Assembly (NCBI GenBank): GCA_004369045.1
Contig: ML213519.1
Coordinates: 62,001-126,000, forward strand
DNA length: 64,000 nucleotides
Direction of reading: 5' to 3'
Origin: Heliocybe sulcata
Taxonomy: Eukaryota > Basidiomycota > Agaricomycetes > Gloeophyllales > Gloeophyllaceae
The position numbers were made by a program, and so were the translations under genes. The notes under the pieces are model-generated. The model was given only the letters and a program-made list of their open reading frames with translations. It ran no database searches and was not told the DNA's origin. Below are positions 1 through 64,000 of the stretch, one piece after another. Position 1 is the first letter of the stretch; each line of letters opens with the position of its first letter.

Positions 1-1973
1 CGCGGACTTAGCAAAATCAGAGACTGATATCACGTGACCGTACCATGGGACGTGCTATTTTGTTGATCTTCAATTGAACCTCCGCTGTTCTGTGCTCTGT
101 CTGGCTTCAGTGCCTGTTCCCTGCGTTCATGTCCGCTTACTTGTTTGCTCTGTGCTAGCGGTACTCTGCTCATCACTCTTCATTACCATGCACTATACAG
201 GTTTCTATTTCTTCGACAGGGACTACCGCCCGAAGGCTGAGGACTATTTGCCCCGTTGGCGGACGGACTCGTTCAGTAACTGAAGCATCGGTGACCTGAG
301 CTGGGAGTGTGTGCGATACTCGGCCCTGGAGGATAACAGGCACCACTGGCAGTCCTCTCGCGCAGCTCAGCAACATCCTCCGGCGCGATGAGCTAGGAGG
401 TCTTTGGTTGATTAAGAAGCTGCCAGTACCGGCTTTCATTGTGGTTCCCTGTGAGTGCCTCATCTGTGCAGTTCTGCCCCGGCTAATCCAGATACAATGT
501 CAAGGCTTATATGCTCGACAATTCCACCCACAGCATCGCGGGCCCCAGCATATATTCTGTTGTAAGTACTAAATCATCTTGCTAGTGAAGCACTTTCCTC
601 ATTTGTATGCTCTTGTCGCTGTTCAGCGCCATAATCTCTGCTGTCTGTGTGAGGTATGTCAGGCGCGTTATGAGTAGTATATTCGCTAATCCGTTGCTGA
701 GTGTTTTCAGGTTGGAGACAATAGTGCAAGTCCAATGGGCAGTGACTGGTGGTGTAGTGGGTCCGGGTGTTGTATTTAATACCCGCTGTATTAGTTATAT
801 GTTCAATAATAACAGGTCAGCCTCATGCAATGTTTTATAAGATGGAAAGGACTGGAATTTGATGGAGCTAACTGTAGTTAATGTGCTTCTAATCGCAACT
901 AATAGACACTAAATTAGTTGGACCTTGTGGAATATACCTAATACACTAATCCGATAGATTTAGGACTAATTAGAGCATATTAGCCCGAATACGGGCGGGA
1001 GGTTTTCCCTGATGAACTGGTCAAGGGGTCCATCATTGACCTTCCCATCCCTGCTCTGCAGCACGTACGGGCCAACCATGTCCCGCCGATTCCTCAAGGT
1101 CTCTTAAACCTCGGAGAAAGAAAAGCGCCCAAAATGCTTCCTTGGATCGGTCGCCATCCGATCTCTAGCGTTCTTCCACCTGTCCCAACGCGTACAAAGC
1201 GCACTGACGGTGCATCATTCAGGAACACTCTCGAGTTCCAGTTCCCTTCCATCCTAGGATCGGTTGCCACACATTTTGACATTGGAAGTTGTCAGCCAGT
1301 CATCACACAATTGGCTACGATCTGGTATAGCACTGTATACCATATAGGGAATCCCAGTCGCGCCACGTGTTTACGAGTCATTGTATCATCTTACCGCTGC
1401 CACGTCACCCTTCTGCTCCGCTTGCAATCTGTCATCTCGCTTGTTCAAAGATTGCAAGGTGCGCGGAAGGCTGCTCATCGCTTACAACATCAAAAAAGGC
1501 TTGTGTTTGAGTGTAATGCATTGTGTGAGGACTATCAGGTATGCAGCAGGTCCGTAAAGACATGTCAGAATCATGTAAGACATTCCGGCCGACCAAGCCT
1601 CTCAGCGTAAATCTTCATGGCACAAACCTCCCTCTAGTACATGCGAACCAGTCTTACAGGCATCGGAAACCGCTGAGCTTTATCAGTGAGTTACTAACTC
1701 GGACTAGGCAGCAGCTACTGATATGTTCCTCAGTTTGGCGACCGCCATGCGAATGATTGTGTCTCTACTGAACGCCCGGTAGTTCGGCAACCGCTGATTA
1801 TCGCACGATTGGTGCCCACCAGTAAATGAAATTTGCCGCACACGCTGTCGTGCTCACTAGTAGAGCGGCGGCATTGCCCGCCTGGTAACGAGTTGATATC
1901 CACCGAGTCTGCTTTTGAATATATTCTCTACTTCCAAGTCCACCTTGCTAGGTGTTCCTATCGACCAATCGAG
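1..1973. other. no confident gene; AT-rich patch at 878-985
   Basis: I find no recognisable gene in the first 2 kb. The longest open frame (1134-1610, plus, 158 codons) matches no family I know and has an overlapping frame on the other strand, so I do not call it. Positions 878-985 are AT-rich and carry about seven copies of CTAAT or its complement ATTAG in roughly 110 bases. This may be the edge of an old transposon. I found no clear terminal inverted repeat pairing it with sequence beyond the Plavaka transposase. Confidence 0.5.
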
Positions 1974-4759
1974 ATGAACGCGGAACCTGGCGTCGGTCAT
2001 TCATGCATCTGCAAGGCGACTTTCTCGAGAGCAGAGGGACTTTCCCGACACCAATCTGCTTGTCAGGCATGGACTAAACATCAAATAGGAATATTGAGGG
2101 ATGCAAAGAGGCGGCGCGATGGCCAGGATGCCAGGGGAAGAAAGCGGCACCGGCATGGAATACAGCACCTCCATGAACATGCCGGACTCGAAACAGAAGG
2201 AGTTGCCGCTGGGTCGTCAACCACTTCTCGGCCTCTGCACGAAACAACTCCTCTGGCGACTTCGATGTCATCGGAGCAGCTAGTGACTGAGGTATGTTGT
2301 GAAGTTGCTGTCCTATTGCGCATCTAATTCCATGGCTACTTGTCTCCAGAATGTGATGCCCGAGATGGATTACAAAGTCTCCGAGGAGCCCGCCCTACTT
2401 GACCCTATGCCTACTACTGCAATTACAACTGTGGGACGTCCTGTCCGTGCAAATCGAGGTCAGCTACCACGCTGCTATCTAGATTTGCCTCCGGAAGGCC
2501 CCTCTCCACTTCCACCACCCAAAACACCCGCATCCGAGCAGCAACCCGACAACGAGATTTCTGCCACTGCCACTCCGGTACCTCCCAGAATTACTCGCAC
2601 GGCTCCCAACACCTTCGGCCTCATGCATGAATACCGCGGCGAGCTTCCTGCGAGGGATCCAGAGGACGAAATCCCATTAGATGAGCTCCTGACATCACAG
2701 GAAGCCGATGAGGACCTCAGTGGCAGGTCATCGGATGAGACCGCCAGCTACGGGCCCTATCCGAATGCGAGCGCCCTGATGCTCGGAAATTGGTACTGGA
2801 CGAGTGGGGAGAAGAAGTCTAAGGCAGACTTGCAATGGCTGTCGGACGATGTCCTCCAGTCGGATCTCTTCAATCCTGCCGATCTGAAAGGTGTTAACCG
2901 GGATAAGATCGATAGGTCTCTGGCTGCCGACAGTACTGAGTATTTTTCCAGGATCAGATGGTTGGATCCGGCGCTCAGTGACGATCCGAGTGCCATTCGG
3001 CGATAAGAATATTTCCCCGAAGGATTTCACCATCGATGGCCTGCAGTACCGCCGACTTACCAGCGTCCTACGAAGCATTTTTGAAGACCGATCGTCATCC
3101 AGATTTACTTACCATCCATACCGACTCCTTTGGCAACCTCCTGGCTTGGATGACCCCATCGAAGCGGTGCAAGGGGAGTTATATATCTCTAAAGCATACC
3201 TTGCTGCCGACGCAGAGCTGCAGGCATCGCCGAAGGAGCCTGGCTGCAATCTTCCACGTGCAATCGCTGCATTCATGTTCTGGTCTGATTCGACACAGCT
3301 CACGGATTTCAGTAGTGCATCGCTCTGGCCAGTATATGCGCTTTTCGGCAATCAGTCGAAGTACGCGCACGGCAGACCTAGTGCTCAAGCATGCCATCAC
3401 ATTGCTTACTTGCCCAAGGTATGTGTAAAGTAACCAAGAGATCTCGAGACTTGAAGGCTAACTGGGCATATCTGAAGCTGCCCAATTCTATACAACAGTT
3501 TATTCGGGACACAACTGGCAAAAGCGGATCATCCCAGCTGCTCACTCATTGCCGAAGAGAGCTGATGCACGCTATATGGAAGATCCTGCTCGATGACGAG
3601 TTTCAGGAAGCATACCGACACGGAATCATTGTCGACTGTAGTGACGGTATACGGAGACGCCTCTATCCACGACTCTTCACGTATTCGGCTGACTACCCTG
3701 AGAAGTAAGCAGCACTCATTCAAATGATATGTTACTGATGCATGACCCGACCGTTATAGAGTATTATTGGCAACTATTCGAGACAAAGGCGGCTGCCCAT
3801 GCCCACGGTGCTTAATCATGAAGGACAAGATTTCGCGCCTGGGGCAGGTAGCCGATATGCGGTGTCAGTACCGAGATGCCCGAGTTGACGACGAGGAACG
3901 CAGACAGAAGGTACAAACTGCAATAGACTTGGTCTACAAGCGCGGCTTTGCGGTGAACAGTGCTGCGGTGGAGCGGCTGCTGAAACCAGAGTCATATGTA
4001 CCAACGGAGGTGCGTGAGATTCCGATATTGGAGCAATACATGATATTGACATTGGGCCAAGAACGCATTTTCGATACAGCTGAGTGACTACGGGCTGAAC
4101 TTCTTCGATATGCTGGTTGTCGATCTACTGCACGAGTGGGAGCTTGGAGTCTGGAAACAGATTCTAACTCATCTCATACACCTCCTTCATTCCGAGAAAG
4201 GTGAGCAGATAGCAGAGTTCAACACGAGGTATGTACATGGAAATATTGACCACGGAGGCATACACTCAATACCACATACTTGTAGGTTCCGTCAGGTTGG
4301 CACATTTGGACAGAAAACCGTTAGAAGATTTGGGGATAGTGTCGGGGAGTTGAAGCAATTTGCGGCCCGTGAATATGAGGACGTACTGCAGGTATGGAAT
4401 ACGGATACTCGGGAATATACAGCTAACATTCATTGAAGTGCATCATACCTGTCTTCGAAGACCTACTTCCTGAGCCGCATAATGCGGTAGTTCTCGACCT
4501 ACTGTTCCTGACTGCATACACTCATGGTCTCGCTAAGCTCCGGATGCACACAGATTCTTCCCGAAGTGGTGCATCGGCCGGTTGCACAGATGACACTCTG
4601 CCAACAGAGATAGACGAAGGGGCAGTGATCGAGGCCGTTGAAGCAGGAGAAGAAGGGCAGGGTGACAGCAATCGAGTCGGATCAGCAGAGAACCGGGAGG
4701 AAGAAGTTGTTGAGTCGGACAATGGGTCCAGCGGGGATGACAGTAGTATTGACGAGTAG
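1974..4759 (+). mobile_element. Plavaka-type DNA transposon transposase, truncated and frameshifted
   Basis: This is a transposase gene of the Plavaka group (CACTA-related, cut-and-paste, common in Agaricomycetes). The chosen ATG at 1974 precedes a C2H2-like finger (HSCICKATFSRAEGLSRH). An intron near 2292-2350 leads into a proline-rich linker and the family block PYPNASALMLGNWYW (about 2757-2805). Further family blocks follow: QVPF-like VTIRVPFGD near 2975, YHPYRLLWQP near 3112, GGCPCPRC near 3790, DLLHEWELGVWKQIL near 4120, FRQVGTFGQKTVRRFGD near 4285 and AYTHGLAKLRMHTD near 4515. Two defects are visible. The reading frame changes once between about 2935 and 2975 with no good intron to explain it. 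After HTDS the usual C-terminal few hundred residues are replaced by a short acidic tail ending at 4759. The copy is therefore probably inactive. Terminal inverted repeats were not identified, so the element borders are unknown. Confidence 0.85.
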
Positions 4760-5082
4760 CGAGAGTAATCTCTAACCAACAGATGTGAGATATGGAACAT
4801 AGACGGATGCTCCAGACTTAACGTTGTTGGGAGGTGAGGGCATTTGCAATACCAAATCTCGATTCATCACGCTCAATATTGATGCCAGACTTCTGCCTCA
4901 ATCTGCGCGAAGCAGCGGACTTCTTGCTCCTCACCACAACACGATCCACTTTCGGAATGGACCTTCATGTGCTCTGTGCCGCACGCGTTTATTTGTTTAC
5001 TGGCTTCGCAGCAACCACGATAAATGCCGGCGCTGTCGTTTGCCCAGTCATCACAACACAACTTGTAGGCCCTCGGTTGACA

Positions 5083-6528
5083 ATGTCGCAATCATCCTCT
5101 CCACCACCTCCCTCCATCGACGCTGCCAGCTCTCAAGGCCAAAAGCGCCGCCTTGCCGATGCTAATGTGACTCCATGCGGTCGACAGAAGGCCCAGAAGA
5201 CGCACCCCTACATTGGCCTAGGTAGACATTTTGCTCGCACTGTCAGTGCGTTTACACCTGTTGTGAACATCATCAATCATGGCCTTGTTCGGGACGGGTC
5301 CGATCAGCCGAGGTCCACGTACACGATCCAGTCTGTTCGTTCATTCAATGACTTAGACAATGATACTTACATGAATTCAAAGTGAGAATCGTATGTGGGA
5401 CGCCTTCCAGGAGCTTGACAAGCTGCATCCTGGCTTAGTCGATTGGTTGTTGGATGGCGATGACAACCCCACGGAAGTGGCCAAATATGTATGTAATGCA
5501 TGCTCATTTCTATCGATATCTCAGTCAGCACATCCTCTGTCTATAGCTTAAGGCAGGCATGACAAAAGCCCGGTCCGATGACACAAACGGTTTGAAGAAA
5601 GCCATTTGCGAATGGGTTATGGCTCTCAACGTAGGTACCTCTGGCCCCAAGGTAGCATTGAATAGCAAGATCGGCCGTGGCTTCTATCACCCTGTGTATG
5701 GGCGGCTTCTCTGTCCTGTGGAATTGGACTGGGATGACGAGGAGTACGTGTTTTTAAATGCATTTTTGCTTAATCTCATTATCCGAGTACAGAGTGAAGA
5801 CTGCCCTACTTGGTGGGACAGCCACGGTTGACGGGGAGCCTGTGGATGGCTCCCACTTTCCGCAATTCCTCTATGAAGGCACATACAATGATGATGCACC
5901 TTGGGTTGGCCTCCTTCGCGGCCCGCTTTTGATCAAGGTTCGTTCCTTCCTTATCAAGTGTAGATATTCTTACATGCGAAACACTCCCAGGGATACAAGC
6001 ACATATTTATCTCGCCATCCTCTGCCGATGCTTCTGACGGCGATACTCAGACACGGCGTTCCGGGAATGCACAATTGCATGGCATGATGACAGTCACCCT
6101 GGCTTCTCTCGCCTACGTCGCTGTGCAGGTGCGTGTTATCCTTCCTCAGTTCTCGGACGAGATACTCATTTATGTGTACAGACATATTTTGCATTGTCAT
6201 CGCAGTCCACATTCTCAGCCCATGCCAAAGGGCTCGACATTCACGGACTATATAACGCTGTCCTCGACTATCTTGAGGACCCCGACGAGGCAGCCGATGT
6301 TGCGGACCTTTTGGCTTGGTGGAATCGGTATGTCTGTGTATATGTCAGCTGTACCTTGGGGTGCGCGCACTGACCTCTGTCCCGAGTACAATTTTCCCCG
6401 GGCATCACAAGAAGAGTCTCGGTGGGCACGGGAAAGGTCCAGGCACCATGGGAAGGCTGAAAGCTGCTCGAGCCAAGCGGCAGCGACAGGATGGCGATGT
6501 TCTGACTAATTGTATAAACCGAGCGTAA
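5083..6528 (+). CDS. DUF6698-type basidiomycete protein
   Basis: Seven exons (5083-5330, 5383-5488, 5547-5743, 5793-5937, 5991-6128, 6182-6327, 6387-6528) give an intact frame of 373 residues. The first intron uses a weaker donor (GTCTGT); the others look ordinary. The N-terminus is rich in Ser/Pro and basic residues. The middle has the blocks I associate with DUF6698 proteins of Agaricomycetes: KARSDDTNGLKKAICEW, then KIGRGFYHPVYGRLLCP and ELDWDDEE. The C-terminus contains SLGGHGKGPGTMGRLKA, a recurring tail in this family. No catalytic residues or membrane segments are evident and no biochemical role is known to me. Such genes are numerous in mushroom genomes and often lie near transposons, as here, 320 bp after the Plavaka transposase on the same strand. 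It could be an accessory gene of that element or an independent repeat family; the sequence does not decide. The family name is from memory of the motif pattern. Confidence 0.75.
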
Positions 6529-7383
6529 CGACTGTTGCCACCGTAAATAGCTGCTTTTTGCAATATCATACTCTGTGATGTCATTTATCAGAGTTAACAA
6601 GAATACCATATATCACCTCAGAAGAACTCCCTGGATGACTGGCGTAGAGAATCGGCGCAATGTATATAATCATCATGTGGTAGTATACACAGATGATGGA
6701 CCATCGGAAGGGACGGAGTCGTGATAGACTATGCCGGATCTCGTAAACTTGACATACCTATAGATACCCTTGCTAAGCTTGTCACTTTCTATAGTTATTG
6801 GCACAGCTCCATAAGGCATACACAGTCTTCCGCTCCTTCCGATACTCTGCAAGGTGCACGAAGCTTACATACCTTCCCGTAGTCCGTAAAGTCGACATAC
6901 CTATAGAAGGCCTCATAAGGCAAGTCACAATTCTTCTAGAGATTGCGTATCTTTTCCTCCTTATAGAACTATATATTGACTTGTAAGAGTCGCGCTAAAA
7001 GTGTGATGCAACCTTAAGCTTTAAGCTTGATGGCGAATCATTCCACCTGTCCATATGCATCATCGCTCGCCCGAATAGTTGCCACCCGCCACCGTCGGGT
7101 CTTCGATGCAAATGTCCAACGGTTGCCAAAGATCTGCAATGCTAACCTATATGCAGCAGCAGCTGTCTCCATTGCCAGAACTCGTGAGACGCACCCGAAC
7201 AGTTGCTACTTATCCAACAACGGATGTAACCGTCGTGAGGCAGAGCAAGAGTCTATGATACACATTACGCCGAGATCCCAAACACGAAATATCCAAAGCA
7301 ACACACCAGAACAACACAGCAGAACAACATTCACACAATAGATACCTCGCACCTCCAACCCTCCTAACCTCCCATCCCAGCCG
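6529..7383. repeat. intergenic DNA with an imperfect direct repeat near 6740-6935
   Basis: There is no convincing gene here. About 60 bases at 6738-6795 recur imperfectly at 6878-6940, sharing the core GACATACCTATAGA and flanking similarity, so this is a small direct duplication. The right part (7020-7380) has short frames without recognisable content. It also holds the 3' flank of the FAD monooxygenase gene, which ends at 7384 on the minus strand. Confidence 0.5.
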
Positions 7384-9083
7384 CTACGCCCGCTCAAACA
7401 TCTCCACCGCCCTCCCCACATCCCCATCCACGCTCGTCTCCCACGCCCACTTCCAATTCACCCTAATCCTCTCCCCCAAATCCCTCAACACCCCCTCATC
7501 CACATCCGCCCCGTGGAGATCATGCCGCCGGCACGTGAACAGCCGCCCGTTCTCGCGTGACTTGCGCTGCACGCTCTCGGCGAAGGGCCGGCGCACGCGG
7601 TCGTACGCGGCGAGGGCGGCGGGGAGGGTGGTGCGGGTGGCGTGTGGGTGGCCGAGGAGGGTGCCTAGGAGGTAGGCGTCCTGTGGGGGAGGTTAGAGAG
7701 GGAGAGTGAGGGCAGGGGGGGGGGGGGTATACCTCGATGGCTTGGCCGGCGCCGGAGCCTTCATGTGGGGTCATGGCATGGGCCTGCGTAACAGACGATT
7801 AGGCGCGATACAGAGATAGAGACAAACGGGACGTACTGCATCACCAAGTATTGTTACCCTACCCGACACCCACGTAGGGAGCTGCGGCGCAGTATGTATC
7901 GCCCATCGCATAGGCGGCGGCGCGCACTACCCAAATCCAATCGTCTCACATCACGAAATCAGGCCATGAACGTGTACGCACGTCAAACAATTGCTGCACC
8001 TCCGTATCCCACCCCTCATACGGCTTCTTCCAGTCATCGCAGTGCCCGCCCGCGACCGCCATCCACGCGCCGTCGAACTTTGTGCCCTCCCTCTCCGGCC
8101 GGGTCGTGAACGCCACAAAGTTCAGCAAGGTGCCGTTTGAGATTGGGTACGCGAGGATGTACTACCCTAAATGTCAGATTGACTGCGGAGATGAGATGTG
8201 AGATCTTACGTTATCTCTACCGAGAAACTGGAGGTTAGCAACCGTTATTTATTGAGTAGGCGACCAAGAAGGGAGAGGAGTAGCCGCACCTGCGTCGGCG
8301 TGGTTAGACACCGATGTCCTGGATACCTCTTCCTGATATTCTCCATGGGGATCAACGCGCGGTACGCCACCTCCCCGCTCCACCTCGGCTCCGCCACCTG
8401 CTCACTCCCAACAACGCCCCGCACACGCAGCTCATGCACGAGCCCGACGCGCACAGCGGAGTGCAGCCCGTCCGCGCCGACGAGGAGGTCGCACGACGCG
8501 GTTGAGCCGTCTGTGAATCTGAGAAACACGGAGGAGGGGTGCTGGGTGTAGGAGAGGAGGCGCTTGGAGGTGTGCGCAGAGCAGGAGGAAGGGAGGCGGG
8601 CGAGGAGGAGCTGTTGCACGGCGGCGCGGTGTAGGCGGAGGAGCCCGCCTGGGGTGACGAGGTCGTAGAAGCTCGCGCCGTCTGGTTGGTCGCTCTTTCG
8701 GTAGTGGAAGACGTGCGCTATGCCCCTCCCATCAGGACAACATTCGATTCAATTCAGTTAGTACTTGGTGTATAGCGTACCTGGGGCGTTGGGGTCGAGT
8801 CCGCCTGCGAGATTGACAATGTCGTCGCGCAGCCCGAGGTTCTGGAAGACGCTGAGCGCGCGCGGCCAGAGCCCGATCCCGGCGCCGATTTCTGTGAAGT
8901 CTTTGGCGGCTTCGTAGATCGTGACGGAGATGTCGGGGTAGCGAGCGAGGGTCAGAGCGAGAGTGAGGCCGCCGATGCCGCCACCGCTACATGGATACGA
9001 GCGAGCGAGTCAGCACGATTGCGAGGCAGGTACGACGAGTCTTAAGCTTACCATATCGCGACTCTGAACTTTGGGCCGGCCAT
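7384..9083 (-). CDS. FAD-dependent monooxygenase, salicylate hydroxylase type
   Basis: Eight exons on the minus strand (9083-9052, 8986-8781, 8717-8290, 8227-8210, 8161-7982, 7926-7837, 7783-7733, 7680-7384) give an unbroken 433-residue protein, the usual length for group A flavin monooxygenases. The N-terminal FAD-binding motif is GGGIGGLTLAL (about residues 11-21). The DG motif GADGLHS lies mid-protein. The second FAD motif is GDAAHAMTPHEGSGAGQA, split by an intron after GDA. FLGRDN is encoded by an 18-nt microexon. Family members use NAD(P)H and O2 to hydroxylate aromatic rings such as salicylate and other benzoates, or decorate secondary metabolites; the substrate cannot be read from sequence. 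No signal peptide is visible, so the enzyme is probably cytosolic. No biosynthetic cluster surrounds it. The intron at 7681-7732 contains a run of 13 Gs on the plus strand. The gene looks intact. Confidence 0.92.
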
Positions 9084-10599
9084 TATACTATGTGGAAGAG
9101 GTGGAGGAGAGACCTCTGAACGGCATAGGTAGGATTAATGGGGAGAAGGATGGCCATGGTGGGTATATGTAACGACTGGGAAAGGTAGAGAGAAAGTGCG
9201 ATGGCAGCGCACGCCATGGCCTCCAGGGATATCATGACCGTGTGAAGGCGAGGTTCTCGCCTTCGCGATATCAAGGGCGTCTGCGTCTACGAACAAGCAG
9301 TGCGAGGCACGCGGACGGACTCCGCTTCGTGACCGGGTGGACCTCGTTCCGAGACTTTGCTTGACAGTTGCGCCGAGTTGGGGTCGCCGAGTGGACCTAT
9401 GTTAAATATGTATTGCGAACCACCGCCGCCGAACAGCGACATCGCATCTCCGCCTGCGTTCGTGCCTTCTCTTCGAAAACACGTTGTCTATTGACGTGAT
9501 CCTGTCTATTCTGACTTGTCATGTCCACACCACAGCCGCGCTAATCGTATAGCTTGAAAGGAGGAAAGGGTCGAGCAGAGTCGACGTCGAGCCTGCTTCG
9601 GCGACAAGGGAAAATCTCCACGTGGGCGCCGGTTCCCTATTTGGAAGCCATTGTCGTCGCGGGAGTGTCTTCTAGGTGGGCAAGGTCCGGCCATTTACAA
9701 GAACAAGAGTCGCCTTGAACTTGAACTTGTGGGCGTCGGTGGAGGTCGGACAAGAGGATCCCCGCTCACGAACGCCGTCCGTGGAAATCGCACTCTCAAC
9801 TCTTTCCCTACGCCGCGGGTTGATAATCAGATAAAAAGTTTGTGCGGACCCGCGCTGCGATAGGACTTTTTGCAAGAAGCGGGGACCGGGATCACCTCAC
9901 TCGCCCCCTCGGCTCTTCGAAGCTTCAGGGGGTTCTTACGATACTCCTGCTTCTTCGACTTCCCGACTCAACGTCATGTTCATTATGATCGACCACCTTG
10001 CAATTGAGACTGAGCTGGGTTACATCCGTTGACGCTTTGGACCTGGACCGACCGTCGGATTCGTTCATACCACTTCTATCACCTCCGCACTCCTGCATAC
10101 ATTCCATAAGAAATAGGTTAGTATGTACCCCATTTCCGCTGCAGCGTGCTCCAGTGAGATCTGGTGAGATCTCACTATGGGCCCTAGAAATGCGAGTACA
10201 AATCAGACATAGACGGTTGCTACAGTGACTAGTACGGCAGTCAAACGGTTAGAATCCGGGACAGGGTCAGTACCGACAGCGCTCTTAGTCATGCCTTTAG
10301 TCACCCGGGTCCATAATACCATCACATATCTTCGTAAAGAAGGTAGGCACGGTAGACCATGTCCTGTTACGTTGCTGAATTGAGTCGCGCAGATGGTCTA
10401 TCGTCACGCACCTGGTCGTGCGATGTTTTCCATGGGAGTCTTCATACACTGAACGAACGAAAGTGGACCGTACGCGTACTGATGCCATTGAAATGACTCG
10501 GGCCACCGAGCAGGTAGAACCCAATTTCTGGAATCACCGTACTATCAACGAGAACCGATCGCGTTCGCAGCCAATGAAAGGGACTCAAGGCCAAGCGTA
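9084..10599. other. gene-poor region
   Basis: I recognise no coding sequence. The frames present are short, overlap on both strands and lack family motifs. The left end is the upstream region of the FAD monooxygenase, whose start codon is at 9083. Confidence 0.5.
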
Positions 10600-12200
10600 A
10601 CTTCGGTGTGAGCCATCCCCTCCCCCGCTCCAGTCGCACTGACGCTAAGCGCTGCATACAGATGTGAAATGAGATAGCTGCGTGATACTATCATACACTT
10701 CTGAGTAAGGTGCAACTTCGGCATGGCCGGATTTGCTGCGCCATTGTCAACGAGTGAGTCTCGTGTCGTTCTCACTGACCGTGGCCGTAGACAAGTTAAT
10801 AGTTCCCTACCTCCCGCGCTTCCGTCGCACTGCTGTCGAAGGCAGTTAATATACGTCATGAGAATACTCGGATTGTATGCTTAGGACGCCGGATCGCCGG
10901 TGGATCCGCCTGCTCATCATACTCCTAGCTTAGAACAGTGGTTCGCGATAAAGAAGAAGAGCGTAACTGACCTGCGAGCGGTATAGTCTGCTCCTCTTGC
11001 ACGATTTTTTCGGACTGACTCGCAAGTGGGAGCTAGCTGGAAAGACAAGCCACACCCCGACTCGATATAGAATTTGAGACGCCGATGATCCGTCGTGGTC
11101 CGAGAAACGTGTGCTTTGTCTCTTCTTTGTCTCTTTGCATGACAGGACGATGAGTTCCGCCGAGGTGCGTCAGTGGCGATTGAAAATCCCGGACCCCGTC
11201 CATTTCTAATCTTTTCCAGGGATGTTACTCGGCACCAGCGCTGTGGCTGGTCGTAGCATTTGCTACCGCGTTTTCATCGCACTGATGTCGAAGAGCAGGT
11301 CCACTGAATATGAAATTCGACCCCGTTATGAATGTCGAAATTGCATGTAAGCGTTACATCCACGCTTTAATAACTCACGACGGGATTACTTCATAGATAT
11401 GACTTCCTGTCGTGAGTGGTTCATAACGGTCATACTGTTGGAAGGATATCAGCCCTAATTCAGCAGTCAACAATGGGAGTGCGAGTCCAATGATAGGTCG
11501 CTCGTCATACATCTAGCTCTTGAACATATGTCTCTAATCTTTGCCAGGGATGTTACTCGGCACTAGCGCCGTGGCTGGTGGTGGCTTTGGCTACGCCGCT
11601 TCCGTCGCACTGATGTCGAAGACCAGGTCGACACAATATGAAATCCGAACCCGCCATGAATCGCGAAACCGCGTGTAAGCGTTACGTCCACGCTTTAATA
11701 GCTCAGGACGGGGTTCCTTCATAGATCTGACTTCCTGTCGTCAGCGGTTTGTACGACCTATGGCCTGTTGGACTGTTGGAAAGGTATCGGTCCAAATACA
11801 GCAGTCAGTAATGGCGGGCTTGCGCGGAATCTGAGTCTAATGATAGGTGGCTCGTTACTCATCTAGCTCTTGCACTTCTGTCTCACGGACGACAGACCAA
11901 GCTCCAAACCCGTTCCGAAGGGGAGTGCCATCGATAATCAAGGGCCTGGGCGGATTAGCGGTACCGGTGAAGTACGATGTCATCTCTCCCCGAAGTCGCT
12001 GATGACCGCCTGTTGCGTCTCTGCTTTGGAACGAACTTGCTGGTGGCTTCGAGGACGATATCAGATCGATAGCAGTCTCTAGGCAGATGCCGAGGCTACG
12101 GAGCTGTGCAGGCCATGTGAGTCCCGTACACACCCTGAGCATATACACTGCGTTGAATCACTTTACTCCCCCGGTTCCACCGCATAGATGTTGAAAATAA
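10600..12200 (+). repeat. degenerate repeat cluster with a shared TCGCACTGATGTCGAAG-like core
   Basis: A core close to TTCCGTCGCACTGATGTCGAAG recurs about five times on the plus strand, near 10630, 10823, 11270, 11600 and 12172. The 11270 and 11600 copies lie inside two long tandem units described separately. The region has no recognisable protein. It looks like decayed remains of one repeated sequence; I do not recognise the parent. Confidence 0.6.
11205..11884 (+). repeat. tandem direct duplication, two units of about 330-350 bp
   Basis: Unit 1 (11205-11532) and unit 2 (11533-11884) align along their whole length. Both start TCTAATCTTT, share GGATGTTACTCGGCAC near the start and GTAAGCGTTAC in the middle, and end with CATCTAGCTCTTG followed by GTCTC. 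They differ by scattered substitutions and a few short indels, so the duplication is not recent. No open frame is conserved between units. Confidence 0.8.
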
Positions 12201-15200
12201 CAGACTATCGCCGGAGGAAATATCTCACAGCGAGACGTATTCAGTCTAATTTTACTTGCGTTCAAATAGGAATTATGGTGACGCGCGGGGCCGAGACCAA
12301 TGAACAAATGTGGGCATTGAAAACAGGTCAGTTGGGTATGTCACACCTAAAGTGTAAACCAGGGTACTGAAAATGTATCGCTATGGCCGTCAACTTGAGA
12401 TAGGCAGATTGCTATATTCTGTTCACCAGGCATGTCAATCATAAAAGTCGGATTGATTGCATCACAGCGTCTTGCGGTGTGCCTGTTCTCGAAGAACCAA
12501 ACGTCGTAGCCTCTGTCTCGAATAGCTTGTCGCCGCTCTAAAATCACTCTAGACTCCCACTAATCGTGCCCATGCTCTGTCAAATATTCAGCGCTAGGAA
12601 CCTGCTCCTAGACCTGGTCCGCAGCGCTTTATTGGCCCCCGATCGAGTCACAAACTGCTAGTCCTAAGACGACGTCCGCCGCCACCGCTGTTTGATATTA
12701 CATGTCAAGAACTTGACTACCATAGTTGTAAGCTGTCTACATACCCTCGACCTGTCCGACCTACTCGGACACTGAGTTGGGTAGTCTCTATCCAGAGGCC
12801 CGAACTCAGTCCGCCGCGAGTAAACATAACTCCGACATACCCCAGCATGTGGCTGTCCACGTCACGCCTCGGACGCAATAGAATCCCGCGCCAGTTCGGA
12901 GAGTCGCCGGCGTGCCAGGGCAGTAACGTGACAGCCCGGTAGGTCAGGTCAGGAAGCAGCATCCTCGAAACGCTCCTGTATTTTCCTGTATTATAATCCG
13001 TCCACGTGAATTTTAGCTGAGGCGCGGAGGCAAAATGCACTTACGATGAGCTTGCAGTGGAGGAACGAGCACGCCGCAACGCCCCAATTTCGTTGCCGCG
13101 TTTATCGCAGTTCTACTAGTTCACCCCTAGCGGCACAGACAGTTGGAGCAGCAGTACCAATACACGGCCGACGAGGATCTCGGCGCTGCGTTCCTTGTTT
13201 GGCGATACGGAGCCAACTCAGCCCTCACCCGGGTCAAAGCAAGCGGGCGATTCGACCGGCTTGCGTTGCCATCGCACTTTCACGGTTAAGCCTGCGGGCA
13301 TGTTTTCCTGGACCGAGGCAGTTAGCGTGCTCCCGGGTTTTTATGTTATCCCCGTTTCTCGGCACCGATCGTACTTAAGATGAGGAAGACGTTGACAGGT
13401 CGTAAAGTCAACCTGCTGTGCTGCTCTGTGCTGCTGCCTTGCCTTCTGTTCGGGAAATTACCTCTTTCTGGGCTGAGATGATCGTTGGACACCGCTCCGC
13501 GGACTGCCTCGGTAATTTTTACGAGACGAGACACTCGGCAACATAGGTTGCCATATGGTTGGGACTGTTAACCTGGAGTCGGAGATCCAAGCAGATCTGG
13601 GGAACAGAACTCGACCGACCTGATTTTCGAGCTGGCAGTTGGTCAACAAGGCTGACTTGACTTACGCAGGGTCGTCTGGGATTCGCCTTAAATGGCCAGC
13701 CTGCATACACGTTGTTCCACCGAGGTAGGAAGCCCCCCGGTTCCCCAAAAGACCTTGCTCTCGCCTTTTCAGTCCGCTGGTTTGTCGCCAGACGCCTGTC
13801 GCCTCCCTTGCAGGCTAACCTACGCCCTCTTCGGGTGGGCACAAGGTCACAGCCTGCTCCTGCACTGTGCAACTGGGCGGCCTTCCTGCCTGACATGGAC
13901 AGCGCACTCTCGACTTCTTGTTTCGCGTACGGTGTGTAACGCATGCGGACGTACTACTACCATGTAGTGTCATATCCAAGCGCCGACGCATTCGCTAGAG
14001 ACAAGTGTGAGACGTTTGCCCACTCACCTACTGCCAGCTGACATATCCATATCCTTCAGGACGCAAGGGGGAGTTCGCGCTTGCGCTCGTACTGGAGCTT
14101 GCCTTCAGGCGTGGCATACGTGGCGTTGGTGCAGAACCATCCTGGTGCAGGCCGGCAGCAAATAACCGCCAACGCCTATTTCATCAGTTTGCTGGCGCTC
14201 CAAAGGGTATGCGCCAGATCGTTAGATGGTCACAGACGGTAGAGAGAGAGCATGAGTGCGAGTCTGCCGGAATATTTCAGGGTTGAGGTTATGGGACTTA
14301 CACAAGCTAATTGGTACGTTCTATGTCTTAGGCGTCGGAGATGTCTTTACACCCTCGTCTAAGACATTTCGATAGCTCAGGTGAGTCGCGTCGCTATAGC
14401 ATGAGTGTCTCTGCATTAACAGCGATCATCCAACCCATGCCAGAGATTGCAGTCAGCAAGAGCAGCGGGCCCGCCCGAAGAATTTCCAGCGGGCACACAC
14501 TTGACTGCTGGCTGGCAGTCAAGGGTGGACCCTTTGGAGACTTTTCGGCGGGTCAACAGGACCTACAATACCTGAATCCTCAGTGTAACAGATACCCGGC
14601 TTACGCTACCGCAACAGCGATGCCATATGACCTTGGTCGCCCTGGATCGCATGATCGGGGAGCATGCGACTGGAATATTGGGAGGTCAGTAGAGCTAGTT
14701 GTTAGGGCTCAGGTTTCTGCCCACGAGAGCATCGGTGGTCAAATCACCGACTTTATCACTTCACTGGAACTCACTGAGTTGCTAGCTTCGCGACAGAGAC
14801 GAGAGCACGAAGAACGCTCGTACGGACGTGGATGTGGGCTCGATGGACGCCAGCTGCGTGGATACCAGCTATATTCCTATACCTCCCCCGTTACCCTCAG
14901 GCTGACATGTACAACACGAGTCCCGGCCCTTTAGCCAGTTCCGACCAATATCATTTTTGCTAGGGTCATCAATCTTGATATGAAATCGTTCGCACAAGTA
15001 TCTATCACGTGCGGCGTCAGTCAGAGTTGAACGTTGAGAGATGGTTAGACGAATTCGTGTTTGTAAACCGAGGTCGACCTTTCCAAACGCGCCTACGTAT
15101 CACGTAGTGCGCTCGCAGTCCAGCATAAACCACGTCCCCAAATCAAATTATGAGAAATGTCCGGTCATCAAACCTTTCTCGTCACGTGGTGAATTAACCG

Positions 15201-15495
15201 GACACCGTCGGATCAGCTTGTCGGACGAGCCCGAGTTTGCACAGCTTTCCCGTCTAGTGTAATCAATGCACAGTACAACTGCGCGCTCGCACCATAAGAT
15301 ACTCTGCTATACGATTTCTCGATCAGAATACTTCCCTCTTTCCAGCCTATCATTTGCGGCAGCCCGTGGAAGTGAAAGCCAGGAGTTATCAGGAGGGTCC
15401 AAGAAGCTATCAAAGGGTAAGTCGTTATTGAAAGTCTGTTGATATCCTGAAGTGTTACCGACATACATCGTTAGAGAATAGTCGTCCAAGGAAAC
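12201..15495. other. gene-poor region; one 197-codon frame at 14341-14934 not supported
   Basis: No family was recognised here. The plus-strand frame at 14341-14934 (197 codons) has no motif, no repeats and no composition I would call coding. Two minus-strand frames (12717-13040 and 13519-13944) also lack recognisable content. The right end, up to 15495, is the upstream region of the HUA1-like gene. Confidence 0.4.
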
Positions 15496-16868
15496 ATGAG
15501 CAGTCATAATCCATTCCGTACTCCGAACATCACCCCTCAGCCGACAGGATTCTCTTCCATCAGCCCGCCGGCTTCATCGAGCCAGCAGCATCCAATACAG
15601 GCACCCTCTTCGTCGAATGTCAACGGTTACGATGACCGACTTAGTCCACCTCCAGAAGAGCTTCCTCCACTTCCTGATGAACCACCACCGGCATACTCCA
15701 CGACAGCTGATAGCAGACATGGTGAGGCTTCGGTAGAATTTGGGCCTCGCCGACCTTTCCAACCGCCACCCTCGACTCTCCTGCACCCACCTTCATTTTC
15801 CCCCAGTCGCACTGGGTTATCTTCGTCACAGTATCACCCGCCAGCAGGCCCACCTCCTCGCTTGTCGCCTCAGGCAACGGGCTCGTCGGGCTACCCGGGC
15901 TCGATCTATCATCAGAATACCGGAGCGGGCACGTCTTCCGGTACAAGTAGAGTCGCACCCCCTCCTCGACATCCGTCACAGCGTCGGCACGTCTCCGAGG
16001 CTGCTGTATCGGCCTCCTCGCAAGGGTATGCCGCTCCGGTTCAGGATACGCATATCTCAGACTTTGCTCGTGACTTCTATGCTGCTGGTACTGGGCCTGC
16101 CAGTATTGGAGACGATTTGGAAACGGGAGGATCTCAATCTTCGCGAATGACACAGCAATCACGTTATGCACCCCCGCCTGCTCAGCCACCGTCCTCAGGC
16201 TCCGGGAAGTATGCACCGCCTCCAGGAAGACCAACTACCCAATCGAACGCGAATGGTGCCGGTGGTGTCCCTGACGATGGGCGACCGACTCGCACACCGG
16301 TGCCTGGTCACCCTCTGCTTCGCGATGGGAAGCTTCTTGTGTATCCCGCTGGGTATGAATGTCATAAATGTGTGTCTCTGTCCGTCAGTATCCGATGAAC
16401 CAGCTGATACTTATATCGATAGGTCGTAATACTGGCTATAAGAACTTCGACCCATCGCATCCGTGCAACAAATGCTGGGACAAATATTCAAAGCCGTACT
16501 CTGGCGCCATTACGTATACGCCCTGGAACCCTTCTTCGGCGGCAGAACCCTCATCAAGCACGAACAAGACCTTCCAGCGTCCTCTGCCTTCCTTCTCGCC
16601 TCCTCACCTCAACTCATCCTCCTCTTCGTCGCTCCGAGCTCCATCAAGCACTGGGTCCCCGAGACCGATGACGTATCCTGGGTCAGTGTCAGAACCCACA
16701 GGTTCATATTTTCACAGCCCTCCTCCGGGAGCGGCTGTCGTGAACCCCGGGGATCCGAGGATTGGAGGCAACTTGTGCTGGCAGTGTCGTGGACGCGGGT
16801 CTATATCGGTCCTACTTTTCTCTGACACTTGTAATACGTGCGGTGGTCTTGGGAGAGTATTCAACTGA
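15496..16868 (+). CDS. HUA1: HUA1-like zinc-ribbon protein
   Basis: Two exons (15496-16369 and 16423-16868) join in frame to a 439-residue protein. The N-terminal two thirds is low-complexity, rich in Pro, Ser and Gln, and carries PPPAY (about residue 60), a PPxY motif of the kind bound by WW domains of Rsp5/NEDD4 ubiquitin ligases. The C-terminus holds two Cys-rich ribbons. The first is CHKCRNTGYKNFDP followed by CNKCW, and is split by the intron. The second is CWQCRGRG followed by CNTCGGLGR, related to the CxxCxGxG fingers of DnaJ. The block NPGDPRIGGNLCWQC before the second ribbon is typical of fungal Hua1 proteins. Yeast Hua1 is a small cytosolic protein reported to associate with Rsp5 partners and actin-patch proteins; this homologue is longer because of its disordered N-terminus. 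The start is the first ATG of the frame. The gene appears intact. Confidence 0.88.
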
Positions 16869-18167
16869 ACATCGTGGTTATGCAGTATTTGGAATATACT
16901 GTCCTTCCTTTGGACGTGTTGTATCCCGCTGTATGACATGTGGACATACAAATTTCCCCGCGTGTATTTTTATCGTCTCGCTCGCAGGCTTGCGTCTATG
17001 TACCGAGTAGCCTACCTCAATTGTACCCCCGACTGGACGCACATTTGCCGTAACGTGGATAAATTACGTTGACTGATGCTTAGTAGACTGACTAGCTTGA
17101 CGGCTCCGCACTGAGAACTGACAGTGGAATACGCTCTCAGCAAGTATAGCTGGTTCGGTTTGACGTACCATTTCTCAAGCTTATTCCCTGTTATTCTTAC
17201 ACTGTGAGCTATCGACTATTAGGGAAATAATGCTTGGAAAGAGGAGGACTATACTCGTGCTCTTCATGAGTTGCAAACCTTCCAAGAGCCAACCGTAAAA
17301 CTCGAGCTCGACAGGGAAAGACCGGATCTAGTGCTTTTGAATTAGTCCGACATATTCCTAAGCCTGAGCTTGCGAACGGTGAGGCGTGGGAGTGCTTGCC
17401 ACGCATGTGCATGATGCTTAGTCAGTGATGGCTCTTTTTCCTGTGTACGACGCGTCGCGTCCCAGTTTCTCCCATATTCTTCTCGTCGTCCTCGTCGGCC
17501 CACTGGATTCTTTGCCCACTCACCGCATCCCTTTGAAGGCTTGGCAGTTCTGAAGGTTCAATTATTGAAACTTCGGCTTTAGGCGAAACTATCCCAGCAC
17601 TCGGTCTTCGGTTCTGCTGTCTGATCGCGCCACACGCTCTGACTCTGTGGCTCTGGTGTGATTAAACCTGCCCTAAATATATCACGTGATCTCTGAGGTC
17701 TGACCCCAACGAGAACGAAGACGGCAGGAATATCATCTGCTGACACGATTTCCGTACTCTTTCCTACTAACTGGACACGCGGTAAAATAGGCTGCGACCG
17801 GCTGTAAATTCCGAGTATAATTCTCGTGCGGTGGTTCACTGACGACACAGCGTCTCAGTAGCCAGCGTCTTCGCCTTAAGCTCATTGCCACTCACTAGTG
17901 CTCGGGCATTAAACTGACTCCGACAGGAATTTGGACAACTGCGAGCTTCGTAGCGTTCTCGCACTAGGCAAGCATCAGAAGGCTATCAGTCACTCAGATC
18001 TCAGACGCGGCTCATCGCTCGGCTAATTAACAACTCGTGAGAACCGCCTTGGTAAAGAGGCCGGACGAGGGAGATTATTAAACCCACCTCGGCTTTCGTC
18101 AGTGCCGCCATCATACGCTCTTTTACATGCTGGGCAAGAGCGCCTCCTAACACCTCCCTCTTCTCTG
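16869..18167. other. intergenic region without recognised features
   Basis: The DNA between the HUA1-like gene and the transcription factor has only short frames and no recognised motif or repeat. Its right part presumably holds the promoter of the downstream regulator. Confidence 0.45.
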
Positions 18168-21100
18168 ATGCCACCTGAACCCAGCAAAGGCAGCGGCCGA
18201 CGCTTGCATAGGAAGGACGCACTGGATGGACACCAAGTGCGTGAGATCGAATTGAAGCGGAGCAGAGGCGAAATCTCATGTGCCGAGTGTCGGAGGTGCG
18301 ATCGACGCTCGTCAGTAATGGAGGGAATGCTCTTTACCAAAGAGGCGGTCTATCCATTGTTTAAGGTTAAAAATCAAATGTGACAAGCAGGTTCCGTGCC
18401 AGTCATGTCGGGTGCGTAAAGAAACATCTTATCCTGGCTCGCTCTATTGATGACCCGGTCGGCATGCGCTAGAGAAGAGGCTGCGAGTCCCTGTGTCCGA
18501 ATGGTGAGTGGCGATTGGTTGGGAACGTAGTATCACCATCCTAACAACACCTAGACAGCTTAACGACTGGTCAGGGCACTCGGTATGTCGCCCACAGGTT
18601 CGTCAGGAAACAGGCATTATCCTATGGACCTATGGGTCCCTACAGGCTGCCTATGACGACCTATATAGGTCCGTAGGCAGCTGTAGGATAATGTCCTTTT
18701 CCTGATAAGTTCACGACTTTGTCAACTTCTCTTACGACCGACACGCAGGTCCGTCTTGGCCGCGACCGAACATCTGCATGACCAGATCACATCCCTAACG
18801 AAACGCGTACGGGACTTGGAAGACGCGCTTGCCACATCGCATGCCCAGGCTTCGACGGAGCCCCACCCTCTCCTACAACAGAATGGAGACTCGACATCCA
18901 GCGTTGAGACGCTTGCTATGAACATCGACGTCGGATCTAAGACACCCGTCGCAGAACAACAGCTCAGCGAATTTTTTGGGACGCTAACCGTGTCGGAGAA
19001 TGGCGTTCCTCGTTTCTTTGGGCCATCAGGAGGTGCAGAGGTATGTATCTATCGTAATTACATACTACTCTTTCGATTATTGAATTTCCGTGCAGAGTTT
19101 GTTACGGGTAAGGCATATTCTGGGCGGGTACACATCAACTAACAAAACGTAGGGAGACGACAGTCCTGTGCAATCAGGCTCAAGCACTGAGGCCAGCGAT
19201 GGCGAGGCTACTCCAGATAGCTCTGTTGTTCCAGAGGTCGTCGTGCGCTTCGCCCGATTCTTTCCGTTTCACCTGGACGGCCCCGTTGGTGCTATACAGA
19301 AGATGATCGAAGCCCAACTCCCTTCGTACGAGCGCGCACTTGGCCTTTGCGAGGCTTTCGGGGACCGCATCACCTGGATATACCGCGCAGTTGCTAAATC
19401 ACAGCTCATCGACGACCTTCTGCCGACAGTATACGGGAAATATGGGGACAACCCTTCCGAGGATTGCACCGGTCCTCACGCACTCGCACTCCTGTTCACT
19501 GTCATCGCCATCGGCACGGTCATGGAAGCGTCGTCGTCTGCGCCGAATAGAGTAGAAGCCGAGCGCTATTTCCAGCTTGCTAGGGGATCTCTTTGTCTAC
19601 GCTCGATACTCGACAAGCCATCAATTGCTACCGTACAGACATTCGAACTTTTAAGCGTGTACATGTCCATGCGTGGGGACGACGTGGTAGACAGGGAATC
19701 CAGGATGGAGTCTACATGGTCCTTCGTCACGTTGGCGGCGCACTTGTCTCATACGGTTAGCATCAGTTCTGTCATACGAGTCGGACAAGAGCTTAGCGTG
19801 TTGCGTAGTTGGGCCTTCGTAAGTTTCTCTCGGTTCCGACTGCAAGATCACCTGCCGAGTTTTCGCAGATCGGGACGGAGCACGCTGGGGTCTGCCTCCG
19901 AAGATGGTGGAGCGAAGGCGGCGGCTATTCTGGGATATCTTTGTCTTTGATGTGTGGCAGGTAGGCAATGCTCGCGACGCCACAGGCTTGGTGTTGATCG
20001 TGCGGGATTGCAGAGTCTCATCACAGGACGTCCGATGGCGTGTCATATCTCCTCTGTGGACTGCAAGTTTCCCGAAGCCGAGGACCCGGCAATTACTGAA
20101 GGTATGTGTGCGCTCAAACAAGGCCTTGTGGCGAGCGTCGACGTGTTTTAGCGGAAAGATGGCAATTCCAGTTTTGTGCGACGTGCGTGGCAGAGGTCGC
20201 TGCGCAAGCGGTTATCCCAGCCACGCCGACGTATTCCAAGATCCAAGAACTCGGACAGAAAGTGGAGAGCTTTCCCGCGCCGCCATCATACGAGTCGCCG
20301 GATCCTGCGTCTGAACCCGTCCAGGAGAATATGAAACTCACACTGCTCTGCCTTCTGATCTCACATTCGCGCGAGATTAGTGAGCGTCTTCGTCGCTGGC
20401 GCAGGCACATATGATCTGACGTGTGCGCAGTTTTGCTTTACATCCATAGGAGTTACTTTATCCAGGCCATACTGGACCATCCGGACAACCCACTGCTCAG
20501 CGAGTACAATCGTTCGTTCCTTGTCACGTATCGAGCGGCCAGGACCATCCTCACCGCAACACGAGACATGTTCGGCCGCTATCCCGACATCGTTGCCCCA
20601 GTCTGGTATCTCTGGTCATTTGCATTCTCAGCTGCTGTACGTCAATTCTTTGCCTTTGCTATGCGGTCCAGAGTCCCATGACCTTGTGCAGGTTGTATTT
20701 GGAGCGGTCGTTATCAAGGGTCCTCATTCTGCCCTGGCGCAGGCTGCTATGGAGGAGTTGGAGCAAGCGTACGTTCTGTTGACGAAAGCGGCGCCGATAA
20801 ACCGGCGTGCAGCTGAAGCGTTGGTGAGTGCACGACGAGGCAGCTATATCCACTCGTTGACAGTGGTCCCATGCAGCCCATCCTCGTTCGATTGAGGAAG
20901 AAGGCTCGGGAGGCGTACAATACGGTCGACAAGGAGGGCCCGGAAGCTATCTCAGGTCCGAGTCAAGACGATACGGAAGACGAGCTGTCGATCTTTGCCG
21001 GGAGAGCGAGCAGGGTCGTGTCCCGACGTCGCTCGCGTTCGCTCCGGGGCCTGGAGAAGGCCCGCAGCTCGGCGTGCACCACCCCGGCGACGTCTGGGTC

Positions 21101-21602
21101 CTACGCCTCTTCCGCGCACCTCACTCCCGATCGGCCTGGCAACAGTCCCGCGGGCCCATCTGAGGATATGGCAGGACATGATTGGGCGTACAACTACTAT
21201 GACGCGTACGATGGGCATTACCTTCCTCCCCCGCAACAGCCATCTTCGTTTAACCAGCCGCACTATGGCGAGCCGAGCAACGCGTTTCCTTGGGTTGGCC
21301 CACACAACCAGGGCTCGTACCAGTCTCTCCAGATGGGGCATGTCGCGCCGTTGGACATCTCATTCGCGCAAGCCGGGCCGTCGACGGCTGGGTATGGCCA
21401 GCAGCCCGCGTTTCCGTCGTCTGCGGGATTCGCTCCCCAAACGCCGGTATTCTACCCAGGGCCGACGGCCGACCCCAGAGCCAATTTCGCCCAGCCGGAG
21501 AGTGCGGAGCAGTCTGCCCAGGACAGGGGCGCGCGCATGGACCAGCGGTGGACGAGCTTCGTGAAGGACAACGGACTGCTTGGGGAGATCGGTTTTCTGT
21601 AG
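18168..21602 (+). CDS. Zn2Cys6 fungal-specific transcription factor
   Basis: Fourteen exons keep frame to give 873 residues: 18168-18295, 18366-18411, 18473-18503, 18555-18582, 18749-19040, 19096-19107, 19153-19755, 19809-19818, 19869-19960, 20014-20101, 20152-20379, 20431-20636, 20692-20823, 20877-21602. The binuclear zinc cluster, spread over exons 1-3, reads CAECRRLKIKCDK, then VPCQSC and CESLCPN, six Cys with normal spacing. A coiled-coil linker follows (EHLHDQITSLTKRVRDLE). The middle homology (Fungal_trans) domain includes LSHTLGLHRDGARWGL and ERRRRLFWDIFVFD. The C-terminal about 250 residues are disordered, rich in Pro, Gln and Ser, and may be an activation domain. The protein should be a nuclear DNA-binding regulator of the Gal4 superfamily; its targets are unknown. 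Exons 6 (12 nt) and 8 (10 nt) are microexons needed to complete conserved motifs. An in-frame upstream ATG at 18102 could add 22 residues. Intron 4 contains a foldback element. Confidence 0.93.
18603..18705. repeat. foldback (MITE-like) element in intron 4 of the transcription factor
   Basis: These 103 bases fold on themselves over nearly their whole length. The outer arms are TCAGGAAACAGGCATTATCC at the left and its near-exact inverted complement ending TCCTTTTCCTGA at the right. Inner arms pair too (AGGCTGCCTATG with CGTAGGCAGCT, GACCTAT with ATAGGTC). The host intron is 166 nt, while most of its neighbours are about 50-60 nt, which fits an insertion. No target-site duplication is obvious. 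Splice sites of the intron are intact. It may be a small non-autonomous DNA transposon. Confidence 0.75.
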
Positions 21603-22157
21603 GCTAAGTTACTTCGTGCGGACTTGGACTTGGTTCTCGATGTGAGAGGCTCACTATATGGCGTGTACACATGTATATATGGATACATCTATCTTATTAA
21701 CTGCTGTACACTGTAGACTGGAGAACCCGGGCCTAGGTAGCTCCGTGAATAAGCTTCATGACTCTCCAATATCGCCGGTTCGATTATCGAGAAGCATACT
21801 GGTGGTTACAGTCCGTAGTAAGCGGCAGTAAGTAGTAAGGGAAAGCTGCGATACGATGTGTTGTACGAGCGCGGTAAGATCATGTAGCAAGGAATATATA
21901 ATGTTGGAAGATTTTATATTTTATCACAAGAATATTAAATATTAGAATTACATTTAGCCTGCTTTTTGCATCTTATGCTAAATATAACATCTTCGATACC
22001 TATTCGATTAACATATCGCTATACCCTAAATCCCGCTCTGTTAGCTACTGCCATCATGCGCCCATAACGATGCAGCTACCGTGGTAAGTGACTCTCGAGA
22101 CATAGCCGTTTTGACTGAGCTTTCATATCAAGGTATAACCCTCGCACCAAACTCAAT
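21603..22157. other. intergenic region, AT-rich centre
   Basis: The stretch holds the 3' flank of the transcription factor and the upstream region of the MFS-like gene. Positions 21890-22000 are AT-rich with repeated TATT/ATTA runs. No gene was recognised. Confidence 0.5.
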
Positions 22158-24139
22158 ATGACTGGTCCCAAGAAAGTCCAGGATTCAGCCGATATCTCAA
22201 TGGTCAAGCCGAGCAGGGAGGAGACCGTCGCAGCAGGGACATCTGGGTCCGGGGACGGAAAGGACGCGCTCGAGAAGAGCCTCGTCGAGCAGCTCGACAA
22301 GAAGTTTGGCATTGCTACGCAGCTGAACAACGCAGGTGATGTACGAACCATCTGCATTGGACTCTATATGACAAGCTCAGTCCAACCGCTCAGATGGTCG
22401 GCTCAATCTTGACGTGCGTATTTACCCGTGCTACTTTCCGCGCTCTAAGCTTTAAGCATTGTGACACCTCCGCTAGAATCGCGACGCTGTTCGGGCTCGC
22501 AGAAGCGCTGAAGCTCGAGGGGACGCGGTTCAATGTGCTGATTGCCATGATGCGAATCGGACACATGATTTCTCCTGTAAGACTCGATTGGTGAGGGCAA
22601 TGTTGATTTCACCAGTACTTAGAGTACCGAGCGATCTCTGTCAACAGGGTCAGAAACAAGGTATGCAAGTCGCACGCATCACTTCCGGGTTTCGCATGCG
22701 CTATGGGCGTCCTCCTTGTCCTCTTGAGTGCGTTTTCCCCCTTGCTTGTTCACATCACGCCTCACCCGCACATTCTCAGGCGTCTTTCCCTCGTACGTAT
22801 CTCGTCGCTGTAGGTTTCACATTTACTTCTATGGCATTTACATCAGATACCCGCGAGCCATATGCATCCTCTTTCTCTTGGGCATCGTAGACGCTGCTCT
22901 CGAGTACTCCCTCGCCGTTCTCATCCGGAGCTGGTACACCAGTAAGGAAGTCAGGCTCATCGGGAGCGGTGCCGCGTCTGCGAACATCTGGGCCGCTATT
23001 AACGTCTCGATACTCGTATTCATGGCGCAATGGAAAGGCCTACCAGGCGAACACGACTGGTGGTACGGCATTGCACACCCGATGAGTATCGGCTGACGCG
23101 TCGCATTTAGGTCCATCCTATTGACAGTGGGCACGGCATTCGCGATATACTACGCGCCACTCGTGTACTGGCGCCACCCTCGCTTCCCCGAGACCGCCGC
23201 GTGGCCCACCCAGGCGGAGCGCGCGCTCTTAGAACAGCGGTCGACCCAGCGCTCCCCCATGATCAGCGCGCCCGATCCGAACGCGCGCCTCACTTTCTCC
23301 GTCCTCAGGAACGCGACGCTGTGGAAACACGCGCTGCTGCAGATGCCCAGCGAGATGGCCTTGACGTACGCCACATTCTGGCCTGTGATCGTCGCGGGCG
23401 CGTGCGGGGTCGAGAAGATGACGCCGGGGTGGCTGCTCGCGAGCGCGTGCCCGTGGATCGTGCCTGCGTTGCTGCGAATTGGCATCAGCAGGTGAGTCGC
23501 GCTCGTCTCCGCGCTCTCATGCATGCAGGAGGACCGACGCTGTGTGTCACCAGGAAGTTCCGCACCATCACACCCGAGTTCATGGCCGGCCAGTTGGCCC
23601 TGCAGTGGCTATGCAGCCTGCTCGCCTTTGTGGGCTTTGGCATCGCGTCACTGACGACGCACCGGTTCTTGCTCGTGCCTGCGTTGTACGTGCAATTGTT
23701 CTGCTTACCTCGCTGTCAGTGCTGATCGTGCTCGCAGAGTCGTGATGCCGCTGCACGACATCGGGCGGCTGACGAGCCTCTTCGCGTTCGTGTCCCTTCC
23801 GCCCGCGCTGTTCAGCGACCCTTCGGAGATTAAGAGTGCGCGGTTCTTCTCCGGCCTCGCTGGGTCCGCTGGGACGCTTCTGGGCACGTAAGTACAGAGC
23901 CCGCTCGCGTCCCTCGTGTGTGCTGATGCCTATCTCGCAGATTCCTTTGGCCGGTCACGTACGAAGCGAGTACCTACAAGATCGCTTTCGGTGTCCAGGC
24001 CGCGGCTACCCTGCTGAGCACGTATGCGGTGCACTTTTGCGTCGGGGAGATCCGAACGCGGCGGGCGGCCCGGAGTGAAGCTGAGGAGGAGTATGTGCCT
24101 CTTCAGGTAGGGTCGAAAGAGCTTGATGCGGCAGTGTGA
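22158..24139 (+). pseudogene. decaying MFS transporter (Dal5/allantoate-permease-like)
   Basis: Coding-like segments in order on the plus strand resemble a fungal anion:cation symporter of the Dal5 family. The N-terminal leader starts at 22158 and contains VEQLDKKFGIA. GLAEALKLEGTRFNVLIAM lies near 22500. A transmembrane 4-5 region near 22860-23040 includes SWYTSKEVRLIGSG. The central loop FPETAAWPTQAERALLEQR is near 23185. Later hydrophobic segments lie near 23560-23690 and 23740-24020, and the tail ends at 24139. Intact members move organic anions such as allantoate, pantothenate or nicotinate across the plasma membrane. Problems are visible: the first transmembrane helix and its signature are missing between about 22340 and 22475, the reading frame slips near 22640, and the second half is divergent from the family. 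I therefore regard it as a pseudogene or rapidly decaying copy. A fast-evolving functional gene with unusual introns cannot be excluded. Its 3' third recurs as fragments elsewhere in the window. Confidence 0.6.
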
Positions 24140-25600
24140 TCTTTTGCGTTATATGTGCTGCTTAGGTGCAACTGGGGTGGAATCGTAGCAGGTATAGTCA
24201 TGACAGGTCCAGGGTGTTCGTCGCTATCTCACTGACGGCTTTCAGCAGGGAAGGTATCAATAGTCGATTCAGCTATGTTGCCATCTGTAGGTCCCCTACT
24301 AGATCGGTGAAACAGACTTTGCGAACATGGGCTAAGAGACCGCAATTTTACATGGTGCGTTATCCGTCGTTATGGAAGAATTGACAAGGACAAGGGCCTG
24401 CCTTACTGGAGTGCTAGCACTTGCAGTAGCCAGTAATGCAGGCGCCGCTGCCACCAAATTGTCGATCAACACTTGTCACCGCGCGGGCAACACCAGGACG
24501 GGACTCTTTGCCCGTATTATAGTTGCATCACGGGTGCCACGTCCTGGAATAGGCCTTTATGGCGCGACTATAAGCATCTTATAGTCGCACATCGCATCTC
24601 TCTTGCGAGAGGTGAAAACTGCTAGCCGATGAACCAGTACTACTGTATTACTGCAAGACGGAAACGTGCAGCCGATGAGCGACTGGATTTATGAGACTCC
24701 TGCTACCATCTCCGAGGCTGGTTGTCGTCGACAGAGATTTTTCCAGAATTTTTCCCGAATGTTGATCAAGGCTTAAAGCCTAACGGGCGGCATCGGTATT
24801 GGCAGCCCTTCTCGCAAGAATACGTATTAAGCGTGGTGAGTATTGCTCTGTGATTCATTACATCGGTCTATAAGGGATGGGCGGCTGACGATAGTAATAC
24901 CGTCGCTATGCGATCAGCAATCACAGATCCGATGTCCATCCCAGTTGGCAGCTTGACAGGCTACTGAGGTTGAACGTCGAGTCTAGGGATGGAAAACGGT
25001 TTGTGCTACTAATAGCTGTCTTAGGGAGCTGGAACTACGATTCGACTTGACTTCGATCGTTTCACTTGGGCTGCAAGCCAACATCCCAAGCTCATTTGCG
25101 CGATGAGACGTGCGTATGTCGCGTTGACATCTCCTGATTCGCATTGCTTATACTATTATGGTACTATACAGATCGCGCAGCTGGTATCCCGACAAGCTGG
25201 GCGTTCCCGTAGGCGCTGGGTAACCCATCTACCTCATTCGGCCAGTGGGTATGAATAAGAGGATTGAATCGCTCGGTTCTAGGAATAATAGTGGCGGTCG
25301 ACAAACATCTCTGTTGTGCTGTCCCCAGTGACGAGCTAGCAGGGAGCCTTTCCCCAGACAGCCTCTACGGAGTACGTTTTTCGCACCATGCCATTCATAT
25401 ATGTGAACTTTGACTTATGTCCGAAGTTCATATATCTGTGGCGACTATCCATCGAATGATCCGAGAATATAAATGACTTTCAAGTGGAAAGGAATCGGTG
25501 GAGTGGCAATTACAGCACATGGCTAGAGGCTATGCTGGCATACAGATTGGCGCTCTCACTCGTCAACCTTGGCTACATACCTCGAGTGTCAGTTCCGGCG
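24140..25600. repeat. intergenic DNA with a dispersed repeat at 24470-24840
   Basis: No gene was recognised. About 24470-24840 aligns with 35560-35965: shared blocks include CACCAGGACG, TACTGCAAGACGGAAACG and GCAGCCGA, followed by similar spacing up to CAAGAATAC. The pair is diverged but collinear over roughly 370-400 bp, so it is an old dispersed repeat of unknown type. The stretch 24140-24260, just after the MFS-like gene, resembles 45560-45680. Confidence 0.6.
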
Positions 25601-26466
25601 CTGGAGTTTCAATTTGCCCCCCTGCTTCCATGAATTCAACGCAAGTTATAATTGACAACCGGGATACTCTTCGAATCAATTATACAGGACCTTGGTCGCT
25701 AGAAGGTACAAAGGGCAAGTACGACAGCACCACCCAGGTCAGCAATGTGGCTCGCGCGCAAATGCAAGTTTAGTTTCGTAGGCAAGTCCCAATTTCGTAC
25801 CTCTGCAATTGGCAGGCTGACCAGCATACAGGCGTTTGGGCGGCGGTGTATGGAACCGTCGACAAGGACGGTGCCAACGCATCCTTCGTTTTGGACGATG
25901 GATCTCAGCCGGGATGGAGACTTATATACGACGTCCTTACCTCCCACAACGGCGTCCAGCACCAGACCCCATTCTATCTAACGCCGCCTCTGGCAACTTA
26001 TGTGATCATCATGACAGTGCTCCCGCCTAATGTATCGGTCATCATCTTTGAAGTCGAGCGACTGGGTTTCTGGGGCTTCAGCTAGCTGCCCCGGAGTTGG
26101 GAATCATACAATACCCACCCATTTCTCGCCGACGCAGAACTATGCGAGGCCAGACAACGCCAGCAGCGTCGACCCTTTCCCGGTTGACACAGGCCGAGGC
26201 ATGCAAAACATCGCCTTGACATGTATTTCTCCCGACACGATACTCCCACCAGTCCTTCTCGTCAACGTTAGCGGCGGATACCCAAGTCAGCTGCGGGACA
26301 CAGCAGGCCGGCGTCGGTGGATGTGTCGGTGATGGACGACTTGCAAAGCATTTCGGAGGCGCCGCCTGGGTATCATAGCTTGACAGAAAGTCCCGATGTG
26401 GAGGAAGATACTACGCTTATGCCATTCGTCTTCGAGACACCGCGTGACACCAGCCGACCACTATGA
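25600..26466 (+). pseudogene. fungal jelly-roll-like surface protein gene, probably decayed
   Basis: Two segments resemble the extracellular domain of a widespread basidiomycete single-pass membrane protein family. The first (about 25645-25745) includes IDNRDTLRINYTGPWSLEG, and the second (about 25800-26085) includes GVWAAVYGTVDKDGANASFV and ends at a stop at 26085. In relatives this pattern (W at the strand end, VYGTV in the core) forms a galactose-binding-like fold. A later frame from about 26300 to 26466 (EAPPGYHSLTESPDVEED and onward) resembles the usual cytoplasmic tail. No signal peptide precedes the first segment, and no transmembrane helix lies between the ectodomain and the tail. The gene is therefore probably broken, or it needs introns I could not place. 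Function is unknown. Confidence 0.45.
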
Positions 26467-28476
26467 AGGAATGCAGAAGAATAATCTTGGCTCTCTATCT
26501 GTCTCTCCGAATCCCATATCCTGCCGCAGCACCCAAGGCGACGAAGTTCAATCGTAGTAATTATCGTTCTCAATCCCAGACCGCGCCGCTACCTCCATCT
26601 TGAATAGTCCATTGATGTTTACTTCCTCTGGTTGCTATCTGCTCAATATCAAGCGCTTAGTTCAATATCGTAATATTGTCAGTATACCTCACCAGTCGAT
26701 CGCAGGGGCATTCTTGCCCTTGCACTCCTTTCCCTGGCTTTAATCGCACGCATCAAGGGCTCATTATCTTCAATATAAACCTACAACATACTTCACTGGA
26801 TCCTCTGTTACCATCAACCAATCCGGACCGCTAAATGTGGCACATCCGTGGACAGCCTCGACTCGCCGCCACAGACGCGTCTCTATAGGTCACCTGACCG
26901 CATGGACTGCAGAGCATCACGTGCAACGTTGAGGGCGGCGCATCGCGACTCGCTGTCAGCGTCCTACACCCTCATAATCTCATTCGCCTCTCATTGCATC
27001 GAGTATTTGTTCCTGGCATTCAAAAGCAACAACGTTATCCTTCCTCGGACAATGCAAAGAGCGGAACCTCAATCAACTTAAGCCGACTTCCCGTACTAAT
27101 TGCGTACTCGCGATGACTGGCTTATATGGCGCAGCTCAATGAGGGTGACGACGTACGGTGTGTAAGACGATGTCCGGAACTTGGTACAGCTGGACATAGT
27201 CCGGGTGCGTATGCCTGTCAAACACTGGTGCGTCCGGCGGGCATGTTTTGAAATCGGAGCGTCTGACCTCGCTACGGTAACCCTTATCCAAGCTCAAGCA
27301 TGGAACAGCCTGTCTTGATCATGACGAAAGCGCTAGTGCTTCTTCTTCCCCTAAAACCGTAGGCTCAAACGCTCAAGCTCGAGCTTCAAGGCTCACACTC
27401 GTGACTCTGACGACGAGATCTGGATTTCGTGTCCATTGCGTCTATAACCCACCATTAATACCGAACATTGGTCAAGCACAAGCACAAGGCAGCGGTCCTG
27501 TTGTCTTGACTCGGTCGATATCCGTCTGAATGATTCTGCACTGCTTCTGACAGCGACCTCTATAAACCGCCAGATTTTTATTTGCTTGGATCGCCAATAC
27601 TCAGCGAAGTACCTCTGGAACCGCGCACGAAGTCGCCCTCGACGGATCTCTAGATCTATTCCATTATCAGCTTTACTAATTGCGCATATGTGAACACACT
27701 CGCGGACTCATAGGCATCCTGGCCTCCGTAGCTTAAGACTTGCAGGTGGAGTGACCGCGTCGCTGAAGACAAATAACTCGGCGATACTGTCTACCAGAGC
27801 ATCCATACATCATTGGCTATACCATGACCATCGCACCGTCTTCATATGGCTTTAGCGAAGAAAACTTGTCCTGCATTCTTGTCTATTTCTCGCAGGACCG
27901 CGCTGGTGTTCAGCTGACCGACGGCCTCGTGTATCTTTCCGTGCGGCATTCAGCCCATCCCTGATTAATGGCCCACTTATATGCCTCACAGCGACTAATC
28001 GTTGCGTACTACCTGCCGCCTGGGGCGTATCCTTGATCACTATGGGAATGGTACATCTCATTCATGTCTCATTCTGAAGCTGCGATACTGAATATGAATT
28101 GCTGTAGGTAATGGCATAGAGGTACTTGTTACTGCTACGGCATTGAGGCTCCGATTATAGCCAATGTGCTACGGTATGTTGGAAATGCGTTGCGAAGGTT
28201 CGAAATGCAAGATCCAGGACCTGGCATCTGGGGCTGTGCTGTTTCTAAGCGCCCCGCCGTCACTTCATTGTGCTAATTTGAGGTCTTAATATTATAGGAA
28301 TGCTGTGCGTATCTGATCGCGTATCTCCCGATCTAGACGCCCGGAGCTATGTATACCGCAGTGCCTCGCGGTCTTGTCGTGTTCCATGCACAGCAAGGCA
28401 ATAACACCCTCTGTCCATCCTCCCGCTCAAGTTCTCTCATTGGCGATCCTTGCCATCCCCACTTTTCTCAGCAACT
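26467..28476. other. gene-free region upstream of the first NLR gene
   Basis: Two kilobases hold only short frames (under 100 codons) with no family content. The right end should hold the promoter of the NLR gene starting at 28477; I see no clear TATA box. Confidence 0.5.
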
Positions 28477-31400
28477 ATGAATGGCGAAAGCGATTCTGTG
28501 TTCCTTCTCGTCACAAGTACGTATGAACTTCTGGAAGGGATGTTGCACTAACGGTGTGTGCCAGACATTAGGGTGGAAGGACTCCCCCCTGTAGATGCTG
28601 GTGAAAGGCTAACGAAGGTGTTCATGCGTATCCGATCAGGGACGGTTGTCCAGCAAACGAAGCTCGTAAGCGTTCATGGGTCGTCGCATACATGGCCCAC
28701 TCCCATTATTCTGTACGTCCTCGCTCTTCTTTCACTGAAGCAGTGCTTATTGGCACCTCAGTTCCGATATCGATGCCCGAACTCCCGTCTCCCTTACTCT
28801 GCATTATACGCGATGGAGGGGGTCACAGATTGTAGGGAGTATTGAACGAGTGTTTCAATTCTTTCACGATCACAATGGTGAGTTCAGTATAGCTACTCGT
28901 GCTTCTTATTCCGACACTGTCATGAAGGGCAGGAACTGGACCTTGGTCTGAAATGTGCCAGCAGAGATGTCGGCCCCACTATCCGGATCGTATGCTGCAC
29001 TCGTCATGAGACGGTTAATGATGCCCTGCTGCCGTCTTTTCATCCGGGCAACGACGTCGCTAATTCACGGCTCACGCACGTGAACGATGTAGTCACAGCG
29101 CTGCACGGGCCAGCCGAGAATGTTGCAGAAAATGGGTCGTCGATCTCCTCTGTGCTCGAGTCTATTGAGCCATTTAAGGCGTTCTTCGATGAGGTTGCCA
29201 AGGTACGTCCAGGGACCGGGCAACTTCCCAGGAGATCCATAGTTCAAACTATTCTCGCAGATCCACCCCTTTGCAGCAGCAGCGTGGAGCTTGCTCTCCA
29301 TAGCATGGAATGTGCGCAATATACTCCCGGCTGTCATATGCCTATTGAATTATAACACTGCATGCAGGTCTTGCAAGCTGAGCGGACGCGGACCAAAAAG
29401 GCACTTGACCTATGGAACTCCATGGTCGCGGCGTACGAACTCGCGCGGGAGGACGATATGCTTCAAAAACTGAATGAGTTCCAGACAATCTTTGGTGATC
29501 TGATGAAGCAGACATCCGAGTGTGCGCTGTTCCTTTCGCAATACTTCTCCGGAGGTTTCTTCCGTACGCTGACCTTTCCCCTGGTCCTAAACTACAAATA
29601 GTAACGAGTTTATTTAGGTCGCCTGACTAATCTCGCTGCTGATAAGAAAATGGAAGCATTTCAAACTGCCTTTGTAGAGTTTCAAGGTGCATTCAGAAGC
29701 AAGGCAGTAAGGAAAATCACTGTCGTTTCTCTTGCTGCGTACGAAGGTATCAAATTTCTGGGTAAGGCTTCAGGCAGATTCCCTGGATTATGGGATCGTT
29801 GACGACTATCCTATCGCTGCAGAGCGGCAAACCCTTCTTCAACGACTCCAGCCTCACCCGCAAGACGGGAGTGCCGATAGCCGTTGCCTTGGTGGCACAC
29901 GCACGGAGTACATCAACGACATCTTGCAGTGGTTCTCTCGGGACGACAACTCTGTATTGTGGCTCACTGGGCCTTTGGGATCGGGGAAGACGACGCTGGC
30001 GTTCAGCATCGCGGACCACGTCTCTAACATTGGTCCTCGAGGGCGTCTTGGCGCGTTCATCCTTTTTCGCCGAGACGGGGCACTTGGAATGCGCGATGCA
30101 AGGCGGTTCGTAACGACGTTGGCGTACAAACTAGCCGAGTTTGACGACCGTATCGGTGATGGTGTTGCGAAGGCTGTTGGAAATATCCCGGACTTGCAGA
30201 TCTTGTCGCCGCATCAGCAGTTCCAGCGCCTGGTTGTCGAGCCTCTGATGAGTGTCAACGGGTTGAAGGACGGCGGTCCTCTCATGGTCCTGGTGGATGC
30301 GCTGGACGAGTGCACCCAAGGACAAGCGCGAGAGCTCCTGCTCAAGGATGTCATCTCAAAGGGATTCGGCCCAAGCCTGAGCTTCATCCGTTTCATACTG
30401 ACCAGTCGACCCACCCCCGACATCTCCGAAGTGCTGCTGAGTCCGCGGAATAATGGGATCATACGGCCACTGTGGATCGACGTGAATACTGAGCAGGCTG
30501 CTCGGGATATCCGTCTCTATTTCCAGACGAAGATTGCAGAGATTTCCGGGCGACTCCGAAGTACCGAGCTCAGCGAAGACGATATTCTTCAACAGCTTAC
30601 CGCCCGCGCAGGAGGTCTCTTCATTTGGGCGTCCTTGACCTACGAGTTCATCAGGGTACGTCCGGACGAGCATATCAAGCTTGTTCTAGGCGATGCCACA
30701 CACACAGTCCCCGATACCGATGAACGCCTCCGTCGGATGTACGAGACCACCTTGGAATATTTGGTCGGGGACATAAGTCGCACGTCCATCAAGAATGAAA
30801 TACGCGACTTTGTAGGCACCGTCGTCGTCGCTCAAACTCCCCCTGGGATGACGCCGGAGGTCATCGGCAGGCTCCTTGCCAATGGTCGATTGGCTAGCGA
30901 TACGTTCGACAGGCTCAAGACGCTCGTGACTTCAAGTGTTTCACAGCCTGTCCGGTTCTTACACAAGTCATTCTATGAATACTTGGAATACGAGACAATT
31001 TCTGGGGCCGCAGGATGGTATATCAGTGCTGAAGACTATCATAAGACCATAGCAACACATTGTCTCTCACGAATACAGGAGTATGTGGACGCACATATGA
31101 AGGATCCTCGGGATATTGAAAGCCTGCGTCTGGCGGAGCACCCGCAAGTTCCCTATGCAAGTCAATATTGGATGTACCACGTTGAGCAGATGAGTACGCC
31201 GGACGAGAGCATGGCGGAAAGGATCGGTCAATTTTTCTCAAAGTTTTACCTGAAATGGATTCATGTTATCCTGGTGCTCCGACAGTCGGATCCGGGCTAC
31301 GATGCTATTGGTCAGCTGGGAGTCCTGATCGACTGGGTTATGCGCGTGCGTGATCTTACCACTACGACGGTGGTGCATATACTCATCAGATACAACGTTT

Positions 31401-32507
31401 AACCAGAACCCCGGAGGATTAGACACCGCGTTGGTTCAGCACGCCCTTCAATTCCTCCGGCATATTTTGAGCCGCCACACCGTGCTCGACAATCCGGTGG
31501 CAGTCTATGCTGACGGACTAGAGTCTGCGCCGCCCACGAATCGTATTCGGCAAATCTATCTCACATCCGAACCGAAGGAGCGTCTCTCAGCTCCCGTGCC
31601 ACTCTGCCACCATACCAGCTGGGTCTTGAGTGTCACCTTCTCTCCAGATGGCCAGTACATTGCAAGCGCGTCTTTTGATCTGACTGTACAAGTATGGGAT
31701 TCGACGACGGGGGTGCTGCGATATTCTCACCTGAGTCACAGAGGCTGTGTCTACGCGGTTGCTTTCTCCGCCACGGGAGACAGGATAGTATCTGGAGATA
31801 GTCAAGGACATGTCTTTGTATGGGATGCCGTGACCGGGGAGAAGCTGTTCGACATCCCGGCCCATGAACAAGCCGTCAATACCGTAGCCATCTCTCCGGA
31901 CGGCAAGAGCATTGCTTCAGGGTATGTTGATGGCACAATTATTCTATGGGATGCCAGGACCGGCAAAGCGACGGTCGGTCCACTGCATGGCCATACAGAC
32001 CAGGTGCGGTCTGTTGCATTCTCGCCGGACGGGACACTCCTAGCATCGGGTTCTGAGGACGAGACTATCCGAATATGGGACACCTCCACCGGTGAACCCG
32101 TGGGCGAGCCATTGCGTGGACACACATTCTCCGTCACGTCGGTCTCATTCTCGCCTGATGGCACCTGCCTTGCTTCCGGGGACGATACCATCCGAATCTG
32201 GTCGGTCGCGACAGGCGAGGCGATAGGCAGTCCACTTAGGGGACATCATGATACTGTCACTTCCGTCGCGTTCTCACCAGAGGGCACCCGTCTGGCTTCC
32301 GCATCTGCCGATCAAACGATCCGAATCTGGGATGTCGCGACACGATCGACGATCCTCGGTCCACTGACGGGACATACCAATTGGATTTACTCAGTCGCGT
32401 GGTCGCCGGATGGAAGAAGGATAGTATCGGGCTCATGGGATTGTACAGTTCGAGTATGGGATGCATTGACCGGGGGAGTGTTGTTCTCCAGTAAAGGACA
32501 AACGTAG
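28477..32507 (+). CDS. NLR-like receptor 1: C2-like / helical / NACHT / WD40
   Basis: Nine exons (28477-28516, 28565-28712, 28762-28877, 28928-29202, 29261-29311, 29368-29563, 29618-29761, 29823-31345, 31407-32507) give 1197 residues in frame. Residues 1-101 resemble a C2 beta-sandwich (VEGLPPVD, then KVFMRIRSG, then VGSIERVFQFF). Residues 102-323 are a predicted helical domain (IHPFAAAAWSLLS, SECALFLSQYFSGGFF) like the N-terminal regions of fungal STAND proteins. The NACHT ATPase has P-loop GPLGSGKTT near residue 372 and Walker B LMVLVDALDEC. Seven WD40 repeats start near residue 897, enough for one beta-propeller. Fungal STAND proteins sense non-self or pathogen cues and oligomerise to trigger incompatibility or cell death; the cue here is unknown. 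Compared with the paralogue at 40-44 kb, a GAG-to-TAG change removes the last 33 residues and blade 5 lacks two residues. The rest is intact. Confidence 0.9.
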
Positions 32508-33600
32508 TCTGATAGTGTCGTGTTCATAAGGGTTCCCGTAGACGGTAGCTACTCTGACGAGGAGCATTGCCGATATATAAGAGCAGGCGAGGATGGAAAG
32601 CTCTAGAGCGTATTCACGCCAGATACACCTCCGTACGTCTCTTTGTAGCACCCGCGTAATTTGATATTTATTCGACTAGAACCGCCCCACGAGAAACGAT
32701 GAATCCCACTTCTATGGTACGGTAAGAAAGACAGCCTTATTTCGATTCAGCCAAACCATGACGGGAGGTGTCTTCGGAACAGGTACATCATTGTGTTACA
32801 ATGTTCCGGCTCCTGCTATCGTTGAACCGAACTGTCTGCGTTAGCGATGGAGAGAAGTGCTGTCATGTGTCCGCGACCGACGCACCGCCGTGTCAAGTAC
32901 GCCGCGATGAGCTTCATATCGATACATATTGACATCTCTGGAAGCGACGTAAGTACTCACTCGCCGCGCGGCAACAGGATTAACGGCCTAGTTGTTGGGT
33001 CCGGCATAGCTCCGTCCCCCACGTTCGAGGCAAGGGCAGGACTACCTGCATTATCTCGGAGTCTGTCAGTCCGAGACATAATACTATCAGAGAAACACTT
33101 ATCACGATGCTCATTATCCACATGTCCGCGTGACCGGTCCTTTCTTCGCCAACCGAATGTCCTGCGGCAACCGCTGTCTCGACTCTGAGGAATGAGCTCG
33201 CACACAAGCAATATGCGCAGCGTACCCGCATACAGAGCACATACAGGGCACCAAGCGAGAAGCACCTCGCTCCTTGTCTATTCATGGAAGGTCGTCCTAT
33301 ATAGCATGGTCATGCAAGCAAACTTGTCTGGCGCAGGATGCTGGAGTCTACGTATATCATTGACTGAGTAAGGTTAAAATGAGATCGCCTTACCTTAGCA
33401 TGTCCGTCTCGCTTGCAATACCACAGTTAAAGAACAGGGGCACTAGATTTGCCAGTAATCGAGCACGTTCGGACTGCATCGCCCACGGCAAAAGTCGTGA
33501 GCACGTAAGGAGCTGGCCCAGTCGAGCAGTGTTATGTCCTAGTGACTGATGATCCTTTCGTCACTAACCAATGTGCCTCGCTCGAAACCGTCCAAACACC
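32508..33600. other. 3' flank of NLR 1 and duplicated intergenic DNA
   Basis: The first about 130 bases continue the open frame seen in the NLR 2 paralogue (up to a second TAG at 32604) and then its 3' flank. The remainder aligns with 44050-45000, downstream of NLR 2. The short frames in it are not conserved as protein between copies. Confidence 0.6.
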
Positions 33601-33960
33601 CAGGTACCAAGCGTTCAGCAGGGTGGCTAGCGAGTGCCTTCACGTTCCCGCGAGCGCTGTTCAGTGACCTTTCGAAGGCGAAGAGCGCTCTGCTGTTCAT
33701 CGACGTGGCTAGATTTGCCAGGAGCCCCCTGGGGACGTAGCTGCAAGTTCGCTTGTGTCACTCGGAAGAGAAATCCCTCGCAGATGCTGATGTATATGAC
33801 GCAGATTCGTCTAGCCCATGATGCACGGAGCCAGCAGTCCATAAAGTCTCCTTCGGAATGCTTGCCTGCGCCACGCTGTTCAGCGGTGTATACGGTGCGC
33901 AGGGCGCGGCGGACCGATCGAAGTCAAGCTCAGGACAATACCGACAGTGAAGGATTGCGT
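33600..33960 (+). pseudogene. fragment of the MFS-like gene 3' end (relic 1)
   Basis: Positions 33640-33745 translate to AFTFPRALFSDLSKAKSALL and onward to a PLGT end. This matches LFAFVSLPPALFSDPSEIKS in the MFS-like gene near 23780-23890. 33870-33950 resembles that gene's last exon near 24000-24080. The fragment has no start and is interrupted, so it is a relic. Confidence 0.75.
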
Positions 33961-34009
33961 AGGGCAGCACTACCCGTCGACGTACGTACACATAACGGCC
34001 GACTCAGAA

Positions 34010-34350
34010 GCACCACATAGGCTTTCGAGCGCCTTCACCTTCCCGCCAGCGCTGTTCAGCGAGCCGTCGGAGGCTAAGGGCGCTCTGCCGTTCACCGACA
34101 TGGCCGCATCCGCCGGGAGCCTCCTGGGGTCGTAGCTACAAGTCCGTTTGTGTCGCTCGGAAAAGAAAACCATCGCAGATGCTGACACATATGACGGAGA
34201 TTCGTCTAGCCCGTGATGAACGAAGCTAGCAATGCATGAGGCGGCCTTCGGTACCCTTGCCTGCGCCACTCTGTTGAGCGGTGTATACGGTGCGCAGGGC
34301 GCGGCGGACGTATTGAGGTCAAGCTGAGGACAATACCGACAGTGAAGAAT
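34010..34350 (+). pseudogene. fragment of the MFS-like gene 3' end (relic 2)
   Basis: 34020-34135 reads SSAFTFPPALFSEPSEAKGA and ends SAGSLLGS, the closest of the three relics to SAGTLLGT in the parent-like gene near 23880. 34245-34345 again resembles the terminal exon. It lies about 380 bp after relic 1 in the same orientation, so the two form a decayed tandem pair. Confidence 0.75.
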
Positions 34351-34972
34351 TGCCTACCCGTCGGCGTACGTGCACACCAGAGCGGACTCAGACACACCAC
34401 GTCGATTTTCTTTGTCTTATATCCTTCCGCCTCTCTACGCAACACGTCACACAAGGTAACACAGTAAATAGATGGACACGAACGAGCGTTGTACAATCTC
34501 GAAAAATTGATGTCGTCAATGAGAAGAGGTTCGATGCAGTCAGCGACGCCGCAGAGAGCTGCGTTGTGCCGTGCGAGGCGGAGGCGCGCTATGGGGAGGT
34601 GTCGACGGCGAGTACTAGCAAGGGTGTGTAAATTCTGAACAGGACCAAGCTAAGAGCAAAACCAAGTCAACACGCTAATCTTATCTCTCCCGGCAAACCC
34701 CGCCAATCACCCGAGCGTCCTCCAGCCTCGCGTCTTGAATTGTCCTTCTAACCATGTCGAAATTGTACTTTTGAACAAGGTGCGCACCTTCTGACTCTCC
34801 GTTACTGGCCGCTGAACGTTGAACGTTGATTAATGATTAATGATTGGTCACCAGTCCTTCGCCGACGGATCTCAAGCATATGGGCTGATCACCATGTTCG
34901 GCGTGCCTTCTCCTCTCTCTCCTCCGCCTGCGTCTCTGACGGGGTGATGCAGACCTGCTTGACTCAGCGGTG

Positions 34973-35370
34973 CTAGGGTTTGTACAGAGTCATCTCAAGA
35001 GCAATCTCGGCACTCGTCCCTTCCTCTTTCGCTCTCCACTCGCCACGACAGGCAACCCAGCGCGTCCGCGATAAATACCACTCTGCATGGGAACGCTCAC
35101 CCATGCTGGAGAGGTGAGTGACATCGGAAGCAGCAGAGGGCCACAAGTACACAACCCAGTGTCTCACCGGCTTCATCTGGTCCGTCCGTCTCCCTAGCTC
35201 TGTACTCTCGCCTGACCGCCACAAAGAGGCCTCCTCTTCACCCTCACTGCCCTCCGCCACACCCAGTCCTCTCCCTCCGCCAAGCTCTACACCTGCTTCA
35301 AGAAAGCCTATGACGAGGTCCTTCGGCACCAAGAAGGCTGGACCGTGCCCTCCAGCGTCTCCGTAAGCTC
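34973..35370 (+). pseudogene. relic of an unknown gene, copy A
   Basis: Plus-strand segments encode DKYHSAWERSPMLE near 35070-35115 and LYTCFKKAYDEVLRHQEGW near 35287-35345. Both have counterparts at 46966-47320 (DKYHNAWERSPMLEKL; FKKAYDEVLRHQ). Conservation at the protein level suggests both derive from a real gene, but frames are broken between segments. I do not recognise the family. Confidence 0.45.
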
Positions 35371-35559
35371 CGTCTTCCGTCTTGTTCTCCTCTACCTCGC
35401 CTGTCGAATGGCACTTATACGATCATGACATTAATGACAGTTTGCCCGACCAATACAAAAAACTTCACCTTCGACTTTATATGACACAGCATGACTTCCG
35501 CCGTAACCAACTTTACCATCTCTGCCTTCGCCGGCTAGTGTCAGTGCCCCACCCGATTT

Positions 35560-35965
35560 CTTCCGCCGACAACACCAGGACGAGACTCGCCGCCGGTATC
35601 GCAGTGGCAGCAGAGGTAACCCTGCTGATTATAGCGGTTCTTGTGCGTGCATATAGGCGTCGCTTGCGCGACTACAAGCATCGCCTATCTCCCTTGAAAG
35701 GTGCGAAGTGCTATCCAATGAAGCAGCACGACTGTATCTCCTGTTCTACTGCAAGACGGAAACGCGCAGCCGAAGAGCGACTGGGTGTCTGGAGCTCCTA
35801 GTACCACCTCCGGAGCTGGGACTGCGTTGTCTGCCAGTTTACCGTCAAGTCGGAGCTTTGTGTGGCCAGACAATAGCCAGTACTCCGTCTCCTTTCCCCG
35901 ACGTTGGTCGAGGCTTGATGGGTGGGCGTATGCCACGTACCGGCAGGCCTTCAAGAATACTGTAC
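35560..35965 (+). repeat. dispersed repeat, second copy of 24470-24840
   Basis: Collinear with 24470-24840 over about 400 bp, with shared TACTGCAAGACGGAAACG and neighbouring blocks. Neither copy carries a conserved frame. Identity of the repeat is unknown. Confidence 0.6.
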
Positions 35966-37784
35966 CAACTTGTCCATCCCGACGTCCCTCGGACCGTCAG
36001 CAACACGTTCACAAGTCGGCTGCTTAACACGACTGACTCTATGTCGAATCGCTCAGAGCCGCTCACCCTTAAACCGGACGGTGTCGAGTGCACCGGTCGT
36101 TTCAAAGTGGCCATCTGAGTATGGGAGCTTGGCGAGGAGTGGTGGCGTGCGGGAAGGTATCATGTCCATGCCCCTCGCATTCGACGTACATGTAGATACC
36201 TGTACCCGCGATGAGGAACGCAGGAGCATGATATTTGCTCAGAATTTGTCTCTCAAAGTTTCCTGCGTTATGCTTCTATCTGCTTGCCCTAGAACTCGCT
36301 TCGTCTAAGCTTTCGACACCAAAAATCTATAGCACGTCCGCCTCGCTTACAATATCAGAGTCAAAGAGCTTCTGCACCTGAAATATTGGCAATGATCGAG
36401 CGCGTCCGGACTGCATGGCGCACGGTGAAAGTCGCGAGCAGAGAGGAGCTGGCCAGTCGATCAGTGGTACTGACTGCTGGTCCTTTCTTTACTTACCGAT
36501 GTGCCTCGCTCCAGCTCGTCAAGACACCCGGGCACCATCTTCGACAGGACCGTAAGGGGTCAGGATGAACTATCTCACGACAGCTGAAGTCCTCCTGTAG
36601 GGAGAGGGTTTGCCTCGGTGCTATTCGAGTCGCTTTCGATTCCCAGTCGGTCGCGGCCTGTTCTCCACTGCCGCAGGGCGCGTTCTTCCCCGTCGACCCC
36701 GCGGGTATATCTGCAACCCCTACTTGCAAGTACCACGGTCGGACGACAGTATCCAGTGTTCGAATCCATCCTAAAATGAATCTGAGGTGAAAAAACGCAG
36801 TCTGACGGTGTCGCGCACATTCTGCCACTGGAAGGCTTACATTCCAGTAGCATCTCCGCTCGTTTGCCGTACGTTCGATTTTTCGCGGCTCAGGCTGCGC
36901 CACGAAGGTGTGACTAGACAAGTGTAAGCAGATGTCACCAGTGACTATCGTGTAAATAAATACTTCGCCGCCGTACTGAGAACCCGTCATAACTAGAATA
37001 CGTTTGAGGCAGTTGCTGAAACACACCTCATAACAGAATGGCGGAACCCGAAGACAGGAGATGTGTCACATGGGCATCGCCGACACCGTATAATCAGCCT
37101 TTCAACATCACGACGCGAGAGCTCATCGCGAGCGAATGTATGGTTGTAAATCCATCCATTCATTTTGCGGCAGCTCCCTGAGCTTCATTGCGTGTAAACC
37201 CAGGGACAGGTAGTCGAAGTTCGCACCGCGAGGCCTTGAGGAGCGGTGATGTACTATCCTCGACATGTTGCAAGTAGTCGCTGACACTGACCGTGCCCGG
37301 ACCGGCGGCAGCTAATCATCGTGGTTATCAGCGCTCATGGCGGGCGAGCCTGACGCCCGTAAGGCCTTGCTTGGCACTCTGCATTCATCGATATTGTGCG
37401 GAGAGTGTAGCTCAGCAAGGTTCCTCTTCACCACTGCATTGATACTCGCATACCTGAGCATCATATCCCCGCAATGCAACTACGACTCAGTACATCCCCT
37501 CCTGCCCACCCCATAATCCTCCGAAATAACAGCACGCAATCCTGAGATTGATCCCCATCCACTACTCTTCGACCGACGCTTCCGCCGTCGCTGCCGCTGA
37601 TTAGCTCCGATACATCTTCGAGTCTGACGTTCCTCGGCAGGGAATACGTCCCGTTCTTCGTGGTCTTGCGCGGACGGTCGAAGAGTCCTTCCGCCGGTAT
37701 AGGTTGGATGGACGAGAGGGAGCAGGAGGGATGGACAAGAGCCACAGCGTCGGCGGAGAAATTTGGCGCTTGTGGGAGACCGGT
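35966..37784. other. duplicated intergenic DNA without a gene
   Basis: 36310-36560 is the third copy of a sequence also at 33400-33600 and 44805-45000 (shared CGGACTGCAT and GGTG/CGAAAGTCG blocks). 36575-37060 matches 48600-48960. No protein frame is conserved between copies. Confidence 0.55.
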
Positions 37785-38460
37785 TCACTCGAGCCGATGC
37801 GCTATGGGTATATGAGCACTTGCGGTGACTATACGGAGAGCCAAAGGTTTCCGTGCCCGTCGATCTTCGCTGGCGGCCCACAGCACAGCGAGCGTCTGGC
37901 TTATGAATATTACCTCGCGATCTTCGCTACCCATCCTGCACAACTTGTAAGCGTCAGCAATAGGGAGAAGTGCGAAGGACGTACGAGCGGTACGCGAATT
38001 CGAATGAGTTTGCGAGGGTGAACACGATATGGTCTGTGATGCCGTGGAGGACCATGTCGTCCCATGCGAGGCCGACGCGGGCGAGGATATTGTCGACTGC
38101 AGTACTACGGAAGCGAAGGGATCAAAATGTGATTGTGTGTAGAAGCGGGAAATCGTGGGCGGTGTACTAGAACAAGAAAGAGGCAGATGATGGATGGGAG
38201 GAATATTAAAGTCTGAAAGCTGCAATACTCACCTCTCTCGCATCGCAAACTGAATCGCGTTCGCTCCCACCCACAGAACGCATCCAATCGCGCATCAAAT
38301 GGGAACCGCTCGCGAATAATCGCAGCGTTGGTTTCCGGCCTGACCGAGAACCAGCCGACCTGGTCGAGCAGCGCGCACCGATTGTAAAGCAATGTTGTGG
38401 GAGAAATTTGGAAAAAGACTGCTCAGCCATGGGAGGGAAAGGAGAGTAGAGTATACGCAC
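37785..38460 (-). pseudogene. relic of an unknown minus-strand gene, copy A
   Basis: On the minus strand, segments near 38350-38230 (CALLDQVGWFSVRPETNAAI) and 38075-37960 (RVGLAWDDMVLHGITDHIVF) look like protein and recur in weaker form at 48215-48080 and 47960-47860. Frames are broken between segments. The family is not recognised. Confidence 0.4.
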
Positions 38461-39842
38461 TTTCGTTTGTCTTCGGAGACTTCGTCCTTGTCCGTACAGA
38501 ATGGGATGAGTCGGTCGCGTCTAGCGCTCATGCACATGGCCGGGGATCGTTAGTCCAAATTCTGCTGTTTTGGAGGAGAAGGAATAGAACTTTGGTTGTC
38601 TCCGGGCGGGCGGTTGAGTCGGGCGCTAAGCAGAATGGCTCGGGCGATTGGGTCGGAGTCTGGGAGAGAGTGTGGTCCCCGAGTGCCGTAGTCCTCGCTT
38701 TTCGCCCATGTCGTCTTAAAGATGGGATAGCCAAGGGATAGCTGAAGAATAGCGGCGGAACCTTAACCTTGGGTAACTCCGACTCAAGTACGCCTACGCT
38801 TCACGCTCGATTTCCTCGACGCTCTTGACGGCCTATCTTGGTGCTCCTCCATTTGTCGCGACCAATGCATTCAAGTCCCTCGACTAGAATATTTGCTGAA
38901 ATCGAACAAGCCATCGACTCGGAGACCTGATCGGTTGTTGGCAGGCTGGTGCGCATTGACATAGAGCTGTACGGATAGTCTACCCCTTTACTGCCTGTAG
39001 AACAATGGTACGTCTTTGCCACTTGGACAACTTTCGCCTCTCTAATTCCAACCAGGTTTATATATGTCGTGCTACTCCATGTACATCTGTTCAGCCTCTC
39101 TGGTTACAAACGAGGAGACCGTCTAGTTGTCTTTTATTGAAATATCTGGTGGTTCGATGAAACCAATAATGTCCAGCGCAGTTCCCTACCTTCTTGAGTC
39201 ACCATCGCCCAAGCTCCCTCGATCCAGGCCGGCCCCACTAGTCAGGAGACCCACTACGCATATCGTTGCTGTGATTGCTCGGTCCGCAGCCTCGAATCTT
39301 CCTAGACTGCTGTCCACCCGGATATCGCGATCTATTCATCATGCACGGACTTGTTCAAGAATACTCCTTTCAACGCTACACCCTGCGCAGGTCTGATACG
39401 GCCCTCATTACACAGGAAGATTTCCTTGTAGCCTCGGCTCTTCCTTACGCCTCTATCCGGCAACTCTAGCCACCTGAAAGAGCTTGCTTTGTGTCGTCGA
39501 TATGAAAGAAAAATTTTGATTGCATTTCAACGTTCTATATGGGCACCTTCGGATTTCCTCTATCGTCACTCGTGGCCGTACAGAGAGCCCTTGCACAGGG
39601 AGCCTGCCCGCTTGCAGCAATCAAAGTGCTTCCTGTGATTAGTTGTACTCTGTGTTCCCGGCAACACTTGCGGCTGTGCGCGGCTCAGTTCCATTCATGT
39701 CTTCTGACGGGCGTCTATCGTCCTAATATTAGTCCTGCATTAACCACGAGGACAGATCGTACCGTGAGTCTTTGCATTGCTTTTCGCTCGTCCCTTAAGA
39801 ACCTCTTTGCCGCGCGTCTGGGCTTGTACAGTTGTCTTCGGC
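38461..39842. other. intergenic region upstream of NLR 2
   Basis: 38461-38840 is the end of duplication copy A. 38841-39842 has a few frames of up to 116 codons with no recognised content and should include the promoter of NLR 2. Confidence 0.45.
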
Positions 39843-42800
39843 ATGCCTACCGACGCACTCGACGCGAGTGCGCGTACTGCCTTGCCTAGGAGAGACGATA
39901 ACAATGCTGTTACGTTCCTTGTCGTCATGGGTGAGCACAGGATGTCCGGAATGTAATGGCTTGGTGAGCTGACAAGTTATCGTAGAGATCAGCGTAGAGC
40001 ACCTTCCGATAGTCCACAAGAAGCCGAAGGCCTTCGTTCGCATTCGTGCCGGCAATGATTTCAAAGATACGGGAGCTGTGAAGGTGAAGAGCTCCTCACT
40101 GCGCTGGCAGGACGGACTTTACATGTACGCATGTATGCGTATTCGCTGTCACTATACTGAGATCGCATGGCAGAGCCGACCTGAGCGCTGCATCCAGTGT
40201 CGCCTTTGAGTTATACTACCAGAAATGGTGGCTGTGGAAGACGTGCATGGGAAGTGTTGAGCGTCCTTTAAAAGATGTTCGCGGCAACAAAAGTGAGTGG
40301 ATCCGTGCTCATAATCCAGCTATGCTGATGCAGCACATGGAAGCCTTCGAGTTACGCCTGCCGTCGGGAAGCTATGGAGTGAATGTCAATCCAGTTGTGC
40401 ACGTTCACTGTTTCAGCGACTACGAGGCCGCTGTAGGCGCTCTTATCGACTCGCAGGATGCAAATGTCGAGGGCGCAAACTCGCGGATTTCTGCCGTTGA
40501 AGAGGCAGCGGACAAAGTCCAGTCAACGGCGCAGGGGAGCTCTGATACTTGGGCATCGCTTGCGCCAATGATTGATAATATCCAACCGTTCAAAGACCTG
40601 TTCGATGAGATCGCCAAAGTACGTGACAGATTTATCGTGTTGCTGTCGTTCTTGTGCTTGCTTAACACGGGGCATCATAGGTGCACCCAATCTCCGTCAC
40701 CGCTTGGGGCTTACTTTCGATTGCATGGACGGTATGTCCCAATCGCGCGCCCGTCTGGTTTCTGATGAAGTGACATTGTGCTGCGTCGACAGGTTTTACA
40801 ATCCGAGAGGACAAGAACGAAAAAAGTCCTTGCGTTACGACAGTCAATGATCAGTGTATATTCAGTTGCACGAGAGAAGAACAAGCTGAAGGAGCTAGAC
40901 GAATTCAAAGAGCTCTTCCGGGATCTCATGAAACAAACGATGGAGTGCGCGTTATTTCTATCACAGTACTTCTCGAATGGTTTCTTTCGTACGCTGCTGT
41001 TCCTATCATGATGTGCCATCATCCTCTAACATGACACGTGGACCAGGACGGCTGACCGACACTGCGGCCGATCAGAAGATCCGAGAGTTTACACTAGCCT
41101 TCCAAGATTTCCGTGACCGTTTTCGTGACACCGCGCTTGAGAAGGTCACCGTAGTTTCTGTAGGCTGCTACCAGTGTCTACAGCGCCTGGGTGAGCGTCC
41201 TTTGTCCGGCGAAGTTATCACTCTATTGAGGAACTTATCGCCAGAGAGACGCCATGTCCTTCAACGTCTTCACCCCCATTCTCAAACCGGGATGGCTGAT
41301 GCGAGGTGTCTGAATGGGACTCGTGAAGAGTATATCGATAGGGCCCTGCGATGGTTCTCTCAGGAGCACGGCAGCATCCTATGGCTGACGGGTCCTCTCG
41401 GCTCAGGGAAAACCACTCTGGCGTTTACGATTGCCGACCGCGTCATGAGCATTGGACCTCGCGGAAGGTTGGGGGCATTTATACTCTTTCGCCGGGACGG
41501 CTCTCTTGGACTGCGCGACCCGTACCGATTCGTGACTACCTTGGCCTACAAGCTCGCCGAGTTCGATGACAGGATTGGAGATGCGATTGCAAATGCTGTT
41601 CAGGTTATCACCGATCTCGACGTGCTTTCCGCACAGGAGCAATTTCGCCAACTGATCGTAGCGCCGTTGCTCTCCATTCGAGACCTCGAGAATGATGGCC
41701 CAATCATGGTGCTCGTCGATGCGCTTGATGAATGTGCACCAGGTCAGGGACGCGAGGTGCTTCTCAAGGACGTCATCTCCATGGGCTTCGGTGCCGGGCT
41801 GGATTACATCCGATTCATAGTCACTAGCCGGCCAACGAATGATATTAGCGCAGTCATGAATCCCATGAAGAACAGCAAAGTGCGCTCATTGTGGCTGGAT
41901 GTTCAATCTGAAGAGAGCATGCGAGATATCCGCCTCTACTTCGACCACAGGTTGAAGCCTCTGGAGCTCCGAGAGCAGGATATCGGGCACACACACGCTA
42001 AGCTCGTCCAGGAGCTGTCCAACCGCTCTGGCGGACTATTCATCTGGGCAACTTTGACTTACAGATTTATTGAGGGATCGCCTGTCAAGCGAATCAAGGT
42101 TGTACTGGACGATCCATCTCAGTCATCCCCCGACACGGACGAGCGTCTCCGAGCCATGTATCAACATACTCTGACGCAATTGCTTGGCGAAGGGAACCAA
42201 GCTGATATCCAAAAGGAGATGCACACCTTTATTGGGGCGATCGTCATGGCCCACAATCCTCCTGGCATGACCCGTAATGTCGTGGCCGGTTTATATGGGG
42301 ACCGTCGCCTGTCGGACGACACTTTCGACAGGCTGAAAAGTCTTATATCATCCGACGATTCACAGCCCGTGCGCTTCCTCCACAAGTCCTTCTACGAGTA
42401 CATCGAAGAGGCGAAGCTCTCTGGGTCATCAGGCTGGCATGTAGATGCGAATGCCTGCCACAAGGAGCTTGTGCTTCTCAGCTTTTCGCACTTGCGGGAT
42501 TGGCATCCACGCGACAATGCGGACGACCATCGTCAGCTATGGCTGGATATGCCGCACCTTGCTTACGCTTTCCGATACTGGATGTACCACCTTACGCAGA
42601 TGAGCAACTGGGACAATGATATCTTCCAGGGCGTCAATGTGTTCTTCCGCCAGCACTACTTGAATTGGATTCACGCGGTCCTTATTTCTTGGAAGTCAGA
42701 GTCCGACCTAGCATATAACGCGATTATTCCCCTGGGTGGCGTAGTATCGTCCTACATCACGGTGAGTACCACCTTCTATGTTCCTCCTCTTCTCTCTTAA

Positions 42801-43999
42801 TAGAATTTCAGTTCGGCTTGGATGCTGAGCTATGCCAACATGCATTGGCATTCCTACGACATATTTCCGGTCACCCTACAGTTTCAAAGAATATTTCTTT
42901 ACTCTACACTGCTGGACTTGAGTCGGCGCCTCGCACCAACCGTATTCGGCAGATATATCTCGGACTTGAGCCAGAGGAATTCTCGCAACTCTGCCATCAT
43001 ACCGGCTCGGTCTGGAGTGCCCTGTTCTCCCCAGATGGTCAGTACATTGCAAGCGCGTCTCATGATGGGACTGTACAAGTATGGGATTCGACGACGGGCG
43101 CGCTCCGATATTTTCCCCTGAATCTCGGAGGTGATGTCTACGCGGTTGCTTTCTCCGCCACGGGAGACAGGATAGTATCGGGAGATAGCCAAGGACATGT
43201 TTTTGTATGGGATGCCGCGACCGGGGAGAAGTTGATCGAGGTCCCGGCCCATGAGGATGATGTTAATGCCGTAGCCTTTTCTCCGGATGGCAAGAGCATT
43301 GCTTCAGGGTCTGGCGATCGCAGAATTATTCTATGGAATGCCAGGACCGGCCAAGCGACGGTCGGTCCACTGCATGGCCATAGATACTGGGTGTGGTCTG
43401 TTGCATTCTCGCCGGACGGGACCCTCCTAGCATCGGGTTCTCGTGACGAGACCATCCAAATATGGGACACCTCCACCGGCGAACCCGTGGGCGAGCCATT
43501 GCATGGACACGAGTCCGACGTCATGTCCATCTCATTCTCGCCTGATGGCACCTGCCTTGCTTCCGGATCCGGGGACAAGACCATCCGAATCTGGTCGGTC
43601 GCGACAGGCGAGGCGATAGGCACTCCACTCGCGGGACATCATGATACTGTCACTTCCGTCGCGTTCTCACCAGAGGGCACCCGTCTGGCTTCAGCATCTG
43701 CCGATGAAACGATCGGAATCTGGGATGTCGCGACACGATCAACGATCCTCGGTCCACTGACGGGACATACCAATTGGATTTACTCAGTTGCGTGGTCGCC
43801 GGATGGAAGAAGAATAGTATCGGGCTCACGGGATTGTACAGTTCGAGTATGGGATGCATTGACCGGGGGAGTGTTGTTCTCCAGTAAAGGACAAACGGAG
43901 TCTGATAGTGTCGTGTTCATAAGGGTTCCCGTAGACGGTAGCTACTCTGACGAGGAGCATTGCCGATATATAAGAGCAGGCGAGGATGGAAAGCTCTAG
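39843..43999 (+). CDS. NLR-like receptor 2: C2-like / helical / NACHT / WD40
   Basis: Nine exons (39843-39930, 39986-40124, 40174-40292, 40320-40618, 40681-40731, 40793-40988, 41047-41190, 41245-42761, 42812-43999) give 1246 residues in frame; exons 5, 6 and 7 have the same lengths as in the other two paralogues. The C2-like domain reads ISVEHLPIVHKKPKAFVRIR and ends near VGSVERP-like MGSVERPLKDV. The helical domain includes AWGLLSIAWT and MECALFLSQYFSNGFF. The NACHT P-loop is GPLGSGKTT near residue 395 and Walker B is IMVLVDALDEC. Seven WD40 repeats start near residue 911, followed by a 33-residue tail after the last blade. The first exon is longer than in the paralogues by 15-16 codons. Role as for other fungal STAND receptors: a signal-activated ATPase with a propeller sensor. 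It is the most complete of the first two copies and shares the WD40 exon with NLR 1. Confidence 0.9.
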
Positions 44000-44980
44000 A
44001 GCGTATTCACGCCAGATACACCTCCGTACGTCTCTTTGTCGCACCCGCGTAACTTGATATTTATTCGACTAGAACCGCCCCACGAGAAACGATGAATCCC
44101 ACTTCTATGGTACGGTAAGAAAAACCGCATTATTTTGATTCAGCCAAACGACGATGGAGGTGTTTTCGGAACAGATACATCATTGTGTTACGATGGTCCG
44201 GCTCCTGCTATCGTTGAACCGAACTCTCTGCGTTAGCGATGGAGAGACGTGCTGTCATCTAGTCGCGACCGACGCACAGCCGTGTCAAGTACGCCCCTCT
44301 GAGCTTCCTATCGACACACATTGACGTTTCTGGGATCGACGTACTCAGTCGCCGCGCGGCAACAGGTTTAACGGCCTAGTTGTTGGGCCCGGCCTAGCTC
44401 CGTCCCCCACGTTCGAGGCGACGCCAGGGTCACCTGCATTATCTTGCAGCATGCCAGTCCGAACCATATTATCAAGAGCAACACTCATGGCGATACTCAC
44501 TACTCCCGCATGTCCGCGTGATCGGTCCATTCGCCGCCAACCGAACGTCCTGCGGCTCCCGCTGTATCAATTCTGAGGAATTAACTCGCACACAAGCGAC
44601 TTGTGCGGCGAACCTGCGTACAGGGAATCAAGCAAAAAGCACCTCGCTCCTTGTTCATGCATGGAAGGTCGTCCTATATGGCATGGTCCTGCAAGCAAAC
44701 TTGCCTGGCGCCGGCTCAGGGACATCGTGGGTGACTCACAGGAGATAACGCTGGAGTCCACGTAAATCATTAATGAAGTGAGGTTAGAGTTGAGATAGAC
44801 GTACTATAGCATGTCCGTGCTGGCAAAATCAGGGCCCAAGGAAAGCGGCACCTGATTTGCCAGTAATCTAGAGCGTTCGGACTGCATCTCACACGGCGAA
44901 AGTCGTGAGTAGATAGGGAGATGGCCCAGTCGAGCAGTCGTAGTGACTGCCTATCCTTTCGTTACTAACCTATGTCACTC
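44000..44980. other. 3' flank of NLR 2 and duplicated intergenic DNA
   Basis: This matches 32640-33580 downstream of NLR 1 with moderate divergence that increases away from the gene. No conserved protein frame. Confidence 0.6.
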
Positions 44981-44989
44981 GCTCGAACC

Positions 44990-45680
44990 AGCGTCCAGAC
45001 GCCCGGGTGCCGATGTGGCTAGCAGGCGCCTTCACGTTCCCGCGAGCGCTGTTCAGCGAGCCTTCGGAGTCGAGGAATGCTCTGTTGTTTACCGACCTGG
45101 CTGGGTTGGAAGGCGACCCCGCCGGCACCAAGTATAAGTCCTGTTGCGTCACTAGTACTCGGGGAAGAAGATCTGGCGGGTGCTGATACATTGTTGGAAT
45201 TTCGATTTTGACGGTTTCCAGGTACAAGCTCGCAAGCTCGCTGATGGGGGGAGGGGGCCGCCGGAGGCGGCCATGGCTGAACGTTTCGCGAGTTTTGTAT
45301 ATAATCGCTGTATCACTACGATATACGCTACGCGATTACCCTTCGGGCAACCGAACGCTCGAGGACAAGCGCGCCCGTTCCACAGCCTATCGATTATTTC
45401 TTCATACATATGGCGCAGATTCGTCTAGCCCGTGATGTACAAAGCCAGCAATGCATAAGGTCGCCTTTGCCGTATGCGGTGTGCAGGGCGCGACCGACGG
45501 GTCGAAGTAAAGCTGAGAAGAAGTATGTCCCTCAGTCGAAAGGGCTTGCTGCAAAAGTGTAATTTTACATGCCGTACGAGCTGCCTGCAGGTGATTGGGT
45601 AGGTATCTTCGCGCGAGTAAGCAGTCACGGAAAGCCGAGCGTGTTCGTCCCAGGCCAATTTCAGCAGGGGAGTCCTGGTA
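44990..45680 (+). pseudogene. fragment of the MFS-like gene 3' end and its flank (relic 3)
   Basis: 45022-45115 reads AFTFPRALFSEPSESRNALL and onward, matching the MFS-like gene near 23780-23890. 45465-45570 matches the terminal exon including the AEEEYVPLQ region (here EKKYVPQS-like). 45570-45680 resembles noncoding DNA after that gene (24130-24260). The homology thus covers coding and flanking DNA, which argues for DNA-level duplication, not a processed copy. A low-complexity GGGGGGAGGGGG-type patch lies near 45245. Confidence 0.75.
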
Positions 45681-46965
45681 GCAGTTCCAGCATGTAAAGG
45701 TACCCTTGTCCTCTCTTCCTAGAGACCGGGTCTATGCTGTTGCGTTCAGAGACAGAAGGCGGCGTTTTATGACATTGAGAATGAATTGGTGATTGACAAT
45801 GTGGAAAGCAGATCGAGACGTGTGGCGCATCGGCAGGCAATTCAGGTAACTCGCCGCCACAGGCGCGTCGCCACCAGTCACCTGATCGCGTGGAGCGCGG
45901 TATGTCACGTGACTGGCTGAGGCCAGCGTCGCTCCGCTCGCCGCGCTTTGATATCGCGCATCTCGGCGCGGCCTGGAGCACTGGAGTCCCATTATAACTC
46001 GACAAGACCATCATTACTTGTGCACTGCATGGACCATCTGCCTCTGGACCACCCCAGCACTAGTCCTCTTCCTCTTCGTCACCACATCGCCTCCTGCTCG
46101 CTCACCAAGCCCCCGAAATAACAGCCCACGAATTTGAGTGTAATCCGCGTCCATGCCTCCAAGCCTCCACCATCACCTGTTCTCCTTCCTCTCATTGCCC
46201 TTCCCGTCGCTCACCACTTCTCCCACGCTAATCAGCTCTGACATTTCCTCGAGCCGCATGTTCCATGGCGGGTGATACGTCATGTTAAGCGCGCGAGACC
46301 GAACAGCTGTTTGAAGAGAAGAGGTTGAATGGCGGGTAGGGAGTACTGAGTAGCAAGGGTGTTCCGCGGCGTAGGGTGGGGATGTTTGGGGAATTGACGC
46401 ATCCAAAGCCGACGTAAGTGCTTATATCCTTCCGCCTCTCTGCTTTTCCCTAAGCAACACGTCAGACAATATAACACAGTAAAGAGACAGACAGGAACGA
46501 GCGATGTACGATCTCGAAAAGTTAACGAGGTCGGTGAGACTGAATTCGATGCAGTCGGTGACGCTGCAGAGGGCTGCATTGTGCCGTGCGAGGCGGACGC
46601 GCGTAGGGAGGTGTTGACGGCGATTACTCGCTATGGTGTGAAAATTCTGATGAGCAAGCGACGTGCACCAGAACAGGACAAGAACAGGACCAAGCTAAAA
46701 GCATAACCAAGTCAACGTTAATCTCATCTCCCCCGCCAATCACCCTAGTCCGTCCTCCAGCCTCGTGTCCTCAGTTGTCTCTCTTCCTCCCTCCTAGGCT
46801 TAAACACGGCGAAATCTGACCTTCGACATGGCAAGATGCGCCTTCCGACTCTCCGAGATCAGTCGATGAACGTTGAACATTGAACATTGATTGGTCACTA
46901 GTCTTCCTCACCATGTTCGGTGTGACTTCTCCTCTCGAACCGGCACAGACCTATTCGGATAGGCG
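45681..46965. other. intergenic DNA, partly duplicated
   Basis: 46390-46965 matches 34360-34910 of copy A, including short tandem motifs (GAACGTTGAACATTGAACATTG here, a related array near 34812). 45681-46390 has no match that I noticed and no recognised gene. Confidence 0.5.
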
Positions 46966-47320
46966 GTGTTTGGGTTCGTACAGAGCGATCTTAAGAGAAA
47001 TCTGGGTGGGCGTCCCTTCTCTCTCCACTCGCCACGGCGACGGGCAACCCAGGGCGTCCGCGACAAATACCACAACGCATGGGAACGCTCGCCCATGCTG
47101 GAGAAGTTAGTGACATCTGAAGCAGCAAAGGGCAACAAGTACACAACCCAGGGTCTCACCCGCTCCATCCGGTCCGTCCGTCTCCCTGTCTCGCCTGACC
47201 ACCACAAGAAGCCTCTTCACCCTCACTGTCCCCCATCACACCCACTGCTCGCCCTCAGCCGAGCTCCACACCTACTTCAAGAAAGCCTATGACGAGGTCC
47301 TCCGGCACCAACGCCGCCAC
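46966..47320 (+). pseudogene. relic of an unknown gene, copy B
   Basis: An open frame of 108 codons (46966-47292) contains GVRDKYHNAWERSPMLEKLV and is collinear with the broken copy at 34973-35370. The shared FKKAYDEVLRHQ follows in another frame near 47277-47312. No family recognised; the pair suggests a former protein-coding gene in the ancestral duplicated segment. Confidence 0.45.
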
Positions 47321-49140
47321 TGCACCACTACTCGCGCAGCTGAGCATTACGTCCCCGCAGCATTATTACCACTCACCACATCCCATCCTGCGCCGCTTCC
47401 TACTGCCACGAAGTAACATCCCACAGCTTTAAGTTTTGCCCTATCTTTCGCTCTTTGACCTTCACGCTTTCGCCGTCGCTGCCACTGAGTAGCTGAGATA
47501 CGTCTTTGAGCCTAGCCTTCTCCAACAGATAGACACAACGGTCTTCGTGGCTCTCGCGCGCCAGGTCGAAAAGTTCCTTTCCGGGTATAAGCTGGCTGGA
47601 GGAGAGAGACATTCAAGAGCTGCCCTGTTAGCGAAGGAAGTCGGCGCTCAAGGAGCGGTTGGTTCGAGCCGAGGCACTATTGATAGGTAAGCACTTGCGA
47701 TTGACAATACCGAGAGCCAAAGGTTTGCACCCGTCGATCTCCGCTGGCTGCCTACCCCACGCCGAGCGTCTGGCTTAAGAATACTACCTCGATCTTACGT
47801 ATCCCTCCTGCGAAACTTGTAAGCGCAAGCAATAGAGAGAAGTGCAAAGGACGTACGAGCGCTGCGCGAATTCGACCAAGTTTGCGAGGGTGAACTAGAT
47901 GTGGTCTGTGACGCCGTAGAGGACGGTGTTGTATCATGCCAGGCCGATGCGGACGTGGAAAGCATGGAAAGCAGTTACTAGGGAAGCGAAGGGATCAGAA
48001 TTTGATCATGTCTAGAAGCAAGAATCGTGGGCGGTGTACTAGAATAAGAAAGACGCAGATGATGAGGAATATAATCACCTCTCTCGCATCGCAAGCCAAA
48101 TCGCATTCGCTCCCACCCCCACAGAATCCATCCGGTCCCGCATCACATCGTAACCGGTCACGAATATTCGCCCCGATTGTTTGCGGTATGAGCGAGGACC
48201 AGCTGACCTGGTCGAGCAGCGCGCACCCCGATTGCTAAATAAGTTGTGGGGAGAAATCTGGAAAAACTGGTCAGCTACGGGAGGGAAAGGAGAGTAGAGT
48301 ACACGCACTTTCGTTTGTGTTCGGGGACTTCGCCCTCGTTGGTACTGAATGACACGAGTTCAGTCAGGTCTATCGCTCATGCACATGACCTGCCGTTTTG
48401 GAGAAGGAATCTGAATAGAACTTCCAGGCGTGCGGTCGGGCCGGGCGCGCTAAGCAGGGCGCTCGGGCAGGTTGAGTCGGAGTCATGGAATGGGTGTGGT
48501 CGCGGAGCGCCAGTCTCGTAAGGCCAGATAGTCCTCGCTGTTCGCCCATGCTATAAGTCGCTTTAAAGATTGGGATAGTGGCGGAACCTTAACCTTGGGT
48601 AACTCCGACTCAAGTACGCTCCTGTCGACCCCGCGCGTATATTCCCAACCCTATTTGAAAGCATCGCGGTCGGGCGACAGCATCGGGTGTTCGGATCCAT
48701 GCCAAAGAAAACCTGGGGCAGAGAAAGCACTCCGACACATTTTGCGATGCTTACATTCAACTTGCAGCAGTAATATCTCCCCTCTCTCAATTGCCGTACG
48801 TTCGATTTCTCCCGGCTCAGGCTGAGCCTCACAGGCAGCCTGGCATGCTCTGCCGCTTGAAAACCAGCCATAATACCTTCGAAGCAGTTTCTAGGATCTA
48901 CTGATAGAGCACCGGAGGCAACACGGAGTCGGTGGCAGTGCACCAGTGCGTCCGCGTTACGCGGCCGCCATCAAGAGATGTTCTCAGTACTCGTGATGAT
49001 GGCGACGCGTGGGAGATCAACTGGTTACCTCTTGCCGTTGTACTGTCTTGGAGCTTGAATTGTCGAAGACTGCACGTCGGATTTGGCTGCTCTCTTCGGT
49101 GCTTCCCTGGCGCATATCGAACTTGAGGGGTTCCTTCGCT
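47321..49140. other. duplicated intergenic DNA with a minus-strand relic at 47835-48308
   Basis: 47340-48620 matches 37450-38800. The minus-strand relic (segments near 48215-48080 and 47960-47860) corresponds to the relic at 37785-38460. 48600-48960 matches 36575-37060. The last 180 bases, before NLR 3, are unmatched. Confidence 0.5.
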
Positions 49141-52100
49141 ATGAATGCAGGCGATATCTCCTCACCTTTCCTGGTTGTCATGAGCGAGTACAGGGCTACG
49201 TGTCCTCGAAAGGGTCCGCATGCGAATTAACGACGAGTTATAGATATTGTTGCCGAGGACCTGCCTCCAGTTGACACTACCGGGAAAATACCAAAGACGT
49301 TTCTGCGCGTTCGCTGTGGGACGGATGTTCAGAAGACTGAAGTCTTGCGGTGGCAGGGGCCATCGCAGACATGGGTTAACCCGCTTCGGTTGTATGGATT
49401 TTTTCCCCCTCATTTTCTGGTGCGATACTGACGTCTATCAGCTCCAACATTGCTTCTGACTCCACTGTGTCGCTCACGCTCTACTATAGGCGGTGGAGGC
49501 AGGAGGAAGTCGTGGGAAGCGTCGAAAAGCCTTTTTCGTTTTTCAATGACTACAACGGTAGGTTCAGCTTGCATCGTTATATCAAGATTTCTTTTGAACA
49601 GCCGTAAAAGCGCGCGAGGTCGCTCTTGCGCTGCAGTGCTCCGATGCTCGCGTGAAGACCACCGTTCGTATCTTGTGCTGTACCGACTACAAAGCTGTCA
49701 ATGGTGCATTACTGGTATCTCTTCCTCCAAGCAACGATATCGCCAATCCAGGTATAGATACTGTCAGCAATACCATCACTACTTTACAGGGCCACCTGGG
49801 TGCTGCCACGGATGCCTGGGCACTTCTGTCACCCACTCTGGAGTCCATCGAGCCGTATAAACAACTTTTCGACGAGGTGGCGAAGGTACGTAGCTGTGTA
49901 TTATAATGGGAGAGCTCGCCCCGACCGAGCGTATCATTGCAGATCCACCCGTTCGCGGCAGCCGCCTGGGGCTTACTCTCCTTAGCATGGAATGTATGCG
50001 CCCAACTTCTACTAAATCCTGGCCAAAATTCACTGCGTGCGCCACACAGGTGTTGCAAGCCGAGCGGAATAGAACGAAGAAGGTGCTCGATCTATGGGGA
50101 TCTATGGTCGAGGCTTACAAGGTCGCGCAAGAGGACGATATTCTACAGAAGGTCGATGAATTCAAAGAGCTCTTCAGCGATCTGATGAAGCAGACATCGG
50201 AATGCGCTTTATTCCTGTCGCAATATTTCTCGGGAGGCTTCTTCCGTACGTGGCACTCCTTTGTTGCCATATGATGGAATGAATCAAGGCACCGTTAAAT
50301 AGGCCGGCTAACTAACGTCGCTGCTGACAAGAAGATCGAAGAATTCCAAGGGTCATTTAGTGATTTTCACGAAGCCTTCCGCAACAGGGCTCAAAGGACA
50401 ACTGTTATAGTCTCGCTTGCATCGTATGAGTGCGTCAAATTCATCGGTAACGTTTAGGCTCCATTGTACAGGTAACAAATTGCTGAAATCGGTCTCCATC
50501 CAGAGCGACAAGTGGTACTCCAACGGCTCCAGCCGCACCCTCAAGACGGAAGCGCCGACAGCAGATGTCTGAGCGGTACCCGATCGGAATACATCGACCG
50601 GGTGCTGCGATGGTTCTCTCAGGAGGAGAGCAGCACCCTGTGGCTGACAGGCCCGCTTGGCTCCGGTAAGACGACGCTTGCGTTCAGCATCGCAGAGCAC
50701 ATCTCGAATATCGGCCGAGGGCGGCTGGGCGCTTTCATTCTATTCCGCCGGGATGGCTCGCTGGGCATGCGAGACCCGAGACGGTTCATTACGACGCTGG
50801 CGTACCAATTGGCTGAGTTCGACGACCGTATCGGAGATGCGATTGCCGCAGCTGTGGGGAGCAATCATAATCTGGAGACGCTGCCCGCCCACCAACAGTT
50901 CCAGCGGCTGGTCCTCGAGCCGCTGACGAGCGTCGTGGGACTGAGGGACGGTGGCCCGATTATGGTTCTGGTTGATGCTTTGGATGAATGCGACGAAGGC
51001 CAGTCGCGCGAAGTGCTCCTCAAGCACGTTATCTCGAAGGGATTCGGACCAAATCTAGACTTCATTCGTTTCATGGTGACGAGCCGACCGACTCCGGACA
51101 TCTCGGAGTTGCTCAATCCGCTCAAGAACCCGGATATTCGCCCGTTGTGGCTGGACGTGGAGACGAAAGAGGCTGCAGGGGATATCAGTCGGTATTTCCA
51201 GGCGAAGCTGGACGAGATGCAGGTCTTAGATATGAACGGGAACTTTGAAGGCCGCGACGTAGTGCAAGAGCTCACGGAGCGTGCTGCAGGCCTGTTCATC
51301 TGGGCGACCTTGACATACGAGTTCATCAAGGTGTCGCCGGCGGAACACCTCAAGCTCATCCTATCGGATGCATCATATTCATCTTCAGATACAGATCAGC
51401 ATCTTCGCCGGACGTATGAGACAACACTCGAATATCTTGTTGGCCACCGTGGCGTTGATTCCGTCAAGAACGAGGTCCGCACTTTCATTGGCGCTGTTGT
51501 CGTTGCCCAGACACCTCCGGGCCTTACACCCTACGCCCTGGGCCGCTTATTCGCGAACGAGAGAATCGGCTCCGATACGTTCCAAAGACTGAAGACTTTG
51601 ATAGCTTCTGATGAGTCGGAGCCCGTCCGTTTCGTACACAAGTCTTTTTACGAGTTTGTCGAAGACGAGGGTTCAAAGGCGGCTGGCTGGTACATCAGCG
51701 GGAGCGAGTGGAACAGAGTGATGTTCTTGACCTGCATGTTGAGGATGAAAGAGTACATGGCGACCTACATGGAAGATCCTGCTGATTACAAACCGGTCAG
51801 CTGGCAAGACGACGCTCATATCCCTTATGTCTGCCAGTATTGGATGTATCACCTCATCGGTGTAGAAGAACCGGATCCTGAGGTTCAGGACACCGTTTAT
51901 ACCTTCTTCTCGACGCTGTGGTTGAAGTGGATCCATATCGTTATGCTCTTCCCCAAGCTTCCGGGTTATGACCTCGTCAGCAGCTTTAATTTAGCTGTTG
52001 CTTGGGCTGTGAAGGTGGGTGCTGCGTCGCTGCCATGTGTGGAGATTTATGCTCACAGATTTGATATTGTAGAAAGACGTTTACAAAGCGATGTTCCAGC

Positions 52101-53344
52101 ATGCGTCGCAATTTCTGCAGATTGTCCTCCGCTCATCCAGCGTACAAGATCGACCACATACGGTATATTCTGAAGGGCTAATGTGCATTCCGCCGAGTAA
52201 TTCTTTCAGATGGATGTATCGACACGTCCTTCCCGTTACTACTTATGTACCGGCGACTGAGGCCGATGTGCCGGTGCTTCTCGAGCAACAAATCCCAGTG
52301 TCAGCTGTGGCCAAGGATATTCCTTCTGCAGATGCTAAGGAAGGTGCGACCCCCGCTAAAAAATCAGCTCCTGTTCCCACTACGACAGTGGGAGACTCGA
52401 AAATATCAGAGATCTGCCATCACTCTGGCCCAGTCAACTGTGCAGCATTTTCCTTGGATGGCCAGTGCGTCGCGTCTGGGTCTTGGGATGGCACGGTGCA
52501 AGTATGGGACTCGACTACCGGGCTGCTTCGTTATCCCCCGCTGAAGCCGGGAGGTGGTCAAGCCTACAGCGTCGACTTCTCCGGAATCAGGATAGTGTCT
52601 GGGCACGGCGACGGCCACGTCCGCGTGTGGGACGCGGAGACGGGACAGAGTTTGCTCGACGTAGCTGCCCACCAAGACTACGTGCGAAGCGTAGCTTTTT
52701 CGCCGGATGGAAAGCACGTCGCCTCGGGTTCTGACGATATGACCGTCAGCATCTGGAATGCTGCAACTGGCGAGCAAATCGTCGGCCCGCTGAGGGCGCA
52801 TACAGCCTGGGTCTGGTCTGTTACATTCTCACGTGATGGGAACCTGCTTGCCTCGTCTTCTAGGGACAGCAGCATTCGTATCTGGAATACGAAAACAGGT
52901 GAGGCTGTCCATGACCCACTACGAGGACATCAAGGGCCTGTATTCTCAATATCTTTCTCGCCGGATGGGAACACTCTGGCTTCAGGCGGGTCTGACAAGT
53001 CGATCCGCTTTTGGTTAGTCGCCTCGGGCAAACAGGTCGGGGCCGCGCTACAGGGGCATAATGATTCGGTCAACTGCGTAGCTTTCTCCCCGGATGGGAC
53101 TCGTCTCGTGTCGGCGTCCGCGGACAGCACCATCCGCGTTTGGGACCCTACGACAGGGTCGATGATTCTTGATCCACTCTTGGGTCACACCAAGGATGTT
53201 AGCTGCGTCGCATGGTCACCTGACGGACGGAAATTGGTCTCTAGTTCTGGGGACCGAACCGCTAGGATTTGGGATGTCTTGACTGGGGGAGTGTTACTCG
53301 TCAGTAGAGTGAGCGATTTGTGGGTGAACATGGGCGGACCATAG
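49141..53344 (+). CDS. NLR-like receptor 3: C2-like / helical / NACHT / WD40
   Basis: Nine exons (49141-49183, 49244-49388, 49442-49557, 49602-49885, 49943-49993, 50050-50245, 50303-50446, 50504-52014, 52073-53344) give 1253 residues in frame. Intron 1 starts with GC, not GT; its position is exactly that of intron 1 in NLR 1 and NLR 2. The C2-like domain is the clearest of the three (VAEDLPPVD, TFLRVRCG, SLTLYYRRW, VGSVEKPFSFF). NACHT has GPLGSGKTT near residue 376 and IMVLVDALDEC. The WD40 part is more diverged from NLR 1 and 2 than those are from each other. It has seven repeats from about residue 943, preceded by a longer linker rich in Ala, Thr and Pro. It lies 405 bp from, and converges on, the helicase/AAA+ gene. 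Confidence 0.9.
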
Positions 53345-53749
53345 CCAACTTCTGTATACATTCAGTGACTGTGTCACGTCGTTCACCAGTCCAGTGAAGA
53401 CTGAAAGTAGGTCATCATGCATCACTTGCGAAAGCATTTGGCAAGGTCGAGGCGTCTGCAATTGGTCCCAGACTGCCGAGACGTTCTCATACCATGTAGA
53501 TTACACGTGAGTGTTCAAGCATTCACATGCACAGACGAAAGAAATGCGGCTCATGGTGTAAGTGAAAAGCGAGGCACGGCGATCACTTCTCGTTTCTTGA
53601 ACGGATATGTTCGATCATTCATAGGAAAAACAGTACCTTCTATCGTCTACGCATACGCATTGATATACCAAAACCGAGAAGCATCACAGAACTAACCTCT
53701 ACCTAGTAAACCGGAACCACACGCGTCACGGAGGCCTCGTGGATAACGT
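53345..53749. other. convergent 3' intergenic region
   Basis: The DNA between NLR 3 (plus) and the helicase/AAA+ gene (minus) holds both 3' ends. The short frame at 53417-53695 has no recognised content. Confidence 0.5.
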
Positions 53750-56700
53750 TCAAATGCCAAGCTGCGCGTTGTCAATGAAATGTGAGCCTCCGGCGCAACG
53801 GTAACCTCCCCCTTGCCGAATCCACTGAAATCCCGCCACACATACGCCCATATTACGCAGCTTTGCTTGCACGCGAGCCTCCTCCTGCCTCTTCCTTTCT
53901 TCCTCTCTACGCTTCGCCTCCCACCGTGCCTTCTCCTCACGCATCTTTAGTTCTCGCAGTCGCTCCGCCTCCCGCTTGCGCATCAGTTCCTCCCTCTCCT
54001 TCGCCTCCTTGGCTGCACGCAGCTGCGCCTCCAGACGTGCGGCTGCCTCTCGTGCCTCCTTCTCCTTCCTTTCAGCAGCACGCCTTTGATTCTCCGCGTC
54101 GCGACATGCCCTCTCCACCCGTTGTCGTTCACGTTCTACTACCTGCCTATCCCTCTGCAGCTGTTGCCATACCGCATCAGAGACTCCGGGATCTCGACCA
54201 GAATTATTTGCGGGATGGCCGCTAGAGTTTCGATGCTGTACCTGAGCAGGTGGAACGTTCCTGTGATTTTGACGGGGAGGCTTGGCCGGTTTGGATAAAG
54301 GCGGGGTAGAAGGTTTTGGAGGTGGGGCTGCCTTTTGTGTTGAGACGCTGGCCTGCATAGGTGGTGGCGGAGTCGCAGTTTGGTAGTCAGTCATCTCGGA
54401 CGCGGCAGAAGATTGGCGTCCTTGAGTCGGTAGAACATTGGTGAGCCGTTCACGCCGCACTGACAGCATTCTATCCAAACATGCTATAGCCTCTTGATCA
54501 GAGATAGAGAAGGACTTGTTCGCGCCTGCAGCTGTCGAAATAGAGGACGATGCATAGACGATCGTCATCATCTGCGTAGCCAGAGTTTCCATGTCCCGGG
54601 CATTACCCCAGGACGGTAAGCTGCACAGCTCGTCAAGAATGGCAACCATTTTGTCGTACGCGGCGCCTCCTTCTTCCTCGAGGGCGTCTAGCAAGACGCT
54701 CTGCTTTGCCAGCTTTGCCTTGAGAACCTGGAGGCAGTGATCGGAAGACATGTTGGCGAAACAGATCTCTTCCGGGAAGCGACTAGCCAGGCCACTGTTC
54801 ACGCGCAAGAGCTGGTTCATCTCTTGATCGTATCCGGCCAGGATCACGATCAGCTTTCCGCGGAACCTTTCTTGTGTCAAGATGTCGACGATCTCATCGA
54901 TAGCTTCCTTTGCGAAATGGCCCTCGCCGAGTCGATACGCCTCATCAACGAAGAGAACTCTTCCGAGGGCTTTCTCAAACTCCTTACGCGTCTTTGGTCC
55001 AGTCTGCCCAACGTATTGCCCAACGAGGTCAGAAACAGAGCACTCCACAACTTCGACAGACGACAGGAAGCCCATGTCATAATAAACCTGTCCCATCTTG
55101 CGGGCAGTAGTCGTCTTGCCGGTTCCTGTATTCTCGCTGAGCACGGTTTAGCATGATGGTGGTAGTCGTCTTACCGGGAGGCCCCTTAAATATGAAGTTC
55201 GTTGGAACATGCTCCCTAGGATCCCTTCCGAGACTCTTCATGTTCTTCGCCATCGTCTGCCAGGTAGCCAGTTTCTGAATGATGGCATCACATCCGATGA
55301 CATCAGCGAATAGCTTGGTCAAATTCTCTGATGCTTGCTCTGCGCGTGCAAACTCAGGGTCAAAGTCCTCTGGCTCAAAGGACCCGTCTGGCGATCGCTT
55401 CTCGGGAGGTAAAGTTGCTTGACGCCCCTGGTACCTGGTCTTCGCTTTACCTAACAGGTTTTCGACCTCTCCGATGTTGCCAAAATTGGGACGGTTGCGT
55501 AGACGGCTGAGAGTTTCGATGGCGACCTGCTTGGCTCTGTCGGTGGCTGTCAGATCCTGTTCTTTGAGCTTCAGCTCCAGGGCTTCCATCAGCTCGTCGT
55601 CTGTATAGTCGGCGAAGGGAAATGCATCGTCGAGGGCGAACCTCCGCACGAGACCCGGGTTCACGTTCTGCTCCGAGAGGTGAGCTTGCCATCAGAGGTA
55701 AGCACGGGAACAAGGCGAACCTGGAACATCTCCTCCATCTGCTCTTTATATCCTAATAGCAAGACGCAGCGATCATCCCCAGGAACACTCTGAACTTCGG
55801 CAACGATAGTGTCTATCACAGCCGTCTTGTACGAATCCGCGCCGCCCTTGCCAGCTGAGCCATCGTACAACATGTACGCCTGTCGCCGTCAGAACCAGAG
55901 GCATCAATGTAGAGCCCCGGAAACCTACCTCGTCGATGACTAGCACTTTTCCGACGGTCGTAGCGAGGATACTCTTAGTTTGTTTCTCGGATTGCCCTAG
56001 GTGAGAGCCGATAAAGTCCGCGGGATTCTTGACCACAACTGTCGCGGTCGTAATCAGATGAAAGCATAAAGATAAGGCAGCAAAGACGACGTACCCTCCC
56101 CGTTCGACAGCAGGCCCAGCTCAGCGAGTATCTGCCCATACAGCTTCGCAACAGTTGTTTTACCAGTCCCAGGTGAGCCGAGAAATACGCGATTCAGAGG
56201 GACTTGATTGGGCTCTTTCTCAATCAGCTCTCGCTCGTAATTCGTCTCTACCATAAGCAGCAAATGCTCGACGGTCTTCTTCACAGCACCAAGGCCAATC
56301 AGACCTTGTAGCTTCTTCCACGCCTTACTTTCTTGCACCACGTTGGATGGTTTAGGGCCGATGAGATCCTCCTGGACAAGCAGATAGTCGTCTGCAGCCC
56401 TACCCCCTCTACGAGCTTTGCTTAACCTACTTGCTTGTCTCTCCTTGATCTTCGAGAACATGTTCGTCAGGGCTCTGGCGTTGCCGAAACCTTTGGTTCC
56501 TCTACCTCGTCCGAGACGGCGTACGGCGATGCGACCTGCGAGACCGCGAATGCCATCGGGATCGTCCACTTTCATTCTTCCCTGCCATTGCTTCTGCACG
56601 GACTTATCGAGCATGTCAAGCAGCTGATCGTCCTCGTAGTCCTTGAATTGGAAAGTGATTGGTACGCGACTGGTGAGACCGGGATTGTGTTCGAAAAAGG

Positions 56701-59700
56701 ACTCCATCTCTTTCTTGTACCCGGCGAAGACGAAGACTACTTTGCCGACCTGGATCTCCATCTCAGCGAGCAGGAAGTCCAGAACCTTCTTTCCTTCAGG
56801 ATTGTGGTCGTCTGTCAGCTGATATGCTTCGTCGACGAAGATAGTCCCGCCTCCGGCATTGACGACTTCTTCAAGCTGTTTCTTCACTCCTGAGACACCT
56901 TCATTGCCAAGTCGTGACCCGGTCGTCTCTATGAACATATTGCCAGGAATAATCCCAGACGACGCCAAAAATGCGCCGTATAGTCTCGCTACTGTAGTTT
57001 TGCCTTAATTGACATAGACAAAGACGCACGTCAGAAATGATTCTGAGAGGCAGAGCTGTACTCACCAGTTCCAGGATTACCGAGCATACAAGCATTGAAT
57101 CGCTCGTCGCTAAGGGAAGTATTTTGTCGAGCAGCTGTGTCGACCTTGTCCTTTATGCTTAAGAATCGCTTCTTGACATCTTCCAAGCCCGTCAGTGCCA
57201 TCAACGAATCGATGGCACTGTTGCTGGCGCCAAAAGCCCTCTTCTGATCTTCCCATCGATCTTCTGCAGTCGGTTCAGGCCGTGAAGCCTCCTGAGTAGC
57301 CTGCGGAGCTGCAGAGATCGGCGAATTGCTCCGATGGGTGCTTGCCAGTACTGGGGATGGAACTGGGGAGACGGTCGAGGTCCTGACGGACTGCGTCGCG
57401 GATACCGCTGCTTGCTTCGAGAGTTCAGTGGCAGTTTTCAAATCTTGCCTTTTCTGCTGCTCAGCAGCTGCTCGTTCAGCTGCCAGCTGAGCATCGCGGA
57501 TAGCAGCGCGCTCAACGGCTATCTTCTGATCTAGCTCTGCCATCTTTCGTACATGCTCTCTCTGCTCGGCATCTCGCTTCTCCTGCAAATCGAATTCCTC
57601 CTTTCGCTTCTTCTCATCTAATCTCGCTTGTTGATCGCATTTCTTGCACGAAATAGGGTCGCCTTGGTGACACCTCCACCGCTGACGATGTCCGCTGGCA
57701 CAGGTCTTCACTAATTGCTGTTCGCATCGCATCCTGGAGTGATCCGCAAGCTGGTGGCATTTAGAGGGGCAGGTGTGAAGACCACAGCTCAATACGGCAG
57801 CACTGCAACGGGTCAGCAGCTGGTCAATCACACGCTTATGATCGATACGACATACCATGGCTGCAGGCATCCCCCGTCCGGACATTCCCTATCGAAATCG
57901 TCTGGGGCTTGCAATAAAACTTGACGATCAGGGTGTCGCTCGCATCGAGCAGGCAGTCCGGTATACATATGACCACCCTGCTGAAGCATCCCAAAGAGTT
58001 TTGACCAGATTTCACCTCCTTTACGACTCTTCATGAACGTAGAAGCATTTCCGATCATAATGAAGGCATCACGGGCACGCGAGAGAAGCACATTCAAACG
58101 CTCGGGCGAGAACATAAAACCAATGTCGTTCTGCGTGTTGCTGCGGGTCAACGAGACGATGACAACATCGCTCTCTTCGCCCTGATAGTTATCTGCATGC
58201 GGCAATGCTAAGAAAGCCTTTACTTCGTCATTCAAAGGACTCACCTATGGTCGCAATGCGTAGAGGCTTCTTGATCGCTTTGGATGCGGCTGGAGTCAGA
58301 AGTCCGGCCCTAACAAGATCGTACGTGTCCAAATCATTTAGGATCGGGTCAATCTCCTTCTCTAGCTCAGACCGGAGCATGCGAAGTTGGCCGAGATACG
58401 GCGTCAAAACGACCATCTTATCAGTCCCGTAACCTTGCTGCGCAAGATAACGGACGATCTTCAAAACCATCTCTGCTTCGAATCTGCGTGCGATCAGTAG
58501 GCGTCGCAGGACATTTGTGACATATGCGTACATGTTCTGCTTGGAAGCCTTCATGGTGATATCTCTGCTCTCTCGCAGATCGGAGTCGTCACCTTCTGGC
58601 TTGTCATGATCTATGAAAACGACATTGTTCGTCACACCACGTAGATCTGGACGACCCTGCGTCTTCGGTGCGTCCAGGAGCTCCGGGTATGTCAATTCAC
58701 GCACGAAGCGCGAAATCTCAGGCCTCATACGATGTTGCGCTTTCAGAGTCTCGTGCGGGTATCCTCTCAGAACGAGCCTTTCGAAAAGGCTGCGATTCAG
58801 GTCGAAACCTTCCCCTTTCTCCACAGTGAGGGTATAGTTATTGACTTTGGGTCGTAGTTGTCTGAGATCATGAATTAGCAAGTTCCGGACTAGGACTATG
58901 GCACGTACTTGTGATCACCGATCAGTATCAGCTGCTGCGTTTTGGGAGACAGCGCAGTCAGGATGTGACTCTCCAAGATCTCGCCAGCCTCCTCCACAAG
59001 AAGAGTATCTGCGTTGGCAGCGCGGATGTCTTGCCGGTACTTGGCGGCGCCGGTAGTGGTGCAACCGATTATTCGCTTCGCAGCGATGATGGCTGTATCT
59101 CCGTCGCTGAACCGGCGGTCGATTTCCCCTACACATCGATTGTACTCATTACCTGCATTCGCCAGCGGTTCCACCAGACCCGCCAGTATCTCTCGTACCC
59201 AACGCGACCACTGCGAGTATCGAACATCTGGAGCCATAACCCAAATATCGGCGCCAGCCATCACGCTGGGATACCTGGAGAATATTCCGGCATCTTGTCC
59301 ACGCCTCCATCGGTCAATGAGGTAGTGGGCGCCGACAGCTCTGCCTTTCTTCCCTACTCTAATGCTGCCATCATTTGACTCTGGGACCTGGAACGCCTCG
59401 AAATATTCGGGATGTTCAAACTCGAGCAGCTCCATGATTGGCGCGTAGTCCGAGGAGAAATGCTCGTATAAACCAAAGGCTGACTTCAAAGACCGTGAAT
59501 GATCGTTCGCACGAGCCTTCAAGGCATCAATGACTTTCCAATCGGTTTTGCTACGTGTATGTGCCACTCGAGCTTGACTGCGAAGCGTCAGATGTTCCGT
59601 GGCAGAGGTGGACTTGCCGCCAAGGCGAATCATGCTATCAGATGGTATGCCAATGGCTAATAGATCTTCGAGAAATTGGTCAAGGGCGTGATTCGTGAAG

Positions 59701-61304
59701 CAGACAACGAGGACGGTCTTGCTTGTGTGGTCGTGTATAATCTTAGCTAGAAGGGCGCCAAGGAACGACTTCCCCGTCCCTGAGAGATGACATAAGATCG
59801 AAGGAAAGTACCCTTAAGATGACTGAGATACCGTACCTGGGGGTCCCTGTATCAAGGACACACTCTGAGAAAGGCCGGACAACAAGGATCGGCATTGCGC
59901 CTCGTCCAGCTTAACAGGCTTCTGTGTATTAAGCAATGATTGAAGATCGCGAAGGGGGTCTTGCTTGATAGCATTGATGACGCTCGATGGCTGTCCGGGC
60001 GCTTCATTGATAGCACCACCTTCGAAGAATAGGAGCTCGTCCGAGAGCGGCAAAGCAGTTGTCTCCTTCAAGGCTTGCAGGATTGGTTCGTACGCGAAGA
60101 TGGCAGTGTCGATCTGGAGCAGTCGTATCTGTCGTGCCGTACGTATCGCGAGGAGCGCTTTCGCAGTACTCTTCGTGCCTTCGAACTGCAAGACAATTGT
60201 AGGGGGCTTCATCGCCAACAGATTTTCATCGCGATGAATCGTCGGGAAAGCAGCGATCTCCCCGTCAACGATCAGACAGGTGAACGACTGGTGTTTCAGA
60301 ATACGGCGGTCCTTGTCGATCTTGTCCTTGCGCTGAGCGCCTTCGACGCCCTTCAGAATTGGCAGATCAAAGGTCAGCCGAAAGGTAAGGCCCCACTTGC
60401 ATGACTTGTTCGAGTTCTCCGGCCCGCCGTAAAGGCCTGTCAAGACCAGCCCGTCGATGACCAGCCCGCGGTGCTTCCCTTTCTTGGTGCCGAAAATGAG
60501 CTGAAGTTCCTCCCGCATCTCGTACAACATGTCCTCTCGTAATAACCGGAACTGATTGTCGATATGGATGGCAGCCCTCTTGTCCGCCGTCGAAGGATCG
60601 TCGAGTGCCGCGCAAGGCCGAAGAAAGGGGGGCTTTTGGGATGTGAGCTCATCTGCGGTCGGCAAGATACTGATCTCATGGAAATCATGAGAGTCGTTGT
60701 CGTGCCGACCGCCAGGACCGTCATCCAGGAAACGGTTCGCGTCGCCGACGCTCGCGGTCGCGACAACCTTCTTGATGGCCTCAGCATGAGATCGCACCTC
60801 GCGGTGGGATGAATTAATAAGGAGGTCGATGATAGCGGGGTCGTGAGCAAGCGCTCGATGGGAATCACAAGCGGGCGAGGGAAGGAGGACTAACTGGAGC
60901 AGCAGCCAGGAAAAGCAGACCTGGGCGTCGCCCTGTAATTCCCCAATCAGGAACGCCTCCTTGAAGGCCCGCCAAAAAATCGGCGGCTCCGTGATCGACA
61001 ATACAACTTGTTGTAGATACACGCCGCCGCCAATTTCTCCAAGCTCCGATTTCGATATGGCCTGCAGTAACTTGGCCGCAGCTCCGTTGAAGAACGTCGC
61101 CGTCGAGTCGATGCGCATCGATGCTTGGAGGCAGGCGAGACCCTTCGGGCCTTGTATGATCTTGTCTACGCAGCTGACGATGTCAGTGGCAGTATATATT
61201 GCTTCGAGGAAGAGCTGATGATTCCGTCTCGTCAGAGACTCCTTGCCTTCCACAAGACCCATAAGGGTCTTCCAAAGTCTGGCGTATCTGTTAGTCGCGT
61301 CCAT
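53750..61304 (-). CDS. ZNFX1-like SF1 helicase fused to three CbbX/SpoVK-type AAA+ domains
   Basis: Ten exons (61304-59837, 59779-58909, 58861-58245, 58192-57856, 57802-57066, 57003-56095, 56038-55929, 55879-55721, 55667-55175, 55125-53750) give 2358 residues in frame. The N-terminal about 470 residues precede an Upf1/ZNFX1-type helicase: motif I GPPGTGKS (residue 486), II LLVEEAGE, III LIGDHKQLRP, QHRMRP, V DNYQGEESDVVIVSLTRS, VI LNVLLSRARD. Next comes a Cys/His-rich NFX1-like segment (about 1085-1145: CGLHTCPSKCH, CHQGDPISCKKC) and a charged coiled coil. Three AAA+ modules follow with P-loops GNPGTGKTTVARLYG (1338), GSPGTGKTTVAKLYG (1617) and GPPGTGKTTTARKMG (1899), each with a Walker B ending DEAY. 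The C-terminal 150 residues are an Arg/Glu coiled coil ending in GGYRCAGGSHF. Animal ZNFX1 acts in RNA surveillance and antiviral defence; CbbX/SpoVK AAA+ proteins are remodelling motors. The fungal role is unknown. Confidence 0.92.
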
Positions 61305-61836
61305 GGTCGTCGAAGTTGGAAGAAAAGAGTGCCTCGTGGTAGAGGCCTGTCCGGCGCACTTTATATATGTACTGCGGCTATTCACAGCTTCATAGCTTCA
61401 TCGCTTCTCTGGCCAAAGGCAGTAATGTGGATATCAATTACAACCTCGGGTATATGAGTCGCCGAAACCATAGCATTCGTAATCAAGCTTCAAGGTTCAA
61501 AGGGCTGCAGGTTCTGCATCTGTAATGGGAAGTCAAGAATTGCAGGGTCCGTCGCATGTACGAAGGTGAATAATGGGCACACCAGGCGTAACTTTGCGTT
61601 CAATTGATGCAACAGGCGGGACGATAAGTAATGTGTCTGATCATGACCTGGGGTTTTGGTCTTCAAGAATCTGCTTGCTGCAGTGGAAGGAGCAGACAAG
61701 GAAGTCGAACGAATCGAGATTCAGAGCGTGGCACGCAGGCAACGGCAGTTGCCGAACGTTCCCGCCTCTTCGAATTCATTCTGTTTACCACCGTAAACTC
61801 TTGCATACTCTTGCCTTTTACTGTTTACATTGCACT
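61305..61836. promoter_or_regulatory. divergent upstream region of the helicase/AAA+ gene and POLD4
   Basis: The two start codons lie head to head, 532 bp apart. On the minus strand a TATATAAAG sequence at 61359-61367 sits about 55 nt before the helicase start, a fitting place for a TATA box. No clear element was seen before POLD4. Frames within the region are short. Confidence 0.55.
61359..61367 (-). promoter_or_regulatory. candidate TATA box of the helicase/AAA+ gene
   Basis: TATATAAAG on the minus strand, about 55 nt upstream of the start codon at 61304. This is the best TATA match I found near any of the gene starts; transcription starts are not visible from sequence. Confidence 0.5.
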
Positions 61837-62776
61837 ATGCCCGTTACGCGCTCAAATTCCAAAAATGCATCCCAGTCACTGAAACAAGCCCGGTTGTCGT
61901 TCACATCCGCCAGACGCACGGCGTCGAATGCGACGAGCAAGAAGCCGGCGGCGTCTCGCGCCACTTCAACCTCCTCCATCCAAAGACCCCTCGAAGACTC
62001 GGACAACGAGTCCTCTGGAAGCGATGTCGAGCAAGTCGTGCTGTCTCGTACGTGGAAGAGGAATGGGAGAGGGGTGGAAGATGGTCTGGCCCGCCTGAAC
62101 ATTGTGGAGGACTCCGTCCCTGCAGATCGGGAGGTATTGGATTTGCAGGATAAGAAAGGGCGGTGGAGGAAACATTACGGGGCTGTTAGGCAGAAGATGG
62201 GTAACTTGGAACCCAGTGAGTCACAGTGCAGTATGACCTGTGCTTCCCGTCGTACTCTTGGCTTCGTCAACCCCGGCTGGCGAGTCGCATACATGCCGTA
62301 TCTGCATGCCGTAGAACTCGGCATCAGCGAGTTACTGCAGCATTCACGATACATGTAGCCTATATGCTGCTTGCATTATCGCAATCCATAGTTTCGGCCA
62401 CCGACGTGTTCGTCAGCCGCACTGATACTAACCATCTCCCTTAGTTCACGCCAAAGGCCAAACAAAAATTCATCACATTCTTCGCGTATTCGATCTGTAC
62501 GTCATCTCCTCCTTCTTGTATTCTTCAGTCTCATTATATCTTCTAATCGAACCAGGTCGTATGAATACGGGCCATGTATCGGTGTCACCCGCCTGGAGCG
62601 CTGGGAGCGAGCACAGGCTTTGGGGCTAAATCCTCCACCAGAGGCAAGCTTTCTCCTCATTCCTCATACTATGTGGCTGACGGCTTCTTGGATCATAGGT
62701 CCGCGAGATCCTCCTGACGAAACAAGGCCAAGAGGAGGACCAGTTCCGTGAGACCGCGTTCTATGGCGAAGCCTAG
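61837..62776 (+). CDS. POLD4: DNA polymerase delta subunit 4 (p12/Cdm1)
   Basis: Four exons (61837-62215, 62445-62496, 62556-62643, 62699-62776) give 198 residues in frame. The N-terminal about 120 residues are disordered and basic, then acidic. The C-terminal half carries the family signature: ILRVFDLSYEYGPCIGVTRL, ERWERAQALGLNPPPE and the tail RETAFYGEA, matching the conserved core of human p12 and fission yeast Cdm1. The subunit stabilises replicative DNA polymerase delta in the nucleus and in animals contacts PCNA. Near the N-terminus KQARLSF resembles a PCNA-binding box but lacks the two aromatic residues at the canonical spacing. The last intron (62644-62698) begins GCAAGC, a GC-AG intron that keeps PPPE joined to VREILL. 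The start ATG begins the Ser/Lys-rich MPVTRSNSK, typical of small nuclear proteins. Length is greater than human p12 (107 residues) because of the disordered leader. Confidence 0.92.
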
Positions 62777-63930
62777 CGGTCCGACTCCCATCGTCCTCTG
62801 TCGCCGGTATAATGCGTTTCGAATTGATCTGCCTTCGTAGTTAGGTACCGTTCTGTCATCTGTCAGGGTATCGTCGTCATCATGTAACAATATGCCCCAG
62901 TGTAGCTCAACAACATTAATCGAAATATACAGGTTCCTACTATCGACGTTCTCCCAATGACACGGAGTCTTTGGCCCTTTCTGTTTCTCTCCGATATATG
63001 TGTGCTGTTCTTAAGTACTAGTTTTCGACAACAGTGGCTACGAAAGTTGACTGGTGAGTCACTAGGGTCTTCTAAATATATGCGTGTCGACCAGATCATA
63101 GTTGGCATTGTAGTGGTATCCCGAACGGATACAGGACATCCTGTAATTATCCACCTCCATACGAGAGAAGGGATTGTTCGTCGGCCGAGAAACAGGTGAT
63201 AAGAGCTCACCGTAGCATCGTCATCGTGATCTATGCTCCAGCGTGTTCAATTCGATACTTATATATAGGTTAGTACGCGTCTATCTCCGTGCGGGTTCTA
63301 ATACAGTACTCATGAGTACTGTTGCTCGCGGTATATGCACACAGACAGTTTTACCACCTTCGAGGCGTCCAGTTTCTGTTATCCATCCGCCTGCTGGTTT
63401 CGTGGTACGTCTCAGACGTCTATCACTGTTGTTCTGAATGCAGGGCTTTCAACCCACCCCCCGGAGTCACGTCACGTCACGTCACGTCACGCTTGGCCGC
63501 CAGCCTAGGATACGACGCATAAATATTTGCAGTCCATTTCTCATCTTGGGAGTGTCAAAGATAGTTAATAGCTTGCCTGGGGGTATCATACCCCCAGTCC
63601 CCCACCCGGGGGAAATTGCATTTCCCCCCGGACCCCCCTTTGCCTCGTCGGACACAAACTCACTGTTTATTATTGAGACTGTTCAATATTAAAGACCTGC
63701 AGCCAATTGTGCGAATAAAGTTTATACTTAATCACCTGAGTAATGCCATTTTGTGTCTGAACATTATGTGCCAACACCGTGATAATTAATGATGCCTTAT
63801 GTAGCATGTGCAGCTGTTGCATATATATTAGTTTCCGTAGCCGGGGTGGCCAGCAAGCGGCCACCCGAGGGTACGGTAATTCCAACCCCCAAAAAGCAAG
63901 ACAGTCAAAAAATACGATTGAAAGCAAAAT
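62777..63930. other. intergenic region with a GTCAC microsatellite and two GC-rich hairpins
   Basis: No gene was recognised. Five tandem GTCAC units lie at 63466-63490. Two palindromes follow at 63577-63597 (arms CTGGGGGTA / TACCCCCAG) and 63606-63631 (arms CCGGGGG / CCCCCGG around an AT-rich loop). Between and after them the top strand is C-rich. Confidence 0.65.
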
Positions 63931-64000
63931 TGTAACCAACGGGAATCGAACCAATGGTCTTCAGTCAAATGCCTCCTCGAGTTACCACTACACCACCTGG
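63931..64000 (-). tRNA. tRNA-like Pol III unit, cut by the window edge; isotype unclear
   Basis: On the minus strand there is an A box TGGTGTAGTGG (63985-63995) and a perfect B box GGTTCGATTCC (63942-63952), 32 bp apart. The 3' strand of the acceptor stem, TGGTTAC plus discriminator A, can pair with the CCA seen at the window edge. A TTTT terminator lies within a few bases of the 3' end. The first four bases lie beyond the window. The anticodon arm does not form a clean five-pair stem and the T stem has a mismatch. A CTGAAGA loop would give GAA (Phe), but this is doubtful. It may be a pseudo-tRNA or the head of a tRNA-derived SINE. Confidence 0.5.

Follow-up and report, generated by a model that had tools for sequence, protein, structure and literature searches.

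How do two neighboring immune-receptor genes of a fungus come to carry nearly the same sensor, and why do the differences that separate the two sensors lie in patches? This question is raised by NLR1 and NLR2, members of a gene cluster located in the window, that is, in the whole 64-kb stretch of DNA that was analyzed. The cluster genes modeled here are the following.

28477 to 32507, plus strand: NLR1 gene, 9 exons, 1204 amino acids, spliced model with open frame
39843 to 43999, plus strand: NLR2 gene, 9 exons, 1246 amino acids, spliced model with open frame
49141 to 53344, plus strand: NLR3 gene, 9 exons, 1253 amino acids, with a GC donor in the first intron

The splice sites were placed by eye and are backed by the open frames and by the concordance among the three genes. 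NLR1 and NLR2 are both complete NACHT-WD40 genes of the same architecture, in which a C2-like and helical N-terminus is followed by a NACHT-type NTPase and a WD40 propeller of seven repeats. The central NACHT domain of the HNWD family was recognized in NLR1, NLR2, and NLR3 through the model NPHP3_N (NACHT-like NTPase), which scored far over its cut-off in all three proteins (E = 2.6e-20 for NLR1 and 4.7e-19 for NLR2); the scores obtained with the NACHT model (22.9, 18.6, and 24.3 bits, respectively) were all below the cut-off of 26.7. The C-terminal WD40 domain of the HNWD (HET-D/HET-E) family is present as well, with 7, 7, and 6 WD40 stretches in NLR1, NLR2, and NLR3. In a Pfam scan of the first 345 amino acids with E values up to 1, neither a HET domain model nor a Goodbye model matched any of the three proteins, and the C2 model did not match NLR1 or NLR2; it matched residues 11-96 of NLR3 (E = 0.0028, 18.3 bits versus a cut-off of 22). 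The region after C2 matched DUF7708 alone, weakly and in NLR3 (E = 0.11). An Rfam search of the 64-kb window gave 0 matches at gathering scores.

The predicted propeller has seven blades with a mean pLDDT of 85.7. Positions 7 and 25-27 fall within loops in the repeats scored, and position 9 begins strand A. As NLR1 ends with a TAG codon (32505 to 32507, plus strand) where NLR2 has GAG at 43898, NLR1 is without the 33 C-terminal residues of NLR2, which correspond to the low-confidence residues 323-355 of the structure model. Blade 5 of NLR1 is missing positions 24-25 through an in-frame deletion of 6 nt.

The first-pass annotation had described the two WD40 regions as nearly identical outside small patches, including the 3′ flank. 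This description holds, and the shared tract reaches farther downstream than had been claimed, to about position 33700. Its limits, and those of a second tract nested within it, are as follows.

31638 to 33700, plus strand: shared tract in NLR1, running from blade 1 strand A through the propeller into about 1.2 kb of 3′ flank
43025 to 45095, plus strand: shared tract in NLR2, propeller and 3′ flank; probable recipient
32204 to 32740, plus strand: younger conversion in NLR1, blades 6-7 and 3′ UTR, 2-4% different
43597 to 44133, plus strand: younger conversion in NLR2, blades 6-7 and 3′ UTR

Homology sets in sharply at the codon of blade 1 position 13 (31638 in NLR1, 43025 in NLR2), where identity jumps from 62% to 82-98%. 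In 150-bp windows, the identity of the two genes was 40-69% before 31600 and 79-98% over 31600-33699. The nucleotide difference was 37.5% before the tract (31390-31636), 11.8% over 31637-32203, 4.2% over 32204-32416, and 3.3% over 32417-32507; in the 3′ flank it was 2.2% over 32508-32740, 13.3% over 32741-33100, and 18.5% over 33101-33700, and past the tract end it rose to 50% (33701-34000). The identities in 150-bp windows and the whole-tract pN and pS values given below are based on a provisional alignment and blade 2 numbering; the tests on four repeat positions used the corrected numbering. When the whole tract was used as a DNA query in this assembly, it was found only in NLR1, NLR2, and a broken copy, a related NLR gene outside the window that is disrupted by a retroelement. 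The propeller DNA occurs in three places and the 3′ flank in four, all inside the cluster. The WD40 DNA of NLR3 is about 60-65% identical to that of NLR1 and NLR2, and by this comparison NLR3 is a third cluster member that stands outside the recent exchange.

The origin of the tract had been ascribed to a recent duplication or conversion, and the rest of the two genes separates these alternatives. At silent sites, NLR1 and NLR2 are saturated in the NACHT region (pS 0.77-0.78), in contrast to 0.13 in the propeller. The 5′ part of NLR1 has its closest relative elsewhere: at the protein level its NACHT domain matches the broken copy at 86% identity, NLR3 at 61%, and NLR2 at 54%, and the DNA identity of NLR1 to the broken copy is 76.9% over 3010 alignment columns that take in flank, introns, and 5′ exons. 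The silent distance between NLR1 and the broken copy was 0.54 and 0.36 in NACHT (a few codons past the frameshift of the broken copy were counted in its first piece, with a small effect on this distance) and 0.47 in the propeller, and that between NLR2 and the broken copy was saturated in NACHT and 0.47 in the propeller. By the identities above, NLR1 has its sister, as far as the 5′ part is concerned, in the broken copy and not in NLR2. A recent duplication of the whole gene is rejected on two grounds, the silent-site saturation outside the shared tract and the sister relationship of the NLR1 5′ part to another copy. Conversion fits, since only the propeller and the 3′ flank are common to both genes; what was apparently transferred between these non-sister NLR genes is the sensor with its 3′ flank.

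The mosaic alone cannot tell which half moved, and the same structure would arise if the whole NLR2 gene had recently been duplicated in tandem and the 5′ part of one duplicate, now NLR1, had then been replaced from the 5′ part of the broken gene. We regard this course of events as very unlikely. A replacement that followed the duplication should be younger than the shared propeller, but in their 5′ parts NLR1 and the broken copy have been apart for longer (0.36-0.54 versus 0.13 at silent sites), and no closer 5′ donor for NLR1 was found in this assembly. For the transfer of the sensor, the silent divergence favors NLR2 as the probable recipient. In its middle part the broken copy is distant from NLR1 (silent distance 1.33 and 0.94), so that the halves of the broken copy may differ in their history, which weakens the inferred direction. 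The changed codons are too few to establish the direction when polarized with the broken copy: among the 14 at repeat positions 7, 9, 25, and 27, the broken copy sides with NLR2 in 4 cases, with NLR1 in 0, and with neither gene in 10, and among the 27 other changed codons it sides with NLR1 in 14, with NLR2 in 7, and with neither in 6.

The drop in divergence within the tract indicates that a second, younger conversion spans blades 6-7 and the 3′ UTR. It contains an identical run of 141 nt, starting at 32506 in NLR1 and 43899 in NLR2, and its flanks differ by 12-18%.

The coding part of the tract has 78 nucleotide differences between NLR1 and NLR2 over 867 aligned positions. Their grouping into patches was confirmed, as 31 gaps between neighboring differences measured 3 nt or less, a number equalled in 3 of 5000 permutations. 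The five peptide pairs by which the patches had been described (HTDQVRSV/HRYWVWSV, HTFSVTSV/HESDVMSI, GYVDGTI/GSGDRRI, SFDLTV/SHDGTV, and HEQAVNTV/HEDDVNAV) are all present in the frames assigned to them. Transitions accounted for 43 of the 78 changes; judged by this share alone, there is no strong transition excess of the kind that a RIP-type mutation bias would produce. In Podospora HET-D/E, positions 7, 9, 25, and 27 of the WD40 repeat have been reported to be under positive selection (PMC1805685). The proposal that the patches fall on the variable sites of these receptors proved correct, as 14 of the 25 codons at these positions differ in the encoded amino acid versus 27 of 264 elsewhere (Fisher odds ratio 11.2, p = 2.3e-7). 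The changed sites, with NLR1 coordinates on the plus strand, are as follows.

31674 to 31682: blade 1, B-C turn, positions 25 and 27, F and L in NLR1, H and G in NLR2 (43061-43069)
31746 to 31748: blade 2, position 7, C in NLR1, D in NLR2 (43133)
31872 to 31874: blade 3, position 7, A in NLR1, D in NLR2 (43259)
31926 to 31934: blade 3, B-C turn, positions 25 and 27, V and G in NLR1, G and R in NLR2 (43313-43321)
32001 to 32009: blade 4, positions 7 and 9, Q and R in NLR1, W and W in NLR2 (43388-43396)
32055 to 32057: blade 4, position 25, E in NLR1, R in NLR2 (43442)
32130 to 32138: blade 5, positions 7 and 9, S and T in NLR1, D and M in NLR2 (43517-43525)
32184 to 32186: blade 5, position 27, D in NLR1, K in NLR2 (43577), adjoining the 6-nt deletion
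32313 to 32315: blade 6, position 27, Q in NLR1, E in NLR2 (43706)
32436 to 32438: blade 7, position 25, W in NLR1, R in NLR2 (43829)

Changed codons make up 12 of 17 at these positions in blades 1-5 versus 2 of 8 in blades 6-7. Only 5 of 20,000 random four-position masks equalled the enrichment.

Whether the differences mostly change amino acids, as had been proposed, depends on the part of the domain considered. For the patches this is correct; for the whole tract it is not, since pN was 0.080 and pS 0.119, with a ratio of corrected distances of 0.65 and thus no excess of nonsynonymous change. At the four positions, pN (0.355) was three-fold higher than the tract pS (p = 3e-5; p = 0.0017 at the codon level). 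A codon model with fixed site classes gave an omega of 6.52 at positions 7, 9, 25, and 27 for the NLR1/NLR2 pair (p = 1.2e-7 against 1) and 0.53 for the remainder; with three copies the values were 4.45 (p = 1.5e-10) and 0.36. Among rotated masks, 7 of 41 had an omega above 1, the best being 3.09. In single-position tests, omega was above 1 and nominally significant at 6 of 43 positions, namely, 2, 6, 7, 9, 25, and 27, and after 43-fold correction the signal was kept at 7 and 25 only. A one-step codon model reads multi-nucleotide codon changes as high omega, and nine of the 14 changed codons are two- or three-nucleotide differences. In comparisons with NLR3, pN at the four positions was not above pS (0.67/0.74, 0.54/0.75, and 0.66/0.70), and because silent sites are saturated these comparisons are uninformative on selection. 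When the distant 3′ flank (18.5% different) served as the neutral reference, the codon excess had a p value of 0.064 for all blades and 0.0085 for blades 1-5. The positive selection at positions 7, 9, 25, and 27 that is a feature of the HNWD family was recovered here, and diversifying selection at these residues is supported by the codon models, though marginally with this one neutral reference.

The p value of 0.064, obtained against the flank that has diverged most, and the whole-tract dN/dS below 1 would also be compatible with relaxed constraint only, i.e., with propeller loops that drift in the absence of diversifying selection. This explanation appears distinctly unlikely, as replacements at the four positions exceed the silent rate of the tract, omega is high, and the repeat's remaining loop positions, 14-18 and 34-37, are conserved. 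Diversification after the transfer must also be weighed against the opposite order of events, in which the patches are relics that conversion left standing while it homogenized the DNA between them, each gene keeping its old specificity residues; selection would then have consisted in the rejection of conversion at specificity sites. A raised silent divergence near the patches would fit older patches, and it was nominally higher there than far from them (0.172 versus 0.090; 9.0 of 52.3 versus 14.0 of 155.2 sites; p = 0.13), with 3.5 of 14.5 sites changed inside the four-position codons; the share of multi-nucleotide changes points in the same direction. Relics should be as distant between NLR1 and NLR2 as from other copies, but over all blades 14 of 25 four-position codons differ between the two genes, whereas comparison with the broken copy gives 22 of 25 and 19 of 26, and comparison with NLR3 gives 22 of 25 and 18 of 26. 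In blades 1-5 alone, the contrast is slight, with 12 of 17 versus 15 of 17 and 13 of 18. This order of events would further require many separate, sharp-ended conversion tracts of tens of bases each, and we consider it, together with the selection that it entails, unlikely.

A further source of clustered multi-nucleotide differences would be repeat shuffling, in which patches are pasted from other WD40 repeats as in Podospora; a Podospora mutant with an 88-bp inter-repeat conversion has been described (PMC2873952). We scanned 28 patch windows, two for each of the seven blades of NLR1 and of NLR2, against the same window in the other repeats of four genes and found no exact donor in another blade, the best candidate having 5 mismatches in 21 nt. 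Together with a mean identity of 41-46% between repeats and the restriction of whole-tract DNA to three copies in this assembly, this makes shuffling a highly improbable source.

We return to transfer followed by selection: the NLR cluster probably passes its sensor between receptors, each of which retains its own switch and effector parts, after which the variable residues are diversified. The propeller and 3′ flank are common to NLR1 and NLR2, with the remainder unshared, and the transfer would have been an ectopic gene conversion with NLR2 as recipient; a later, narrower conversion re-homogenized blades 6-7 and the 3′ UTR. Sensor change after the transfer apparently occurred mainly at a few residues thought to touch the target, with replacements gathering at positions 7, 9, 25, and 27 (and at 2 and 6 by the single-position tests) on a conserved scaffold, and was probably driven by diversifying selection. 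The variable residues would form the top face of the propeller and contact a putative ligand, which would be a protein that is either non-self or a host component under surveillance. The bound ligand would open the NACHT switch and oligomerize the protein, and the N-terminus would then trigger cell death or another response. More tentatively, the WD40 propeller could be a transferable recognition cassette that combines conversion of the whole sensor onto receptors differing in their switch and effector halves, narrower homogenizing conversion, and selection on the ring of residues that is also rewritten in ascomycete allorecognition genes, without repeat shuffling. If so, the cluster would be a candidate allorecognition or pathogen-recognition locus. 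For basidiomycetes, in which the mechanism of somatic incompatibility was called "completely unknown" in a 2021 review (PMC8229728), it offers a concrete locus and residues to genotype. An earlier description of this sensor exchange was not recognized in the passages available from the open-licence PMC literature.

The closest known parallel is the NWD/HNWD family of Podospora anserina (HET-D, HET-E, HET-R), NACHT-WD40 receptors in which, as reported in PMC1805685 and PMC2873952, the WD40 domain evolves apart from NACHT via exchange between loci and the same positions 7, 9, 25, and 27 diversify. Podospora shuffles single, near-identical repeats of variable number, with 11 repeats in the active alleles cited and about 10 as the stated minimum, whereas here seven diverged repeats form one propeller that is moved as a block, and no HET domain was found. 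The internal repeats, with a mean identity of 0.41-0.46 and a maximum of 0.68, lie below the >85% used to define highly conserved internal repeats (PMC4986451), so that the diversification is Podospora-like with the whole propeller as the exchanged unit. Podospora combines selection at the four positions with an exchange of near-identical repeats, which makes it hard to tell which of the two creates new specificities; that the same positions stand out in repeats that are not near-identical indicates site-specific selection independent of repeat shuffling. NLR1-3 likely belong to the agaricomycete NLRs with C2 and Goodbye-like domains, a combination called Agaricomycetes-specific (PMC9815663), with which they share the NACHT-WD architecture and the order of a C2-like followed by a helical N-terminal part; unlike in that group, a C2 match was obtained in NLR3 only, below the cut-off, and no Goodbye match. 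The genome that carries them is intron-rich and 31.6 Mb in size, and a laccase exon matches basidiomycete laccases in the PDB. NLR genes are also clustered in Sordariales, a group of another phylum, for which the authors suggest that clusters favor conversion among partly homologous NLRs; in the text drawn on here this is a suggestion without a dissected case (PMC12258605). The NLR-B30.2 genes of zebrafish, as described in PMC4852459, differ in having a B30.2 instead of a WD40 sensor and nearly 400 members, and the arrangement is of unrelated origin. There, too, NACHT groups are distinct, the sensor was converted across groups, and it is positively selected at surface regions, so that in both systems the recognition and signaling halves of neighboring receptors appear to be recombined.

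Three neighbouring NACHT-WD40 receptor genes lie in the window (bases 62001-126000 of contig C17, in a genome of 31.6 Mb and 51 contigs):

28477-32507, plus strand, NLR1, complete, 1204 aa, nine-exon model
39843-43999, plus strand, NLR2, complete, 1246 aa, nine-exon model
49141-53344, plus strand, NLR3, complete, 1253 aa, nine-exon model

The exon places match across the models, and by domain search each protein combines an NTPase of the NPHP3_N/NACHT type with a WD40 domain (the propeller) at its C-terminus. Ten NPHP3_N matches were found in the genome, 4 of them in this cluster. That total is low beside PMC4986451, where agaricomycete species average 72 NLR-like hits, although the counting methods differ. 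The first intron of NLR3 (49184-49243) appears to have a GC donor (GC-AG). The minus strand next to NLR3 (53750-59813) has open frames encoding helicase-type domains (AAA, AAA_lid_6, and AAA_11); these frames may together be a single large gene with many exons. Elsewhere in the window, a 217-nt tandem direct repeat (11205-11421 and 11533-11749, spacing 328) is 85% identical. On another contig, C22, WD40 matches of equal score at 417480-417590 (minus) and 426329-426439 (plus), ~9 kb apart in opposite orientation, are perhaps an inverted duplication.

The first-pass annotation had attributed the near identity of the NLR1 and NLR2 WD40 domains to a recent duplication or conversion. In 100-column windows, NLR1/NLR2 identity was 39-73% up to about 31645, 82-100% from there to about 33040, and mostly 77-88% from about 33040 to about 33700. 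The NACHT part of NLR1 shared 86% protein identity with a broken fourth copy, 61% with NLR3, and 54% with NLR2, and NLR1 matched the broken copy at 76.9% over 3010 alignment columns, 5′ flank and introns included. At 31600 the best partner of NLR1 switched to NLR2, and every 150-bp window as far as 33100 showed at least 82% identity. Silent distances showed the same switch: between NLR1 and NLR2 they were saturated in the NACHT part and 0.13 in the propeller, between NLR1 and the broken copy 0.54 and 0.36 (two NACHT parts) and 0.47 (propeller), and between NLR2 and the broken copy saturated and 0.47, respectively. Both measures argue against a whole-gene duplication and for a transfer of propeller and flank; the mosaic is real and well supported. 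All genome matches of the NLR1 3′ flank fall within the cluster. This flank contains a direct repeat (33625-33924 and 34020-34319, 82%), and a further diverged piece lies ~2.9 kb downstream at 36330-36537.

The broken copy is located upstream of the window on the minus strand of the same contig (C17 about 34200-41880). It is split in two by 7.7 kb containing an LTR element, in which one open frame encodes a reverse transcriptase domain (RVT_2, E 1.1e-56); the frame of the NLR copy is disrupted elsewhere, too. As the two 285-nt LTR ends are 98.6% identical, the insertion is probably recent. In the simplest order of events, an old NLR1/broken-copy pair would have existed first, and an NLR1-type propeller with its flank would then have moved to NLR2; transfer into NLR2 is the somewhat favored direction. 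Against this simple order, the silent distance between NLR1 and the broken copy is much larger in the stretch between NACHT and propeller (1.33 and 0.94). The broken copy would therefore be a mosaic itself or combine halves from two genes, and its halves may lack one common history.

In the coding tract from 31638, 78 of 867 aligned nucleotides differ between NLR1 and NLR2, in clusters, and the peptide differences quoted in the first-pass annotation are indeed present. Blades 1 to 7 contain 5, 7, 11, 6, 8, 3, and 1 amino acid differences; relative to NLR2, NLR1 has two fewer residues in the blade 5 B-C turn and ends 33 residues earlier. PMC1805685 reports positive selection on repeat codons 7, 9, 25, and 27, beside conserved positions 8 and 26. 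With its numbering carried over (anchors V8 and D26), the sites were chosen beforehand. At these four positions 14 of 25 codons differ, compared to 27 of 264 others, in line with the proposal that the variable patches coincide with the positively selected HET-D/E-type sites. A two-class fixed-sites codon model gave an omega of 6.52 for the four positions and 0.53 for the rest (p 9.5e-13 against equal omegas; p 1.2e-7 against omega 1), and 4.45 and 0.36 when the broken copy was included, but codon changes at several nucleotides inflate such one-step models. As a caution, dN/dS over the whole tract is 0.65. Single-position tests (43 positions, three copies) gave omega above 1 with nominal significance at 2, 6, 7, 9, 25, and 27, of which only 7 and 25 remained after Bonferroni correction. 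A codon-level binomial test of the four positions yielded p 0.0017 when the silent rate of the tract itself served as reference, and p 0.064 (all blades) or 0.0085 (blades 1-5) with the most diverged flank. Saturation of silent sites in the comparison with NLR3 explains why replacement change at these positions did not exceed silent change there. The concentration of changes is strong, and selection, judged from one genome, is likely.

Divergence is only 2-4% over blades 6-7 and the 3′ UTR (32204-32740), where one run of 141 nt is identical. In blades 1-5 it reaches 12%, and farther out 13-18%. Four-position codons differ in 2 of 8 cases in blades 6-7 and in 12 of 17 in blades 1-5. A younger conversion over 32204-32740 would have reset blades 6-7.

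The NLR2 propeller was modelled with AlphaFold2 from a four-row alignment (mean pLDDT 85.7, pTM 0.83); the model is seven-bladed, with the extra C-terminal residues as a low-confidence tail, and its closest PDB structures are a bacterial WD40 domain and designed seven-bladed propellers. Among the repeats scored, positions 7 and 25-27 are predicted in loops, and position 9 would open strand A. By analogy with PMC1805685, these positions would form the top, ligand-facing ring.

Judging from the families, the propeller likely recognizes a partner, whereupon the NACHT-type NTPase would switch and assemble and the N-terminus would act. We infer this effector step, because the N-terminal domain search of NLR1-3 matched C2 weakly, and in NLR3 alone, with zero matches to Goodbye models. 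According to PMC9815663, N-termini that combine C2 with a Goodbye-like domain are restricted to Agaricomycetes, and Goodbye-like domains are connected with the HeLo/MLKL cell-death superfamily.

As in the Podospora NWD genes, the NACHT and WD40 parts of NLR1 and NLR2 have separate histories, and diversification affects the same four repeat positions. Membership in HNWD was rejected, as a HET domain was not found and the repeats average only 41-46% identity. With a whole sensor exchanged while the NACHT parts remain distinct, the NLR1/NLR2 case is closer to the zebrafish NLR-B30.2 genes as described in PMC4852459.
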